Below, piece by piece: positions 1 to 64,000 of a stretch of DNA of 64,000 nucleotides (positions within the stretch are counted from its first letter, which is position 1; the number at the start of each line of letters is the position of its first letter). The notes beneath the pieces were generated by a model, which saw only the letters and a program-made list of their open reading frames with translations, had not been told where the DNA came from and searched no databases. The stretch lies in contig JAQISU010000123.1 of assembly GCA_029339505.1 (NCBI GenBank), forward strand, positions 682,001-746,000, written 5' to 3'. Both the position numbers and the translations under genes were made by a program. The stretch is from Unio delphinus. Taxonomy: Eukaryota > Mollusca > Bivalvia > Unionida > Unionidae.

Positions 1-605
1 CCTTTGACGTCTTCGATGAAGTTTTTCGTCTCATCGATGGATTTTTTAATATCAGGGAGTTTTAGTTCAATTTTATCGAATGTAGTTCCAATAAATTTAT
101 CAATGATATTTCTACGAAATGCGGTAAACTGTTTTATGTGTTCTTCAATTCTAGATTCAAGTGTTGTTAGTACAACCACAGAATTGTTTAAGTCATCGTT
201 GAGAATTTTTAATCGATCTGTAATCGTCGAAACGAGTACACCCGGTTTGAGTTTACCCTGATCGGAAAATAACGCAACGGTGTTCTCGATTGCGTTTTGT
301 TGTTTAACTAAAATATCATCCAGAGAAATATTACTGGTTTTCAATTTACCCTGATCGGAAAATAACGCAACGGTGTTCTCGATTGCGTTTTGTTGTTTAA
401 CTAAAATATCATCCAGAGAAATATTACTAGATTTCAATTTACCCTGGCGATCTTGAAATACAACTATTTCATTGGGTTCAACACTTTCTAAATTCAACGT
501 CTCAGCTATTTCATCTTTAATTTTTTTTGTTATATCCTTGATAGAATCAGGGGTTGCAGTGCCATCGGGTTTGGGTTTCAAAGATCTCCCCCAAATATCA
601 ATCAT
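1..605 (-). CDS. Fibre-like coiled-coil virion protein, C-terminus cut by window edge (element 1)
   Basis: Open minus-strand frame of 201 codons starting at ATG 605 and running off base 1. The start is conserved (MIDIWG) in all three elements. Two tandem copies of a roughly 31-residue unit containing GKLKSSNISLDDILVKQQ are followed by a helical, coiled-coil-like stretch. In element 3 the same protein ends in a beta-rich tail that reads VEFVADLSK. A short N-terminal tail anchor, repeated shaft and beta-rich end suggest a trimeric fibre or attachment protein; that role is inferred from organisation only. It sits directly downstream of the protease gene (2-bp gap), on the late minus-strand arm. 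No break is visible in the part present. Confidence 0.6.
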   Translation of the reverse strand, partial: MIDIWGRSLKPKPDGTATPDSIKDITKKIKDEIAETLNLESVEPNEIVVFQDRQGKLKSSNISLDDILVKQQNAIENTVALFSDQGKLKTSNISLDDILVKQQNAIENTVALFSDQGKLKPGVLVSTITDRLKILNDDLNNSVVVLTTLESRIEEHIKQFTAFRRNIIDKFIGTTFDKIELKLPDIKKSIDETKNFIEDVK

Positions 606-606
606 G

Positions 607-1635
607 TTATTGTAAAACTCTTTCTCTCTCTAAAAAGCGATTGCTGGTGTAGTCATTTACGACAATATGAGGTGGTTTTCCCCTTGGGTTACCCAAGGAG
701 TTAGAAATAGCGTCAAGGACATTTAATACTTCACTGCCGCATATTGGTGGGTCATTGATTTGTTGTGTTGGTAGCGTAGAATACCAAGTCTTCATTGGAA
801 ATTGTTTTATGTAACGCATAAACTCTTTTGGTGGGGCTAATCCATATGAATCAAAATAGACAATCCCACGTGGATCAATAGCGTATGCAACCCAGTGAGT
901 TCCAGGTCCGGTGCTGTTATCGAGATTAATAATACCTGTTTCAGTTTTGTTTGGTTGATGTGGTAATTGATCTTTCATAAAAACACCTCTGAAATTTTTA
1001 ATCACTAGTTTTTTAGCAGCATCCATTAAATCAAAATTGGACATTGGAACCATCGAAGATTTGGGAACCATAGGTTCGGAAATCGAAGATTTCTGAATTA
1101 ATAAATCGTTCCTGGTAGTCTCAGGCCTGATCCGTGAACGGATCTCCCGCTGTACCATGAATACGGGGTTCCTGGTAGTCTTAGACCCTTTCCGCTGTAC
1201 CACGAATACGGGGTTCCTGGTAGTCTTAGACCCAATCCGTGAACGGATCGTCTCTTTTTTATATCCTTGTCCAGCTGCCTTTTTCAACGCCATTCCTGCT
1301 GCAGTACCAACGGCTCCTAACGCCGCTGCTTTAGCCACTGCTGGGGCTGCTGCCGCAATCAATGCTGGTATTGCAGCTAACAATGGAAATATACCGCCTG
1401 TTTTAATCATATTTTTGATAGCAGCCGCAGAGAGAGTAATCTGAACACCTTTTTTGGCTGCAAGTGCATCATTGAAATGTTTCACCTGACGAGTTGTCAG
1501 CGATAATTTATTTGCACCACCAGTCATTTGGTTGGGTTTCAACGTGATTGTGGTTCCACATTTTTTAGCCGATTCTGATTGCAATTTTTTGATTTGACCA
1601 GGAGTTAACGTAACACTAATAACACTATATGACAT
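607..1635 (-). CDS. pX-like hydrophobic protein fused in frame to adenain-like cysteine protease (element 1)
   Basis: 342 residues. Residues 1-120 are a pX-like region: two LT..Q(I/V)K motifs, then a strongly hydrophobic Ala-rich segment (GGIFPLLAAIPALIAAA) suited to membrane interaction. Residues 120-185 are a low-complexity linker with repeated TRNPVF. Residues 195-342 are a C5/Ulp1-type cysteine protease like adenovirus protease: His in GTHWVAYA, Asp in VYFDSYG, Gln in TQQ, catalytic Cys in PICGSE. Such proteases mature capsid proteins. In elements 2 and 3 the two domains lie in different frames joined by a putative -1 frameshift; here the linker differs (the A run is shorter) and the frames are joined. 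Start ATG at MSYS is conserved. The fusion is what makes this copy informative. Confidence 0.85.
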   Translation of the reverse strand: MSYSVISVTLTPGQIKKLQSESAKKCGTTITLKPNQMTGGANKLSLTTRQVKHFNDALAAKKGVQITLSAAAIKNMIKTGGIFPLLAAIPALIAAAAPAVAKAAALGAVGTAAGMALKKAAGQGYKKETIRSRIGSKTTRNPVFVVQRKGSKTTRNPVFMVQREIRSRIRPETTRNDLLIQKSSISEPMVPKSSMVPMSNFDLMDAAKKLVIKNFRGVFMKDQLPHQPNKTETGIINLDNSTGPGTHWVAYAIDPRGIVYFDSYGLAPPKEFMRYIKQFPMKTWYSTLPTQQINDPPICGSEVLNVLDAISNSLGNPRGKPPHIVVNDYTSNRFLERERVLQ

Positions 1636-1684
1636 TATATATAATTGATTGATTCTAATTCAATGAAAAATCGAGAAAAATCGT

Positions 1685-3100
1685 TCAAAGATTTTCTACT
1701 GGGGCATCTACCACTCTCATTCTTCCTCCAACACCTTCAAGTAGCATTGATTTATCACTGAGAATGACAGCAACCGCTCTATAATCAGCAATAACACCAC
1801 GAGTCACATTAGCTCTAAAGTGTATATCAACAACTGACTGTCTTGTCAAATCGAGATGTTCCAGTGAGAAGTAATAGATCGGATACAGATTTTTAAAATC
1901 ATATTGTGATATTTGCAAACCAGTATCGACATTTTGGTCGCGTGCCATAAATGACAACAGACGATGATAAACTCGTGCAATATGATTTTCTGTGTAATTA
2001 AGTTGTATATCCTCGGATGGTTCCTGCTGGCCGTTTATTCTCAGTGAGACGTCTTTCACACCTAATTGATCAAATATCATATGACTGGAGAGTTGATTGC
2101 CAACTCGTGCGTTATCCTGTAACGCAATAAATATATGACGTGGCGCAGAAACGCCTTGTTTTGATGCTAGGTTCCAAGTGAATAACCCGTTGATATTTGA
2201 TTGTTTCACATCTGTACTCACGGTTAGCCAACTTAGTAATGATTTTCCTCCTTGGTCCATAAATGATAGTAATCGTCCTTCTGCGGTGATTGCTGGAGTC
2301 AACACTGGCATCCACAATGATATTTTTGTTAAATCGACTCTACCGGCATCATCATTGGGGGCTGCAGCATTTGCTGGAATCCTCCAAATTGCATCATTAT
2401 CATCACTTTTTCGTACAAGCGATACTGTATGCTTCGCCCCGTAGATAACTTTTCTGACGTTTCTACAGAATCCAAATATGTGATGCAGTGGAATCGCGCA
2501 TGAAAATGATTTACGCTCTCCTTGCAACATTGCGTTTCGTGTTGCGGCTCCTAGATTGAAATTAATGTCGTTGTTTATAATCATATTCTCGATACCAGCA
2601 GGAGCAGGAGGAGCAGCACGATCATTTGGTCGTCTTATAATAAATTGATTTCCTCCAGCGGTATTCTTAGCATCTTTTGCAAACATCATAGAAGGTCCTG
2701 CTGATCTTGTATAATCATCAGAATATCTCGCTAACCCGATTATTGTTGTGGCCACATCAACATCACGATCTATGGACTCAATTTCTTTTCCATCAATGAG
2801 ATATCTAGCACTCTCAAATAGCGCCATAATACCATTATTGACAAAACCGACTTGAGTACCAGCTGGATACGGTGCTGGTACAGCAGTAGTATCAGCAGCT
2901 GTTACAATTTCTCCTTCTACTTCAATAAATGCTTCACAGGGTAAAAAGTATTTACTGGTATCATGGACTTGAAGATCAATTCTTGCTCGACTATTTGAGT
3001 TTATGGCATGATAGGCGTAATATTGATAATCGCGTACAGAATCATCCTTGCCAACTTGGGCGTCTATATCAAACGCCGGATCATGTGATTTTTTGAACAT
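1685..3100 (-). CDS. Major capsid protein (hexon-like, element 1)
   Basis: 471 residues, open and full length; the homologues in elements 2 and 3 are 474 and 469. It is the best conserved protein of the late arm, at the position of the major capsid gene in Polintons/adintoviruses, next to pX-protease and the small amphipathic protein. Conserved blocks include RDYQYYAYHAI near the N-terminus, GFVNNGIMALFESARYLIDG around residue 85, CAIPLHHIFGFCRNVRK near 205 and NLYPIYYFSLEHLDLTRQSV near 410. The family is known to have a double jelly-roll fold; I infer that fold from context and length, not from a motif. Variation between copies is concentrated at residues 140-185 and 245-260, likely exposed loops. 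The gap to the upstream gene carries the ACGCTAGCGT palindrome twice. Confidence 0.85.
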   Translation of the reverse strand: MFKKSHDPAFDIDAQVGKDDSVRDYQYYAYHAINSNSRARIDLQVHDTSKYFLPCEAFIEVEGEIVTAADTTAVPAPYPAGTQVGFVNNGIMALFESARYLIDGKEIESIDRDVDVATTIIGLARYSDDYTRSAGPSMMFAKDAKNTAGGNQFIIRRPNDRAAPPAPAGIENMIINNDINFNLGAATRNAMLQGERKSFSCAIPLHHIFGFCRNVRKVIYGAKHTVSLVRKSDDNDAIWRIPANAAAPNDDAGRVDLTKISLWMPVLTPAITAEGRLLSFMDQGGKSLLSWLTVSTDVKQSNINGLFTWNLASKQGVSAPRHIFIALQDNARVGNQLSSHMIFDQLGVKDVSLRINGQQEPSEDIQLNYTENHIARVYHRLLSFMARDQNVDTGLQISQYDFKNLYPIYYFSLEHLDLTRQSVVDIHFRANVTRGVIADYRAVAVILSDKSMLLEGVGGRMRVVDAPVENL

Positions 3101-3187
3101 TTTATTCTATTTATCAGAGTCTAAATCGTGATTTTCATCGTGAAAAACGCTAGCGTGAAAATCCATATAATTTCATCGTGAAAAACG

Positions 3188-3625
3188 CTAGCGTTTTCGT
3201 CGTGGTTTTTTAAAGCCACTTCCCGCTATCATGTTTGCAATATTGCTTTGGTTCCCTTGATTTACCATCGACGCTAGTTTTTCATCTACTGCGTTATTTA
3301 TAATTTTACTAACACTTGCAGGCATTTCTTCTGTAGACGGTAACGGTTTCTTTTTTCGCCTCACTAATGATGTTATTTTATCCTTCGCAGTTGAAAACGC
3401 TTTCCCGGCAAGATCTCCAACAGTACTAATACCCTTATCACGAATAACATCAATGGCTTTCATTGATAATTGTTTAGCTAACGGCATCACTTTTGGGGCC
3501 ATTCTTGAAAAGAATCCTAAAATGGTATTGCCAAGGCCATCTCCATAGTATGCTCTATAAACTGGAAACCGTGAATTAACTACATAGACGGGGGTTGGTT
3601 TATCATGATTGTAATGGATGATCAT
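3188..3625 (-). CDS. Small amphipathic virion protein, pVI/core-like candidate (element 1)
   Basis: 145 residues. N-terminus MIIHYNHDKP, then a motif PVYVVNSRFPVYRAYYGDGLG, an amphipathic stretch (APKVMPLAKQLSMKAIDVIRDKG), a second helix and a basic RRKKK patch, ending in a Gly-Ser-basic tail. Proteins of this type sit next to the capsid gene in Polintons and adintoviruses and are considered minor virion components. A membrane-active or core role is possible but not shown. The gene follows the major capsid gene upstream in the same minus-strand cluster. The stop codon region overlaps the palindrome at 3182-3197. Confidence 0.6.
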   Translation of the reverse strand: MIIHYNHDKPTPVYVVNSRFPVYRAYYGDGLGNTILGFFSRMAPKVMPLAKQLSMKAIDVIRDKGISTVGDLAGKAFSTAKDKITSLVRRKKKPLPSTEEMPASVSKIINNAVDEKLASMVNQGNQSNIANMIAGSGFKKPRRKR

Positions 3626-3658
3626 TATTATAAAAACAATAGTGTTTTCAATTGTTAT

Positions 3659-4624
3659 TTAATCACTATGATACCCATTTGCTAACTCGTCAATGAAATC
3701 TCGATAGGTTTTGATATCCATGATACCGCCGGCAAATAACCGTCTACAGATATCAGCTGCTTCATTAATTATTTCCGGTGAATTATTTCCAGCTCGGAAT
3801 CCTCCTACAAGAACATCTAATCGTGATATATCATTGATAACACTATCAGGACATACCCCACTTTGGGGTCCACTGGAATCTTGCAATCCACTTCCGCTAT
3901 AACCAGTTGCTTCATCTAGTTTTTCTAAATTCGTTTCTTGTAAATAATCATCATCATCATCATCATCAGGTGGTAGTTGTTGTTTTTTAGGAGAGAAAGA
4001 TATTTTCTTTGCAGGCTGCTGTCGCTTTCTTTGCAATCTTGGCGTTTTTTGTTGTTGTTTAAACACTTCGTATTGATTATGCATTATATCCACCGCATCG
4101 ATATATTCGATGTATGATGCACTATCTGTCTTAATTTGACTTTTTTTAGTTTTGATTTTATAAAATATATCAGCCCAATGAGTGAAATTCTTAACAAACT
4201 TATGATGTTCTGGTTTCAACCATTTTTTTCTGTTTTCATAAGACGTAACAACAAGCTCAGGAATTTTTGTTGGGTCAGTCTTATCAATTTCTGATAACCC
4301 TTCCTCGTTAAATCTCACGCGTAAATCATCTACTGTTCTCTTTGATTCTATTTGTTTTGTTTGTTCAGTTTTCGCTGCTATTTTTTCAAGTTCACCAATA
4401 ACAGATTTTCCCGTCTCGGGACCATCTCCCAGTAAAGCACGCTCTACCCCCTTCGTTGCTGTGGTTACTGGTTTAAACAATTCTTCAGACCCCAGAGCAA
4501 AATCAGTTTGTAAACTCTGTCGTTTTTGCAGTTTATTTCTTACAGAGTCACGAATTGGTATAAATTTCTTAATTGCATCCAGTCGTTCACGAGCCAATCG
4601 GGTTGTTAATGCTTCATTGACCAT
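3659..4624 (-). CDS. Unrecognised rod-like virion-arm protein (element 1)
   Basis: 321 residues, predicted mainly helical, charged, with an Asp run (DDDDDDDY) near residue 225 and a conserved C-terminal domain (ISRLDVLVGGFRAGNN, EIINEAADICRRLF). The N-terminus (LTTRLARERLDAIKKFIP) is also conserved between copies while the middle differs strongly. I do not recognise the family. Position between the small amphipathic protein and the 118-residue helical protein is constant, so a structural or assembly role is likely by context only. Start ATG 4624 is favoured because the conserved N-terminus begins there. Confidence 0.55.
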   Translation of the reverse strand: MVNEALTTRLARERLDAIKKFIPIRDSVRNKLQKRQSLQTDFALGSEELFKPVTTATKGVERALLGDGPETGKSVIGELEKIAAKTEQTKQIESKRTVDDLRVRFNEEGLSEIDKTDPTKIPELVVTSYENRKKWLKPEHHKFVKNFTHWADIFYKIKTKKSQIKTDSASYIEYIDAVDIMHNQYEVFKQQQKTPRLQRKRQQPAKKISFSPKKQQLPPDDDDDDDYLQETNLEKLDEATGYSGSGLQDSSGPQSGVCPDSVINDISRLDVLVGGFRAGNNSPEIINEAADICRRLFAGGIMDIKTYRDFIDELANGYHSD

Positions 4625-5114
4625 TATTTGAAATCAGAAACCATTTTTCAATTGTAAAACAATTTTTCCCATCGATGATTCCATCCTTAACGGTCCAATT
4701 TTTTATTGCTGTGAAATATTTTTATTTTTTATCCATTGATTTTGCCTGTTTTGGTGCCATTTTGGTGGTTTTCAGTTGAAAATCTCAAAGAGATTTTACA
4801 GTCAAGTAGTCGATTTTACATGGGATTTTCCATAAGGAAAAGCTGTTAAAACTCATTTCTGATGATTTTTAGCCATTTTTCATCAATTTTTGCCTGTTTT
4901 CGTCATTTTTCATCGATTTTCATCAAAAAACCTCGTAGGGTCAAGTAGTCGATTTCCATAGAGAAAAGTTCTTAAAAGAACTTTCAAAGCTGTTAGGATT
5001 CTATTTTATTTTCGCAGTGTGAAATATTTTCACTGATTCAATCAAAAAATGACAAAAAAATGAAAATCTCAAGGAGATTTTACTGTCTGACAAAATCTTT
5101 TGAGGGTCGGTCAA
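4625..5114. other. Non-coding gap with repeats and hairpins (element 1)
   Basis: No gene seen. It contains a direct repeat of GTCAAGTAGTCGATTT (4801 and 4937), TTTCATC/ATTTTT-rich runs and two perfect hairpins with 8-bp stems: AAAATCTC-AAA-GAGATTTT at 4779-4797 and AAAATCTC-AAG-GAGATTTT at 5063-5081. Confidence 0.7.
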
Positions 5115-5471
5115 TCAAAATAGTTCATTTTCTTGAATTAACGCTCGTAAGTTTCTAATTTTAGAATTAACTTCCTTTTTCAATTCATATTCGTTACCCA
5201 ATTCTTTTCGTATTCCTTCCACGATAGTATATAACGGAACAAACACATCTACTTCACTGGAAAATGCAAGAGAGTCTCGAATAGAATTTTGAATTTTTTT
5301 GATGAGTGCATATTTCTTTGGTAACATATACTTGTTAGTGCTAACTCCGTATTCTATATCCTGAAAATCCGACTTGATTTGATCAGGATTTAACCCATCT
5401 GACAATTTAATATTCTGATTTTTCAATTTTGCAATTTCAACTATGATGCTATTCATAATTTCAGAATTCAT
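5115..5471 (-). CDS. Small helical protein, unknown (element 1)
   Basis: 118 residues, same length in all three elements (15821-16177, 39934-40290). Predicted almost all helical, with a conserved core DIEYG...MLPKKYALIKKIQNSI and a C-terminal heptad-like helix. No family recognised. It lies at the upstream end of the minus-strand virion cluster. Conservation of length and sequence across copies argues for a real gene. Confidence 0.6.
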   Translation of the reverse strand: MNSEIMNSIIVEIAKLKNQNIKLSDGLNPDQIKSDFQDIEYGVSTNKYMLPKKYALIKKIQNSIRDSLAFSSEVDVFVPLYTIVEGIRKELGNEYELKKEVNSKIRNLRALIQENELF

Positions 5472-5530
5472 ATATGATAATACATATTTCTAATTCATTT
5501 TTCAAAAATAAATGAGCCGTTAATATTTTC

Positions 5531-5815
5531 AAAATTCAGTCTGTATATATAAATATCTTTTTTAAAATTCAGTCTGTATATATAAATATCTTTTTTAAAA
5601 TTCAGTCTGTATATATAAATATCTTTTTTAAAATTCAGTCTGTATATATAAATATATTTTTTAAAATTCAGTCTGTATATATATAAATATCTTTTTTAAA
5701 ATTCAGTCTGTATATATAAATATATTTTTAAAAATTAATTCTGTATATATAAATATAAATGCAGACAAAAATTAATTCTGTATATATAAATATAAATGCA
5801 GACAAAAATAAATAT
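5531..5815. repeat. AT-rich tandem repeat array (33-bp and 37-bp units)
   Basis: Six units with period about 33 bp share TTCAGTCTGTATATATAAAT, starting near 5536, 5569, 5601, 5634, 5667 and 5702. Two longer units then share TTAATTCTGTATATATAAAT and carry AATGCAGACAAA. Each unit has a TATATAAA core. Absent from elements 2 and 3. It could be an array of TATA-like promoters or replication sites; function is unknown. Confidence 0.85.
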
Positions 5816-5838
5816 CAACCATGATGAGCGGTTATCAG

Positions 5839-6036
5839 TCATTTGACCCCCTTGATATAGGCCGCTGTGGTTCTATTTGCATTCATTGGGTCCCTTATTA
5901 GGTCTTTGTGTCTTTCATAGGGTTCCTTTGTTAGAGCATTTTTCTGTTTCTGTTTTATATTAGAATGTTTTTGCTCTTTGAGATATGACCCTATGACCGT
6001 TTCTTTTAGTCGATAATTCATTCTGGGGTTACCCAA
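5839..6036 (-). CDS. Doubtful small ORF (element 1)
   Basis: 65 codons, very basic, no counterpart in the other elements and no recognised motif. The region upstream repeats its first codons imperfectly (GGGGCTACCCAAATG near 6090). It may be chance. Confidence 0.15.
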   Translation of the reverse strand: MGNPRMNYRLKETVIGSYLKEQKHSNIKQKQKNALTKEPYERHKDLIRDPMNANRTTAAYIKGVK

Positions 6037-6154
6037 TGTGCATCCACGAACCTTTTTTTGGCCGGTAATTCATTTTGAACACCATACGGGGCTACCCAAA
6101 TGTGATGGAGAGCTAATTACATCCATGGATGTTATTTATTTTAGGGCATTTATG

Positions 6155-6470
6155 TGTTTACATTCAACATGCAACCCATGAAATCAAATTCATGGTTGCG
6201 TAAGTTGTCAAAAACCGACAACCCACCGCTACCGTAAATTTGATAGCATGGGTTTGCATGTTATGTGAATGCACACAGAGGGGTTGCCCTCCCACCCCTC
6301 AATTAAATAGAAAAAAAAACATCCACCGTTTCACCATCAGACAATTTGTCTGCTATGGGCGCGAACATGTGAAGAATAATTGTCTGGGTTTACAAGCCAA
6401 ACACGATACCGTTAGACCACTGTTCACGTCCATAAAGAATAACGTTTTTTAACATATATATGTTGTAAAT
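6155..6470. ncRNA. Candidate structured RNA / tRNA-like module (element 1)
   Basis: Conserved with element 2 (16545-16815) although no protein is encoded. An outer inverted repeat CATGCAACCCATG ... CATGGGTTTGCATG encloses an inner hairpin of AACCCATGAA with TTCATGGTT and the shared word CCCAC(C)GCTACCG. On the minus strand, 6345-6440 holds a tRNA-like A box (GTGGTCTAACGGTATC) followed by an anticodon-arm-like hairpin around CTTGTAAA. A full cloverleaf is not convincing. It may be a tRNA-derived relic or a viral small RNA. Confidence 0.35.
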
Positions 6471-6487
6471 ATTCATATAGTATATAA

Positions 6488-6865
6488 AGGGACTTAATAC
6501 AGCAATCCGCAAGGTATGCTATTTTATTTTCTTGAATTACTTATTAATGGTGTTTCACAGTATTTAAATGAGACAGCATATTTGACTTAAACAATAAAAC
6601 AAAGAATATAATTGTTTGAAAACATTTCTTTTCTTACAAAACAATGCCCAGCCGCTGAATCGCAATAACCCATAAAACAAGTTAACACAATCTAAGGGAG
6701 AACTTAATACAGCAATCCACAGGGTGTTATTTTATTTTCTTAAATTACTTATTAATGGTGTTTCACGGTATTTAAATGAGACAGAATATTTGACTTAAAC
6801 ACTAAAAAAAAAAAGAAAATATTTCTTTTCTTATAAAACAATACCCAGCCGCTGAGGGAGATAAC
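6488..6865. repeat. Two imperfect direct repeats of about 170 bp (element 1)
   Basis: 6488-6660 and 6697-6860 share ACTTAATACAGCAATCC, the ATTACTTATTAATGGTGTTTCAC block and the ending CCCAGCCGCTGA. There is no coding potential. The second copy abuts the 3' end of the zinc-protein gene. Confidence 0.7.
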
Positions 6866-6889
6866 TCCCTTGGTTCATTTGTATACTAA

Positions 6890-7240
6890 CTATTGTTTGT
6901 CTAATTCATTAATAACATCACTGGAGAATCTTTCAATGTAGTCTTGAGGGGATTTTATGATTTTGTCGCTGACTTTGTCAGTGTCAGGTTCATAATTTCT
7001 GATTGATTGTCCATTTTTTATTCGTTTGTCATAATAGCGTTTTAGTTCCCTGTATCGTTTGCCGCCACACCTAAGACATAATTGCGACCTTCCCCTAACC
7101 CCAACCCCACATCGAATACAGGGTAACGGACCAAGGCTTCCACGACGAAAGCTTTGCATATGATACCAACAGAATTCATTTCTGCATGATTTGTTACACG
7201 GTGTCACTGATCCAATCATAAGCCATTTGCAATGATTCAT
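6890..7240 (-). CDS. Cys-rich zinc-binding protein (element 1)
   Basis: 116 residues from the conserved start MNHCKW. Two zinc-like clusters: C-x3-C-x4-C-x2-H (PCNKSCRNEFCWYH) and a CxxC...CxxC ribbon (CIRCGVG...CLRCGGKRY). This is followed by a basic helix RELKRYYDKR and an acidic tail. The family is not recognised; DNA or RNA binding and a regulatory role are plausible. It is divergent from the polymerase gene with only about 40 bp between starts, so the two probably share a promoter region. Confidence 0.65.
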   Translation of the reverse strand: MNHCKWLMIGSVTPCNKSCRNEFCWYHMQSFRRGSLGPLPCIRCGVGVRGRSQLCLRCGGKRYRELKRYYDKRIKNGQSIRNYEPDTDKVSDKIIKSPQDYIERFSSDVINELDKQ

Positions 7241-7282
7241 TATACTTAAATCTTTCATTTAAATACTTGTTTTAATTATAGT

Positions 7283-7506
7283 ATGGAGGAGTTCGAGAGA
7301 TTATCGAAAATTAAGCCCTGGAAAAGTGTTCAATTCAATCTTGATAGAGTTTCTGATACACCAAAGAATAAAATTCTTGATAGAACCTTGATTAGTAAAA
7401 TCAGAGACTGTTTTAATGAATTCAAGCGTGATGGGGCAGCTCATTGTTGGTCAACATTTCGAATTGATGGTGTTGTTGACGCTACCATGAATGATGAAAA
7501 AGCATC
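7283..7506 (+). pseudogene. 5' fragment of polymerase-helicase gene (element 1), cut by element 2
   Basis: Starts at ATG 7283 with a single copy of the KIKPWK...FNLDR motif, then the conserved KIRDCFNEFKRDGAAHCWSTF block. Homology stops at 7506, exactly at the terminus of element 2, and resumes at 24440. The reading frame that continues into the terminal repeat to 7588 is a by-product. This piece belongs with 24440-27698. Confidence 0.9.
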
Positions 7507-7714
7507 AGCAGCAGAGAGGGTGAACAGACCACGATTTCAAGCAAAAATAATGCTTCCTACGAAACCTTATTTTAACCAAAAAAAATAAGTCTCCATTTAG
7601 CAAACGGAGACTTTACGATTTTTTAATCAATTTTGGTCGCAACGATGTGGTCATCCACCCTCTCTGCTGCTTAGTGATTTCATCACTGGGTTAACAAAAA
7701 TAATAAATGATTTG
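7507..7714 (+). repeat. Left terminal inverted repeat of element 2
   Basis: Matches the complement of 24232-24439. The outer 165 bp (7507-7671) is itself bracketed by the 16-mer and its complement. It contains a central hairpin at 7587-7613 (AAGTCTCC paired with GGAGACTT, then TTT with AAA). The unit could fold into a branched hairpin. Confidence 0.93.
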
Positions 7715-7757
7715 ATCGAGTCTTTAGGACGAAAATCCTTTGAAATTGCAAAGCAAT

Positions 7758-9095
7758 TTAGGATTTCACAAACAAACTAATCGCTAACACCTCTTCTTGT
7801 AAATCAATCAGATTATTTGACTGGTCGGTGAGTTTGAAATTAATTCTCGTTAACGAATTATTATGGCATCGCATGTATACAGGATTAATTGGGTTTTCAA
7901 TAATTAGGAATCCTGGAGGAGCTGTTGGTGCAAACGAATAAAGAATATATCCCTGCTGAGCTTGATTTGATTTCTCTAGATTAATTTGATAGCTTCCTTC
8001 AATTGCATCACATACTAAATTTAGCGCAATCACCGTTGAAATATTCACATTATGAGGGGCAATATGCCTACCGCCACCATCTGGATCATTATTATACCTG
8101 AAGAGGACAGCTGAATCTGATTTTTGTAGCGCCTTGATATCGGTTTTAACAATTCTTGCTAGTTCATCAGCGTTGTATTTGGGAAACTTGAAATTACGCA
8201 GATTGTCCTCTGTGATATTGTAATCGGTTAGGAATCGTTGTTTATTGTCGCTGTTGTCATTAATTATTGTTTGAATAATTAGTTCATAGATATAGTTCAT
8301 GTCAGATATAAGTTGATTTATTATTTCAACGTGTTTTTGCGATTTAGTTTTCCGTAGTTGTTCTAGTTGTGCTTGTTGTAATCGATTAATTTCATTAAAA
8401 TAATCACGGACGTCAGTTAGCGTAAATGAAATAGTAACAGATGAGTCGGTTGTTCTTTTAATGATAAAATCCCATTGCAATGTGTCTTTGTTGGTAAATA
8501 TAAATCTATCGGCGATTCTTCCTTTTCTTATATCAGATAAATTATCTCGATAACTGGGATTGATTTCATTATATGATTGTATGTCCGTGGTTAAGTCGGT
8601 GGCGGATTTTTCCGGTGGTTTTTCAGGCCATCCTAACACTGTTCTTAACGAGCTGTTATATATATCTACAATGTATCCCTCTGTGCTTATTTCGATCGAC
8701 GACGAGAGCGTCGGTTGATGAAGATTAATAGCTATTTTTGATTCTTTTCCAGTGATTGATTTTATTCTACGCTGAATTTCAGCATTGATTTGCTTAATTT
8801 GGTACGACCCAGTTGGTAACGAAACAGTTTCCCACTCTGGAGTACCATCGGGTTTATTCTTATACGAGAACACCAGTGTGTTATTGGGTTGCTGACCACC
8901 AAATGCAACCGATCTGATATTAGGCCAACTGTGATACACTCGTAGTTTTGCTAGCGCTGGGACCGGAGAGGGGAAATTCACACTGAATTCTGGATTCGTT
9001 GATGTTATTGATATCATGCTTGTTTGTACTGGGTTCGTGTTCTCCACTATTCGTTGAAGTAATTCCTGCGGTGTTGTCATTGTTATTATACTCAT
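7758..9095 (-). CDS. Penton/vertex-like minor virion protein candidate (element 2)
   Basis: 445 residues. The N-terminal 150 residues and the C-terminal 110 residues are nearly identical to the element 3 homologue, while the middle (about residues 165-340) is unrelated in sequence. The C-terminus reads MRCHNNSLTRINFKLTDQSN and ends in LQEEVLAISLFVKS, a beta-rich ending common in Polinton-type structural proteins. Position next to the left terminus, long beta-rich ends and a variable middle fit a penton- or vertex-type protein with an exposed domain; this is inference. The start ATG lies in a region duplicated upstream (8920-9260), and the first codons overlap the 3' part of the membrane-protein frame in another frame. 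Confidence 0.55.
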   Translation of the reverse strand: MSIITMTTPQELLQRIVENTNPVQTSMISITSTNPEFSVNFPSPVPALAKLRVYHSWPNIRSVAFGGQQPNNTLVFSYKNKPDGTPEWETVSLPTGSYQIKQINAEIQRRIKSITGKESKIAINLHQPTLSSSIEISTEGYIVDIYNSSLRTVLGWPEKPPEKSATDLTTDIQSYNEINPSYRDNLSDIRKGRIADRFIFTNKDTLQWDFIIKRTTDSSVTISFTLTDVRDYFNEINRLQQAQLEQLRKTKSQKHVEIINQLISDMNYIYELIIQTIINDNSDNKQRFLTDYNITEDNLRNFKFPKYNADELARIVKTDIKALQKSDSAVLFRYNNDPDGGGRHIAPHNVNISTVIALNLVCDAIEGSYQINLEKSNQAQQGYILYSFAPTAPPGFLIIENPINPVYMRCHNNSLTRINFKLTDQSNNLIDLQEEVLAISLFVKS

Positions 9096-9315
9096 GATTT
9101 ATTTCTAATTTTGGTATCGAGGAATCATAAATACTGACCATCACTGAGAACTCACAATCTGGTAATGTTGATATTATTGAGATCATTTTGTTTTTTGGGT
9201 TCGTATTTTCTAATTCCATCGGTGTTGTCATTGTTATTATATTCATGTTGTCGCTCTAATTTCGATATCGCGGAATCAAAAATACTGACCATCGCTGAGA
9301 ATTCACTATCTGATA
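8920..9315 (-). repeat. Reiterated gene junction (element 2)
   Basis: A unit of about 150 bp containing the end of the membrane-protein gene and the start of the penton-like gene is present in imperfect tandem copies. The words TACTGACCATC.CTGAGAA (near 9134 and 9286) and GGTGTTGTCATTGTTATTAT (near 9070 and 9222) recur. The minus-strand ORF 8920-9246 is a product of this reiteration. The same reiteration exists in element 3 (33950-34230). Confidence 0.75.
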
Positions 9316-9697
9316 TAATTGTATTATCGAGTGACGACGATATCATCAATGATAACTGCGAATATGCGGTTGATGCAATATGAAATTGAAGTAAGTAATT
9401 CTGCAGTTTACTCTGGCTGCATGATGATATCTTTTTTGCTATCCCGGTTGATATACCCCCGATTGTAGCCACCGCAGAAATGCAAATTGGAACTACGACC
9501 GGGGCAATCATTGTAACCGATGCAAGTATTATTCCGGCGCCAGTGAGAACGCTTGACACCGAGTATATAATAACATCAATTGCGGTGATTCTTCGTCGGT
9601 ATTTTTTTATTTTTATTTGATACTCCTCAGTGAGGGTTTTGAGTCTATTCTGAAATTCTCTGACCTGATCATAGCGACATTGCGTTGATGAAATCAT
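9152..9697 (-). CDS. Membrane protein with glycine-rich transmembrane region (element 2)
   Basis: 181 residues. Residues 1-45 are a charged coiled coil (LTEEYQIKIKKYRRRITAID). Residues 45-95 are two hydrophobic, Gly/Ala/Val-rich segments (SSVLTGAGIILASVTMIAPV and VSAVATIGGISTG type). They are followed by an alpha-helical segment rich in Ser and Leu, and the C-terminus lies in the duplicated junction. Proteins with this design occur next to structural genes in adenovirus-like viruses, where a virion membrane or host-membrane role is suspected; no family is certain. It lies between the penton-like and fibre-like genes. The element 3 copy has a nonsense codon. Confidence 0.6.
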   Translation of the reverse strand: MISSTQCRYDQVREFQNRLKTLTEEYQIKIKKYRRRITAIDVIIYSVSSVLTGAGIILASVTMIAPVVVPICISAVATIGGISTGIAKKISSCSQSKLQNYLLQFHIASTAYSQLSLMISSSLDNTIISDSEFSAMVSIFDSAISKLERQHEYNNNDNTDGIRKYEPKKQNDLNNINITRL

Positions 9698-9706
9698 TTT
9701 ATTTTA

Positions 9707-9722
9707 AAAACGCTAGCGTTTT
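9707..9722. repeat. Palindrome AAAACGCTAGCGTTTT
   Basis: Perfect 16-bp palindrome in the gap upstream of the membrane-protein gene of element 2. The same core recurs at 3147, 3182, 13697, 22311, 34609 and 43970. Confidence 0.95.
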
Positions 9723-9793
9723 CAATTGTGAATCTAAAGGATTTTCCTTTCAATTGAAACCACTAGTAAAAATCCATAGGATTTTCAGTTTTA

Positions 9794-11122
9794 TTATTTA
9801 CTTAAATCCGCTACGAATTCTAAGCACCAGGATATTTCTTTTCTAATGGTGTTATCAACTGCGACAATCTCAAATTCTTCTTCTCCCCCCGCGATAATTA
9901 CTGTCGCGGTGCCACCAAAGTAGGTTTTACCTTTCACGATGATATCAAATTGCTTGTCAGAGATTAACGTCATCCTGTAGATACCATGAGGCCACTTCTT
10001 GATATTGACTTTCAATTTAGCATTAGATTCTTTTACCCAATCAAAGGTCCCATGCTTTACCCTTTCAGAGGTTTCTTTTAGGTTAGCAATATCGTCATAA
10101 ATGTCGTGATAGGTTTTTTTGATGTCGATATATTTCATCATCGTTCCATCGCGGTTACTAAAAAATGAAAACAAAAAGAGGTCTATTTTCAAAACTTCTT
10201 GCGTGCCATAATGCCGGCTGAGTTGAGAATATGTCGTCGTGATAATGTTTCCAGAGCCCTCAAAGAACTTATTAGCCATTTCGCTGATGCGTTTTTGTTC
10301 GTCAAACGCGCTTTTAACTTCAGCGAGAGTCGGGCCTGTCAACGATGTGGTTTCAGATGTAGGTGTTCTCCCTAAAAATTTATCAACGATGGTATTAAGT
10401 GTTGTTTGTCTCATCATAAACATATTAATATCTTTGAGAGTCATTGTAGATGTAACCGGGACACCAAAGAAATTATTAGCGACGTAGGCATTATGAGTAT
10501 GCCTGATAATAAACTCACTGATTTCAGCGAGAGTCGAGTCTGCCACAGGTGGGGATCCAAAAAATCGAACAATGACGTCGTTAGTGGGTTTTTGATCTTC
10601 TATTAGTTTAGAAATCTCGAGATAATTTGCCTTGATTTCATTTTCATTCATCATCCTTCCCGCGTCCTTGTTAGCGAAGAATAGCGATAGATAGTTTTTA
10701 ATTTCAGCGAGAGTCATGCCAACCACAAGCGGGGTTCCAAAGAATTTATGTACGACATTTTTGCGAAAACTATTATAACCTCGTATAAAATCATTCAGCT
10801 CACGTTCGTTGGTAGCAATCGCGTCGGTGATCGTAGACACAAGTGCGCCTGGTTTAAGTTGTCCATCGTTGGAATACAGTGCAATAGAGTTTTCAGCGGC
10901 AGCGCGATGCCGTATCAAAATGTCATTCACGGATATATTACTGCTTTTCAATTTACCCTGGCGATCTTGAAATACAACTATTTCGTTCGGGTCAACACTT
11001 GTTAAATTTAACGTCTCAGCGATTTCATCTTCTATTATTTTTTTTACATCCTCGATCGAACCCGCAGATGTTTCCTCGGTGGGTTCCAACATTGACAGAG
11101 GTTGTCCCCAAATATCGATCAT
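9794..11122 (-). CDS. Fibre-like protein with repeated shaft (element 2)
   Basis: 442 residues from the conserved MIDIWG start at 11122; the longer frame to 11212 is unlikely because MIDIWG starts the homologues. After an N-terminal anchor with GKLKSSNISVNDILIRH, about four degenerate repeats of 45-55 residues carry FFG(T/S/V)P...(M/S)TLAEI. The protein ends in a beta-rich domain of about 90 residues finishing CLEFVADLSK. Compared with elements 1 and 3, only the N-terminal part and the last residues are shared; shaft and head differ. That pattern fits an attachment fibre whose head changes with host receptor, by analogy with adenovirus fibre; binding function is inference. Confidence 0.6.
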   Translation of the reverse strand: MIDIWGQPLSMLEPTEETSAGSIEDVKKIIEDEIAETLNLTSVDPNEIVVFQDRQGKLKSSNISVNDILIRHRAAAENSIALYSNDGQLKPGALVSTITDAIATNERELNDFIRGYNSFRKNVVHKFFGTPLVVGMTLAEIKNYLSLFFANKDAGRMMNENEIKANYLEISKLIEDQKPTNDVIVRFFGSPPVADSTLAEISEFIIRHTHNAYVANNFFGVPVTSTMTLKDINMFMMRQTTLNTIVDKFLGRTPTSETTSLTGPTLAEVKSAFDEQKRISEMANKFFEGSGNIITTTYSQLSRHYGTQEVLKIDLFLFSFFSNRDGTMMKYIDIKKTYHDIYDDIANLKETSERVKHGTFDWVKESNAKLKVNIKKWPHGIYRMTLISDKQFDIIVKGKTYFGGTATVIIAGGEEEFEIVAVDNTIRKEISWCLEFVADLSK

Positions 11123-11145
11123 TATTGTTAGCGTAACTTGTGTTT

Positions 11146-11750
11146 TCAATTTATTGATCCTTGTAATTTCCCACTCGTGTATTCGTTTACAATAATATGA
11201 GGTGGTTTCCACGGAGATCCAAAGGATTTTAATGAAATCTCCGCGAGGACATTTAATACTTCACGGCCGCATATCGGTGGATCATTTAATTGTTGTGTTG
11301 GCAGCGTGGAATAAAAAATCGGAAACCCTTTGAGTTTCATCGAGGAATTTATATACCGCATAAACTCGCTTGGCGGAGCTAACCCATATGAATCGAAATA
11401 GACAATCCCACGTGGATCAATCGCGTATGCAACCCAGTGAGTTCCCGATCCGCTGCTGTTATCAAGATTGATGATACCGGTTTCAACGTTATTTGGTTTT
11501 CTCGGTAATTGATCTCTCATAAAAACCCCTCTGAAGTTTTTTATCGCTAGTTTTTTAGCAGCATCAATTAAATCAAAATTGGACATAGGAACTATAGGTT
11601 CCTCAACTATAGGTTCCTCAACCATAGGTTCGGAAATCGAAGATTTTTCAACTAATAAACCGTTCCTGGTATTTTTCTTAGACCCGATCCGTTCACGGAT
11701 TTGCCGCTGTACCATGAATACGGGGTTCCTGGTAGGTACAAACCCTTTCC
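11146..11750 (-). CDS. Adenain-like cysteine protease in the -1 frame of pX (element 2)
   Basis: The protease domain has His in GTHWVAYA, Asp in VYFDSYG, Gln in TQQL and Cys in PICGRE, with spacing like adenovirus protease. The frame overlaps the pX frame by more than 60 bp and stays open upstream to the A-rich heptamer at 11751-11757. A local ATG (codon at 11713-11715, MVQRQ) exists in this copy but is absent from element 3, where the same codon is GTG. Expression as a -1 frameshift extension of pX is therefore preferred. Role: maturation cleavage of virion proteins. It ends 24 bp before the fibre-like gene. Confidence 0.8.
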
Positions 11751-12149
11751 CTTTTTTTTATACCCAGATCCGCGAGCGGATCCACCAGTTGCCTTTTTCA
11801 ACGCCATCCCTGCTGCGGTCCCAACGGCTCCCAACGCTGCCGCCTTCGCCACCGCTGGGGCAGCCGCTGCAATCAATGCTGGTATTGCGGCTAACAATGG
11901 AAATATACCACCTGATTTTATCATGTTCGCGACTGCAGCTTTCGAAAATTCTATTTGAACTCCTCGCTTATTTTTCATTGCATCATTGAAATGTTTTATT
12001 TGACGATCCGTTAATGATATTTTATGTGTACCTCCGGACATCTGCGCTGGTTTTAACGTTATTGTTGTTCCACATTCCTTAGCGGATTTTGATTTTAATT
12101 TCTTGACCTGACCATCAGTCAGCTTGACACTAACAACACTATATGGCAT
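11652..12149 (-). CDS. pX-like hydrophobic protein (element 2)
   Basis: 165 residues from MPYS, the start shared with other copies (the frame is open to 12164). Two LT(D)(G/R)Q(V/I)K-type motifs are followed by the GGIFPLLAAIPALIAAA hydrophobic segment and a Gly-Lys-rich tail in which LPGTPYSWY occurs. Similar proteins in adintoviruses are compared with adenovirus pX. The frame ends in the protease coding region. The codon run TAT AAA AAA AAG GGA carries the slippery heptamer. Confidence 0.75.
   Translation of the reverse strand: MPYSVVSVKLTDGQVKKLKSKSAKECGTTITLKPAQMSGGTHKISLTDRQIKHFNDAMKNKRGVQIEFSKAAVANMIKSGGIFPLLAAIPALIAAAAPAVAKAAALGAVGTAAGMALKKATGGSARGSGYKKKGKGLYLPGTPYSWYSGKSVNGSGLRKIPGTVY
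11751..11757 (-). promoter_or_regulatory. Putative -1 ribosomal frameshift site A_AAA_AAG (element 2)
   Basis: In the pX frame the codons AAA AAA AAG form a canonical X_XXY_YYZ heptamer. A -1 slip leads straight into the open protease frame with no stop. An imperfect hairpin (ACCAGGAA with a TTC.TGGT-type partner) lies about 20 nt downstream. The same site is in element 3. Confidence 0.6.
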
Positions 12150-12202
12150 TTTATTGTAAAACACATTTATGCTTTCAATTGATCTAATTGGGAAATCCTA
12201 TG

Positions 12203-12219
12203 GAAACTTTTCAAGTTTC
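12203..12219. repeat. Perfect micro-hairpin GAAACTT-TTC-AAGTTTC
   Basis: Seven-base-pair stem with a 3-nt loop in the gap between the capsid and pX genes of element 2; not present at the same place in elements 1 and 3. Confidence 0.9.
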
Positions 12220-12227
12220 ATTTACAT

Positions 12228-13652
12228 TTACAGATTTTCCACTGGTGCATCAACGAGTCTCATTCGTCCGCCAGCCCCTTCTAACAACATTGATTTGTCG
12301 CTGAGAATAACAGCAACCGCTCTATAATCAACACCACCATGATCTATACGAGCCCTAAAATGTATATCAACAACGGATTGCCTTGTTAAATCAAGATGTT
12401 CCAGTGAAAAGTAATAAATTGGATACAAGTTCTTAAAATCGAGCTGAGATATTTGCAAACCAGTATCAACATTTTGATCACGACCCATATATGACAGCAT
12501 CCGATGATACACACGTGCTATTTGGTTGTTTCCGTAATTAAACTGTATATCCTCAGATGGTTCTTGTTGTCCGTTTATTCTCAGTGAAATCTCACTTACC
12601 CCTAACCGATCAAATATCATATGACTGCGTTCTTGGGAACCTAATCGATTCCGATTCTGCAGCGCTATAAATATATGACGTGGAGCTGAAACGCCTTGTT
12701 TTGATGCCAGGTGCCATGTAAATGTAGCATTAACATTATCCTCTTTAGCATCAGTCGTTGTTGTAAGCCAACTTAGCAATGATTTACCACCGGTTTCCAT
12801 AAATGATAGTAGCCGCTCTTCCGTGGTAATTGATGGAGTCCTTACTGACATCCATAATACTATTTTACTCAAAACAACTTTACCTTCATCGGCACCAGAA
12901 CGCCAAATTGCATCATTGTCATTGCCTTTTCGCACTAATGCGATTGTGTGTTTGGCTCCATAGATGACTTTTCTGACATTTCTGCAGAATCCAAATATGT
13001 GATGGAGTGGAATCGCACATGAAAACTTTTTCTCTTGTCCTTCCAATGCTAATTTTCGTGTTGCAAATCCTAAATTGAAATTACCATTAACACCTCCGAG
13101 AATATCAAACGCAGCTCCGGGTCTAGCTCGACGTTCTGGATTAGTTGCTTCTCGTTGATTATCAACTGAAGTGTCTTGCGGTGTTAACACTTTAATGTAT
13201 TGAAGGTGGTCAGCGTTATCAGAGGTATCCTTTGCAAACATCATAGATGGACCAGCCGATCTTGTATAATCATCGGAGTATCTTGCTAGTCCGATTATTG
13301 TTGTTGCAACATCAACCTCGCGGTCTATTGATTCAATTTCTTTTCCATCAATGAGATATCTTGCACTTTCAAATAACGCCATTATACCGTTGTTGACGAA
13401 ACCAACTCGGATATTTGAATCATTTGCATATGGGGTATCAGCTGCAACATTTGTTACAAGTTTTCCTTCTACTTCAATAAATGCTTCACATGGTAAAAAG
13501 TATTTACTGGTATCTTGAACTTGAAGTTCAATTCGCGATCGTAGGTCGGGTTGTATTGCATGATAGGAATAGTATTGATAATCGCGGACGGAATCATCTT
13601 TGCGCATCTTTGCTTCCATATCTAACGCGGGATCAGCTGTTCGTTTAAACAT
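12228..13652 (-). CDS. Major capsid protein (element 2)
   Basis: 474 residues, intact. It keeps all conserved blocks of the family (FVNNGIMALFESARYLIDG, CAIPLHHIFGFCRNVRK, NLYPIYYFSLEHLDLTRQSV) but differs from elements 1 and 3 through the loops at residues 145-200 and in the N-terminus (RTADPALDMEAKMRK). By eye the element 1 and 3 capsids are much closer to each other than to this one, so this copy represents a separate lineage for the virion arm. Confidence 0.85.
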   Translation of the reverse strand: MFKRTADPALDMEAKMRKDDSVRDYQYYSYHAIQPDLRSRIELQVQDTSKYFLPCEAFIEVEGKLVTNVAADTPYANDSNIRVGFVNNGIMALFESARYLIDGKEIESIDREVDVATTIIGLARYSDDYTRSAGPSMMFAKDTSDNADHLQYIKVLTPQDTSVDNQREATNPERRARPGAAFDILGGVNGNFNLGFATRKLALEGQEKKFSCAIPLHHIFGFCRNVRKVIYGAKHTIALVRKGNDNDAIWRSGADEGKVVLSKIVLWMSVRTPSITTEERLLSFMETGGKSLLSWLTTTTDAKEDNVNATFTWHLASKQGVSAPRHIFIALQNRNRLGSQERSHMIFDRLGVSEISLRINGQQEPSEDIQFNYGNNQIARVYHRMLSYMGRDQNVDTGLQISQLDFKNLYPIYYFSLEHLDLTRQSVVDIHFRARIDHGGVDYRAVAVILSDKSMLLEGAGGRMRLVDAPVENL

Positions 13653-13681
13653 TTATAACATTACTAGCGTTTTCAATTGTG

Positions 13682-13708
13682 AAACTCGAAGAGTTTAACG
13701 CTAGCGTT
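13682..13708. repeat. Micro-hairpin AAACTC-GAA-GAGTTT joined to palindrome AACGCTAGCGTT
   Basis: Two perfect inverted repeats lie back to back (13682-13696 and 13697-13708) in the 70-bp gap upstream of the capsid gene of element 2. Confidence 0.9.
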
Positions 13709-13722
13709 TTAATTCTTTATAA

Positions 13723-14223
13723 TCATCGTCGTTGAAAATTCTTCGAATTTCTTTTTTGTTTCAAACCACTTCCTGCTATCGCGTTCATGATAGCGCTATC
13801 TGTTACCGGTGAAGCTGTCAATTGTGACGAAGTCAATTGCGCTAGTTTTTCTTCCATTGCGTTATTTATTACTTTGCTGATTTTTGCAGGCATCACTGTA
13901 GTTGATGGCAGCACTAATGATGAAGTCATCGATGACGAAGTCATTCGTGGTTTCTTTCGCACCAATGATGCTATTTTATCTTTCGCGGCAGAAAATGCCT
14001 TTCCGGCAAGATTTCCAACGAAATTGATTCCCTTATCACGGATAGCATCAATGGCTTTCATTGATAATTGTTTAGCTAACGGCGCCACCTTGGGAGCCAT
14101 TCTTGTAAATAACCCCGCAATGGTATTGCCGAAACCATCTCCGTACCACGCGCGATAAACAGGCAATCGTGAGTTCACCACGTAGACGCTTACGGGTTTA
14201 TCATGGTTATAGTGTATAATCAT
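13723..14223 (-). CDS. Small amphipathic virion protein, pVI/core-like candidate (element 2)
   Basis: 166 residues, longer than the 145 of elements 1 and 3 because of a Ser/Thr-rich insert (residues 95-115, MTSSSMTSS) and an extended tail. The MIIHYNHDKP start, the VYVVNSRLPVYRAWYGDG block and the APK(V)APLAKQLSMKAIDAIRDKG helix are shared. Confidence 0.6.
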   Translation of the reverse strand: MIIHYNHDKPVSVYVVNSRLPVYRAWYGDGFGNTIAGLFTRMAPKVAPLAKQLSMKAIDAIRDKGINFVGNLAGKAFSAAKDKIASLVRKKPRMTSSSMTSSLVLPSTTVMPAKISKVINNAMEEKLAQLTSSQLTASPVTDSAIMNAIAGSGLKQKRNSKNFQRR

Positions 14224-14257
14224 CTTGTTATAAAACTAGTAGTTTTTCAATTAGTGA

Positions 14258-15334
14258 TCAATCGCTTACATCCATAAGATTTTCATCGTTGTGATTTTCA
14301 ACTAATTCAGCAATAAGTTCTCGATATACATTAATGTCCATGATACCACCAGCAAATAATCGTCTACAGATATCAGCGGCCTCGTTAATTATCTCGACGG
14401 AGTTATTTCCGGCTCGTTTCCCTCCGATGAGAACCTCTAACCGTGATATATCACTGAGAATGTTACCAGGGCATGTCACGGTAGAGTCAAAGACATCCTT
14501 TGGATTTTTAATCGAATATCCTTTTCCGCTTGTTTTCTCAGTTGTACCAGTTGCGCCCTGACTATCATCAAGTAATTGCCTTTGTCGGCCTCGACTTTGT
14601 TTTTCTCGTTCTTGTTGTTTTTGTATACCATAACTATCAACTCCTTCTTTAAAAGATCTATACTCAATTGTATCCTTTTTCAAATTACCAGTAATCCCCT
14701 TATTCGTTTTATACAACCAATTAACCCATTCATCTCGGCTTATTTTACTGTTTTTATACTCGTCTTTTAAAAAATCCTTTCTAGAATCAAAGCTTTTGGC
14801 GGCGAAATCACCAAAAGTCGTATAATCCTGGTGTTTCTCCAATTGAGGTCGTTTGATTTGTGTTATAGCTTCTTCGGTGAGTTTGTCTAGAAAGGGGATA
14901 CCTTTTGGGGTGACGACATCAACAAGTTGTGGTTCAGGTGTGGAAACTCTTTGAGTTTCAGGCGCAGAATCATCAATATCAGCTAATTGTTCATACTCGC
15001 GCTGAGTTTTTATATCACTGGATAACTGTTGTATCCCTGCGCGTGTTTGTCCGGTCTCTGCTGCTATCTTTTCAAGCGTATCAAACAGCGGCGCCTTCTT
15101 TACTCGTTCTCGCTCAGGAATATCTCCGTATATCGCTGCTTCAGTTAACTTTTTCACATCTTTGGTCGCACTTGTTATCGGAGTAAACAGTTGTTCACTT
15201 GACACAGAAAAGTCAGTCTGCGCTTGTTGTCGTTGTTGAAGTTTCTCACGAAGTCTGTCTCGAACCGGTATAAACTTTTTAATTGCTAATAGCCGCTCTC
15301 GGGCTAATTTAGTTGTAAGCGATTCACCAACCAT
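14258..15334 (-). CDS. Unrecognised rod-like virion-arm protein (element 2)
   Basis: 358 residues. Conserved N-terminal (LTTKLARERLLAIKKFIP) and C-terminal (EIINEAADICRRLFAGGIMD) parts surround a middle domain with SVSSEQLFTPITSATKDVKK and TGQTRAGIQQLSSDIK, almost identical to element 3 but absent from element 1. Mostly helical. Function unknown. Confidence 0.55.
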   Translation of the reverse strand: MVGESLTTKLARERLLAIKKFIPVRDRLREKLQQRQQAQTDFSVSSEQLFTPITSATKDVKKLTEAAIYGDIPERERVKKAPLFDTLEKIAAETGQTRAGIQQLSSDIKTQREYEQLADIDDSAPETQRVSTPEPQLVDVVTPKGIPFLDKLTEEAITQIKRPQLEKHQDYTTFGDFAAKSFDSRKDFLKDEYKNSKISRDEWVNWLYKTNKGITGNLKKDTIEYRSFKEGVDSYGIQKQQEREKQSRGRQRQLLDDSQGATGTTEKTSGKGYSIKNPKDVFDSTVTCPGNILSDISRLEVLIGGKRAGNNSVEIINEAADICRRLFAGGIMDINVYRELIAELVENHNDENLMDVSD

Positions 15335-15427
15335 ATATTGTTTGTGAACTAAATTTTCAAATGTGAAATCCGGAGGGTTTCCATCATAATTAAAAGCTTA
15401 GTTATTAAATAACTTAGTTATTAAATA

Positions 15428-15706
15428 ATGTACCATCAAGCTAACGTATTCATCTTCGACAGGGTTAAACTGTACGACGCTATCCGCGAGTGTTTCAGAA
15501 ATAACATCGCTGGGGATTTCAGAATTGTAATATCTGAGAATGGCGATGAACGATTTGTGTTAACGACGCGGCAACAAGAACAATTACGTGAAAATGGAGG
15601 CATCGCGGTGATTACTTGCTTCTACGACCAGATCATCCATTATGCACATAACTGCATGAGCAAGTCCAGACTGATGAGTATCCTTTCAGGAGAAAATCCT
15701 ATGTAA
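15428..15706 (+). CDS. Small plus-strand protein unique to element 2
   Basis: 92 residues, start ATG 15428 just after AT-rich direct repeats (TTAGTTATTAAATAA twice). It has mixed alpha/beta character, with no recognised motif. Elements 1 and 3 have no counterpart between the rod-like and 118-residue genes, so it may be an acquired accessory gene. It is the only plus-strand gene in the left arm. Confidence 0.4.
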   Translation: MYHQANVFIFDRVKLYDAIRECFRNNIAGDFRIVISENGDERFVLTTRQQEQLRENGGIAVITCFYDQIIHYAHNCMSKSRLMSILSGENPM

Positions 15707-15820
15707 CTTGTGTAACAAGTGAAGTGTAACAAGTGTTACAAAAAACGCTAAAAAAAAAATAAATAAATTATTTAAATTATTTACGAAAGCCTATTATTTT
15801 TTTTAGTAACACCCACGTGG

Positions 15821-16177
15821 TTAAGATACTGGTCGCTCCTCGTTTAACATTTTTCTAAGATCACGAACTTTAGAACCAATTTCAGCTCGTTTTTGATATT
15901 CTTGGCCAAGCTTTTGACGTATTGCTTCAACGGTGCTAAATAGCGTTATGAATAAATTAATGTCGTTACCGTACAAACAACCATTAATGGATTTTTGAAT
16001 TCCTTTCACGAGCCTGTACATCCTAGGTAAAACATAACGACCCTTACTAGACAGATATTCAATATCTTCATATTCCGAGGTAATCTTGTCAACGTCGAGA
16101 CTTTCAGATAATAATACCCCTTTATTATTTAAATTTGAGATTTCAGCAATTATAGCATTTACGTCATTAATATCCAT
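15821..16177 (-). CDS. Small helical protein, unknown (element 2)
   Basis: 118 residues, homologue of 5115-5471 and 39934-40290 but more diverged, keeping DIEYLSS..YVLPRMYRLVK and the C-terminal helix. Downstream of the stop lies AT-rich DNA with the word TTTATTTATAAATAAA. Confidence 0.55.
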   Translation of the reverse strand: MDINDVNAIIAEISNLNNKGVLLSESLDVDKITSEYEDIEYLSSKGRYVLPRMYRLVKGIQKSINGCLYGNDINLFITLFSTVEAIRQKLGQEYQKRAEIGSKVRDLRKMLNEERPVS

Positions 16178-17378
16178 TATTTATATTTATTTATAAATAA
16201 ATTTATTTATAAATATAGTATACTGTATCTCTAATTAATAAAAAAAAACATATAGGACAACACATCTTTGGAACTCCTTGGGTGCCTTCGCATCCAAGTA
16301 AGCCCAAGGGGACCCGAAACATACATCTCCGGCGGGAGGCCTAAGGTGGCAAACGCGATCTTAGACCGCCCAGAAGATATGCTTGAGGTATAACGTCACA
16401 ACATGGACGGCACAATGCCATATATTTCCACTCGAGTGTTGTGGCAAATTTTAGGCATAACATGTACTTAATTAACTTAATTAAGGATGGATTATAATTC
16501 AATGGAACGATGATGGTAATGATGTGGGCGTGGTAAACCAAACCAACATGGCAACCCATGAAATCGAATTCATGGTTGCATGAGTTAGAAAAAACACCAA
16601 CCCACGCTACCGAGAATGCGATAGCATGGGTTGCCATGTTGGTTTGGCTGAGGGGGACCGCCCTCCCACCCCCCCAATTAATAGAAAAAAACATCTTCCG
16701 TTTCGCCATCAAATAATGTATCTGCTATGGGGACCGAACACGTAGTTGATAGATCTATGTTTACAAGACAAACACGATACCATTACACCACGAACAGTCA
16801 TACAGAATAGAGATTTTTTAATATATATATATATCTGATATACTTAACAATAAGAGATTTTTAAAATAGACAATTTTATGCTGCAACAATGAGAAATATT
16901 TTAAACAAAATAATACAGTTGTTTAATAAAACAGCGTTTTTATACTCTGTTATAATTCTCTAGATAAAATACATTCACATACAAGGAATTTTAACCACGC
17001 CCACCTACTTCAATGAATAGGAAACACTCGCGTTCTGGCTGAGCGAACATAGGTAATGCGTTAGATTATAAAGAATTTTTGTACTGAAAAGAACGAGTTA
17101 GCTGTCTGCTTTACTGCTAGTCCACCCACCCCCACACATGAGATATGTAGATAAATAAAAATAATAATGCAGTTTTAGCCCACAAGCGACAATAAAAAGT
17201 TTTATTCTCTATCGAAAACTCATGCATTATATCTCCATTACATTCACGTGGGCGCGCCTAGTCAAGGTATACAGGTAATATAGCAGGCGACAAATTCCTT
17301 TGACATCATAATACAAGGGAACTTAGTAGGTAGAGTGTGAATTGTAGTGCGGATTTATCCATAAAGGATTTATCTCCC
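16178..17378. other. 1.2-kb non-coding region with structured segments (element 2)
   Basis: No protein is supported. A segment at 16255-16420 has stems GGCGG/CCGCC and CTAAG/CTTAG (16331-16372). The segment 16545-16815 is homologous to the element 1 module. The rest (16820-17378) is AT-rich with no clear feature. Confidence 0.6.
16545..16815. ncRNA. Candidate structured RNA / tRNA-like module (element 2)
   Basis: Inverted repeat CATGGCAACCCATG ... CATGGGTTGCCATG encloses the hairpin of CATGAA with TTCATGG, as in element 1. A tRNA-like block follows on the minus strand near 16700-16800 with A-box-like GTGGTGTAATGGTATC and a CTTGTAAA loop. The structure is conserved while single-strand regions differ. 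It is not a convincing functional tRNA. Confidence 0.4.
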
Positions 17379-17879
17379 TTAAATAGTTTCAGTGTATACG
17401 AACTTTATTTTATGACCATTTTTTTTAGACAGAGATGTTTTAATGATTTTTTCAGCAACAAATCGAATTGAAGTACTACAAATATCGAAATATTTTCCAG
17501 CCGCATTTATCGACTGAAAGCTTCTCTCTTCATTATTTTCTAAATCAAACGATTTCACACCCTTGGGATGTTTTGCGTGCCTACCAGCGTTGCTTTTTAA
17601 AAGGTTATCGCGCTGCGAGACGGCTTGAAGATTCCCAAGACAATTATCAGTCTTCACGCCATTTATGTGATCAATCACAAGACCGTCTTCGATTAATCCG
17701 TAAAATGCTTGATAGATGGCTCTGTGACAGAGATACTTCTTCCTCCCAGCTGAAAACATCAAATACCCCATATTATTCAGATACCCAACCGGTTCTTTGA
17801 GTCTGCGGTGCCTGACAACACCATCACTAGAGGCTTCGTAATTAGCAAGCACTGGGTGAGGTCTGAAATCTTGGCTCAT
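17379..17879 (-). CDS. NUMOD4-HNH homing-type endonuclease (element 2)
   Basis: 166 residues. The N-terminal NUMOD4-like segment (YEASSDGVVRHRR) and HNH core with LCHRAIYQAF, VIDHINGVKTDN and NLQAVSQRDN match phage- and virus-type homing endonucleases; a C-terminal DNA-binding-like helix-turn-helix region follows (INAAGKYFDICSTSIRFVA). Such enzymes cut DNA at specific sites and spread themselves. It is free-standing between the non-coding region and the zinc-protein gene. Intact here, truncated by TAG in element 3, absent from element 1. Confidence 0.8.
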   Translation of the reverse strand: MSQDFRPHPVLANYEASSDGVVRHRRLKEPVGYLNNMGYLMFSAGRKKYLCHRAIYQAFYGLIEDGLVIDHINGVKTDNCLGNLQAVSQRDNLLKSNAGRHAKHPKGVKSFDLENNEERSFQSINAAGKYFDICSTSIRFVAEKIIKTSLSKKNGHKIKFVYTETI

Positions 17880-17892
17880 TTGTATAATAATA

Positions 17893-18219
17893 CTACTTGT
17901 CTAATTTATTATCTGCTTTAATTATAAATCTCTGGATATAATCTTGAGGGGTTTTTATGACTTTGTCCTTGATTTTATCAAGGATGACAGAGTCAATGAT
18001 TCGTTTGTCATAGTAGCGCTTTAGTTCCCTGTATCGTTTACCCCCACAAGCAAGGCATAATTGCGATTTTCCTCTAACACCCACCCCACATTGGAGGCAT
18101 GGGAGAGGGCCTTTTGAACCGTTTCTCACGCTTTGCATATGATACCCACAGAATTCACTTCTGCAATATTTGTTACACGGGGTTGTAGATCCAATCATTA
18201 GCCACTTGCAGTGATTCAT
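17893..18219 (-). CDS. Cys-rich zinc-binding protein (element 2)
   Basis: 108 residues starting at MNHCKW. It keeps the C-x3-C-x4-C-x2-H cluster, the CLQCGVG/CLACGG ribbon and the RELKRYYDKR helix; the acidic tail is shorter. The region after the helix holds a hairpin of TCCTTGA with TCAAGGA (17966-17984). Confidence 0.65.
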   Translation of the reverse strand: MNHCKWLMIGSTTPCNKYCRSEFCGYHMQSVRNGSKGPLPCLQCGVGVRGKSQLCLACGGKRYRELKRYYDKRIIDSVILDKIKDKVIKTPQDYIQRFIIKADNKLDK

Positions 18220-18261
18220 TATACTATATTTTTCTATTTAAATACTTGTTTTAATTATAAC

Positions 18262-18500
18262 ATGGAGGAGTTCAAGAGATTATCGAAAATTAAGCCCTGG
18301 AAAAATACTAAATTCAATCTTGATAGGGAGTTCCAAAGATTATCGAAAATCAAACCTTGGAAAAATACTAAATTCAATCTTGATAGGGAGTTCCAAAGAT
18401 TATCGAAAATCAAACCTTGGAAAAATACTAAATTCAATCTTGATAGGGAGTTCCAAAGATTATCGAAACTTAAGCCTTAGAGAAATACTAAATTCAATCT
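18262..18500 (+). repeat. 60-bp tandem repeats at polymerase N-terminus (element 2)
   Basis: Four units encode about 20 residues each (EFQRLSKIKPWKNTKFNLDR), the last with a nonsense codon. Element 1 has one unit; element 3 has an independent expansion with a longer unit. Confidence 0.92.
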
Positions 18501-21500
18501 CGATAGAGTCTCTGATACACCAAAACGTCTAATCGGTGATAGAACTATACTCGGTAAAATCAGGGAGTGTTTTAATGAATTCTACCGAGACGGTGCAGCA
18601 TACTGTTGGTCGACATTTCGAATTATTGATGAAGATGTCAATGTACCCATCATCGATGCTACTATGAACGATAAAAGAGCAGCTGAGATAATTTCACACC
18701 TTGGTGATATTGCAAAGCAATTTCCATCCAAAGGGGAAATTCAAAGATGGAAATCCAAAGGTGGAAATCCAAAGGATTTCAAGCAAAGCAATTCCCAACA
18801 AAGCAATTCCAATCAGAAGTATTTTTTCAGAATAAAATTCATTATCGAAGTCGAAGGCAAATGGATTATTAGGGATAAATTTGAACCAATCCTCAAGGAT
18901 AAAAAAACTGTCATTGTAAGTAAAGATTCCAAACCAGGAATTCTAACTGGAATTGACAAACCATACTACGAAAGATCCTATCCCGTAACAGCTATGGTTT
19001 ATGGGATATATCCGTTAAATGATAAACCCGATATTGCAAAACTAGCTCCTATGAAATATTCACCGTTGACTTCGTCAAGGCTCAATTGTGTAGCAACACG
19101 GGTAATGGAACACTTCACAAATGCATCCCGAGGAAATAAACTAACTGATCTGCGACGTAGGAAAATAACCGAATGGGAACTGACAGTGAAACAGCACGGT
19201 GCAAAGATTTCTGATATAGCTAAATTAGAAGCATCATTAAAATTCCCAATATCAGTAACAACAATAACCGGAGAAGTATTATACGAACCGAAATATCAAT
19301 CGCGAGGGGCTCCAATACAAATTATTGATCATAACGAACACGCGTGGACACCTGCAGTAACAATATTTCCACGAGATAGAACCGTGAGATATATCCCCCG
19401 GAAATTTTCCGGGGAATTTTCCGGGGATGTTTTCTATGAAGAGAAATTATTTGATGCTATTCATGCGTTGTGTAAAGATGATCCTGTGTCAGTGTGGTTA
19501 CTTAGTAGTGCTGGTTCCGAATCAGGATTTGATCAATTTGTAAGACCAAATGGTGAATTATATCGCGTTGAAGAATTAGATAACAGAATGAGAAAAATCG
19601 CTAATGATTTTTCACCGGAGAGTTCCCATGAAAAACTATTGACGGATAGTTTTACTATTCCATCAGTGGTAGCTCACTTCGCAAGAGAAAAAAACTCATG
19701 GCGTCCAACACGAAGTGATTTTCTCGAGGACGTTAAATTGAGTTGCATCGAATTTGGTCATGGAGGACTGTGGAATACAAAATACCATCGTGACGGTATG
19801 ATTTCAATTGATATATCCGCGTGTTATCCTGGAAGTTTTCTCGGGTATGGGGAATGCGCTGAATACTTCAAACGATTTGGACACCCCACGCATGAAATGA
19901 CTCGTGTTGCGATTAATGGACCATTGCCTGATTTTGATTTAACCGGATTCGCTCGTGTGATATCATTTGAACTCGCTACAGGGTTACATCCGTGTAGTTA
20001 TGTTTGGCTCGGTAGACACCTATCTGAAAAACACTGGATGCCAATAGTGCTATTGAGATATATGATTGATTGTGGCATGCTGATATCGTTGATTGTTTCC
20101 GAAGCTATTATATACTATCGAGCTCAGAAAGAAGTTTGGCTACCACAACCCGATCTAGATCGTATAATTAGCGAACTGCGAAAACAGTTTCCAGAAGAAC
20201 AAATCATGAATTGGTCTAAGAAGTTATTTGAAATTAAAAAAGAACAAGCAAAAGATTTTGGACGAAGAATAATCGGTAAATTTACCCAGGGTGGACGATA
20301 CGACAACGCAAAATACTCTTCGCGGTTGATCATAGATGTCGCTGAATACGATTTTATTGTAGCGGATTTAATGAAACAGGGAAAACTTGTATCCCGTAAG
20401 GATGCTTTTCTATCCAATGGTGAGAAATTAGGTACGGTTGTTACCTACTGTGATGGATATAATTCCCAGTACACACATTTGAGAAGTTCAATGCTAGCCT
20501 ATGCTTCTATTAATCTATTTTCGATGATAAATAGATTTCCTAATACCGCGGTTAGAGTAGCCACTGATTCGATGTATATACACAATAAGTACAAATCAGC
20601 TGTAGCGGCATTCACAGATCCGGAGGAAGCGTGGGGGCGTTGGCGATTTAAAAAAGAGATGCTACATGAGTATTGTGAATCCGCAGACGTTGCCATGGAT
20701 GATAAATATCTTTGTTGTAACCGTATTGAAATTCAATCAGAATTTTCTAATGCACCACCTGTATCTGATCCAGTATGTAGATATAAGACAGTTTATTTAA
20801 ACGGTTGTGGTGGGTCAGGAAAGACAACTCGTGCAATTGAATTATTTCGTCGTGGAAACACTAGCGTTTCTAACATGATTGTGCTAACACCGACTCACAG
20901 ACTCGCCAGAGAGATGATACAACGAGGGGTAAATGCTTGCACTTATCACAGTTTTTTTCGATGGAAAGGTGACAAATGGACTCCTGAGCGTATGGGTGAT
21001 AAATTCATTCCTGAAATCATAATTTGGGATGAAATATGCACAGTGTCATTAGATGTATTAAAAACATTTCTTGAGTGGTTGTTAAACAAAAACACAAAAG
21101 TCGTCATGTGCGGGGATCACGGCCAACCACCACCATTTGTCGGTGCATCTCCACATGAATGGCTAAAGGGTTTTGTAGACTACTATGAAGAAATCACCAC
21201 TGATTATAGATCACTTGATGAACGATTACGCGAGTTCAAAGCGCTAATTAGATTACAACCGGATAGAATCCAATGCGAAATAGCACGTGAAATAATTTCA
21301 GAAACTCCCATGAATGATTTCTGGGAAGCGTGGAGACCAAACGATTTGATCATTGCAAGTAGAAAAATAGTCAGGGATACACTTCAGATGAAGTTATTTG
21401 AAATGCATAAAGAAAAATTTGCAACGCTTCCAGTACCCCTTTGTTAAAGGCCATCGGATACACGAAAACAAAACATTGAAGTTGATATTCCAGGACAGAG

Positions 21501-22058
21501 TGAAAAACAAATTCTCGTATTAAATGATATTGTGCTGGTTGATATCAATGTCGTTGAAGATGCATTGCGTGCTAATAAATCCCCGTGGACGCTAGGATAC
21601 GCAGCAACAATACACTCTTCACAGGGATTGACTATATCGAATACAATTGTTTGGATGGTGGATAATCACATCGAATGGTCGAATTTAATCTATCTCGCAG
21701 TATCCAGAGTACGAAGAATAAATCAGCTTCGAAGAATTGTCCTGACAGAGTCAGGCGATGATAATGACACAACAATAAGTGATATTGATGTTAGCATCAT
21801 TAATAAAAAACTCTCCGGTTACAAACAACAGGACAAAAAAAGCAACGAGAATTTGATATTGATGCTGAACTAATAATCACTTTGAAGAAACAACAGAATA
21901 ATCACTGCGCAAGTTGCAATTGTATAATGCGTTGGCAGTATTCGGATAAGGATCCTCGCCAATTCACCGTAGACAGAAAAAATAACAATCTCGGTCATGT
22001 CAGAAATAATGTGATGTTGACTTGTCTTGAGTGCAATAGACGCAAAGGCGCTAGTTAA
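18262..22058 (+). pseudogene. Polymerase-helicase-HNH gene with two nonsense codons (element 2)
   Basis: The conserved start is ATG 18262, followed by four 60-bp repeats. A TGG-to-TAG change in the fourth repeat (18478) breaks the frame. The main open part (18664-21447, 927 codons) contains polymerase motif A (ISACYPGSF), motif B-like GRRIIGKFTQGG, motif C (ATDSMYI) and the helicase Walker A GCGGSGKTT. TAA at 21445 replaces a Tyr codon seen in the other copies, after which helicase motifs continue (TIHSSQGLT). The HNH tail is out of frame from 21842. It also carries lineage-specific inserts of micro-hairpins at 18709-18800 and 19396-19426. Confidence 0.85.
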
Positions 22059-23013
22059 GACCATGCGGTGGCAATTGAGTATCCTCGGGAATCACTTGTA
22101 GTTGTTGTCGAGTAAAACCCCGCTGAGGGGCAGTTGAATCCAGTTTATAGACTGGAGGTCTACCAGTTGATCGTGTTATACTAGATATCTTATGCGTAGT
22201 GACGCTCCAAATAGGATCAGTAGCCCTTTTTCTACCCCCTTCAAGCTCTCCTGGTTCGTATAAGTACCTCACAATGACATTACTACCAAGAATTGGTTGG
22301 GAAACGCTAGCGTTTCTAGGGAAATCTTTTTGTGGTTGTACGGGTATTGACTTCTTTTTAATCGCGTTGATAGGTTTCATGTTGATTGTTCTAGTAATCT
22401 CGTTATTCAGTGCAGTAATCACAGATGGTAATCTTTTAACCCATTCACGGGATCGCTTTTCTTGAATGAATTCTTTTGCGTATTGATATCCAAATAACCG
22501 CTCAGCAATCGTCCGATTAAATCGTTCGACAATGGCCTGATCGCGATGTAGCGCAGTATGCCCTCGTCGTATGGTGACATTATGATTTTTCATTGTAGAT
22601 AGAACTGCACCCTGAAATTCCTTGCCAGGATCAACCTGCAAGAGATTCGGCCAGTGCAGAGGACCTCGTCGATAAATCCTTTCAAATGCAGAAGCAACTT
22701 CAGTGGCTGATTTTGTTTTTAACGGTTCTGCTTCTTTGTATCGACTTGCAATATCAACTACGGTTAACGCGTATTTGTAACCACGATCATGTGGCAGAAA
22801 TAATATATCAGCCTGATGAACTTCATTAGGAGCAGTCACATCAAAATGCGAGAATTGAATTTGTTTAGGTGGTGGTAGATAAATTTGCCATAGTGCCTGT
22901 TTGGATAACCAATCCGCCGCTGTAGTTTTTTTCACTTTTGCAGCGCTAGCGAGTTTATGTACTGCTGATTTACCCCTCCAGTATCCTCTTGGGGAATAAT
23001 AAATTGATTCCAT
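22051..23013 (-). CDS. Retroviral-type DDE integrase (element 2)
   Basis: 320 residues from ATG 23013 (MESIYY); the upstream GTG extension is not a eukaryotic start. The core rve domain holds the three acidic residues: Asp in HQADILFLP, Asp in LLQVDPGKEF and Glu in QAIVERFNRT. A C-terminal chromatin- or DNA-binding-like beta region (VIVRYLYEPGELEGGRKR) follows. It is known in Polintons to insert the element and create 5-6 bp duplications. The stop overlaps the end of the polymerase/HNH region tail to tail. The start lies 5 bp after the PLA2 stop. A palindrome (22311-22326) has been inserted in frame before SQPILG. This is the only apparently intact integrase of the window. Confidence 0.9.
   Translation of the reverse strand: MESIYYSPRGYWRGKSAVHKLASAAKVKKTTAADWLSKQALWQIYLPPPKQIQFSHFDVTAPNEVHQADILFLPHDRGYKYALTVVDIASRYKEAEPLKTKSATEVASAFERIYRRGPLHWPNLLQVDPGKEFQGAVLSTMKNHNVTIRRGHTALHRDQAIVERFNRTIAERLFGYQYAKEFIQEKRSREWVKRLPSVITALNNEITRTINMKPINAIKKKSIPVQPQKDFPRNASVSQPILGSNVIVRYLYEPGELEGGRKRATDPIWSVTTHKISSITRSTGRPPVYKLDSTAPQRGFTRQQLQVIPEDTQLPPHGLN
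22311..22326. repeat. Palindrome GAAACGCTAGCGTTTC inside the integrase gene
   Basis: In-frame insertion adding codons absent from elements 1 and 3 at the same site. Confidence 0.93.
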
Positions 23014-23017
23014 ATTA

Positions 23018-23376
23018 TTAATTACCAGCACCCATCATCAATTTGCCTTTCATAGCTGATTTTACCAACCACGAAGCCAACTTTTCTTTAAAAGATTTAT
23101 CAGGAATAGCATTTAACGCATGAATTAATTTCACATCCGCGAGATGCCTGTTTTGCAGATTGCTGCTTTTATATGCAACATCATGAGCATGACACGCCTT
23201 ATCAATAGCGTTTATCGGATACTCGCCGGATCGGGGTTGATTTTGATCATCAAGTCTGATATCTAATCGTGTTCCGGGACCACAGTAGCTATATCCTGGA
23301 AGGTGCTTTTCTCCGGGGTACTTTGCCCATGGGGTTCCAGGGAGCTTTGTCAATTTGGCTGCGATATCACCTCCTC
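23018..23376 (-). CDS. Parvovirus-type phospholipase A2 domain, -1 frame of zinc-ribbon gene (element 2)
   Basis: The frame has the PLA2 calcium loop YCGPGT and the catalytic His-Asp pair in DKACHAHDVAY, as in parvovirus VP1 unique regions and some adintoviruses, where it opens endosomal membranes during entry. No ATG precedes the domain: the first possible codon used by ORF callers is TTG (23353), and homology with the other copies (KRGGDIAAKL) extends upstream of it to the slippery heptamer. Expression as an extension of the zinc-ribbon protein by -1 frameshifting is inferred. A hydrophobic-basic C-terminus ends in GAGN. Confidence 0.85.
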
Positions 23377-23556
23377 GTTTTTTTTAAAAACATCTCCGGA
23401 TTGTAAAATCTTTGATTTTGTAGAAATAAATCTAAACTTTTTTATACCACATGTTGCACATCTACCAGTTAGTGCTGATCTGTTATTTTTAGTTGTAACC
23501 GTCGTCACATCATTTGTGCTAGTACGCGTTTTACACTTCACACAATATAGATCCAT
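23350..23556 (-). CDS. Small zinc-ribbon protein (element 2)
   Basis: 68 residues: MDLYCVKCK and CATC supply two CxxC pairs around a basic TKNNRSAL segment, a viral YCVKCK-type ribbon (DUF5679-like, from memory). The frame ends 26 bp inside the PLA2 frame. The start is only 5 bp from the divergent ATPase start. The A_AAA_AAC heptamer lies 27 nt before its stop. Confidence 0.75.
   Translation of the reverse strand: MDLYCVKCKTRTSTNDVTTVTTKNNRSALTGRCATCGIKKFRFISTKSKILQSGDVFKKNEEVISQPN
23377..23383 (-). promoter_or_regulatory. Putative -1 ribosomal frameshift site A_AAA_AAC (element 2)
   Basis: The zinc-ribbon frame reads TTT AAA AAA AAC GAG. The heptamer is the classic eukaryotic viral slippery sequence. 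The -1 frame is the PLA2 frame and is open. It is conserved at the same codon in elements 1 and 3. Confidence 0.75.
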
Positions 23557-23561
23557 AATTT

Positions 23562-24233
23562 ATGTATAGAGATATGAATATAATTGATTTTTCAGCGACT
23601 AAAATAAGAGAACCAGTTAAGCATCATGCAGCGCTACCAAACTCTATCCGCGCAATTATAATCGGGCCATCTGGATCCGGTAAAACGCAATTGTTGCTCA
23701 ATTTAATAATGAGATGGATGAAGTGGGATAAGTTGTATTTAATTGCCCCTAGCGTAGATGATCAACGATGTTATGAAGTGTTAAAAGATTTTAACGAGAA
23801 TGCATCAGAAATTAAGGGTGAGAACGCCATTGATTTTATAACTGATATTGACGAGGCGCCATCCGTGGATGACCTTGATGGGAGTATTAACAATTTAGTC
23901 GTATACGACGATGTGATGTTAGACAATCAAAAAAACCCAGCTAGAATATTTTCCCGGGGGCGTCACAAAAACACTGATGTGATATATGTCACTCAACGCT
24001 ACACTCAGATTCCAAAAGTGATCAGAGATAACTGTAATATTCTTGCTGTGTTTAACGGCGTTGATACACATACGCTACGAAATATTTGGCAGACATGGTG
24101 TTCCGATATGGACTTCAATCAATTTAAAAATTTCTTTAGTCATGCTCAGTCAACCCCGCATGGATTTGTAACAATAAATTTACATGATCCTCGGACACGA
24201 TATCGTATCGGACTCGATCAAATATTTGTTTGA
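23562..24233 (+). CDS. FtsK/A32-type genome-packaging ATPase (element 2)
   Basis: 223 residues. Walker A GPSGSGKTQ at about residue 35, Walker B NNLVVYDD near 110, followed by the RGRHKNTDVIYVTQR segment (sensor and arginine-finger-like). This family pumps viral DNA into capsids in Polintons and nucleocytoplasmic viruses. ATG at 23562 or the conserved second Met (MNIID, 23574) could start it. It runs divergently from the zinc-ribbon gene and ends at the right terminal repeat. Confidence 0.9.
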   Translation: MYRDMNIIDFSATKIREPVKHHAALPNSIRAIIIGPSGSGKTQLLLNLIMRWMKWDKLYLIAPSVDDQRCYEVLKDFNENASEIKGENAIDFITDIDEAPSVDDLDGSINNLVVYDDVMLDNQKNPARIFSRGRHKNTDVIYVTQRYTQIPKVIRDNCNILAVFNGVDTHTLRNIWQTWCSDMDFNQFKNFFSHAQSTPHGFVTINLHDPRTRYRIGLDQIFV

Positions 24234-24439
24234 AATCATTTATTATTTTTGTTAACCCAGTGATGAAATCACTAAGCAGCAGAGAGGGTGGATGACCACA
24301 TCGTTGCGACCAAAATTGATTAAAAAATCGTAAAGTCTCCGTTTGCTAAATGGAGACTTATTTTTTTTGGTTAAAATAAGGTTTCGTAGGAAGCATTATT
24401 TTTGCTTGAAATCGTGGTCTGTTCACCCTCTCTGCTGCT
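24232..24439 (-). repeat. Right terminal inverted repeat of element 2
   Basis: Inverted copy of 7507-7714. It begins just downstream of the packaging ATPase stop and ends at the junction with the resumed polymerase gene of element 1. Confidence 0.93.
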
Positions 24440-27400
24440 GCAGCAGTGATAATCTCACGTCTTGGGGAAGAAAGAAATTTTTTTCGAATAAAATTCCTTA
24501 TCCGTGATAATGGAAAATGGATCATTAGGGACAAATACGAGCCTATTCTTAAGGACAAAAAAACTGTCACTGTGACTCAGGATTCAAAACCAGGAATTTT
24601 GACTGGATTGACAAACCCTACTACGAAAGATCTTATCCTGTCACAGCAGTTGTTTACGGGATATATCCGCTCAATGACAAACCTGATATTGCAAAACTAG
24701 CACCCATGAAATATTCGACAGGGCTCAATTGTGTAGCAGCACGAATAATGGAACACTTCACAAATGCGTCCCGGGGAAATAAACTAACTGATCTAAGACG
24801 AAAAAAAATAACCGAATGGGAACTGACAGTGAAACAGCATGGGGCAACAATTCAAGATATAGCCAAATTAGAAACATCATTGAGATTTCCAATATCGGTA
24901 AGGACAATCACCGGTGAAGTATTATACGAATCGAAATATAATAAAAATGGAACCCCAATACAGATTATTGATCATAACGAACACGCGTGGTCATCTGCAG
25001 TAACAATATTCCCACGGGATAGAACCGTAAAATATCTATCCCAAACTCTGTTTGGAACCGAAGAGTTTTTTTCAGAGCAGAAATTATTTGATGCTATTTA
25101 CCATTTGAGTAAAAAAGATCCTGTGTCAGTGTGGCTATTTCATAGTACTTCAGACGAAGAATGTAGATTTGATCAGTTTGTAAGGCCCAACGGAGAATTA
25201 TACCGTACTGAAGAGCTGCATAATCAAATGAAACAACTAGCTAGTGAGTTTTCTCCCCAGAGTTCTCTGGGGGAAGACAACGATCAATTATTAGCAAACT
25301 GTTTTACACTTCCATCAGTTGTAGCACATTTTGCTAGGAAGAAAAACGCGTGGAAACCAACACGAAGTGAGTTCTTATCAGAGGTCAAATTGTCCTGTCT
25401 TGAATACAGCCATGGAGGATTATGGAACACAAAATACACCGCTGATACCGTTATTTCAGTTGATATGATTGCGTGTTATCCAGGAAGTTTTCTTGGGTAT
25501 GGAGAGTGTGAGAAATATTTCAAACGATTTGGACACCCTACACACGAAATGACCCGTGTTGCTATTAATGGACCACTGCCACATTTCGATTTAACCGGAT
25601 TCGCTTGTGTAGTATCATTTGAAATGGCTGAAGGACTTCATCCGTGTAGTTATCTTTGGATTGGTAAACACATGTCTGAAAAACACTGGATGCCAATAGT
25701 GTTATTACGGTATATGCTTGATTGTAAGATGTTAAAATCATTAATTGTCAGTGATACAATTATATCCTATCGAGCACAGAAATCAGTCTGGTTACCACAA
25801 CCTGATCTAGAAAAAATAATTAGCGAAGAGCGAAAACTGTTTCCAAATTTCAGTGAACAACAAATCATGGATTGGTCCCAACAGTTATTTGAAATCAGAA
25901 ACAATAAAGCAAAAGACCTTGGACGAAGAATAATCGGTAAATTTACCCAAGGTGGCAAAGATGATAATACGAGATATTCTTCACGATTGATTATAGACAA
26001 TGCTGAATACGATTTTGTAATCACGGATTTAACGAATAGGGGCCTATATGTCAATCGTAAGGACGCATTTATGTCCGATGGAACCAAATTGGGTACAATT
26101 GTTACTTACACTGATGGATACAATCCGCAGTACACACATTTGAGAGCTTCTATGCTTGGTTATGCTTCTATCAATCTGTTTTCAATGATCAATAGATTTC
26201 CTACCACCGCAGTTAGAGTTGCTACTGACTCATTTTACATAAATAGCAAAATGGCTGATTTTAAGGCTACTGGCAACGAGAATTGGGGGTCATGGAGAAT
26301 TAAGAAAGAAATGCTTCATGATTATATTCCATCAGCAGATGTTACCATTGAAAATAATTACTTAGAAAGCAATCAGTGTTCAGAATTTTCTAGTGCACCA
26401 CCGATTTTTGATCCAATATGCCTGTATAAAACAGTTTATTTAAACGGTTGTGGCGGGTCAGGAAAAACAACCCGGGTAATTGAGTTATTTCGTGTTTCCA
26501 ATCCAAACATGATTGTACTAACACCGACTCACAGACTTGCAAGAGAAATGATACAGAGAGGGGTAAATGCCTGCACTTATCATAGTTTCTTTAGATGGAA
26601 GGGAGATAAATGGACTCCTGAGCGCATGGGAGAGAAATTTATCCCTGAATTCATCATGTGGGATGAAATAGACACAGTGTCAGAAGATGTCTTAAAAATA
26701 TTTCTTGAGTGGTTGTTATTAAAAAATACAAAAGTCGTCATGTGCGGTGATCACGGGCAACCACCACCATTTGTCGGTGCATCCCCCCATGAATGGCTAA
26801 AGGGTTTTGTAGACTATTATGAAGAAATTGATACCGATCATAGATCACTTGATAATGAATTAAAAGAATTTAAGAAACTAATTAGATTACAACCGGATAA
26901 AATCCAGTGTGAAATAGCGCGTGAAATAATTTCGGAAACTCCCATGAATGAGTTTTGGGAAGCGTGGAGACCAAATGATTTAATCATTGCAAGTAGAAAA
27001 ATAGTCAGGGACACACTTCAGATGAAGTTATTTGAATTGCATAAACAAAAATTTGCAACACTTCCAGTGCCCATCTGTTATAGGCCATCGGATACACGAA
27101 AACAGAACATCGAAGTTGATATTCCAGGCCTGACAGAGTCAGGGCGTGAAAAGAAGATTCTCGTATTAAATGATATTTTGCTGGTTGATATCAATGTTGT
27201 TGAAGATGCATTGCGTGCTAATAAATCCCCATGGACGCTAGGTTATGCAGCAACAATACACTCTTCACAGGGATTGACTATATCGGATACAATTGTTTGG
27301 ATGGTAGATAATCGCATAGAATGGTCGAATTTAGTCTATCTCGCAGTGTCTAGAGTACGAAAAATAAATCAACTTCGAAGAATTGTCCTGACAGAGTCAG

Positions 27401-27698
27401 GCGATGATGAAATCATTGGCGATGATAATGATATTATTGATAAAAAACTCTCCGGTTACAAACAACAAGACAAAAAAAAAAACAACGAGAATTTGATATT
27501 GATGCTGAATTAATAATCACTTTGAAGCAACAACAAAATAATCACTGCGCAAGTTGCAATTGTATAATGCGTTGGCAGTATTCGGATAAGGATCCTCGCC
27601 AATTCACCGTTGACAGAAAAAATAACAATCTCGGTCATGTCAGAAATAATGTGATGTTGACTTGTCTTGAGTGCAATAGACGCAAGGGTGCTAGTTAA
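24440..27698 (+). pseudogene. 3' part of polymerase-helicase-HNH gene (element 1)
   Basis: Continuation of 7283-7506. A 1-bp deletion near 24614 splits it into 24446-24700 and the long open part 24706-27513 (935 codons). Polymerase motif A is MIACYPGSF, motif C ATDSFYI, Walker A GCGGSGKTT. The helicase runs into a poly-A stretch (27471-27482) where the frame changes: the HNH tail (CASCNCIMRW, LECNRRKG) is in the -1 frame behind A_AAA_AAC and ends at TAA 27698. This copy is the most diverged of the three polymerases. Confidence 0.88.
27477..27483 (+). promoter_or_regulatory. A_AAA_AAC heptamer between helicase and HNH frames (element 1)
   Basis: GAC AAA AAA AAA AAC AAC gives a perfect heptamer; the -1 frame enters the HNH tail. 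Element 3 is in frame here and element 2 lacks the heptamer, so simple homopolymer slippage of the DNA is an equally good explanation. Confidence 0.4.
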
Positions 27699-28644
27699 GC
27701 CCATGCGGTGGTAATTGAGTATCCTCAGGTATCACTTGTAATTGTTGTCTAGTAAAACCCGTTGAGGGGCAGTTGAATCCAGTTTATAGATTGGAAGTCT
27801 ACCCGTAGATCGTGTTATACTAGATATCTTATGTGCAGTAATACTCCAAATAGGATCAGTAGCTCTTTTTGTGCCACCCTCAAGCTCTCCTGGTTCGTAT
27901 AAGTACCTCACAATGACATTACTACCAAGAATTGGTTGGGAAACATTAAAATCTTTTTGAATTTCCATTTCAGGTATTGACTTTTTTTTAATCGCATTGA
28001 TAGGTTTCATGTTGATGGTTCTAGTAATCTCGTTATTCAGTGCAGTAATCACAGCTGGTAACCTTTTAACCCATTCACGGGATCTTTTTTCTTGGATGAA
28101 TTCTTTTGCGTATTGATATCCAAATAACCGCTCAGCAAGGGTTTTATTAAACCGTTCTACAATGGCCTGATCACGATTTAGCGCAGTATGTCCTCGTCTG
28201 ATAGTGACTTTATGATTTTTCATTATTGATAACACTGCACCCTGAAATTCCTTGCCAGGATCAATTTGTAATAGATTTGGCCAGTGCAGAGGACTCCTTC
28301 GATAAATCCTTTCAAATGCAGAAGCCACTTCAGTGGCTGATTTTGTTTTTAACGGTTCTGCTTCTTTGTATCGACTTGCAATATCAACTACGGTTAAAGC
28401 GTATTTGTAACCACGATCATGTGGCAGAAATAATAGATCAGCCTGATGAACTTCATTAGGAACTGTCACATCAAAATGCGAGAATTGAATTTGTTTAGGC
28501 GGTGGTAGATAAATTTGCCATAGTGCCTGTTTGGATAACCAATGAGCCGCAGTTGTTTTTTTTCACTTTTGCAGCGCTAGCGAGTTTATGGATTGCTGAT
28601 TTACCCCTCCGGTATCCTCTTGGGGAATAATAAATAGATTCCAT
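27691..28644 (-). pseudogene. Integrase pseudogene (element 1)
   Basis: The start ATG 28644 and catalytic residues (HQADLL, LQIDPGKEF, QAIVERFN) are present. An extra T in a T run (near 28555-28563) shifts the frame after about 28 codons, and a missing C near 27760 shifts the C-terminus. The open middle is 27732-28469. Confidence 0.88.
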
Positions 28645-28651
28645 GTTGTTA

Positions 28652-29010
28652 TTAATTACCAGCACCTAACATCAATTTACTTTTCATAGCCGATTTTATC
28701 AAAAAGGAAGCCAATTTTTCTTTGAAAGATTTATCAGAAATAGCATTTAACGCATGAATTAATTTCACATCTGCTAGATGCCTGTGCTGCAGATTACTGC
28801 TTTTATAAGATACATCATGAAGGTGACAGGCCTTATCAATAGCGTTTATTGGTTCCTCACCGGGTCGGGGCTGATTTTGATCATTGAGTCTGATATCAAG
28901 TCTTGTTCCCGGTCCACAGTAGCTATATCCTGCAAGGTGCTTTTCTCCAGGGTATTTTGCCCATGGGGTTCCAGGGAGTTTAGTTAGCTTGGCTGCGATA
29001 TCACCTCCTC
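28652..29010 (-). CDS. Parvovirus-type phospholipase A2 domain without own start (element 1)
   Basis: Open from the slippery heptamer at 29011-29017 to TAA 28652, containing YCGPGT and DKACHLHDVSY. Here not even a TTG or GTG gives a sensible start at the domain border, which strengthens the frameshift model. One loop residue differs (LAGYSYC). Confidence 0.8.
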
Positions 29011-29181
29011 GTTTTTTTTTAAAGGTTCCTTGAGTTCCTTGGGTTTAGAAACAAATCTAAATTTCTTTGTACTACATTGTACGCATTTACCAGAAAGCGC
29101 TGATCGGTTATTTTTAGTTGTAATCGTCGTCAAGTCATCTGTGCCAGTACGTTTTTTACACTTCACACAATATAGATCCAT
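28984..29181 (-). CDS. Small zinc-ribbon protein (element 1)
   Basis: 65 residues with YCVKCK and CVQCS. It stops inside the PLA2 frame. CCT TTA AAA AAA AAC GAG holds the heptamer. Start is 17 bp from the divergent ATPase start. Confidence 0.72.
   Translation of the reverse strand: MDLYCVKCKKRTGTDDLTTITTKNNRSALSGKCVQCSTKKFRFVSKPKELKEPLKKNEEVISQPS
29011..29017 (-). promoter_or_regulatory. Putative -1 ribosomal frameshift site A_AAA_AAC (element 1)
   Basis: Same codon position relative to the zinc-ribbon and PLA2 frames as in elements 2 and 3. Confidence 0.75.
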
Positions 29182-29198
29182 AATTTATATATAACGGC

Positions 29199-29864
29199 AT
29201 GAATATAATTGATTATTCAGCTACCCGACGACGGGAACCTATTAAACATCATGAAATGTTGCCGAATTCAATTAGAATGATTATAATCGGACCATCTGGA
29301 AGCGGAAAGACACAACTGCTACTTAATTTGATAACGAGATGGATGAAATGGAACAAATTGTATTTAATAGCCCCGAGTGTAGACGATCAGCGATGCTATG
29401 AAGTGCTAAAGGATTTTAACGAGAAAGCAAAAGAATTTCAAATCGATGAAGATTTTATTGAGTTTATTACTGATATAGAGGAAGCCCCGAGCATTGATGC
29501 TATTGATGGAAGTATTAACAATTTAGTGGTATACGATGATATCATGTTAGATAATCAAAAAAATCCTGCTAGAATATTTTCCCGAGGCAGGCATAAAAAC
29601 ACTGATGTGATCTATGTCACTCAACGGTACACTCAGATACCAAAAGTGATCAGAGATAACTGCAATGTGTTGTGTGTATTTAACGGCGTTGATACTCATA
29701 CGCTACGAAATATTCATCAGACCTGGTGCAGCGGTGATATGAATCATAATCAATTTAGAAATTTCTTTAGTCACGCTCAGTCAAAACCACACGGATTTGT
29801 GACAATAAATTTAGCAGACCCTAGGACACGATATCGTATCGGACTTGATCAAATATTCGGTTAA
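29199..29864 (+). CDS. Packaging ATPase (element 1)
   Basis: 221 residues, Walker A GPSGSGKTQ, Walker B NNLVVYDD. It starts at MNIID; this copy lacks the MYRD extension, showing that the second Met suffices. Diverged from elements 2 and 3 around residues 80-100. Ends 5 bp before the terminal block. Confidence 0.9.
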   Translation: MNIIDYSATRRREPIKHHEMLPNSIRMIIIGPSGSGKTQLLLNLITRWMKWNKLYLIAPSVDDQRCYEVLKDFNEKAKEFQIDEDFIEFITDIEEAPSIDAIDGSINNLVVYDDIMLDNQKNPARIFSRGRHKNTDVIYVTQRYTQIPKVIRDNCNVLCVFNGVDTHTLRNIHQTWCSGDMNHNQFRNFFSHAQSKPHGFVTINLADPRTRYRIGLDQIFG

Positions 29865-29869
29865 CCCAT

Positions 29870-30049
29870 AGCAGCAGAGAGGGTGAGTGACAACGACGTT
29901 GCGACATCAACGAAAACGCGAATGTTTTCAGACAACAATCACTGTCATTTTTTTTCTAGTTATTTCGCGAGAAGGGTCTAGTGTTATTTGGAGGGGTATA
30001 ATCAAAAATAAAAACAAAAAATGTTGTAGGATTCACCCTCTCTGCTGCT
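29870..30049 (-). repeat. Right terminal block of element 1
   Basis: A 180-bp block bracketed by AGCAGCAGAGAGGGTG (29870) and its complement (ending 30049). The interior is unlike the interiors of the element 2 and 3 termini, although the brackets are identical. It is followed directly by the (ATC)n tail of a non-LTR retrotransposon. Confidence 0.85.
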
Positions 30050-30360
30050 ATCATCATCATCATCATCATCATCATGTCTCTTGACCTAGTGTGGTCGTTG
30101 AGACACTGTGTTGCTGAACATCTGACCAGTTCCCTCCACTTGTCTCGATCATGTGCCAATGCCTGTGTCTCCGCAAAACTTTTCCTGGTCCATTCTGCGA
30201 TGTTGTCAGTCCACTTTTTTCTCTGTCTACCTCTCCTTCTGCCACCTTGGACACTGCCCTGCAGTACTGTTGTGGATAGGCTGTTGGCTCTAGAGACATG
30301 GACATACCATTTCAATTTTCTCTTTTTGACAGTGGTGAAGAGGTCTTTATATTGATGATA
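30050..30360 (-). mobile_element. 5'-truncated non-LTR retrotransposon tail with (ATC)n end
   Basis: The minus-strand frame encodes the typical C-terminus of an invertebrate reverse transcriptase (KLKWYVHVSR, GGRRRGRQRKKW, a W-x2-LV motif). It is followed at its 3' end by eight ATG/ATC triplets. Element 1 inserted exactly at this microsatellite tail. Confidence 0.8.
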
Positions 30361-32291
30361 ACCAGACTATACATATGCTCTAAATATACACAATGCCATA
30401 CCTCATCCAAAGAATTGGATATTAAATAAATCCTTATCGTATCATGCGAATCATTTGCGTCAAAAACAAGCATAACAAAATGTGTGTGTCAATTTTCTCA
30501 GGCGTGCTCAGGCACTGACAAAAAAGAAAATGTGCGCAAAAGGAAACATTGCGTTTATGCCAAAATGTTATGTATATGCGTTTATGCCAAAATGTTATGT
30601 ATTAGTTGCTAGTGATTCTGTCAAGCCTACCCATTTTAAAATATGTGACAATAAGATTCTCAATATTTTATGGTCAAGTGCTTTGCCTTTATTTGAAAAA
30701 TCCTCTTTTGATGAAGGTAATCTTATTCAGGAAGTAGAGTGCAGCTTTATTAATGTTCCTCTACAGTGTGTAAAATTGTCATCAGTCTAATGATCCATGA
30801 CAATCGGAACAGTGTATAATTTAACCATCAATGGCATTCATTTATTACTAGGTCTTGCTAAATATAAGGTTATGGTTAATCCACATGTAACTAACAAAGT
30901 TTGTTTTCGTTATAAAGTTGATCCTACTGAAAATGAAATCCCTTATTTAAGCACAGCTTGAAAAGTTATTACATCTATGGCAAATAATGCTTTGGAGAAG
31001 GATGATAATCAGGAGATTATTCCTTTAACTGACAAGTTTGTTGCTCAGTCTTTTGATGGAGTCACTATGCTACTGGTACCCATTAAGAGGTATTAATCAT
31101 AGTGAACCTCTTTCTGTTACCCATTCTAAATCACTTTATATGCATATTGACAAATTACATTTTGGTAACCTTTGTGTAGTAAAATCCAAAATAAAATATT
31201 GCATCGATCACAACCTGATAGGAAAAACATTACGATATTCAACGTTGGCATTAGCACATGGTTAGGTAGTTGTCATTTACATGCTTCATGTACATGTACT
31301 TAAATTGGCCTAGATATTGGTCAGTCTGTTCCCGTCTTATTGAGGCTAACAAGGGGATGGGATATTCACAGGGAAGTGAAAAGCTGTCAACAGTACATGT
31401 ATTCTCCACAATACTTTTTGTATCCGATGTTATGACGAACATTAAGGCGACTGCACCAACCACTTGTTGCAGCGAAGTTCTCCACACCAAGTTCTTTCGC
31501 AAATGCTTCATTGAACCATTTTCATGCTTCCTCCACGTCTTCAAATGTAGCAGTCTTTTGTTTCTTCCTTTGGGGAGCGTAGTTACCATTAACGTACTCG
31601 TTCTTTATGGACTCAGCAGCTTTCATCCTTCCTGAACGGGTGTTATTTTTAAGTGAACAAATTTCACAGACCTCTTTGCGAGATGTTCATCTCCTTAACA
31701 GCCACATATTTAGTTTCCAGAGACTGTAAATTTAATTTGCGTTTTACTCTGCTGTTGGTGTTTTAATCACCTATCACTTTCAAAGGTCTCGGAAATGCGT
31801 AATCCTTATTTTCACGCAATTTTTATATATGGGATTCAGAAAATCACATATACAGGAGTCCTCCGCACGCATCGATTTCCTGGACGGCAAATTTAAGGGC
31901 TTGCTAGTCCTGTTTCGACCACCTGTTGATTGGGAAATTGATCCTTTTAGCTGTGCTGATATTTACATTCAGAAAATTCAGTGGCTGAAAGACCCACATA
32001 TGTACATGTTGACATTGTAAGAGAACATCTGAAGAACATGACCCACAAGCTAGGCGGCAAGATCAAAGACTTAACTAGCTGCAGAGTGATGAGAAAATGT
32101 GCTATGTTATTGTTTTTTTTTTTACCCGACCGCGACATTAAAGCCTGGCGGCAAGATGAACTAATTGTTGAACAAAGTATGGGTCGGAACTGGAAGTTTG
32201 TCGACATCCAGGATTAGAAAACAAAGCATTTGTTCAAGCTGGGACCAAGGGCTTCTGTCGACATGTACGTTGATATTTTATCTCGACGTCG
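30361..32291. other. Host DNA, unassigned
   Basis: Several open frames of 60-120 codons occur on both strands (for example 30482-30790 plus, 31251-31589 minus) but none shows a domain I recognise. A decayed gene or transposon is possible. The last 60 bp contain repeated GTCGACAT and TCGA words that continue on the right side of element 3. Confidence 0.5.
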
Positions 32292-32590
32292 AGCAGCAGA
32301 GAGGGTGAACAGACCACGTTTTCAAGCAAAAATAAGGCTTCCAGATCACGTTTTCGAACAAAATATGGCCTATAGATAACGTTTTCGAACAAAATATCAG
32401 GTTTCCAACAAATCTCATTTAACCAAAAAAAAGTCTCCATTTTTGAAAAACGGAGATTTTACGATTTTGCTCGCAACGATGTGGTCATCCACCCTCTCTG
32501 CTGCTAAAGTTTTTAGTTCTGGGTTAACAAAAAATAATAAATGATTTTAACCGAATATTTGATCAAGTCCGATACGATATCGTGTCCCAG
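32292..32590 (+). repeat. Left terminal inverted repeat of element 3
   Basis: Outer block 32292-32505 is bracketed by the 16-mer and its complement. The repeat then continues inward to about 32590 and includes an inverted copy of the last codons of the packaging ATPase gene from the other end (around 32552-32588). This shows that the repeat has grown into coding sequence. Confidence 0.9.
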
Positions 32591-32616
32591 ACCTTGTCTG
32601 GGGGACGGAAATCCTT

Positions 32617-33981
32617 TTAAGACTTCACAAACAGACTAATCGCTAACACCTCATCTTGTAGATCAATCAAATTATTTGACTGGTCTGTGAGTTTGAAATT
32701 AATTCTCGTTAGCGAATCATTATGGCATCGCATATAGACAGGATTAACCGGAGACTCAATAATTAAAAATCCTGGAGGAGCTGTTGGTGCAAATGAATAT
32801 AGAATATATCCTTGCTGAGCTTGATTTGATCGTTCGAGATTAATTTGATAGCTTCCTTCTATAACATCGCATACTAAATTGATTGCAATCACCGATGAAA
32901 TATTCACGTTGAACGGAGCGATATGTCTGCCGCCACCGTCTGGGTCATTATTATGTTTGAGGATAGTTGGTTGTGGTGCTGTTTTCTTCCATGCGTCATA
33001 AATTATTTTAAATTCAATATCAATGACGTAGTTAAGAATTTTTTTTATTTTTGGTACGTTATATCCTGGTAGTTTAAATGTTGGAATATCTTCAATGCGG
33101 ATATTATAGTCTGTTGCAAATCTTATTCTCGATGTGTGGTTTTTATCATCGAGTATAAATCGAATAATTCGTAAATTAAATTTTTCCATATCGTCGATGA
33201 TTTTATTGCATGTTTCTACGACGCTGATAAATTCATCTCGGGTGAGAGAGCCGGATTTAAGAGATATTAACAACAGAAAAAAATCATTATACATCGCTGT
33301 GAAATTTTCAACGATTTCAGGTTTGTTAACAAAATAATATCCCTGCAATGGTCCACCCTCCGCCCTATGTTCGTATCCTAACCCAAAAAACTCTATTGGT
33401 ACACTGAACTCTTTATAACTCTTTATTGGATTATCAGATTTTATCCTGTCGGTGATATAATCAGTTTTTTGAGGTTCTGGTAAATCAACGGTTTCTCCCC
33501 GGGGTGGTAATTCAGGCCATCCTAGTACGGTTCTAATAGAACTCTGATAGATATCTACGACGTATCCTTCTGTGTTTATCTCAATTGCGGATGATAGCGT
33601 CGGTTCATGAACTGTTATAGCGATTTTTGACTCTACTCCAGTAATCGATTTTATTCTACGCGCGAATTCATTATTGATTTGTTCGATTTGGTATGACCCT
33701 GTTGGTATCGAAACGACGTTCCAGTCTGGGGTACCGTCGTCCTTATTCTTATACGAGAACACCAGTGAATTATTGGGTTGTTGACCACCAAATGATTTTG
33801 ATCTGATATTAGGCCAACTGTGGTATACTCGTAATTTTGCTAGCGCTATCTCCTTCACTGGGACCGGAGAGGGGAAATTCACACTGAATTCTGGATTCGT
33901 TGATGTTATTGATATCATGCTTGTTTGTACTGGGTTCGTGTTCTCCACTATTCGTTGAAGTAATTCCTGCGGTGTTGTCAT
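32617..33981 (-). CDS. Penton/vertex-like minor virion protein candidate (element 3)
   Basis: 454 residues, intact. N-terminal MTTPQELLQRIVENTNP and the C-terminal MRCHNDSLTRINFKLTDQSN regions match element 2; residues 165-345 are a different sequence with KPEIVENFTAMYND and other motifs. A VKEIA insertion lies near residue 45. Role as in the element 2 copy. Confidence 0.55.
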   Translation of the reverse strand: MTTPQELLQRIVENTNPVQTSMISITSTNPEFSVNFPSPVPVKEIALAKLRVYHSWPNIRSKSFGGQQPNNSLVFSYKNKDDGTPDWNVVSIPTGSYQIEQINNEFARRIKSITGVESKIAITVHEPTLSSAIEINTEGYVVDIYQSSIRTVLGWPELPPRGETVDLPEPQKTDYITDRIKSDNPIKSYKEFSVPIEFFGLGYEHRAEGGPLQGYYFVNKPEIVENFTAMYNDFFLLLISLKSGSLTRDEFISVVETCNKIIDDMEKFNLRIIRFILDDKNHTSRIRFATDYNIRIEDIPTFKLPGYNVPKIKKILNYVIDIEFKIIYDAWKKTAPQPTILKHNNDPDGGGRHIAPFNVNISSVIAINLVCDVIEGSYQINLERSNQAQQGYILYSFAPTAPPGFLIIESPVNPVYMRCHNDSLTRINFKLTDQSNNLIDLQDEVLAISLFVKS

Positions 33982-34230
33982 CGTTGCTATACTGTTGTTG
34001 TCGCTCTAATTTTGGTATCGAGGAATCATAAATACTGACCATCACTGAGAACTCACAATCTGGTAATGTTGATATTATTGAGATCATTTTGTTTTTTGGG
34101 TTCGTGTTTTCCGATTCCATCGGTGTTGTCATTGTTATTATATTCATGTTGTCGCTCTGATTTCGATATCGCGGAATCAAAAATACTGACCATCGCTGAG
34201 AATTCACTATCTGATATAATTGTATTATCG
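33950..34230 (-). repeat. Reiterated gene junction (element 3)
   Basis: Same reiteration as 8920-9315: copies of the membrane-gene end and penton-gene start lie in tandem. The minus-strand ORF 33809-34207 is a by-product. Confidence 0.7.
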
Positions 34231-34598
34231 AGTGACGACGATATCATCAATGATAACTGCGAATATGCGGTTGATGCAATATGAAATTGAAGTAAGTAAT
34301 TCTGCAGTTTACTCTGGCTGCATGATGATATCTTTTTTGCTATCCCGGTTGATATACCCCCGATTGTAGCCACCGCAGAAACGCAAATTGGAACTACGAC
34401 CGGGGCAATCATTGTAACCGATGCAAGTATTATTCCGGCGCCAGTGAGAACGCTTGACACCGAGTACATAGTAATATCAATTGCGGTGATTCTTCGTCAG
34501 TATTTTTTTATTTTTATTTGATACTCCTCAGTGAGGGTTTTGAGTCTATTCTGAAATTCTCTGACCTGATCATAGCGACATTGAGTTGATGAAATCAT
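34053..34598 (-). pseudogene. Membrane protein pseudogene (element 3)
   Basis: Nearly identical to 9152-9697, but a CGA-to-TGA change near 34497 stops it after about 33 codons. A CpG C-to-T transition is typical of decay in a methylated genome. The part after the stop stays open. Confidence 0.85.
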
Positions 34599-34608
34599 TG
34601 TTATTTTA

Positions 34609-34624
34609 AAAACGCTAGCGTTTT
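34609..34624. repeat. Palindrome AAAACGCTAGCGTTTT
   Basis: Same site as 9707-9722, upstream of the membrane-protein gene. Confidence 0.95.
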
Positions 34625-34657
34625 CATTTGTGAAATCCGAACGATTTTCCTTTCAAT

Positions 34658-35699
34658 TTATTTACTTAAATCCGCTACGAATTCCACATACCAGGTTGCT
34701 GGAATCCCAATCAAATTTTTATCAGTAGCTGTTATAGTGAACTTTTCAGTTGTATCCTTGTCGATGATCGTTGAAATCGTATTATTAACCCCGGATGAAC
34801 TCGACGATGATATATTAAATTGAGTCAATGGTGTTACTAGTGTTAATCGATAAATACCTTTAACGGTTGCAGTGATATCTAATTTGTTGTTTGTAGGTGT
34901 CCACGCAAATGATCCGTGTTGGATTGTATATACCACGTTGTTGGTTTTCTCATGAGGAATTTTTGTTTTTTCAATGATTGTTATCATCCTCGAAAAATCA
35001 CCTTTGATGGCTTCGATGAAAGTTTTCGTCTCATCGATGGATTTTTTAATATCCGGGAGTTTTATTTCAATTTTATCTAACGGAGTTCCAATAAATTTAT
35101 CAATGATATTTCTACGAAATGATGTAAACTGTTTTCCGTTTTCTTCAATTCTAGATTCAAGTGTTGTTAGTACAAACACAGAATTGTTTAACTCATCGTT
35201 GAGAGTTTTTAATCGATCTGTAATCGTCGAAACGAGTACACCCGGTTTGAGTTTACCCTGATCAGAAAATAGTGCGATAGTATTCTCGATTGCGTTTCGT
35301 TGTTTAACTAAAATATCATCCAGAGAGACATCACTAGTTTTCAATTTACCCTGATCGGAAAATAACGCGATAGTATTTTCGATTGCGTTTTGTTGTTTAA
35401 CCAAAATATCATCCAGAGAAATATTACTGGTTTTCAATTTACCCTGATCCGAAAATAACGCGATAATATTCTCGATTGCGTTTCGTTGTTTAACTAAAAT
35501 ATCATCCAATGACACATCACTGGATTTCAATTTACCCTGTTTGTCTTGAAATACAACTATTTCATTAGGATCAACATTTGTTAAGTTCAACGTCTCAGCT
35601 ATTTCATCTTTGATTAGTTTTTTTTACATCCTTGACAGAATCAGGTGGTGCAGTGCCATCGGGTTTGGGTTTCAAAGATCTCCCCCAAATATCAATCAT
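34658..35699 (-). pseudogene. Fibre-like gene with frameshift (element 3)
   Basis: The conserved start MIDIWG is at 35699. One extra A in an A run (35624-35631) shifts the frame after about 24 codons, leaving 34658-35590 open (310 codons). It has four copies of the GKLKTSNISLDDILVKQ-type unit against three in element 1, a coiled-coil shaft and a beta-rich C-terminus with a Ser run ending VEFVADLSK. Confidence 0.8.
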
Positions 35700-35723
35700 G
35701 TTATTGTAAAACTCTTTCTCTCT

Positions 35724-36253
35724 CTAAAATCGTTTCGATTTCCAGCGATTACTAGTGTATTCATTAACGACAACATGTGGTGGTTTTCCGCTTGGGTTAC
35801 TCAAGGAGTTAGAAATAGCGTCAAGGACATTTAATACTTCGCTGCCGCATATTGGTGGGTCAATCATCGTTTGTGTTGGTAGCGTAGAATACCAAGTCTT
35901 CATTGGAAGGGTTTTTATATACCGCATAAACTCTTTTGGTGGGGCTAATCCATATGAATCGAAATAAACAATCCCACGTGGATCAATAGCGTATGCAACC
36001 CAGTGAGTTCCAGGTCCGGTGCTGTTATCTAAATTAATGATTCCGGTTTCAACGCTGTTTGGTTGATGTGGTAATTGATCTTTCATAAAGACACCTCTGA
36101 AGTTTTTAATCGCTAGTTTTTTAGCAGCATCCGTTAAATCAAAATTGGACATGGGAACCATAGGTTCCTGAATTAATAAATCGTTCCTGGTAGTCTTAGA
36201 CCCTTTCCGCTGTACCACGAATACGGGGTTCCTGGTAGTCTTAGACCCTTTCC
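35724..36253 (-). CDS. Adenain-like cysteine protease in the -1 frame of pX (element 3)
   Basis: His in GTHWVAYA, Asp in VYFDSYG, Gln in TQTM and Cys in PICGSE are present. The first codon proposed by ORF callers (36218) is GTG, not ATG, and no ATG precedes the protease domain in a position shared with element 2. The frame is open back to the slippery heptamer at 36254-36260. It is read most simply as a frameshift product with pX. Confidence 0.8.
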
Positions 36254-36637
36254 CTTTTTTTTATATCCTTTCCCAGTTGCTTTCTTTAGTGCCATTCCTG
36301 CTGCAGTACCAACGGCTCCTAACGCTGCCGCTTTAGCCACCGCTGGGGCTGCTGCTGCAATCAATGCTGGAATCGCAGCTAACAACGGAAATATACCGCC
36401 TGTTTTAATCATATTTTTGATAGCAGCCGCAGAAAGAGTAATCTGAACACCTTTTTTGGCTGCAAGTGCATCATTGAAATGTTTTATTTGACGAGTTGTC
36501 AGTGATAATTTATTTGCACCACCAGTCATTTGGTTGAGTTTCAACGTGATTGTGGTTCCACATTTTTTAGCTGATTCCGATTGCAATTTTTTTAATTGAC
36601 CGGGAGTTAACGCAACACTAATAGCACTATATGACAT
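36173..36637 (-). CDS. pX-like hydrophobic protein (element 3)
   Basis: 154 residues from MSYS. It resembles the element 1 N-terminus closely through the hydrophobic GGIFPLLAAIPALIAAA segment, then KKKGKGLRLPGT repeats and a stop inside the protease region. Confidence 0.75.
   Translation of the reverse strand: MSYSAISVALTPGQLKKLQSESAKKCGTTITLKLNQMTGGANKLSLTTRQIKHFNDALAAKKGVQITLSAAAIKNMIKTGGIFPLLAAIPALIAAAAPAVAKAAALGAVGTAAGMALKKATGKGYKKKGKGLRLPGTPYSWYSGKGLRLPGTIY
36254..36260 (-). promoter_or_regulatory. Putative -1 ribosomal frameshift site A_AAA_AAG (element 3)
   Basis: Codons TAT AAA AAA AAG GGA in the pX frame; a -1 slip enters the protease frame without a stop. Confidence 0.6.
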
Positions 36638-36679
36638 GTTATACATAATTGATTGATTCTAAATCGTTTACAATTTCAA

Positions 36680-38089
36680 TTACATGTTTTCCACTGGTGC
36701 ATCTACCACTCTCATTCTTCCACCAACACCTTCAAGTAGCATTGATTTATCACTGAGAATGACAGCAACCGCTCTATAATCAGCAATAGCACCACGAGTC
36801 ACATTAGCTCTAAAGTGTATATCAACGACGGATTGTCTCATCAAATCGAGATGTTCCAGTGAGAAGTAATAGATCGGATACAGATTCTTAAAATCAAATT
36901 GTGATATTTGCAAACCAGTATCGACATTTTGATCGCGTGCCATAAATGACAACAGACGATGATAAACTCGTGCAATATGATTTTCTGTGTAATTAAGTTG
37001 TATATCCTCGGATGGTTCCTGTTGGCCGTTTATTCTCAGTGAGACGTCTTTCACACCTAATTGATTAAATATCATATGACTGGAGAGTTGATTGCCAACT
37101 CGTGTGTTATCCTGTAACGCAATAAATATATGACGTGGCGCAGAAACGCCTTGTTTTGATGCTAGGTTCCAAGTGAATAACCCGTTGATATTTGATTGTT
37201 TAACATCTGTACTCACGGTTAGCCAACTTAGTAATGATTTTCCTCCTTGGTCCATAAATGATAGTAATCGTTCTTCTGCGGTAATTGCTGGAGTCAACAC
37301 TGGTATCCACAATGATATTTTTGTTAAATTGACTTTACCGGCATCAGCATTGGGATTTGCAGCATCTGCTGGAATCCTCCAGATTGCGTCGTTATCATCA
37401 CTTTTTCGTACAAGCGATACTGTATGCTTCGCCCCGTAGATAACTTTTCTGACGTTTCTACAGAATCCAAATATGTGATGCAGTGGAATCGCGCATGAAA
37501 ATGATTTACGCGCTCCTTGCAACATTGAGTTTCGTGTTGCAGCTCCTAGATTGAAATTAGCATCGTTGTTTATAATCATATTCTCGACATCAGCATCACT
37601 ATTATCACGTTTTTTTGGTCGTCTTACAACAAATTGATTTCCACCAGCGGTATTTGTAACATCTTTTGCAAACATCATAGAGGGTCCTGCTGATCTTGTA
37701 TAATCATCGGAATATCTCGCTAACCCTATTATTGTTGTAGCCACATCAACATCGCGATCTATCGACTCGATTTCTTTTCCATCAATGAGATATCTAGCAC
37801 TCTCAAATAGCGCCATGATACCATTATTGACAAACCCGACTTGAGTACCAGCTGGATACGGTGCTGGTACAGCAGGAGTATCATCAGCTGTTACAAGTTC
37901 TCCTTCGATTTCGATAAACGCTTCACATGGTAAAAAGTATTTACTGGTATCATGGACTTGAAGTTCAATTCTTGCTCGACTATTTGAGTCTATGGCATGA
38001 TAGGCGTAATATTGATAATCGCGTACAGAATCATCCTTGCGAACTGGGGCATCTATATCAAACGCTGGATCAGGTGACTGTTTGAACAT
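36680..38089 (-). CDS. Major capsid protein (element 3)
   Basis: 469 residues, intact, very close to element 1 by eye; differences cluster at residues 165-180 and 245-255. Conserved blocks as in the other copies. Confidence 0.85.
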   Translation of the reverse strand: MFKQSPDPAFDIDAPVRKDDSVRDYQYYAYHAIDSNSRARIELQVHDTSKYFLPCEAFIEIEGELVTADDTPAVPAPYPAGTQVGFVNNGIMALFESARYLIDGKEIESIDRDVDVATTIIGLARYSDDYTRSAGPSMMFAKDVTNTAGGNQFVVRRPKKRDNSDADVENMIINNDANFNLGAATRNSMLQGARKSFSCAIPLHHIFGFCRNVRKVIYGAKHTVSLVRKSDDNDAIWRIPADAANPNADAGKVNLTKISLWIPVLTPAITAEERLLSFMDQGGKSLLSWLTVSTDVKQSNINGLFTWNLASKQGVSAPRHIFIALQDNTRVGNQLSSHMIFNQLGVKDVSLRINGQQEPSEDIQLNYTENHIARVYHRLLSFMARDQNVDTGLQISQFDFKNLYPIYYFSLEHLDLMRQSVVDIHFRANVTRGAIADYRAVAVILSDKSMLLEGVGGRMRVVDAPVENM

Positions 38090-38143
38090 TTTATTCTATT
38101 TATCAGAGTCTAAATAGTGAAATCGTAAACGATTTTTCCATTC

Positions 38144-38581
38144 TCATCGTCGTAGTTTTTTAAAGCCACTTCCTGCTATCATATTTGCAATATTGCTTTG
38201 GTCGGGGGTTAAAGCCATCGACGCTAATTTTTCGTCTACTGCGTTATTTATAATTCTACTAACACTTGCAGGCATTTCCGCTGTAGATGGCAATGGTACC
38301 GGTTTCTTTTTTCGTCTCACTAATGATGTTATTTTATTCTTCGCAGTTGAAAACGCTTTTCCAGCAAAATCTCCAACAGCACTAATACCCTTATCACGAA
38401 TAACATCAATGGCTTTCATTCCTAGTTGTTTAGCTAACGGCATCACTTTTGGAGCCATTCTCGCAAATAACCCTGCAATGGTATTGCCTAAACCATCTCC
38501 GTAGTATGCTCTATAAACCGGAAACCGTGAATTAACTACGTAGACGGGGGTTGGTTTATCATGATTGTAGTGTATGATCAT
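38144..38581 (-). CDS. Small amphipathic virion protein, pVI/core-like candidate (element 3)
   Basis: 145 residues, close to the element 1 copy, with GNTIAGLFARMAPK and a basic tail. A perfect hairpin AAATCGT-AA-ACGATTT (38120-38135) lies upstream of the capsid gene next to it. Confidence 0.6.
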   Translation of the reverse strand: MIIHYNHDKPTPVYVVNSRFPVYRAYYGDGLGNTIAGLFARMAPKVMPLAKQLGMKAIDVIRDKGISAVGDFAGKAFSTAKNKITSLVRRKKKPVPLPSTAEMPASVSRIINNAVDEKLASMALTPDQSNIANMIAGSGFKKLRR

Positions 38582-38621
38582 TATTTGAAATCAGAAACAA
38601 TTTTTCAATTGACTTTTCAAT

Positions 38622-39647
38622 TCAGTCACTATGATACCCATTTGCTAACTCGTCAATGAAATCTCGATATGTGCTGATATCCATGATACCACCCTGAAAT
38701 AATCGTCTACATATATCAGCTGCTTCATTAATTATTTCCGGTGAGTTATTTCCAGCTCGGAAACCTCCTACAAGAACTTCTAATCGTGATATATCATTGA
38801 TTACACTACCAGGACATGTCGTGGTAGAGTCAAAGACTCCAGCGTTGAAATCCTTTGGATTTCCAATCGAATATCCTTTTCCGCTTGTTTCCTCAGTTGT
38901 ACCAGTTGCACCCTCACTATCATCAAGTAATTTCCTTTGTCGGCCTCGACTTTGTTGTTTTTGTATACCATAGCTATCAACTCCTGCTTTAAAAGTTCTG
39001 TACTCAATTGTATCCTTTTTCAAATTACCAGTAATCTCCTTGTTTATTTTATATAACCAATCTACCCAGTCGTCTCGTTTAATTCTACTGTTTTTATACT
39101 CGTCTTTTAAAAACTCTTCCCTTGAATAATATTTTTGGATAGCGAAAACGCCAAAATCAGCATAATCTTCGAGTTTTATTAATTGAGATTCTTTGATTTC
39201 TGTTATAGCTCCTTCGGTGAATTTGTCTATAAAGGGAACACCTCTTGGGGTGACGACATCAACAGGTTGTGGTTCAGGCGCAGAATCATCAATATCAGCT
39301 AATCGTTCATACTCGCGCTGAGTTTTTATATCACTGGATAGCTGTTGTATCCCTGCGCGTGTTTGTCCGGTCTCTGCTGCTATCTTTTCAAGCGTATCAA
39401 GCAGCGGCGCCTTCTTTACTCGTTCTCGCTCAGGAATATCTCCATATATCGCTGCTTCAGTTAACTTTTTCACATCTTTGGTCGCACTTGTTATCGGAGT
39501 AAACAGTTGTTCACTTGACACAGAAAAGTCAGTCTGCGCTTGTTGTCGTTGTTGTAGTTTATTCCGTACAGAGTCACGAATTGGTACAAATCTCCTGATT
39601 GCATCCAGTCGTTCACGAGCCAATCGGGTTGTTAATGCTTCATTCAT
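38622..39647 (-). CDS. Rod-like virion-arm protein, chimeric between lineages (element 3)
   Basis: 341 residues. The first 35 residues (ARERLDAIR..IRDSVRNK) and the last 60 (VGGFRAGNNSPEIINE, ELANGYHSD) match element 1, while residues 36-230 (SVSSEQLFTPITSATKDVKK and on) match element 2. No disruption is seen. Confidence 0.6.
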   Translation of the reverse strand: MNEALTTRLARERLDAIRRFVPIRDSVRNKLQQRQQAQTDFSVSSEQLFTPITSATKDVKKLTEAAIYGDIPERERVKKAPLLDTLEKIAAETGQTRAGIQQLSSDIKTQREYERLADIDDSAPEPQPVDVVTPRGVPFIDKFTEGAITEIKESQLIKLEDYADFGVFAIQKYYSREEFLKDEYKNSRIKRDDWVDWLYKINKEITGNLKKDTIEYRTFKAGVDSYGIQKQQSRGRQRKLLDDSEGATGTTEETSGKGYSIGNPKDFNAGVFDSTTTCPGSVINDISRLEVLVGGFRAGNNSPEIINEAADICRRLFQGGIMDISTYRDFIDELANGYHSD

Positions 39648-39748
39648 TGACCATTATTTGAAATCAGAAACAATTTTTCAATTGCAAAACAATTTTTCAA
39701 TCCGACCTAACACCATCGTGGAAGTGTTTTAACATCTCTATCATTGAT

Positions 39749-39798
39749 GGGGAAAGTGTGGAAATCCTTATAAAAATAAATAATATCACACTTTCCCC
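39749..39798. repeat. Inverted repeat GGGGAAAGTGTG / CACACTTTCCCC
   Basis: A 12-bp perfect stem around a 26-nt AT-rich loop in the gap between the rod-like and 118-residue genes of element 3. It could act at RNA 3' ends; function unknown. Confidence 0.9.
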
Positions 39799-39933
39799 AC
39801 TTTTCCATTGATCAATCCGAACCAGCCATCAATTTTTTATTCACTGTTTTCAACAGTTTTAATCAAAAAATGCTAAAAAAAATTTAAAATCTCTATGAGG
39901 GACGGTCACAATCAAATAATGATAAATGGTCAA

Positions 39934-40290
39934 TCAAAATTGTTCATTTTCTTGAATTAACGCCCGTAGGTTTCTAACTTTAGAATTAACCTCCTTTTTC
40001 AATTCGTATTCGTACCCCAATTCTTTTCGTATTCGTTCTACGATGGTATACAACGGAGCGAACACACTTACGTCACTGGAGAATGCGAGAGAGTCCCGAA
40101 TAGAATTCTGAATTCTTTTGATGAGCGCATACTTCTTTGGTAGCATATATTTATTGTTGTTAACTCCGTATTCTATATCCTGAAAATCAGACATGATTTG
40201 ATCAGGATTTAACCCATCTGATAGTTCAATATCCCAACTTTTCAATTTTGAAATCTCGGATATGATGCTATTCATGTTTTCAGGATTCAT
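39934..40290 (-). CDS. Small helical protein, unknown (element 3)
   Basis: 118 residues from ATG 40290 (MNPENMNSI), the start that gives the same length as the homologues. Very close to the element 1 copy. Confidence 0.6.
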   Translation of the reverse strand: MNPENMNSIISEISKLKSWDIELSDGLNPDQIMSDFQDIEYGVNNNKYMLPKKYALIKRIQNSIRDSLAFSSDVSVFAPLYTIVERIRKELGYEYELKKEVNSKVRNLRALIQENEQF

Positions 40291-40334
40291 TATTCTATAA
40301 TAATGATATATTTCTAAATGAAAAATATGACGCA

Positions 40335-40826
40335 TTAGACATAACTAAATTTAATTTTCTGTCCGCGATTTTTTGAAAACGCAGATCGATAAACCCCCTC
40401 TGCAACATATCGTACTGAGGCTCTACAAATATGGAAGTGCCTACCGGCTTCATATAACTATTGAAATATCTTTTCTTCGTTAGTTATTGTATTCAAAGAT
40501 TTTACGGGTCTCGCTTTATTTGAACAAGTGCCAGTCTCTCCTCTTTTCAAATTCTCACTTTGTGTGATAGCTTGCAGATTTGATAAAGAATTGTTTTTCG
40601 GATTAGAATCCTTGTGATCAATGACAGAATCATCCTCGATCAATCCATGGAAACACTCGTACACGAAACGATGGAAGTAATATGTCTTCTTTCCAGCACC
40701 AAACATCAAATACCCTTGATTATTCACAGAACCAACTGGTTTCTTCAGTCTGCGGTTTCTTACAACACCATCACTCGATGCTTCATAATTTGTGATCACA
40801 GGGTGTGGTCTGAATTCTTGGTTCAT
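40335..40826 (-). pseudogene. NUMOD4-HNH endonuclease pseudogene (element 3)
   Basis: N-terminal YEASSDGVVRNRR and HNH residues (YFHRFVYE, VIDHKDSNPKNN) are intact, but TAG ends the frame at 40458, before the C-terminal DNA-binding region, whose remnant (FHICRASVRYVAEG) continues to 40335. It is diverged from element 2, so its decay is not recent. Confidence 0.82.
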
Positions 40827-40854
40827 TTATATATTATACTATTGTTTGTCTAAT

Positions 40855-41199
40855 TCATCGTTTTTCAATAATGAATCTTTCAATGTAGTCTTGAGGGGTT
40901 CTTATGATTTTATCCTTGATGTTGTCAGGGTCAAGGACCTTTTCAGGGTCAAAATTTCTGATTGATTGTCCATTTTTTATTCTTTTATCATAATATCGCT
41001 TCAACTCCCTGTATCGCTTACCACCGCAATTTAGACACAACTGAGATTTTCCCCTGACCCCAACTCCACATAGAATACAAGGTAACGGACCAAGGCTTCC
41101 ACGACGAAAGCTTTGCATATGATACCCACAGAACTCATTTCTGCATGATTTGTTACACGGGGTTATTGATCCAATCATAAGCCACTTGCAGTGATTCAT
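40855..41199 (-). CDS. Cys-rich zinc-binding protein (element 3)
   Basis: 114 residues from MNHCKW. Clusters PCNKSCRNEFCGYH and CILCGVG...CLNCGG are present, followed by the RELKRYYDKR helix. Divergent from the polymerase gene. Confidence 0.65.
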   Translation of the reverse strand: MNHCKWLMIGSITPCNKSCRNEFCGYHMQSFRRGSLGPLPCILCGVGVRGKSQLCLNCGGKRYRELKRYYDKRIKNGQSIRNFDPEKVLDPDNIKDKIIRTPQDYIERFIIEKR

Positions 41200-41241
41200 T
41201 ATATAAAAATCTTTCATTTAAATGCTTGTTTTAATTATAGC

Positions 41242-41745
41242 ATGAGGGAATTAAGGAGAACGCCTTCGAAAAATGCTGATAAGGAGTTTAAGAGATTATT
41301 AAAAATCAATCCTAGATTTAATCTCGATAGACCCAAAAAACGTCCAATAGACGGAAACATGAAAGAGTTTAAGAGATTATTAAAAATCAATCCTAGATTT
41401 AATCTCGATAAACCAAAAAAAACGTAACAAACGTCCAATAGACGGAAACATGAAAGAGTTTAAGAGATTATTGAAAATCAATCCTAGATTTAATCTCGAT
41501 AAACCCAAAAAACGTCCAATAGACGGAAATATGAAAGAGTTTAAGAGATTATTAAAAATCAATCCTAGATTTAATCTCGATAGACCCAAAAAACGTAACA
41601 AATCAATCCTAGATTTAATCTCGATAAACCCAAAAAACATCCAATAGACGGAAACATGAAAGAGTTTAAGAGATTATTGAAAATCAATCCTAGATTAAAT
41701 CTCGATAAACCAAAAAAAACGTCCAAGAGAGATTACCCCTGGAAA
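41242..41745 (+). repeat. 81-bp tandem repeats before the polymerase (element 3)
   Basis: About six units encode MKEFKRLLKINPRFNLDRPK and the linker KKRPIDGN. Small indels put some units out of frame (stops at 41427 and 41647). Almost every unit begins with its own ATG. Confidence 0.92.
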
Positions 41746-44700
41746 GATGCTCAATTCAATCTCGATATAGTTTCTAATACACCAAAGAATACAATTCTTG
41801 ATAAAGCCATGATTAGTAAAATCAGAGATTGTTTTAATGAATTCAAGCGTGATGGAGCATCTTATTGTTGGTCAACATTTCGAATTGATGGTGTTGTTGA
41901 TGCTACCATGAGTGATGAAAAAGCAGCAGTGATAATTTCACGTGTTGGGGAAAAACGGCATTTTTTCCGAATCAAATTCATTATCGAAGTCGATGGCAAA
42001 TGGATTATTAGGGATAAATTTGAACCAATCCTCAAGAATAAAAAAGCTGTCATTGTGAGTAGAGATTCCAAACCAGGAATTCTAACCGGAATTGATAAGC
42101 CATACTACGAAAGATCTTATTCCGTAACAGCAATGGTTTATGGGATATATCCGTTAAATGATAAACCCGATATCGCAAAACTAGCTCCTATGAAATATTC
42201 TAGTTCACTGAATTGTGTAGCAGAACGAATAATAGAACACTTCACAAATGCATCCCGAGGAAATAAACTAACTGATCTAAGACGAAAAAAAATAACCGAG
42301 TGGGAATTAACGGTAAAACAGCACGGTGCAAAGATTTCTGATATAGCTAAATTAGAAGCATCATTAAAATTCCCAATATCAGTAACAACAATAACCGGAG
42401 AAGTATTATACGAACCGAAATATCAATCGCGAGGAGCCCCAATACAGATTATTGATCATAACAAACACGCGTGGACACCTGCGGTAACAATATTTCCACG
42501 AGAACGAACCGTGAGATATATCCCTAAGGAGTTCGTCGGGGATGTTTTCTATGAAGAGAGATTATTCGATGCTATTCATGCGTTGTGTAAGGATGATCCT
42601 GTGTCAGTGTGGTTACTTAGAAGTGATGAAGAATTCGATCAATTTGTAAAACCAAATGGTGAATTATATCGCGTTGAAGAATTAGATAATAGAATGAGAA
42701 AAATCGCTAGTGATTTTTCACCGGAGAATTCCCATGAAAAACTACTCACGGATAGTTTTACTATTCCATCAGTGGTAGCTCACTTCGCAAGAGAAAAAAA
42801 CTCATGGCGTCCAACACGAAGTGATTTTCTCGAGGATGTTAAATTGAGTTGCGTCGAATTTGGTCATGGAGGACTGTGGAATACGAAATACTCACGTGAT
42901 GGTATGATTTCAATTGATATAGCCGCGTGTTATCCCGGAAGTTTTCTCGGATATGGGGAATGCGCTGAGTACTTCAAACGATTTGGACACCCCACGCATG
43001 AAATGACTCGTGTTGCGATTAATGGACCATTGCCTGATTTTGATTTAACCGGATTCGCTCGTGTGATATCATTTGAATTAGCTACAGGGTTACATCCGTG
43101 TAGTTATGTTTGGCTCGGTAGACACCTATCTGAAAAACACTGGATGCCAATAGTGCTATTGAGATATATGATTGATTGTGGTATGCTAATATCGTTGATT
43201 GTTTCCGAGGCTATTATATGCTATCGAGCTCAGAAAGAAGTTTGGCTACCACAACCCGATCTAGATAGAATAATCAACGAACTACGAAAACAGTTTCCAG
43301 ATTTCAGTGAAGAAGAAATCATAAATTGGTCTAAGAAGTTATTTGAAATTAAAAAAGAACAAGTAAAAGATCTCGGAAGAAGAATAATCGGTAAATTTAC
43401 CCAGGGTGGACGATACGACAACGCAAAATACTCTTCGCGGTTGATCATAGATGTCGCTGAATACGATTTTATTGTAGCGGATTTAATGAAACAGGGAAAA
43501 CTTGTATCCCGTAAGGATGCTTTTCTATCCAATGGTGAGAAATTAGGTACGGTTGTTACCTACTGTGATGGATATAATTCCCAGTACACACATTTGAGAA
43601 GTTCAATGTTAGCCTATGCTTCTATTAATCTATTTTCGATGATAAATAGATTTCCTAATACCGCGGTTAGAGTGGCCACTGATTCGATGTATATACATAA
43701 TAAGTACAAATCAGCTGTAGCGGCATTCACAGATCCCGAAGAAAATTGGGGGCGTTGGCGATTTAAAAAGGAGATGCTACATGAGTATTGTGAATCCGCA
43801 GACGTTGCCATGGATGATAAATATCTTTGTTGTAACCGTATTGAAATTCAATCAGAATTTTCTAATGCACCACCGGTATCTGATCCAATATGTAGATATA
43901 AGACAGTTTATTTAAACGGTTGTGGTGGGTCAGGAAAGACAACTCGTGCAATTGAATTATTTCGTCGTGGAAACGCTAGCGTTTCTAACATGATTGTGCT
44001 AACACCGACTCACAGACTCGCCAGAGAGATGATACAACGAGGGGTAAATGCTTGCACTTATCACAGTTTTTTTCGATGGAAAGGTGACAAATGGACTCCT
44101 GAGCGTATGGGTGATAAATTCATTCCTGAAATCATAATTTGGGATGAAATATGCACAGTGTCATTAGATGTATTAAAAACATTTCTTGAGTGGTTGTTAA
44201 ACAAAAACACAAAAGTCGTCATGTGCGGGGATCACGGCCAACCACCACCATTTGTCGGTGCATCTCCACATGAATGGCTAAAGGGTTTTGTAGACTACTA
44301 TGAAGAAATCACCACTGATTATAGATCACTTGATGAACGATTACGCGAGTTCAAAGCGCTAATTAGATTACAACCGGATAGAATCCAATGCGAAATAGCG
44401 CGTGAAGTGATTTCAGAAACCCCAATGAATGATTTCTGGGAAGCGTGGAGACCAAACGATTTGATCATTGCAAGTAGAAAAATAGTCAGGGATACACTTC
44501 AGATGAAGTTATTTGAATTGCATAAAGAAAAATTTGCAACGCTTCCAGTACCCCTTTGTTATAGGCCATCGGATACACGAAAACAGAATATTGAAGTTGA
44601 TATTCCAGGACAGAGTGAAAAACAAATTCTCGTATTAAATGATATTGTGCTGGTTGATATCAATGTCGTTGAAGATGCATTGCGTGCTAATAAATCCCCG

Positions 44701-45159
44701 TGGACGCTAGGATACGCAGCAACAATACACTCTTCACAGGGATTGACTATATCGAATACAATTGTTTGGATGGTGGATAATCACATCGAATGGTCAAATT
44801 TAGTCTATCTCGCAGTATCCAGAGTACGAAACATAAATCAACTTCGAAGAGTTGTTTTCGATGATAATGACACAATAATAAGTGATATTGATGTTAGCAT
44901 CATTAATAAAAAACTCTCCGGTTACAAACAACAGGACAAAAAAAAACGAGAATTTGATATTGATGCTGAACTAATAATCACTTTGAAGAAACAACAGAAT
45001 GATCACTGCGCGAGTTGCAATTGTATAATGCGTTGGCAGTATTCGGATAAGGATCCTCGCCAATTCACCGTAGACAGAAAAAATAACAGTCTCGGTCATG
45101 TCAGAAACAATGTGATGTTGACTTGTCTTGAGTGCAATAGACGCAACGGTGCTAGTTAA
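41656..45159 (+). CDS. Family-B DNA polymerase fused to SF1 helicase and HNH tail (element 3)
   Basis: 1167 residues, the only fully open copy. Residues 1-60: repeat unit and FNEFKRDGASYCWSTF block. 60-400: unassigned region with a conserved IIDHNKHAWTPAVTIF stretch; no exonuclease triad is obvious. About 405-690: polymerase, with GGLWNTKY (YxGG-like), motif A SIDIAACYPGSF at 420, motif B-like GRRIIGKFTQGG near 575, motif C ATDSMYI near 675. About 750-1090: SF1 helicase with Walker A GCGGSGKTT, WDEI, GDHGQPPP, the DYRS segment and TIHSSQGLT. About 1115-1167: Cys-rich HNH-like tail (CASCNCIMRW, DRKNNSLGH, CLECNRRNG). This would replicate the element. Upstream repeats make the true start uncertain; 41656 is the first productive ATG. 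Confidence 0.88.
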   Translation: MKEFKRLLKINPRLNLDKPKKTSKRDYPWKDAQFNLDIVSNTPKNTILDKAMISKIRDCFNEFKRDGASYCWSTFRIDGVVDATMSDEKAAVIISRVGEKRHFFRIKFIIEVDGKWIIRDKFEPILKNKKAVIVSRDSKPGILTGIDKPYYERSYSVTAMVYGIYPLNDKPDIAKLAPMKYSSSLNCVAERIIEHFTNASRGNKLTDLRRKKITEWELTVKQHGAKISDIAKLEASLKFPISVTTITGEVLYEPKYQSRGAPIQIIDHNKHAWTPAVTIFPRERTVRYIPKEFVGDVFYEERLFDAIHALCKDDPVSVWLLRSDEEFDQFVKPNGELYRVEELDNRMRKIASDFSPENSHEKLLTDSFTIPSVVAHFAREKNSWRPTRSDFLEDVKLSCVEFGHGGLWNTKYSRDGMISIDIAACYPGSFLGYGECAEYFKRFGHPTHEMTRVAINGPLPDFDLTGFARVISFELATGLHPCSYVWLGRHLSEKHWMPIVLLRYMIDCGMLISLIVSEAIICYRAQKEVWLPQPDLDRIINELRKQFPDFSEEEIINWSKKLFEIKKEQVKDLGRRIIGKFTQGGRYDNAKYSSRLIIDVAEYDFIVADLMKQGKLVSRKDAFLSNGEKLGTVVTYCDGYNSQYTHLRSSMLAYASINLFSMINRFPNTAVRVATDSMYIHNKYKSAVAAFTDPEENWGRWRFKKEMLHEYCESADVAMDDKYLCCNRIEIQSEFSNAPPVSDPICRYKTVYLNGCGGSGKTTRAIELFRRGNASVSNMIVLTPTHRLAREMIQRGVNACTYHSFFRWKGDKWTPERMGDKFIPEIIIWDEICTVSLDVLKTFLEWLLNKNTKVVMCGDHGQPPPFVGASPHEWLKGFVDYYEEITTDYRSLDERLREFKALIRLQPDRIQCEIAREVISETPMNDFWEAWRPNDLIIASRKIVRDTLQMKLFELHKEKFATLPVPLCYRPSDTRKQNIEVDIPGQSEKQILVLNDIVLVDINVVEDALRANKSPWTLGYAATIHSSQGLTISNTIVWMVDNHIEWSNLVYLAVSRVRNINQLRRVVFDDNDTIISDIDVSIINKKLSGYKQQDKKKREFDIDAELIITLKKQQNDHCASCNCIMRWQYSDKDPRQFTVDRKNNSLGHVRNNVMLTCLECNRRNGAS
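43970..43985. repeat. Palindrome GAAACGCTAGCGTTTC inside the helicase
   Basis: Encodes GNASVS just after the Walker A helix; element 1 lacks it at this site and element 2 has a one-base variant (20862-20877). Confidence 0.93.
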
Positions 45160-46100
45160 GACCATGCGGTGGCAATTGAGTATCCTCGGGAATCACTTGT
45201 AGTTGTTGTCGAGTAAATCCTCGTTGAGGGGCAGTTGAATCCAGTTTATAGACTGGAGGTCTACCAGTTGATCGTGTTATACTAGATATCTTATGCGTAG
45301 TGACGCTCCAAATAGGATCAGTAGCCCTTTTTCTACCCCCTTCAAGCTCTCCTGGTTCGTATAAGTACCTCACAATGACATTACTACCAAGAATCGGTTC
45401 TTTGAAATCTTTTTGTGGTTGTACGGGTATTGACTTCTTTTTAATCGCGTTGATAGGTTTCATGTTGATTGTTCTAGTAATCTCGTTATTCAGTTATTCA
45501 GTCAATCACAGATGGTAATCTTTTAACCCATTCACGGGATCGCTTTTCTTGAATGAATTCTTTTACGTATTGATATCCAAATAACCGCTCAGCAATCGTC
45601 CGATTAAATCGTTCGACAATGGCCTGATCGCGATGTAGCGCAGTATGCCCTCGTCGTATGGTGACATTATGATTTTTCATTGTAGATAACACTACACCCT
45701 GAAATTCCTTGCCAGGATCAACCTGCAATAGATTTGGCCAGTGCAGAGGACCTCGTCGATAAATCCTTTCAAATGCAGAAGCGACTTCAGTGGCTGATTT
45801 TGTTTTTAATGGTTCTGCTTCTTTGTATCGACTCGCAACATCAACTACGGTTAAAGCATATTTGTAACCACGATCATGTGGCAGAAATAATATATCAGCC
45901 TGATGAACTTCATTAGGAGCGGTCACATCAAAATGCGAGAATTGAATTTGTTTAGGCGGTGGTAGATAAATTTGCCATAGTGCCTGTTTGGATAACCAAT
46001 TAGCCGCAGTGGTTTTTTTCACTTTTGCAGCGCTAGCGAGTTTATGGACTGCTGATTTACCCCTCCAGTATCCTCTTGGGGAATAATAAATTGATTCCAT
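45152..46100 (-). pseudogene. Integrase pseudogene (element 3)
   Basis: Start MESIYY at 46100; catalytic residues present (HQADILFLP, LQVDPGKEF, AIVERFN). A 4-bp insertion in a TTCAGT repeat (about 45489-45505) shifts the frame between the core and the C-terminal domain, leaving 45498-46118 and 45152-45463 as separate open parts. Close to element 2 but without its palindrome insertion. Confidence 0.88.
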
Positions 46101-46104
46101 ATTA

Positions 46105-46463
46105 TTAATTACCAGCACCTAACATCAATTTACTTTTCATAGCCGATTTTATCAAAAATGAAGACAATTTTTCTTTGAAGGATTTATCAGGAATAGCATT
46201 TAACGCATGAATTAATTTCACATCCGCGAGATGCCTGTTTTGCAGATTGCTGCTTTTATAAGCAACATCATGAAGGTGACAGGCCTTATCAATGGCGTTT
46301 ATTGGTTCTTCACCGGGGTTGGGTTGATTTTGATTATTGAGTCTGATATCAAGTCTGGTTCCCGGTCCACAGTAGCTATATCCTGGAAGGTGCTTTTCTC
46401 CGGGGTACATTGCCCATGGGGTTCCAGGGAGCTTTGCCAATTTGGCTGCGATATCACCTCCTC
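46105..46463 (-). CDS. Parvovirus-type phospholipase A2 domain, -1 frame of zinc-ribbon gene (element 3)
   Basis: YCGPGT calcium loop and DKACHLHDVAY catalytic motif. Lacks an ATG (nearest candidate TTG at 46440). Open back to the heptamer at 46464-46470. Confidence 0.85.
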
Positions 46464-46643
46464 GTTTTTTTTTAAAACATCTCCGAATTGTAAAATCTTT
46501 GATTTTGTAGAAACAAATCTAAATTTTTTTGTTCCACATGTTGCACATCTACCAGTAAGTGCTGATCTGTTATTTTTAGTTGTAACCGTCGTCACATCAT
46601 TTGTGCTAGTACGCGTTTTACACTTCACACAATATAGATCCAT
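46299..46643 (-). CDS. Zinc-ribbon protein with extended tail (element 3)
   Basis: YCVKCK and CATC ribbons. The usual TGA stop after SQPN is TGG here, so the zero frame runs 46 codons further through the PLA2 region. The extension has no homologue and is probably a by-product of stop loss. Confidence 0.65.
   Translation of the reverse strand: MDLYCVKCKTRTSTNDVTTVTTKNNRSALTGRCATCGTKKFRFVSTKSKILQFGDVLKKNEEVISQPNWQSSLEPHGQCTPEKSTFQDIATVDREPDLISDSIIKINPTPVKNQ
46464..46470 (-). promoter_or_regulatory. Putative -1 ribosomal frameshift site A_AAA_AAC (element 3)
   Basis: Zinc-ribbon frame TTA AAA AAA AAC GAG; same position as in elements 1 and 2 despite different flanking codons. Confidence 0.75.
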
Positions 46644-46648
46644 AATTT

Positions 46649-47320
46649 ATGTATAGAGATATGGATATAATTGATTTTTCGGCGACTAAAACAAGAGAAC
46701 CAATTAAGCATCATGCAGCGCTACCAAACTCTATCCGGATGATTATAATCGGGCCATCTGGATCCGGTAAAACGCAATTGTTGCTCAATTTAATAATGAG
46801 ATGGATGAAGTGGGATAAGTTGTATTTAATTGCCCCTAGCGTAGATGATCAACGATGTTATGAAGTGTTAAAGGATTTTAACGAGAATGCATCAGAAATT
46901 AAGGGTGAGAACGCCATTGATTTTATAACCGATATCGATGAAGCACCGAGTATTGATGATATTGATGGAGATATTAACAATTTAGTCGTATACGACGATA
47001 TAATGTTGGATAAACAAAAAAATCCTGCTAGGATCTTTTCCAGAGGCAGGCATAAAAACACTGACGTGATATATGTCACTCAACGCTACACTCAGGTTCC
47101 AAAAGTCATCAGAGATAACTGCAATATTCTTGCTGTATTCAACGGAGTTGATACTCATACTCTTAGAAATATTTGGCAGACATGGTGCTCTGATATGGAC
47201 TTCAATCAATTTCGAGATTTCTTTAGTCATGCTCAGTCGACTCCGCACGGATTCGCAACAATAAATCTACATGATCCTCGGACACGATATCGTATCGGAC
47301 TGGATCAAATATTCGGTTGA
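46649..47320 (+). CDS. Packaging ATPase (element 3)
   Basis: 223 residues, intact, Walker A GPSGSGKTQ and Walker B NNLVVYDD. Starts 5 bp from the divergent zinc-ribbon gene. Its last codons lie inside the terminal inverted repeat, so a copy of them is found at the other end (near 32560). Confidence 0.9.
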   Translation: MYRDMDIIDFSATKTREPIKHHAALPNSIRMIIIGPSGSGKTQLLLNLIMRWMKWDKLYLIAPSVDDQRCYEVLKDFNENASEIKGENAIDFITDIDEAPSIDDIDGDINNLVVYDDIMLDKQKNPARIFSRGRHKNTDVIYVTQRYTQVPKVIRDNCNILAVFNGVDTHTLRNIWQTWCSDMDFNQFRDFFSHAQSTPHGFATINLHDPRTRYRIGLDQIFG

Positions 47321-47587
47321 AATCGTAAAAGAATTATTAACCCAGAACTGAAAACTTTAGCAGCAGAGAGGGTGGATGACCACATCGTTGCGAGCAAAAT
47401 TGATTAAAAAATCGTAAAATCTCCGTTTTCGCAAAAATGGAGACTTTTTTTTTGGTTAAATGAGATTTTGTTGGAAGCCTTATTTTTTGTCTGAAAACGT
47501 AGTCTATAGGCCATATTTTGCTCGAAAACATGATCTGTAAGCCTTATTTTTGCTCGAAAACGTGGTCTGTTCACCCTCTCTGCTGCT
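47278..47587 (-). repeat. Right terminal inverted repeat of element 3
   Basis: Inverted counterpart of 32292-32590. The outer bracketed block is 47359-47587. It starts within the 3' end of the ATPase gene. Confidence 0.9.
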
Positions 47588-47689
47588 CGTCGAAATAAGC
47601 ATGACAATTTGATAGTAATAGTAGATTAAGGGACTGGGACTTTGCTTTTTTGTCGACATAGGCGGCTTGTCGATATAAGTGGGTAGGAC

Positions 47690-47691
47690 TC

Positions 47692-47786
<95 letters not shown>
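47690..47786. repeat. (TG)n(TA)n microsatellite
   Basis: GT repeats followed by about 80 bp of TA repeats in host DNA just right of element 3. Confidence 0.97.
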
Positions 47787-47788
<2 letters not shown>

Positions 47789-48065
47789 TGGCATATATGT
47801 TTCAGTGGGCTATTAGCGAATCTGAAGCTACATGTATACAAGTTTGTTTTGTGAAAAATGGAGCCTTTATTAAAACATGGTGATCCTCTGATTTGCACCT
47901 TTTTTTGGGGGGGGGGGATGTGTGTGTATGTGTGTGTGATGGAATCATATAATGGTGAGCTATTAAGTTTAATGGATGCAAGCTAAAACATGTAAGGGGC
48001 CAGTGCCCCATTTTTTCATATGTGCAGATGTCCATGCGTGTGTTGCAAAGACAGCATTTTTTAAG

Positions 48066-48625
48066 CCCATGATACACATTTGGCTGGTCATTTAGAGGTC
48101 AGTAAGACTTATCACGAGATCTTGAATAATTTGTACTGGCCAGAAATTAAAAGCAATGTTTCTCAGTACTGTAGATATTGTCACACTTGTCAAATGGTAG
48201 GAAAACCATATCATATGATACCCAAGACATGCCCGCAATCTATTCCTGCATTTGATAAACCATGTACATGTACCAGAATAATGGTAGACACTGTTGGCCC
48301 CTTACCTAAGACCAAGCCAGGCAACCAATACTTGCTGACCATAATGTGCGTGTCCACAAGATTTCAAGTTTTGTAATATTACAACTAAAACCATAGTAAA
48401 AGCTTTGATTTTATATTTTTTTTTAAAAACCACATTTCTTCCCATTTTGCATTCCAAATCTGTCCAATCTGATCAAGAGTCAAAGTTTGTTGAAAGTTTC
48501 CAACAAGTTACTCATTGGTTAGTCATCCAGCAGCTTACATCTCTTCCCCATCACCCTAAAAGTCAAGGGACTTTTGAAAGAGTTCAACAAATCTTGATTT
48601 TATATTGGAAAAGACATGGATGAAA
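48066..48625 (+). pseudogene. Ty3/gypsy-type retrotransposon integrase relic
   Basis: The plus strand encodes an HHCC zinc finger (HLAGHLEVSKT ... CRYCHTC) and integrase core pieces (MVDTVGPLPK; QSDQESKF; HHPKSQGTFERV), with stops and frameshifts between 48375 and 48405. No LTR found. Unrelated to the Polinton integrases. Confidence 0.75.
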
Positions 48626-48824
48626 GCATTCATTACACTGTTTGCTGTTAGGAATTAATCAAGTTTAGTCCATTCACATTGTATTCTAGGGAGAATATTT
48701 CATTAATTTTACATAACTTCATGGTTTTTGCTCTTTTCAAACCACGGTCATAACAATCCTTATACTTAACCTACATCTACTTCAATGTGTGCAAGCATGT
48801 GTGATTTTGATTATTAACACAGCT

Positions 48825-49040
48825 TTAAAAAATTTTCAGTCATATCACGCTGATGTCTTCAATGTGGCAGTTTATCATGATGTCTAGCACTGGGGCATCA
48901 TGTCGCAGACATGTAGCAATATGTCCCACCCAGTCACATTAATTTTGACACCATGCAAATTAGTCCTAACCATAAGCTCTTAGTTTCAACCTGCAACCTA
49001 CTGCATCCAAGTTGGATTTTCTAACCACCAGGCCACTGGA
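48825..49040 (-). repeat. tRNA-derived SINE, minus orientation
   Basis: On the minus strand an A-box-like GGCCTGGTGGTTAG and B-box-like GGTTGCAGGTTGAAAC are followed by a body sharing TAATGTGACTGGG and GACATGATGCCC with 61085-61290. Two copies in this window show it is dispersed. Confidence 0.65.
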
Positions 49041-49557
49041 GCAGTCTCATCTAGTTTTGAGATTAATTTATGTATCCATGTGACATCAATTTATGCATTT
49101 TTATACAAATTCCATTTACGTACATTTTTATACAAGATTAATTTGTTTTGATACAAGATCGATTCATGTATGTTTTAATATATGATAAACAACATGATAT
49201 TATTATGACTTATAACTAGAATGCCAAATCTTCATCAAAGAATTCTAACTGCACTAACTACAGGTACTGTATCACATTCAACAACAGCATCGCCACCGCT
49301 ATAATTGTACCATGCATTCAAATGTAGATTTTGCCCATCACATCTAAACTTTTTAAGACAAATGAAGTTTTAATGCAAGTAATACTTATATCCATTATTT
49401 TTAGCACATTTGAGGAACTCTCATTGTCCGTCTTTTATGCTTATTTCATGGGGACATTTAATTGTGTTTTTTTTGTGTTTCAAAGCCGTCTACAAAATGA
49501 ATAGTTAGCAGTCATCTATTACATCTGACAATGCACGACTTTGACTAATGCTTATGT

Positions 49558-49790
49558 TGGGAGGGCCCCCGAGTAGTTGAGTTGTCGATAGCGCTCTCTG
49601 TTATGGATCACTGCCATTTCACCTTTTATCTGCGTGGGTTCAAGTCTCAGATTCAGCCAATGTGTGTATGTGAGAAAGGTTGCCAGTAGCTTCTTGTGGG
49701 TTGGTGGTTCTTTCCGAGGGTTTTCCCGGGTTCTTCCTCCCCCAATAATACTGGCCATCATGTATAGCCTATCCTGTGCTGAAAAATGGC
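49558..49790 (+). repeat. Second type of tRNA-derived SINE
   Basis: A-box-like GAGTAGTTGAGTTGTCGATA and B-box GGTTCAAGTCTC, then a GGTTCTTTCCGAGGG/CCCGGGTTCTTCC conserved centre like core domains of invertebrate SINEs. Confidence 0.55.
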
Positions 49791-51697
49791 GTTGTCACTA
49801 CAACAAGTTATGTTGCGTAATACAATTCTGGTACTTACCTAAGCATGTATGTTTGTACACTTTTCTGTTGTTAGACTGCACAAGGGTTTCCAAATTGTAT
49901 AGTCTATCTGCTACATTTACCACTGAAGTCAGTTGATTGCATGGTCTTGAAAATGAATCTCACACAGGATAAGCAGTAACTTTCTTTTCAAAATGAATTG
50001 GCAATGAATAAGGTTTTTCTTTAAGATTGTGCACTATGAGTATGGTCTGCAAGTGATATACATGTAAAATCACTCGAAACATTTTGTAGCCCACATTTAC
50101 AATACATCCCCAAAGAAAACTGTATCTCTATCTGTCCCTAATGGTGACCATTTGAATATAAAAAATGTTATGGGAAAGATATATTAGTCAGGCCTTACCC
50201 TCTAAGCAATAACAAGTCTGAAGACATCATTTACATTAGGTTTCCATTCTGATGAACATAGCTGATGTTTTATCAGTGATACACATCATTGATTTTTATA
50301 TATGTGAACCATAATCTGTAAATGATGTTGTGGAACTCTGGAATTCAAGCTTATTCATGGCCTCATCAATATAAAGCTGCATACCAAATTTTGTAAACAA
50401 ATCAACGATTTCCATTTATCTGGCTGAAACCAAATTACTAACAGATAGGCAGACTGACAAACAGATGAGGAGATGGTTACATTGAGTACTACATAGCTCC
50501 ATCAACTTTTTAAAGAAAGGCTCCAATAGTTACTCTTTCACAATCTAGACATCTAGATTACAAATGAATCACAGCATGTTCTTTCTTTACAAATAAACAG
50601 GGCAGTGCACCTGTCAAACTGAACAAGTACAGATAAATGTTGTAAAATTGTTCTATAAAAGTGTAAAGGTTTATTTTTCTTTAGTACTACTTTCAAAAGT
50701 TAAATTTAGATTCCACTGAAAGAAAACAAGAATTCTTAATGTAATAATCAATTTTACTTTGTAATGCACATTTGGTGGCAACAGGTTGAAAGGTGTAGAA
50801 ATTTAAATCCCTGAAACAAGGTTTTATGGATGCAGTTTTCCAAGAGTAAAAATGTTGTCTAATTTTAGTGGCAATAGGTTAAAAGGAATTGGAATTAAAA
50901 GCCAAATATTTAATCGAATCCCAGAACAACTGTAACAGTGACCCAGTTTTGGTGAACAACATTAGTGTAAACCAGGGAGCACACCATGATAAAGTTTTCA
51001 GTCGACAGGTATTACTGAAGTTACAAACCAAATTGGAAAATGGATTCTTTAACAATTTTATACTATTTCTACAAAAAGGGTCACTGCAAACCAATTCTAG
51101 TTTGATGGAAACAGGTAAAACAATCCTGGATTTTGAATGCACACTTTAGCTAATTGTTTGTGAATCCTGAACTCGTGTTTTGTTGGATGGTTGTTACATA
51201 TTTAACACCCATTTTCTGGAAATGACACACTATACGAACAGGTGTGATGTCAGTGACCTGTAAAGGAAAATTTCTTATAACATTTAGCTGCAAGAGGTCC
51301 TGTTTTCGTGCATGAAATGCATTCATCTCAAGATGCTGCAGCGTAAGTAGTTTGATACCATAAGAAAAGATATAGGAGTTATATCACATACAGGAAGAAT
51401 GGACACAGCTTTTAAGCAATCTCAGTGCACAACTCTATTTTATCCTAAGATGCACACACATGTAAATCTGAGTTCAACATATGAAGCAATGTCTGAATTG
51501 TACTGTTTTCTAAAACAAAATCTCATGATCAAATCAAACCACTTCCTATGTGATAGAAATGCATAAATATGTAATGTGCTTGCATACATCAAACCTTCAA
51601 TTTCTCCTATCAGCAATCCATCAGTGATGAGCAAAACCATTTCCATCCAACCTCATCACCACATAATTCTATTACACAAGTAATTATCTTCTGACAG

Positions 51698-51700
<3 letters not shown>
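49791..51700. other. Host DNA, no feature seen
   Basis: AT-rich, only short chance frames. Confidence 0.6.

Positions 51701-51791
<91 letters not shown>
51701..51791. repeat. (TA)n microsatellite, left part
   Basis: About 90 bp of TA, split from 54275-54329 by the transposon insertion. Confidence 0.97.
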
Positions 51792-51794
<3 letters not shown>

Positions 51795-52107
51795 GGTTCA
51801 TACTGAACTATGGATGATAAATTCAAAGACTTTTCCCAAACTTTCAATGACCACAAACAGAGATTTCCAAGACCTATTTTTGCTAATATTGTGTATACAG
51901 GTTATACGAGAAAAATGAATGCCAAATACTACAATACTGATTACTGATTAAAGTCAAGCTATAATTAATTTCCTAAAATTGTATTATAATTATCAGGAAG
52001 ATAGGTTAACATTCGTTGTTCTTTCAGAAATATGTAACATTTGTGTCAGAGTTAATACAAAATAAATTGTTCTCTTAACAGACATCATCATTGCTTTAAA
52101 TGCATTA

Positions 52108-52647
52108 TTATATTTGCTTTCTTTTCTCTTCAATCATTTTGGAAAGAGATGCTACCACTGTCATCTCTTCCTCTGCTTTTCTCCTAAAAGCATTGGACTC
52201 TGTGACATGCACAATGGGTCCTTTTAACTCTGCCTTTTCTGCTTTCTGTACAGAGGAAGCATGTGGGCTGGCAATGTTAGCTTCAAGAGGCAGTTTTCTG
52301 GCTTCTACTTCATCCAAAGCTAACTCCCGTTTCTTTCCTTTTTGGTTTTTCTCATCCTTCTCTGCTTTCTTCTTATCCAGATAAGCATGGTACTTATGTC
52401 TTGCAAAGGAGCCACGTGTCATCATTTCATTGCTAATGATTTCCAAAGGTCCACCTGCTTTTCTCATTGTGTCAATTATTAGCCCTTGAGCTCTGAGGCT
52501 TTCTCTGCTGAGGTTCTCAACAGATACCTGTTTGTTGACAGAAAATCCTCTCTCCACTGTTGCCTGCCCGTGTGACAACAACATTTTCTGGAGACCACAC
52601 CAAAGTTCGACATATTCCTTTCTTTTGGAAAGGTCAGAATAAAACAC
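52108..52647 (-). pseudogene. Transposase C-terminal fragment (hAT-like)
   Basis: 179 codons, including LLSHGQATVERGFSVNKQV, a segment typical of C-terminal regions of transposon-derived proteins, then a long Lys/Glu helix. No catalytic domain remains, so it is a truncated relic. Confidence 0.5.
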
Positions 52648-52758
52648 TTCATCAAGGTTGGGCGTGTTTTTTTCTCCATTTTTTAAAAAAAATAAACATT
52701 ATCTATAAATCTAGTAATATTTCAAGCACTTCAAAGTACTGGGCAAAACGGGCTCAAT

Positions 52759-52979
52759 TATAGTCTAACTATACCAACCCGTTTGTTTCTTTGGAAAGTC
52801 CGTTAATCATGAAATGTGCAGGAGATGGCAGTATCAGTTCCATTCTGGTCACATTCAGGTTAGAAATTATAAATCAATGATTCAGTTGCCTTAGTTATCT
52901 GTACTTTTTATCATTTAATTATTTTCGTTATTGAAATCGATAGGGGTACAAACAAACGGGGATGTATAGTCAGACTATA
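52759..52979. repeat. MITE with 36-bp terminal inverted repeats
   Basis: TATAGTCTAACTATACC and CCCGTTTGTTT at the left are matched, with few changes, by the complement at 52944-52979. 221 bp, non-coding, nested in the hAT-like element. Confidence 0.75.
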
Positions 52980-54271
52980 GTTACACAAATCAATTTTGGC
53001 AATGCGATTTTAATTTTTTTTTAAATACCATTGGGGAAAAAGTCGAGGGTCGGCAATGAGAAACGGGGATATTCCGTCAACTGGAAATACGTTTTTTAAT
53101 TCTTTTATTTATTTACCTAATCAAATGACTTGACTTCTTACAGTTAAAGCTTCACAGCACACGTTTTTTTATATACTCACAATTCAAGAACTACTACTCT
53201 TGCTTAACTCTACTATAGTGTACGCATGCGCACTTTGAAACTGTATATCCGTGAATTGAATTTATTACAATGTATGTTTTTATATTACACCAAGGAACAT
53301 TATTATGTAGAACAAAATTTTTGAAAATGATTTTTTTTTTCTCCCTTAAACGTGTTAAATAAACCGACGGTATAAGTAAATTTAAACGGGCACTGTTTTG
53401 CCACATCACCCAAATCATCACATTAAACAATGTCTTATTTTATACCCGAAGAGTAACAAGTTAACATTATTGTGCACAAAATTACCAATAGCTTATACTT
53501 CTTCATCTTCGTTCCACTAAATGAACAGTATGTAGATATTATTTGTAAGGACACCTTCTCCTATTGAAGCCAAGTTGCTCGTCTTTTTACACAATGTACA
53601 AAACGTCTTTCATTTACATATTTTATCCTTTTGCAGCCATTCCTTGTATTTCTCTTGTTCAAGCCAGATATCGTTGAAAGACCAAAGACCTGGCATTTTT
53701 AAACACTGAACTTGAAGATGTAAATCGAATGAACAAATTTTCAATTCTCGAGCGTGTAACTTTCGCGAACTTTCTACGTAGAATTAGTGTAATTAACATT
53801 TTGATTGGCTAAAACTGATGGACTCGTCCATCAAACGAAAGAAGCCAGGAAAACCAGCTATATCCGAAGCTAACGACCTTGGGCAATTTTATTGGTGACT
53901 TCATTTGATGAAGTGTGTAGCGGCACCGTCTTGCTTTGATGAAGAGTGCATGTGTGATTGAAGTCGCCGCCGAGGTATACTTTGGATGGTCAAACAAAAC
54001 AAAGCCTCTTTTGTTAATGCGGCGGCAATAAACTGAACGGGACATCAAAAGAAAGAAACCAGGATAACTAGATTACATCTGAATCTAACAACCTCGGATA
54101 TTTTTATCTGTGATTCTGGAAATAAATTAATTTTTGGGGGGTTTATTTCAATTTTCAAAGACTTTTAAAGACCTCAGGGTAATATGATCGATTTTCCCAA
54201 ACTTTCAAGGCCTTGAAAATGCTATCTCATTTTTCCCAAACTCTCAAAGACCTTCAAAGACCGTACGAACC

Positions 54272-54274
<3 letters not shown>

Positions 54275-54329
<55 letters not shown>
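54275..54329. repeat. (TA)n microsatellite, right part
   Basis: Continuation of 51701-51791. Confidence 0.97.
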
Positions 54330-54332
<3 letters not shown>

Positions 54333-57300
54333 TGCACAAGCTTTAAAATAAAAATTTGAAAACAATGCAATACAAATCTGGAGCAAGTTTAATCTATTTA
54401 AGTGATAATTGTACATTTTTCTCATAATTTTTTTTTGAAAGTACTGAAAACATTTACAGAGTTTTTCATATAAAAAGCCGAATAAAAAGGTACAAGATTA
54501 CCTCTCAATATTCAGCACATAATCTGATTTAATCTACATCTTTTTTCTTCATTCTTTATTCAAAACATAAATTACATCCAGCATACCAAAGCATAAATTA
54601 TATCCCAATATGCTAAAGTATTCAAGACATAAAATACATCCCAGCAAGTCAAAGTAGGAATGACAATTTAGATTTATGGAAGATATCTTTGATGGTTATG
54701 TCATATCTGCAATGCTGGTAACAGTGTTCCATGTGAAAACCCTAGTATAAATCAACAATGTTTTATGCAAAATTCTGGTATGAATTAAGTGTTCCACGCA
54801 AAACAACAAAGACACCAAACATATTGCTTGTTACTGCTTTTTTATAATTTAAATAGTTTGTAATTGCAGATATTTTCACCAGCTTCGTGGCATTGCTACA
54901 ACTTGCAAAATATATATTGTGAAATTAAACAGAATACATCTGAGGAATATTGGAAAATTGCAAACTTTAAAGATGCAAATTTGCCAAGACCACAAATATT
55001 TAAAAAAAAATAAGAAGAAAGAAATTGCCCACATACTGTATTCTGGATAGAACACATTTAACAAGTATGTCTGGACGGGCAATGTCCTCTATTATTTAAC
55101 AAAGTATATAACTGTCCTTTAAAGGTCAAATATGGAGGTTTTTGTTTAAAGTCAAATACAAGTCAAATACCAAGGTCTGTTTTAAAGTCAAATAACAAGG
55201 TTTTTGTTTAAACTTGTTTCTAAATCTTACAGACTTGAAAACCTTATATTAACTGTCATTAACAAATTAAGAGAAAACAGAAAAATAACTGATACCAAAA
55301 ACCTATCTATTTTAACATGAGATCAACACACAATCAATACACCTGTACATTAGTTTCTTGTTGGCTTCTTACAGAATGATATGACCAATAGCAGCAAACC
55401 AAGCCTTAGTCAAGGCTGGCTAATGATATTGGTATGTTTTAGACAATCTAGTTCTTTATTGATTTTAATTGCGACTTTCAGAAAAAAGGTTCAAATAATT
55501 TTTATAAATTTTTTTAATGAGCATATAGTATTTCACAATAAGCATGAAAAATATACATATCGATGATTTCCTCCATATCTGGCCTTCAAAAATAAGCTGT
55601 GAAAACAAATGTATCACACTACTTATATACATAAAAAAAGATATGCCATGAATAAGCATCATAAATATTGTACATCTTAAGAAACATAAATAGTTATCAA
55701 TTACTTAGACTATAAGTATGCTTTCTTTACAAACTAACGTGTGCTATATACTGCATTTTTTGATACACATCATTCTGCTTAATTTTAATCTTATTACCCA
55801 TCATGAAAAGCAATTAGGGGTGTTCCATTAAAACATACATGGGCTCCCAGAGAAGGCACTTTCAAAGTGGAATACTCACCCAGAGATACAATTCAATTTA
55901 GAAAAATTTTCTATTCATTGTAATATATATATACAATATATATATATGTATGTGTGTGTGTGTGTGTGTGTGCGTGCGCACGTGTGTTTGTGAAATCGAT
56001 GTACCCTGACATATATTTTTAAAAAGCTGCCTTCTTCCTTGGGTATCATGCATGTTTAAAAGAAACAGCCCTTAGTTGAAAACTTGTTTTATAATGATAA
56101 AGTAAAAACAAGAACTAAGAATGCACTGTAGAATACTGATAATTAAAACTAGGAGCTGTGGCAGGTACAAAAATTTTGAATATAGTTTCATTTACCTTTA
56201 AACATAAATTTTCTTGTAATAAGCTTCTGTACTTTGTTCAAAAAATGTATAACTGAAATGAAAGTCATTCAGAGCCATCTCAGAAAAAAAAACATAAATC
56301 AATATCTAAAATCATTAGAAAAACAAATCTAGGACAATTATCATAGGTAAGTTCATCTCAGTTTACCAGAGTGGGATTGAATGCAAAAAAGATCATTTGC
56401 TTACTGCATTGGTTGAACCAAAGGTCCAGCCAAAAGACAGTGATTGTGGGTATATAATAGCGATTGTGGGTATAAATGACTTACATTATACATCTCCCTC
56501 ATAAATATATATGGTATATCCTTCTGCTGTGAAACTATTTCAAAATATAAAGCTTCTTAAATCATATTTATTTTCAACTAACAGCTTGGAAATAACTGAT
56601 TTGTTTATATGGTGACTAAAGAAAAAAAATATATTGTTCAAGCATGTTTGTACATAGATGCATGTGAACAAAACTTATGCTGGCCCTCTCCCAAACAAGA
56701 GAAGGAAACTGAAAAACAAAATGCAGCTATCCGAACAACAAATCCACTCCCCATGGGAATTTTTAAGCAAAAAGTTCAAACAACAAAGTCTGAAAAGTCA
56801 GTTTATCATGGGTCTAGGTTGGTCAAGTCTGGAATCTGTTAAACAGGCATGTACCTAATTATTTTCTCCCTGTTCTAAGAAATTGTTTCCTTTCCTACTG
56901 ATAGGCCTTGCTCCATTAATTTACAACTATAGCAAATGCACCATCTTTGCCACGTTCTGTCCTTAAGTATCATTATTTTTTTCCCCCACTAATGTTGAGA
57001 ATTTTTGTACTCTTCATTCATATTAGATTAAAAAATGTTACATTCAGGAGACATTCATCATCTTCTCCTACTCAACATGAAAAGCAATGAATGCAAATAT
57101 GCTTTGCTTCTAGCATACAAATACTGCAAGCTTACATAAATCTACACAATTCAACTCGTCAACTTTCAGTTTACTAATGCTTAATCTTGGGTATCTAAAC
57201 TGCTGTTATATTGTATCTTGAGATGTTTATCAACTATCGCAGGTATTATAAAATTTGACAGATTCAAATGAATTTTTCTAATAGATCAAAATTACTTATA

Positions 57301-57685
57301 TTGTTTTAATTTGGCAAAAATTACAAAAAAAAATTGGTAAAGAGAACATATAAAGAACTGATAATAAAAAAGTCCAATTTGATCTGCTAGTGTGCTAAAA
57401 TGACTAGCATTTCTGGCATTTCATTGATACTGTTTACTTACTATTATTCTCTATTCTTGTGTATTTATAGTTATTTATTAATTTTTTAATGCAAGTTCAA
57501 TATACAAAACACTAGGATGGAAAGCTATGATATGACATGCATGCTTGAAACATCACACATTCCAAAATAGTAATCACTTTTAGAAAGAAGGACACAAACA
57601 TTTAATAAATTCAGAATTCTTTTTACTGACTATCCACATGCAAATGAAATCTATGTAAACTTTTCACACATGGCAGGACAATGAA
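54330..57685. other. Host DNA, no gene seen
   Basis: AT-rich with chance frames; a (TA)n(TG)n microsatellite at about 55921-55989. May be 3' flank of the Rab7 gene. Confidence 0.55.
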
Positions 57686-58050
57686 CAGGGTTCCTACACC
57701 AAAATGATTTTCTTTTCCAGGCATTTTCCAGAGTCATTTTTAAAGTTGGATCCTTTGATCAAAGACAATACTGCAGCTGAAGGCACATGTGCAAATATCT
57801 CCTACTTACCAGACTAAACCATAGTCACCAACATAATATAACAATTGTTGCAAAATTGTTTACTGCAAAGTTGCAGTAGAAAAATAACGTATTTTCTTGA
57901 ACAAAAGTTGTAGTTAAGGTTTTAATATCAAATTGCAAGGACATTTTAGGACAAGTATTATCAAGGAGGTTTCCAGGATATTTTCACTGAATTCAAATCC
58001 CAGTTGGATTTTAGGACTGCCATAAAAATCAGGAGGGTGCTGGAACCCTG
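57686..58050. repeat. Short non-autonomous transposon, hAT-like termini
   Basis: Starts CAGGGTTCC and ends GGAACCCTG, 365 bp, non-coding; internal TTTCCAGG words near both ends. No clear target duplication. Confidence 0.55.
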
Positions 58051-58544
58051 TTTGTAGGAATTTCTAATTCCAATGGGCATAAAGTGCTAGAGACAGGCTT
58101 TCAGTTTATAAAATGACATGTTAAGTGCTTAAGAATTTTGTATTGTAATGTTTTAACATAACAAAGCATTGTTCCCTCATTCTAGAATTATAATTCTTTC
58201 TTGAAACTCATCAGTGTAGCAAATACATCATTGTTTTCTTTATTAAAAGCACATTGTAGAGAATAAGCCAGTGTTAATAATACATCATGCCAACTTATTT
58301 ATACAAATTTAGCTTGTATGTTATGTAGCTTTATTTCCTGAATTGTTTTCATTTAAAACTTAAAAATATGATTCACTAGATAGCAAACACAATTCAGCAT
58401 AAGATATATAAGGAGCAATCACTCTCTCTATTCAAGTTAAAATAAGAGTAAATAGTGACCAAGTTCAAATAATGAACAAAGTCTTGCACTACTGATTCCC
58501 AGAATTCTGTTCAGTTTTGTCAAAAATAATTTATTTACATTCCA

Positions 58545-58763
58545 TCAACACCCACAGCCTTCCTTTGGTTTGTTTTGATCATTAGAAAGCTTGATTTGGT
58601 CGGGGAATTCATTGTACAATTCGACTTCTGTTTCCTGAGAAAGAGCATTCTTGGCCACGGTTTGGAAAGCTTGTTCTACATTGATTGCCTCTTTTGCACT
58701 GGTCTCAAAGTAAGGGATATCTCCTTTTGAATGGCACCAACCCTGGGCACGTTTAGTGGACAC
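58545..58763 (-). CDS. RAB7A: Rab7, last coding exon
   Basis: Encodes the C-terminal third of a late-endosomal Rab GTPase: TKRAQGWC, the guanine-base motif [16 protein letters not shown] and the prenylation tail ending GCGC then TGA. The acceptor TTTTTGGCAG precedes GTG. Rab7 directs late endosome-lysosome traffic. The joined exons follow the vertebrate and invertebrate Rab7 pattern. Confidence 0.95.
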
Positions 58764-59415
58764 CTGCCAAAAAAAAAATAAAAAAAATCAGGTAATCTTA
58801 CTACAACACAGTGTTAACACTTCCATTGAGATAGCTAAGAGAAGGAACTATTTTAGCAACAGATGGGGCATGACTAGTAAAACAAAAATTATTTCAGGTG
58901 GTTTTGACTGCCAAAAATTCAGGACAATCAAGAAAATATCAGGTTTAAGAAACTGAAAAGAACAGTATTTAGTACATTCCAAACGATAAAAGATGTTGCT
59001 TGTACTTTTAACTCAGTAACCACAATTACAGCCATATAAATAGTTTTGCAAATTTGAGACATCTAAAAACAATATGAAAATATCTATGATAAAGATTAAA
59101 TTAACTTAATTTAAATGGTATTCATAATTCAGAAAATAACACAAATTTGCAGTAGCAATAAATAGATTACAAAATGGTCTCTGGTGGCAATACTAGATGT
59201 CAGCATTGGTACCATTTTAATTTCGAAGAAACATCATGGCATTAAATCTTCATCATAAGGAGTCTTCTAATAGAAACTATGTAGATAAGGATTTTGCTAA
59301 AAAGTACCCATATTAAAATGATCAAGATAGCTTTTGTGGTGGCCAAACTGTCTGTTTTTACAGCACCACTAACATGCACTTGGCAAAAAGGAATTCCATT
59401 TGATGAGACACTTAC

Positions 59416-59634
59416 AGCTCTGTTTTCCAAGTCAATTTTGTTTCCTATCACAACAAAAGGAAAGTTTTCTGGATCTCGTGGACTAGCTTGTATTAGAAAC
59501 TCATCTCGCCAGCTGTCGAGGTTTTTGAATGTATTGGGCATTGTAACATCAAACACCAGCACACAGCAGTCAGCACCTCGGTAGAATGCTACCCCTAGAC
59601 TCTGAAACCTCTCTTGTCCTGCTGTATCCCATAT
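59416..59634 (-). CDS. RAB7A: Rab7, internal coding exon
   Basis: Encodes [13 protein letters not shown] (switch II), [15 protein letters not shown] and the NKIDLENR guanine-binding motif. Acceptor CACTAG and donor GTAAGTG on the minus strand. Codon phase joins to the exon at 58763. Confidence 0.95.
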
Positions 59635-60584
59635 CTAGTGTGGAAAACATATCACAACTGCATTTAAATGGATAAAAAGTAATGACCACTATCAATAAAA
59701 TAGACAGGGATTGTACATTTTATTTATACCTCAGTCCCTGGGTTCAATAGCCACTTCAAGCAAACAAAATATTTCATGTTTACCATCTATATGTAATGCC
59801 ATCAACAATGACATTTAGAGTATGACACTATATGTATGTGCATAGAACAAATTGTAATCAAACAAAAATGTATTAAACCAAAGCACAATTTATGTTATGC
59901 AAGGCTAATAATTAACATTTCTATGAAGTGTATCAAAAATTATATCCGAAGGAAATTGTCAAAATCATAAGAGTCAACACAGGCTAAATATAACTTTTGT
60001 AGACTGACACACAGCGAAAACATGAACAAAACAAGGTACCAGACGGAGGATGAACATTTGTACAACTAAACAAATACTTCCTATGTAAAACAAAGTCATT
60101 TTTGTCTACTGTATAAAAATTTGATCTGTACGGTTAAATTGCAGTAGATTTAGCAACATGGGAATATATCATCCAAAATCTGTAATGGAAAAGTAATACT
60201 TTAGAAGAAAAAAAAAAACGTTACTCAATGATTGGGGGGTGGGGGGGGAAGGTGGGGAGAGAGTTCAAGATATTTAAATAATAAAACCATGATTTTGGAA
60301 AGACCAAAACCCTCCAATATAGTAACAGAAAGGATGTTCTGTAGCAATGGGAAACTAGAGTAATGGAAAGAGAATACTTCTAAAAGTTAAGATTTAAACG
60401 ACATTTGTAATGGTTCTGAAAAGCCTGTGCCAACATTATCACACACATTTCATGTTTAAGAATCAAGACTATACTAGTAATCTATATCCTCTTGAAATAA
60501 GCCTATTCTCAAAGTCAAGAACCTTTAAATAATTAATGTTACTTTTAAATGAAGATGCTAAATGCTTTGAAGCTACATGTAGCT

Positions 60585-60587
60585 TTC

Positions 60588-60669
<82 letters not shown>
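60585..60669. repeat. (TA)n microsatellite in a Rab7 intron
   Basis: About 85 bp of TA repeat. Confidence 0.97.
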
Positions 60670-60670
<1 letters not shown>

Positions 60671-61084
60671 TTCTCAAATGGACCCATTTGGGAAAGGCCA
60701 TCAATCTTTTAAGGCCACTTTCCTGGTACAGGAGGGGTGGGCATATAAGAGGGGAACCACCATATACAAGAATTTTGAACTTAGTCTTCAGTGATTAATA
60801 TATGATTGAAATAAAGATTAAAAATTTTCAATGGCATCCAACAGTAAATCACTGACGATGCCTCCATCTCTCTTTGGGTGGTCTTCACTCATTGGTTGTT
60901 CAAATGACAATCAGTAATGTTTTACTATCCTATCCAGTACAGATCCCATTAGCATGTCTGCCAAAGCATGATGGCAAATGGTATATACGTAGAGCCCGTC
61001 TTTAAAAAGTCCACCCCTTCCAGCAAAAAATAAAATGGTCTCTCATAACTGGTCATAACACTCATACCAAAAGTCTTACAAATA

Positions 61085-61290
61085 TGATACTTACAGCTGC
61101 CGCGCTTGGTGCTCAGCATTAAGTGGTTAGTGATAGGACTGGTTATCCGGGTGTCAGGATAATGTGACTGGGCAGGACATCATGTCTGTGGCATGATGCC
61201 CGAGTTCTAGACATCACTATAAACTGCCTCACTGCAGACAGCATAGCGATATGACTAAAACATTTTTAGAGCTATGTTAAAATTCATAAT
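61085..61290 (+). repeat. tRNA-derived SINE in a Rab7 intron
   Basis: Shares TAATGTGACTGGG, CATGATGCCC and the ending GATATGACT.AAA with the copy at 48825-49040; the tRNA-like head is degraded. Confidence 0.6.
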
Positions 61291-61320
61291 CAAACAAACA
61301 AACAAAACCAAAAAGCACTA

Positions 61321-64000
<2,680 letters not shown>

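What the first reader, a model, noticed from the sequence alone, without database searches (positions are those of the whole stretch)
23350..23556. Phospholipase A2 probably made by -1 ribosomal frameshifting from the zinc-ribbon gene, conserved in all three copies
In every copy the PLA2 domain has no ATG, lies in the -1 frame of the zinc-ribbon gene, and is open back to A_AAA_AAC (23377-23383, 29011-29017, 46464-46470). Codons before the heptamer differ between copies (TTT AAA, TTA AAA) but the heptamer and frame relation do not. A frameshift would make a minor zinc-ribbon-PLA2 product, much as parvoviruses limit PLA2 to a minor capsid protein. I know of no such report for Polintons or adintoviruses, but could not search.
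Basis: partly seen in the sequence, partly recalled or inferred. Interest (0 to 1): 0.86.

Follow-up and report, generated by a model that had tools for sequence, protein, structure and literature searches.

The report
Slippery-site switch makes viral phospholipase fusion
In thousands of copies of a virus-like element in one eukaryote genome (probably a mollusc), a predicted phospholipase A2 gene sits one base out of step with the zinc-ribbon gene before it, at a run of A's of the kind on which ribosomes are known to slip, so the enzyme is likely made only as a small fused by-product of such slips.

Summary
In all three window copies a DUF5679 zinc-ribbon ORF is followed, in the -1 frame and without an ATG, by a parvovirus-type phospholipase A2 (PLA2) domain, and the frames meet at an in-phase A_AAA_AAC. 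Whole-genome counts for one linker are 3,651 copies with A9 (-1), 295 with A10 (in frame) and 458 with A8. Of the first 100 listed of 13,167 copies with many linkers, 70 are -1; of the first 100 of 2,743 with another linker end, 83. PLA2 is under purifying selection between -1 copies (dN/dS 0.16 over 11 copies; other frames above 1) and open in 10 of those 11. Relatives elsewhere encode the two domains either as one in-frame ORF or in the -1 arrangement; some distant ones have PLA2 with its own ATG. So zinc-ribbon-PLA2 is a real fusion in relatives, and here it is most likely made by -1 slippage. Ribosomal slippage is my choice, but slippage in transcription is not excluded, no clear downstream RNA stimulator was found, and no product was seen. 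The parvovirus-like 'minor capsid protein' role is untested. New variant of a known kind.

The parts
23350..23556 (-). copy 1: zinc-ribbon (DUF5679) ORF, 0 frame, ATG at 23556; 9 codons from AAC of the slip site to the stop
23377..23383 (-). copy 1: A_AAA_AAC in zinc-ribbon phase, inside T5A8C
23018..23383 (-). copy 1: PLA2 domain (PF08398), -1 frame, no ATG, preceded by TAA in its own frame
28984..29181 (-). copy 2: zinc-ribbon (DUF5679) ORF
29011..29017 (-). copy 2: A_AAA_AAC, inside T3A9C
28652..29017 (-). copy 2: PLA2 domain, -1 frame, no ATG (frame open to 29044)
46299..46643 (-). copy 3: zinc-ribbon ORF; 0-frame tail of 55 codons from AAC of the slip site, so the 0-frame stop is not conserved
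46464..46470 (-). copy 3: A_AAA_AAC, inside T4A9C
46105..46470 (-). copy 3: PLA2 domain, -1 frame, no ATG (frame open to 46518)
22051..23034 (-). rve integrase ORF directly downstream of PLA2 in copy 1 (context)
23559..24233 (+). A32-like packaging ATPase ORF, divergent from the zinc-ribbon gene (context)
7506..24440 (.). element 1 bounded by 208-bp terminal inverted repeats that are 100% complementary

Best explanation
The PLA2 domain of these Polinton-like elements is likely made only as the second half of a zinc-ribbon-PLA2 fusion, when a minority of ribosomes would slip back one base on the A-run that ends in A_AAA_AAC, while ribosomes that do not slip would go on in the zinc-ribbon frame and yield the zinc-ribbon protein alone. 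Shown: the frame relation, the in-phase heptamer, its dominance in thousands of copies and many linkers, purifying selection on PLA2 between -1 copies, and in-frame fusions of the same two domains in relatives. Inferred: that the slip happens, that ribosomes do it, its low level, and a role of the fused PLA2 as a membrane-breaching minor protein like parvovirus VP1.
For: (1) Exact whole-genome counts for the linker CAAGGAACCTTT(A)nCGAGGAGGTGATAT: A9 (-1) 3,651, A10 (in frame) 295, A8 458. (2) Frame-neutral pattern with many linkers: 13,167 matches; of the first 100 listed 70 are -1, 13 in frame, 17 +1; 59 of the 70 have A_AAA_AAC and 9 A_AAA_AAA in phase; 7 of the 9 linker classes with three or more copies are mostly -1. 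(3) Another linker end: 2,743 matches; of the first 100 listed 83 -1, 4 in frame, 13 +1 (counted by hand). (4) Frame-neutral zinc-ribbon query: only 12 of 150 scored copies have an open frame of 165 aa or more, the size of a fusion; it does not tell -1 from +1. (5) PLA2 between -1 copies: dN/dS 0.12, 0.22, 0.14 for the window pairs; 0.162 over 11 copies, against 1.2 and 3.1 in the other two frames; 34 shared synonymous to 16 shared amino-acid changes; 10 of 11 open. (6) Other sources: I read 18 of 28 zinc-ribbon proteins as running past the junction in the -1 arrangement, with at least 14 different linkers (the query held six junction residues of the -1 form); 10 of 12, the query among them, in a search whose length window also admits fusions. 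(7) Single-ORF fusions of PF18930+PF08398 in relatives. (8) In T5A8 copies such as copy 1 a TAA precedes PLA2 in its own frame, leaving little room for an upstream start or exon. (9) The junction run varies less than an intergenic T9 about 1.5 kb away: 18 of 100 against 28 of 69 deviate, p 0.0015, in differently chosen sets of copies.
Against: No stability beyond mononucleotide shuffles 5 nt downstream of the heptamer (z -0.7 to +0.9). Alifold: the 80-nt stretch that begins at the C is the most stable of 26 windows in the gene (-16.2, next -14.6), but the one 10 nt on is ordinary (-11.6), so this is at most a weak hint of a stimulator. Slippery heptamers also lie in phase in 24 of the 30 sampled copies that are not -1: they come with the A-run. 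One of the 18 -1 relatives, P0114, has no such heptamer by its protein sequence. On a PLA2 tree the nine -1 rows do not group (9 changes for 9 rows), as expected if the run often switches state; the in-frame genome rows came from a search biased to in-frame copies, and the elements recombine. In-frame copies have dN/dS 0.082, not higher. One linker class of six copies is 3 in frame, 2 -1, 1 +1. A run of 8-10 A's can also slip in transcription. The 0-frame stop is not conserved. No transcript or protein data.
Confidence: 0.58

Rival explanations
1. The fusion is made by slippage of RNA polymerase on the A-run, which inserts one A into part of the mRNAs and puts PLA2 in frame.
For: The run is mostly 8-10 A's, longer than the heptamer needs. 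Nine of 70 -1 copies have A_AAA_AAA instead of A_AAA_AAC. Slippage in transcription is a known way to reach an overlapping frame (PMC4552492 and PMC1088944, search listing only).
Against: One relative (P0115...LLKNEEV) can hold at most six A's at the junction whichever Leu codon it uses, short for slippage of this kind (codons inferred, and the ribosomal heptamer exists there only if that Leu codon ends in A and Asn is AAC). A_AAA_AAC is the form in 59 of 70, which fits the ribosomal heptamer but also simply the Arg codon that follows.
Confidence: 0.2
2. PLA2 is not made in -1 copies. The A-run loses a base often, PLA2 is dispensable or supplied in trans by in-frame copies, and the -1 state spread by hitchhiking and recombination.
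For: In-frame copies exist (295 for one linker; 12 of 150). The -1 rows are scattered on the tree. Diversity rises abruptly from 0.1-0.5% in zinc ribbon-PLA2 to 1-5.5% downstream in 69 copies chosen for identical PLA2, so elements are mosaic. Homopolymers in these elements do vary. KKK at the junction goes with the out-of-frame state (6 of 6 against 5 of 18 by my reading), as a mutational hotspot would also give. In-frame copies are at least as constrained.
Against: PLA2 is under purifying selection between -1 copies. The in-frame state, one inserted A away, makes up 295 of the 4,404 copies with A8-A10 of one linker and is no commoner than the +1 state (458 there; 13 against 17; 4 against 13; 6 against 13). 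The commoner linkers, of several lengths, share one phase relative to PLA2. The -1 arrangement recurs in other sources.
Confidence: 0.18
3. PLA2 is reached by splicing from an exon with an ATG, or by a non-ATG start, without slippage.
For: No transcript data exclude it.
Against: In T5A8 copies such as copy 1 a TAA sits directly before the KKRGG stretch in the PLA2 frame, so a splice acceptor or start would have to lie within the few bases after it; relatives encode both domains in one uninterrupted ORF.
Confidence: 0.04

Closest known systems
-1 programmed ribosomal frameshift sites of the A_AAA_AAC class (astroviruses, PMC3835772, passage seen; MMTV and other retroviruses, recalled)
   Same: same heptamer in 0-frame phase, a -1 ORF open from the site, and a fused product that would be a minor form
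   Different: a DNA-virus-like integrated element, a long A-run round the heptamer, no clear stimulator, no product shown
Proposed -1 frameshifts near the 3' end of adintovirus penton ORFs and for hexon-adenain fusions (PMC11071296, passages seen)
   Same: same broad virus group and same type of proposal
   Different: other genes; that text rests on KnotInFrame predictions; the term PLA2 does not occur in it and phospholipase only for polyomavirus VP2
Parvovirus VP1u PLA2 (PMC12455919, passages seen)
   Same: PF08398 domain with His-Asp and calcium loop; the A2 profile finds four capsid-protein sequences of 723-726 residues (AAV, recalled) at about residues 46-81, E 0.005; PLA2 confined to a minor form (VP1:VP2:VP3 1:1:10 in that paper)
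   Different: fused behind a zinc ribbon rather than ahead of a capsid protein, and limited by -1 slippage rather than by alternative transcripts or starts (the latter recalled)
Potyvirus P3N-PIPO transcriptional slippage and slippage in IS elements (PMC4552492, PMC1088944, search listing only)
   Same: slippage gives an extra-frame fusion in a viral or mobile genome
   Different: other polymerases and hosts
In-frame zinc-ribbon-PLA2 proteins of relatives (P0004, P0005, P0011, P0020 and others)
   Same: same two domains, order and linker position
   Different: one ORF, so the fusion would be the main product

Membership tests
-1 programmed ribosomal frameshift site | X_XXY_YYZ heptamer in 0-frame phase | tested here: met
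   (3 of 3 window copies); 68 of 70 -1 copies with A_AAA_AAC or A_AAA_AAA. Some heptamer is also in phase in 24 of 30 copies that are not -1, though never A_AAA_AAC
-1 programmed ribosomal frameshift site | conserved -1 ORF under selection, open from the site | tested here: met
   dN/dS 0.162 over 11 copies, 10 of 11 open
-1 programmed ribosomal frameshift site | conservation of site and frame across diverged copies | tested here: met
   many linkers in one genome; other sources. Relatives with an in-frame ORF also exist
-1 programmed ribosomal frameshift site | 3' stimulatory stem-loop or pseudoknot 5-9 nt downstream | tested here: inconclusive
   no excess stability; lowest alifold energy at the window from the C, ordinary 10 nt on; pseudoknots not modelled
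-1 programmed ribosomal frameshift site | fused protein at a defined ratio | not testable with these tools
   no expression data
Parvovirus-type PLA2 (PF08398) | profile match above the curated cut-off | tested here: met
Parvovirus-type PLA2 (PF08398) | calcium loop GPGT and His-Asp pair (motifs recalled) | tested here: met
   H67, D68, G35 and G37 invariant, P36 and T38 nearly so in 21 rows; calcium loop in 11 of 11 copies; His-Asp by regex in 9 of 11, by eye also in copy 2, where Ser stands for Ala two residues on; lost in L106
Parvovirus-type PLA2 (PF08398) | PLA2 fold | tested here: inconclusive
   mean pLDDT 71.4, pTM 0.66; no PDB match at E <= 0.001 (a secretory PLA2 at rank 9, E 2.1, below bromodomains at E 1.4-2.0)
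DUF5679 zinc ribbon (PF18930) | profile match above the curated cut-off | tested here: met
Polinton / adintovirus | double jelly-roll capsid, rve integrase, A32-like ATPase | tested here: met
Polinton / adintovirus | adenain-like protease | tested here: inconclusive
   Peptidase_C5 E 0.014, below the curated cut-off
Polinton / adintovirus | protein-primed PolB | tested here: not met
   no PolB match in the ORFs scanned (not every ORF of the window); a long ORF with an SF1 helicase end was found. Hence called Polinton-like only
Polinton / adintovirus | terminal inverted repeats | tested here: met
   208 bp, 100% complementary, 7506-7713 and 24233-24440 (element 1 only)

The most novel reading that the evidence does not exclude
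A recombining population of thousands of integrated Polinton-like viruses holds an entry-type phospholipase at low dose by -1 frameshifting. The in-frame, full-dose version arises again and again by gain of one A yet does not spread, so the low dose itself is selected: a DNA-virus counterpart of the parvovirus minor-capsid PLA2, reached by a retrovirus-like slip site.
Probability: 0.4. Interest if true: 0.82.

Novelty: new variant of a known kind. Interest (0 to 1): 0.64.

Why it matters
Slippage to make a minor fusion is a classic device of RNA viruses and retroviruses; a case in Polinton-like DNA elements, repeated over thousands of genome copies, would be a natural laboratory for how such a site is kept, lost and regained. 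It would also tie the PLA2 of these elements to a dose-limited role, which bears on the open question whether Polintons form particles that enter cells by breaching membranes. Where the slip happens can be tested directly by reporter, cDNA and peptide work.

Tried and rejected
Close relatives in viral contigs: none confirmed with the copy-1 PLA2 or with alignment A1 (the tool warns that records very near the window's genome may be left out). Downstream RNA structure: no clear signal; Rfam on the window: nothing at gathering scores. Fold search of the PLA2 model: no significant match.

'The three copies are just broken genes': considered seriously after in-frame copies turned up and the tree scattered the -1 rows, then lowered when frame-neutral sampling showed the -1 state to dominate (in part). 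'The -1 state is universal in the family': rejected, since in-frame fusions and own-ATG PLA2 occur in relatives. 'Assembly noise in homopolymers': made unlikely by 3,651 against 295 and 458 copies and by the same arrangement in other sources; reads were not available. My first script for in-frame PLA2 was one base out of phase and was corrected; only the -1 figures are used. One search had the PLA2 start one base off and was redone. Comparing insertions with deletions at the junction and at T9: the samples disagree (12 of 150 copies have the in-frame length, yet 4 against 9 one-base gains and losses), so I draw no inference from mutation direction.

Full report
What is there. On the minus strand of the window three related elements each carry a small zinc-ribbon ORF (Pfam DUF5679, PF18930) followed by a parvovirus-type phospholipase A2 domain (PF08398) in the -1 frame. 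The two frames meet on an A-run: T5A8C, T3A9C and T4A9C in copies 1, 2 and 3, each ending in A_AAA_AAC read as AAA AAC by the zinc-ribbon frame. No ATG precedes PLA2 in its frame; in copy 1 its own frame is closed by TAA right at the run, in copies 2 and 3 it is open 9 and 16 codons further. Neighbours are an rve integrase, an A32-like ATPase, double jelly-roll capsid ORFs, a weak adenain match and a long ORF with an SF1 helicase end. Element 1 has 208-bp perfect terminal inverted repeats. No PolB was found among the ORFs scanned, so I call the elements Polinton-like.

The product exists as one ORF in relatives. In the protein database, many relatives of PLA2 carry both domains in a single ORF, for instance P0004, P0005, P0007, P0009, P0011, P0019 and P0020 (two of them rescanned). 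Others give a PLA2-frame ORF whose first residues are the zinc-ribbon DNA read in the -1 frame (P0001, P0002, P0013, P0014, P0016, P0021; my reading); all six have KKK at the junction, against 5 of 18 in-frame relatives (my counts, tested). P0057 looks +1, and P0017 seems out of frame at another A-run. Some distant ones have PLA2 behind its own ATG and no zinc ribbon (P0027, P0028, P0038, P0043). A zinc-ribbon query, which held six junction residues of the -1 form, returned 28 proteins: I read 18 as the 0-frame product of a -1 arrangement, with at least 14 different linkers, 3 as +1 (P0106, P0118, P0120), 2 as in frame (P0078, P0098) and 5 as unclear; that search excludes full fusions by length. 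Of the 18, P0114 has no A_AAA_AAx by its protein sequence. A search whose length window admits both forms gave 12 proteins, the query among them: 10 are -1 and 2 in frame (P0020, P0078).

The genome. The window lies in a 2.5-Gb assembly, probably of a mollusc (one hit is from Sinanodonta woodiana, several from Lottia), with a Ras-family stretch at 59245-59634. My first samples were biased: the copy-1 PLA2 query ranks by identity (12 of 150 have a 180-residue open frame) and the full-length P0007 query favours in-frame copies. Frame-neutral sampling gave the answer. Pattern GGAGATGTTTT..CGAGGAGGTGATATCGC: 2,743 matches; of the first 100 listed, 82 have length 37 and 1 has 40 (-1), 4 have 38 (in frame), 9 have 36 and 4 have 39 (+1) (counted by hand). 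Pattern with linkers up to a set length: 13,167 matches; of the first 100, 70 are -1, 13 in frame, 17 +1; the two sets overlap in part. A variant pattern: 28 of 47 -1, 6 in frame, 13 +1, some of them clearly other linkers or chance matches. Zinc-ribbon query: 12 of 150 with an open frame of 165 aa or more (it does not tell -1 from +1). Exact whole-genome counts for one linker: A8 458, A9 3,651, A10 295. So the -1 state is the rule in these samples, and the in-frame state, a single A away, is no commoner than the +1 state.

Selection. Between window copies PLA2 has dS 0.28-0.50 and dN/dS 0.12-0.22, and the same DNA in the other frames gives above 1; the zinc-ribbon core gives 0.09-0.46. Eight further -1 copies were picked by place and linker, not by PLA2; with the window's three, 10 of 11 are open (L106 has a stop and has lost its catalytic His), dN/dS is 0.162, shared changes are 34 synonymous, 16 amino-acid-changing and 1 scored as stop, single ones 17, 18 and 1, over about 77 synonymous and 277 other sites. 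Twenty-six distinct in-frame copies, chosen by a search for in-frame matches, give 0.082, so in-frame copies are no less constrained; they may simply derive from the -1 population. The 0-frame tail after the site varies from 9 to 55 codons, so it seems unimportant. Linkers differ in length, yet the nine classes with three or more copies keep one phase once the T-run is standardised, and 7 of the 9 are mostly -1 (one class is lumped by the script); the zinc-ribbon tail alone would not require that.

Mechanism. A_AAA_AAC is a known slip site (astroviruses, PMC3835772, passage). Ribosomes also slide on A-runs (PMC4363877, abstract), and frameshift mutations in chloroplast atpB are corrected by translational recoding, with an oligoA stretch named in the section titles (PMC8254509, short abstract and outline). 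The review PMC5009743 (passages) gives a herpesvirus case where very low frameshifting on a G-run yields enough product. I therefore favour -1 ribosomal slippage at a low level, giving zinc ribbon as the main and zinc-ribbon-PLA2 as the minor product. Slippage of RNA polymerase on 8-10 A's would give the same protein and is not excluded. Single-sequence folds show no stimulator; by alifold the stretch from the C on is the most stable of 26 windows (-16.2, next -14.6) but ordinary 10 nt on (-11.6), at most a hint. Some heptamer also lies in phase in 24 of 30 copies that are not -1, so its presence alone proves little; the frame state and the selection carry the argument. The comparison with parvovirus VP1, where PLA2 serves endosomal escape and VP1:VP2:VP3 is 1:1:10 (PMC12455919, passages), is an analogy; the PLA2 profile finds capsid-protein chains (AAV, recalled) at E 0.005, while the AlphaFold model (pLDDT 71) has no significant PDB match.

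Against. The -1 rows do not group on the PLA2 tree. The elements are mosaic: diversity is 0.1-0.5% across zinc ribbon and PLA2 and 1-5.5% downstream, in 69 copies chosen for identical PLA2. Hence the -1 state could have spread by recombination, and switching is frequent. What keeps me from 'merely broken' is the pairing of dominance with purifying selection.

Literature. Searches on adintovirus or Polinton with phospholipase, PLA2, DUF5679, frameshift or fusion listed no paper whose title or opening lines describe this arrangement; searches matched more papers than were listed, and most listed papers were not opened. PMC11071296 (passages) suggests -1 frameshifts for adintovirus penton and hexon-adenain. 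PMC3671162 (one passage) has a figure key for PLA2 as the parvovirus capsid domain among Polinton-related maps. PMC11071308 holds none of the terms I looked for. Only open-licence papers were searchable.

Noticed in passing
17379-17900 (-): HNH_3 endonuclease with a NUMOD1-like part inside element 1, a homing-endonuclease-like gene in a Polinton-like element.
   Followed up: no
18481-21873 (+) and 41599-45159 (+): Long ORF with an SF1 helicase end and about 750 N-terminal residues without a Pfam match; no PolB was found among the ORFs scanned. In copy 1 the ORF is split by a stop, in copy 3 it is one ORF of 1186 aa.
   Followed up: partly
7506-24440: Element 1 with perfect 208-bp inverted repeats lies between a second capsid module (607-7258) and a second helicase-integrase-PLA2-ATPase module (24553-29864), as if inserted into another element.
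   Followed up: no
L001-L030, L061-L100: Diversity rises abruptly from 0.1-0.5% in zinc ribbon-PLA2 to 1-5.5% in the downstream genes, so the copies look recombinant; the copies were chosen for identical PLA2.
   Followed up: partly
own genome, linker ending CTCAAGGAACC: A subfamily in which the C after the A-run is replaced by A (A10 then G) keeps the -1 state: 4 of the 12 copies of this linker in the sample.
   Followed up: no
59245-59634 (-): Ras-family coding stretch, probably a host gene exon.
   Followed up: no
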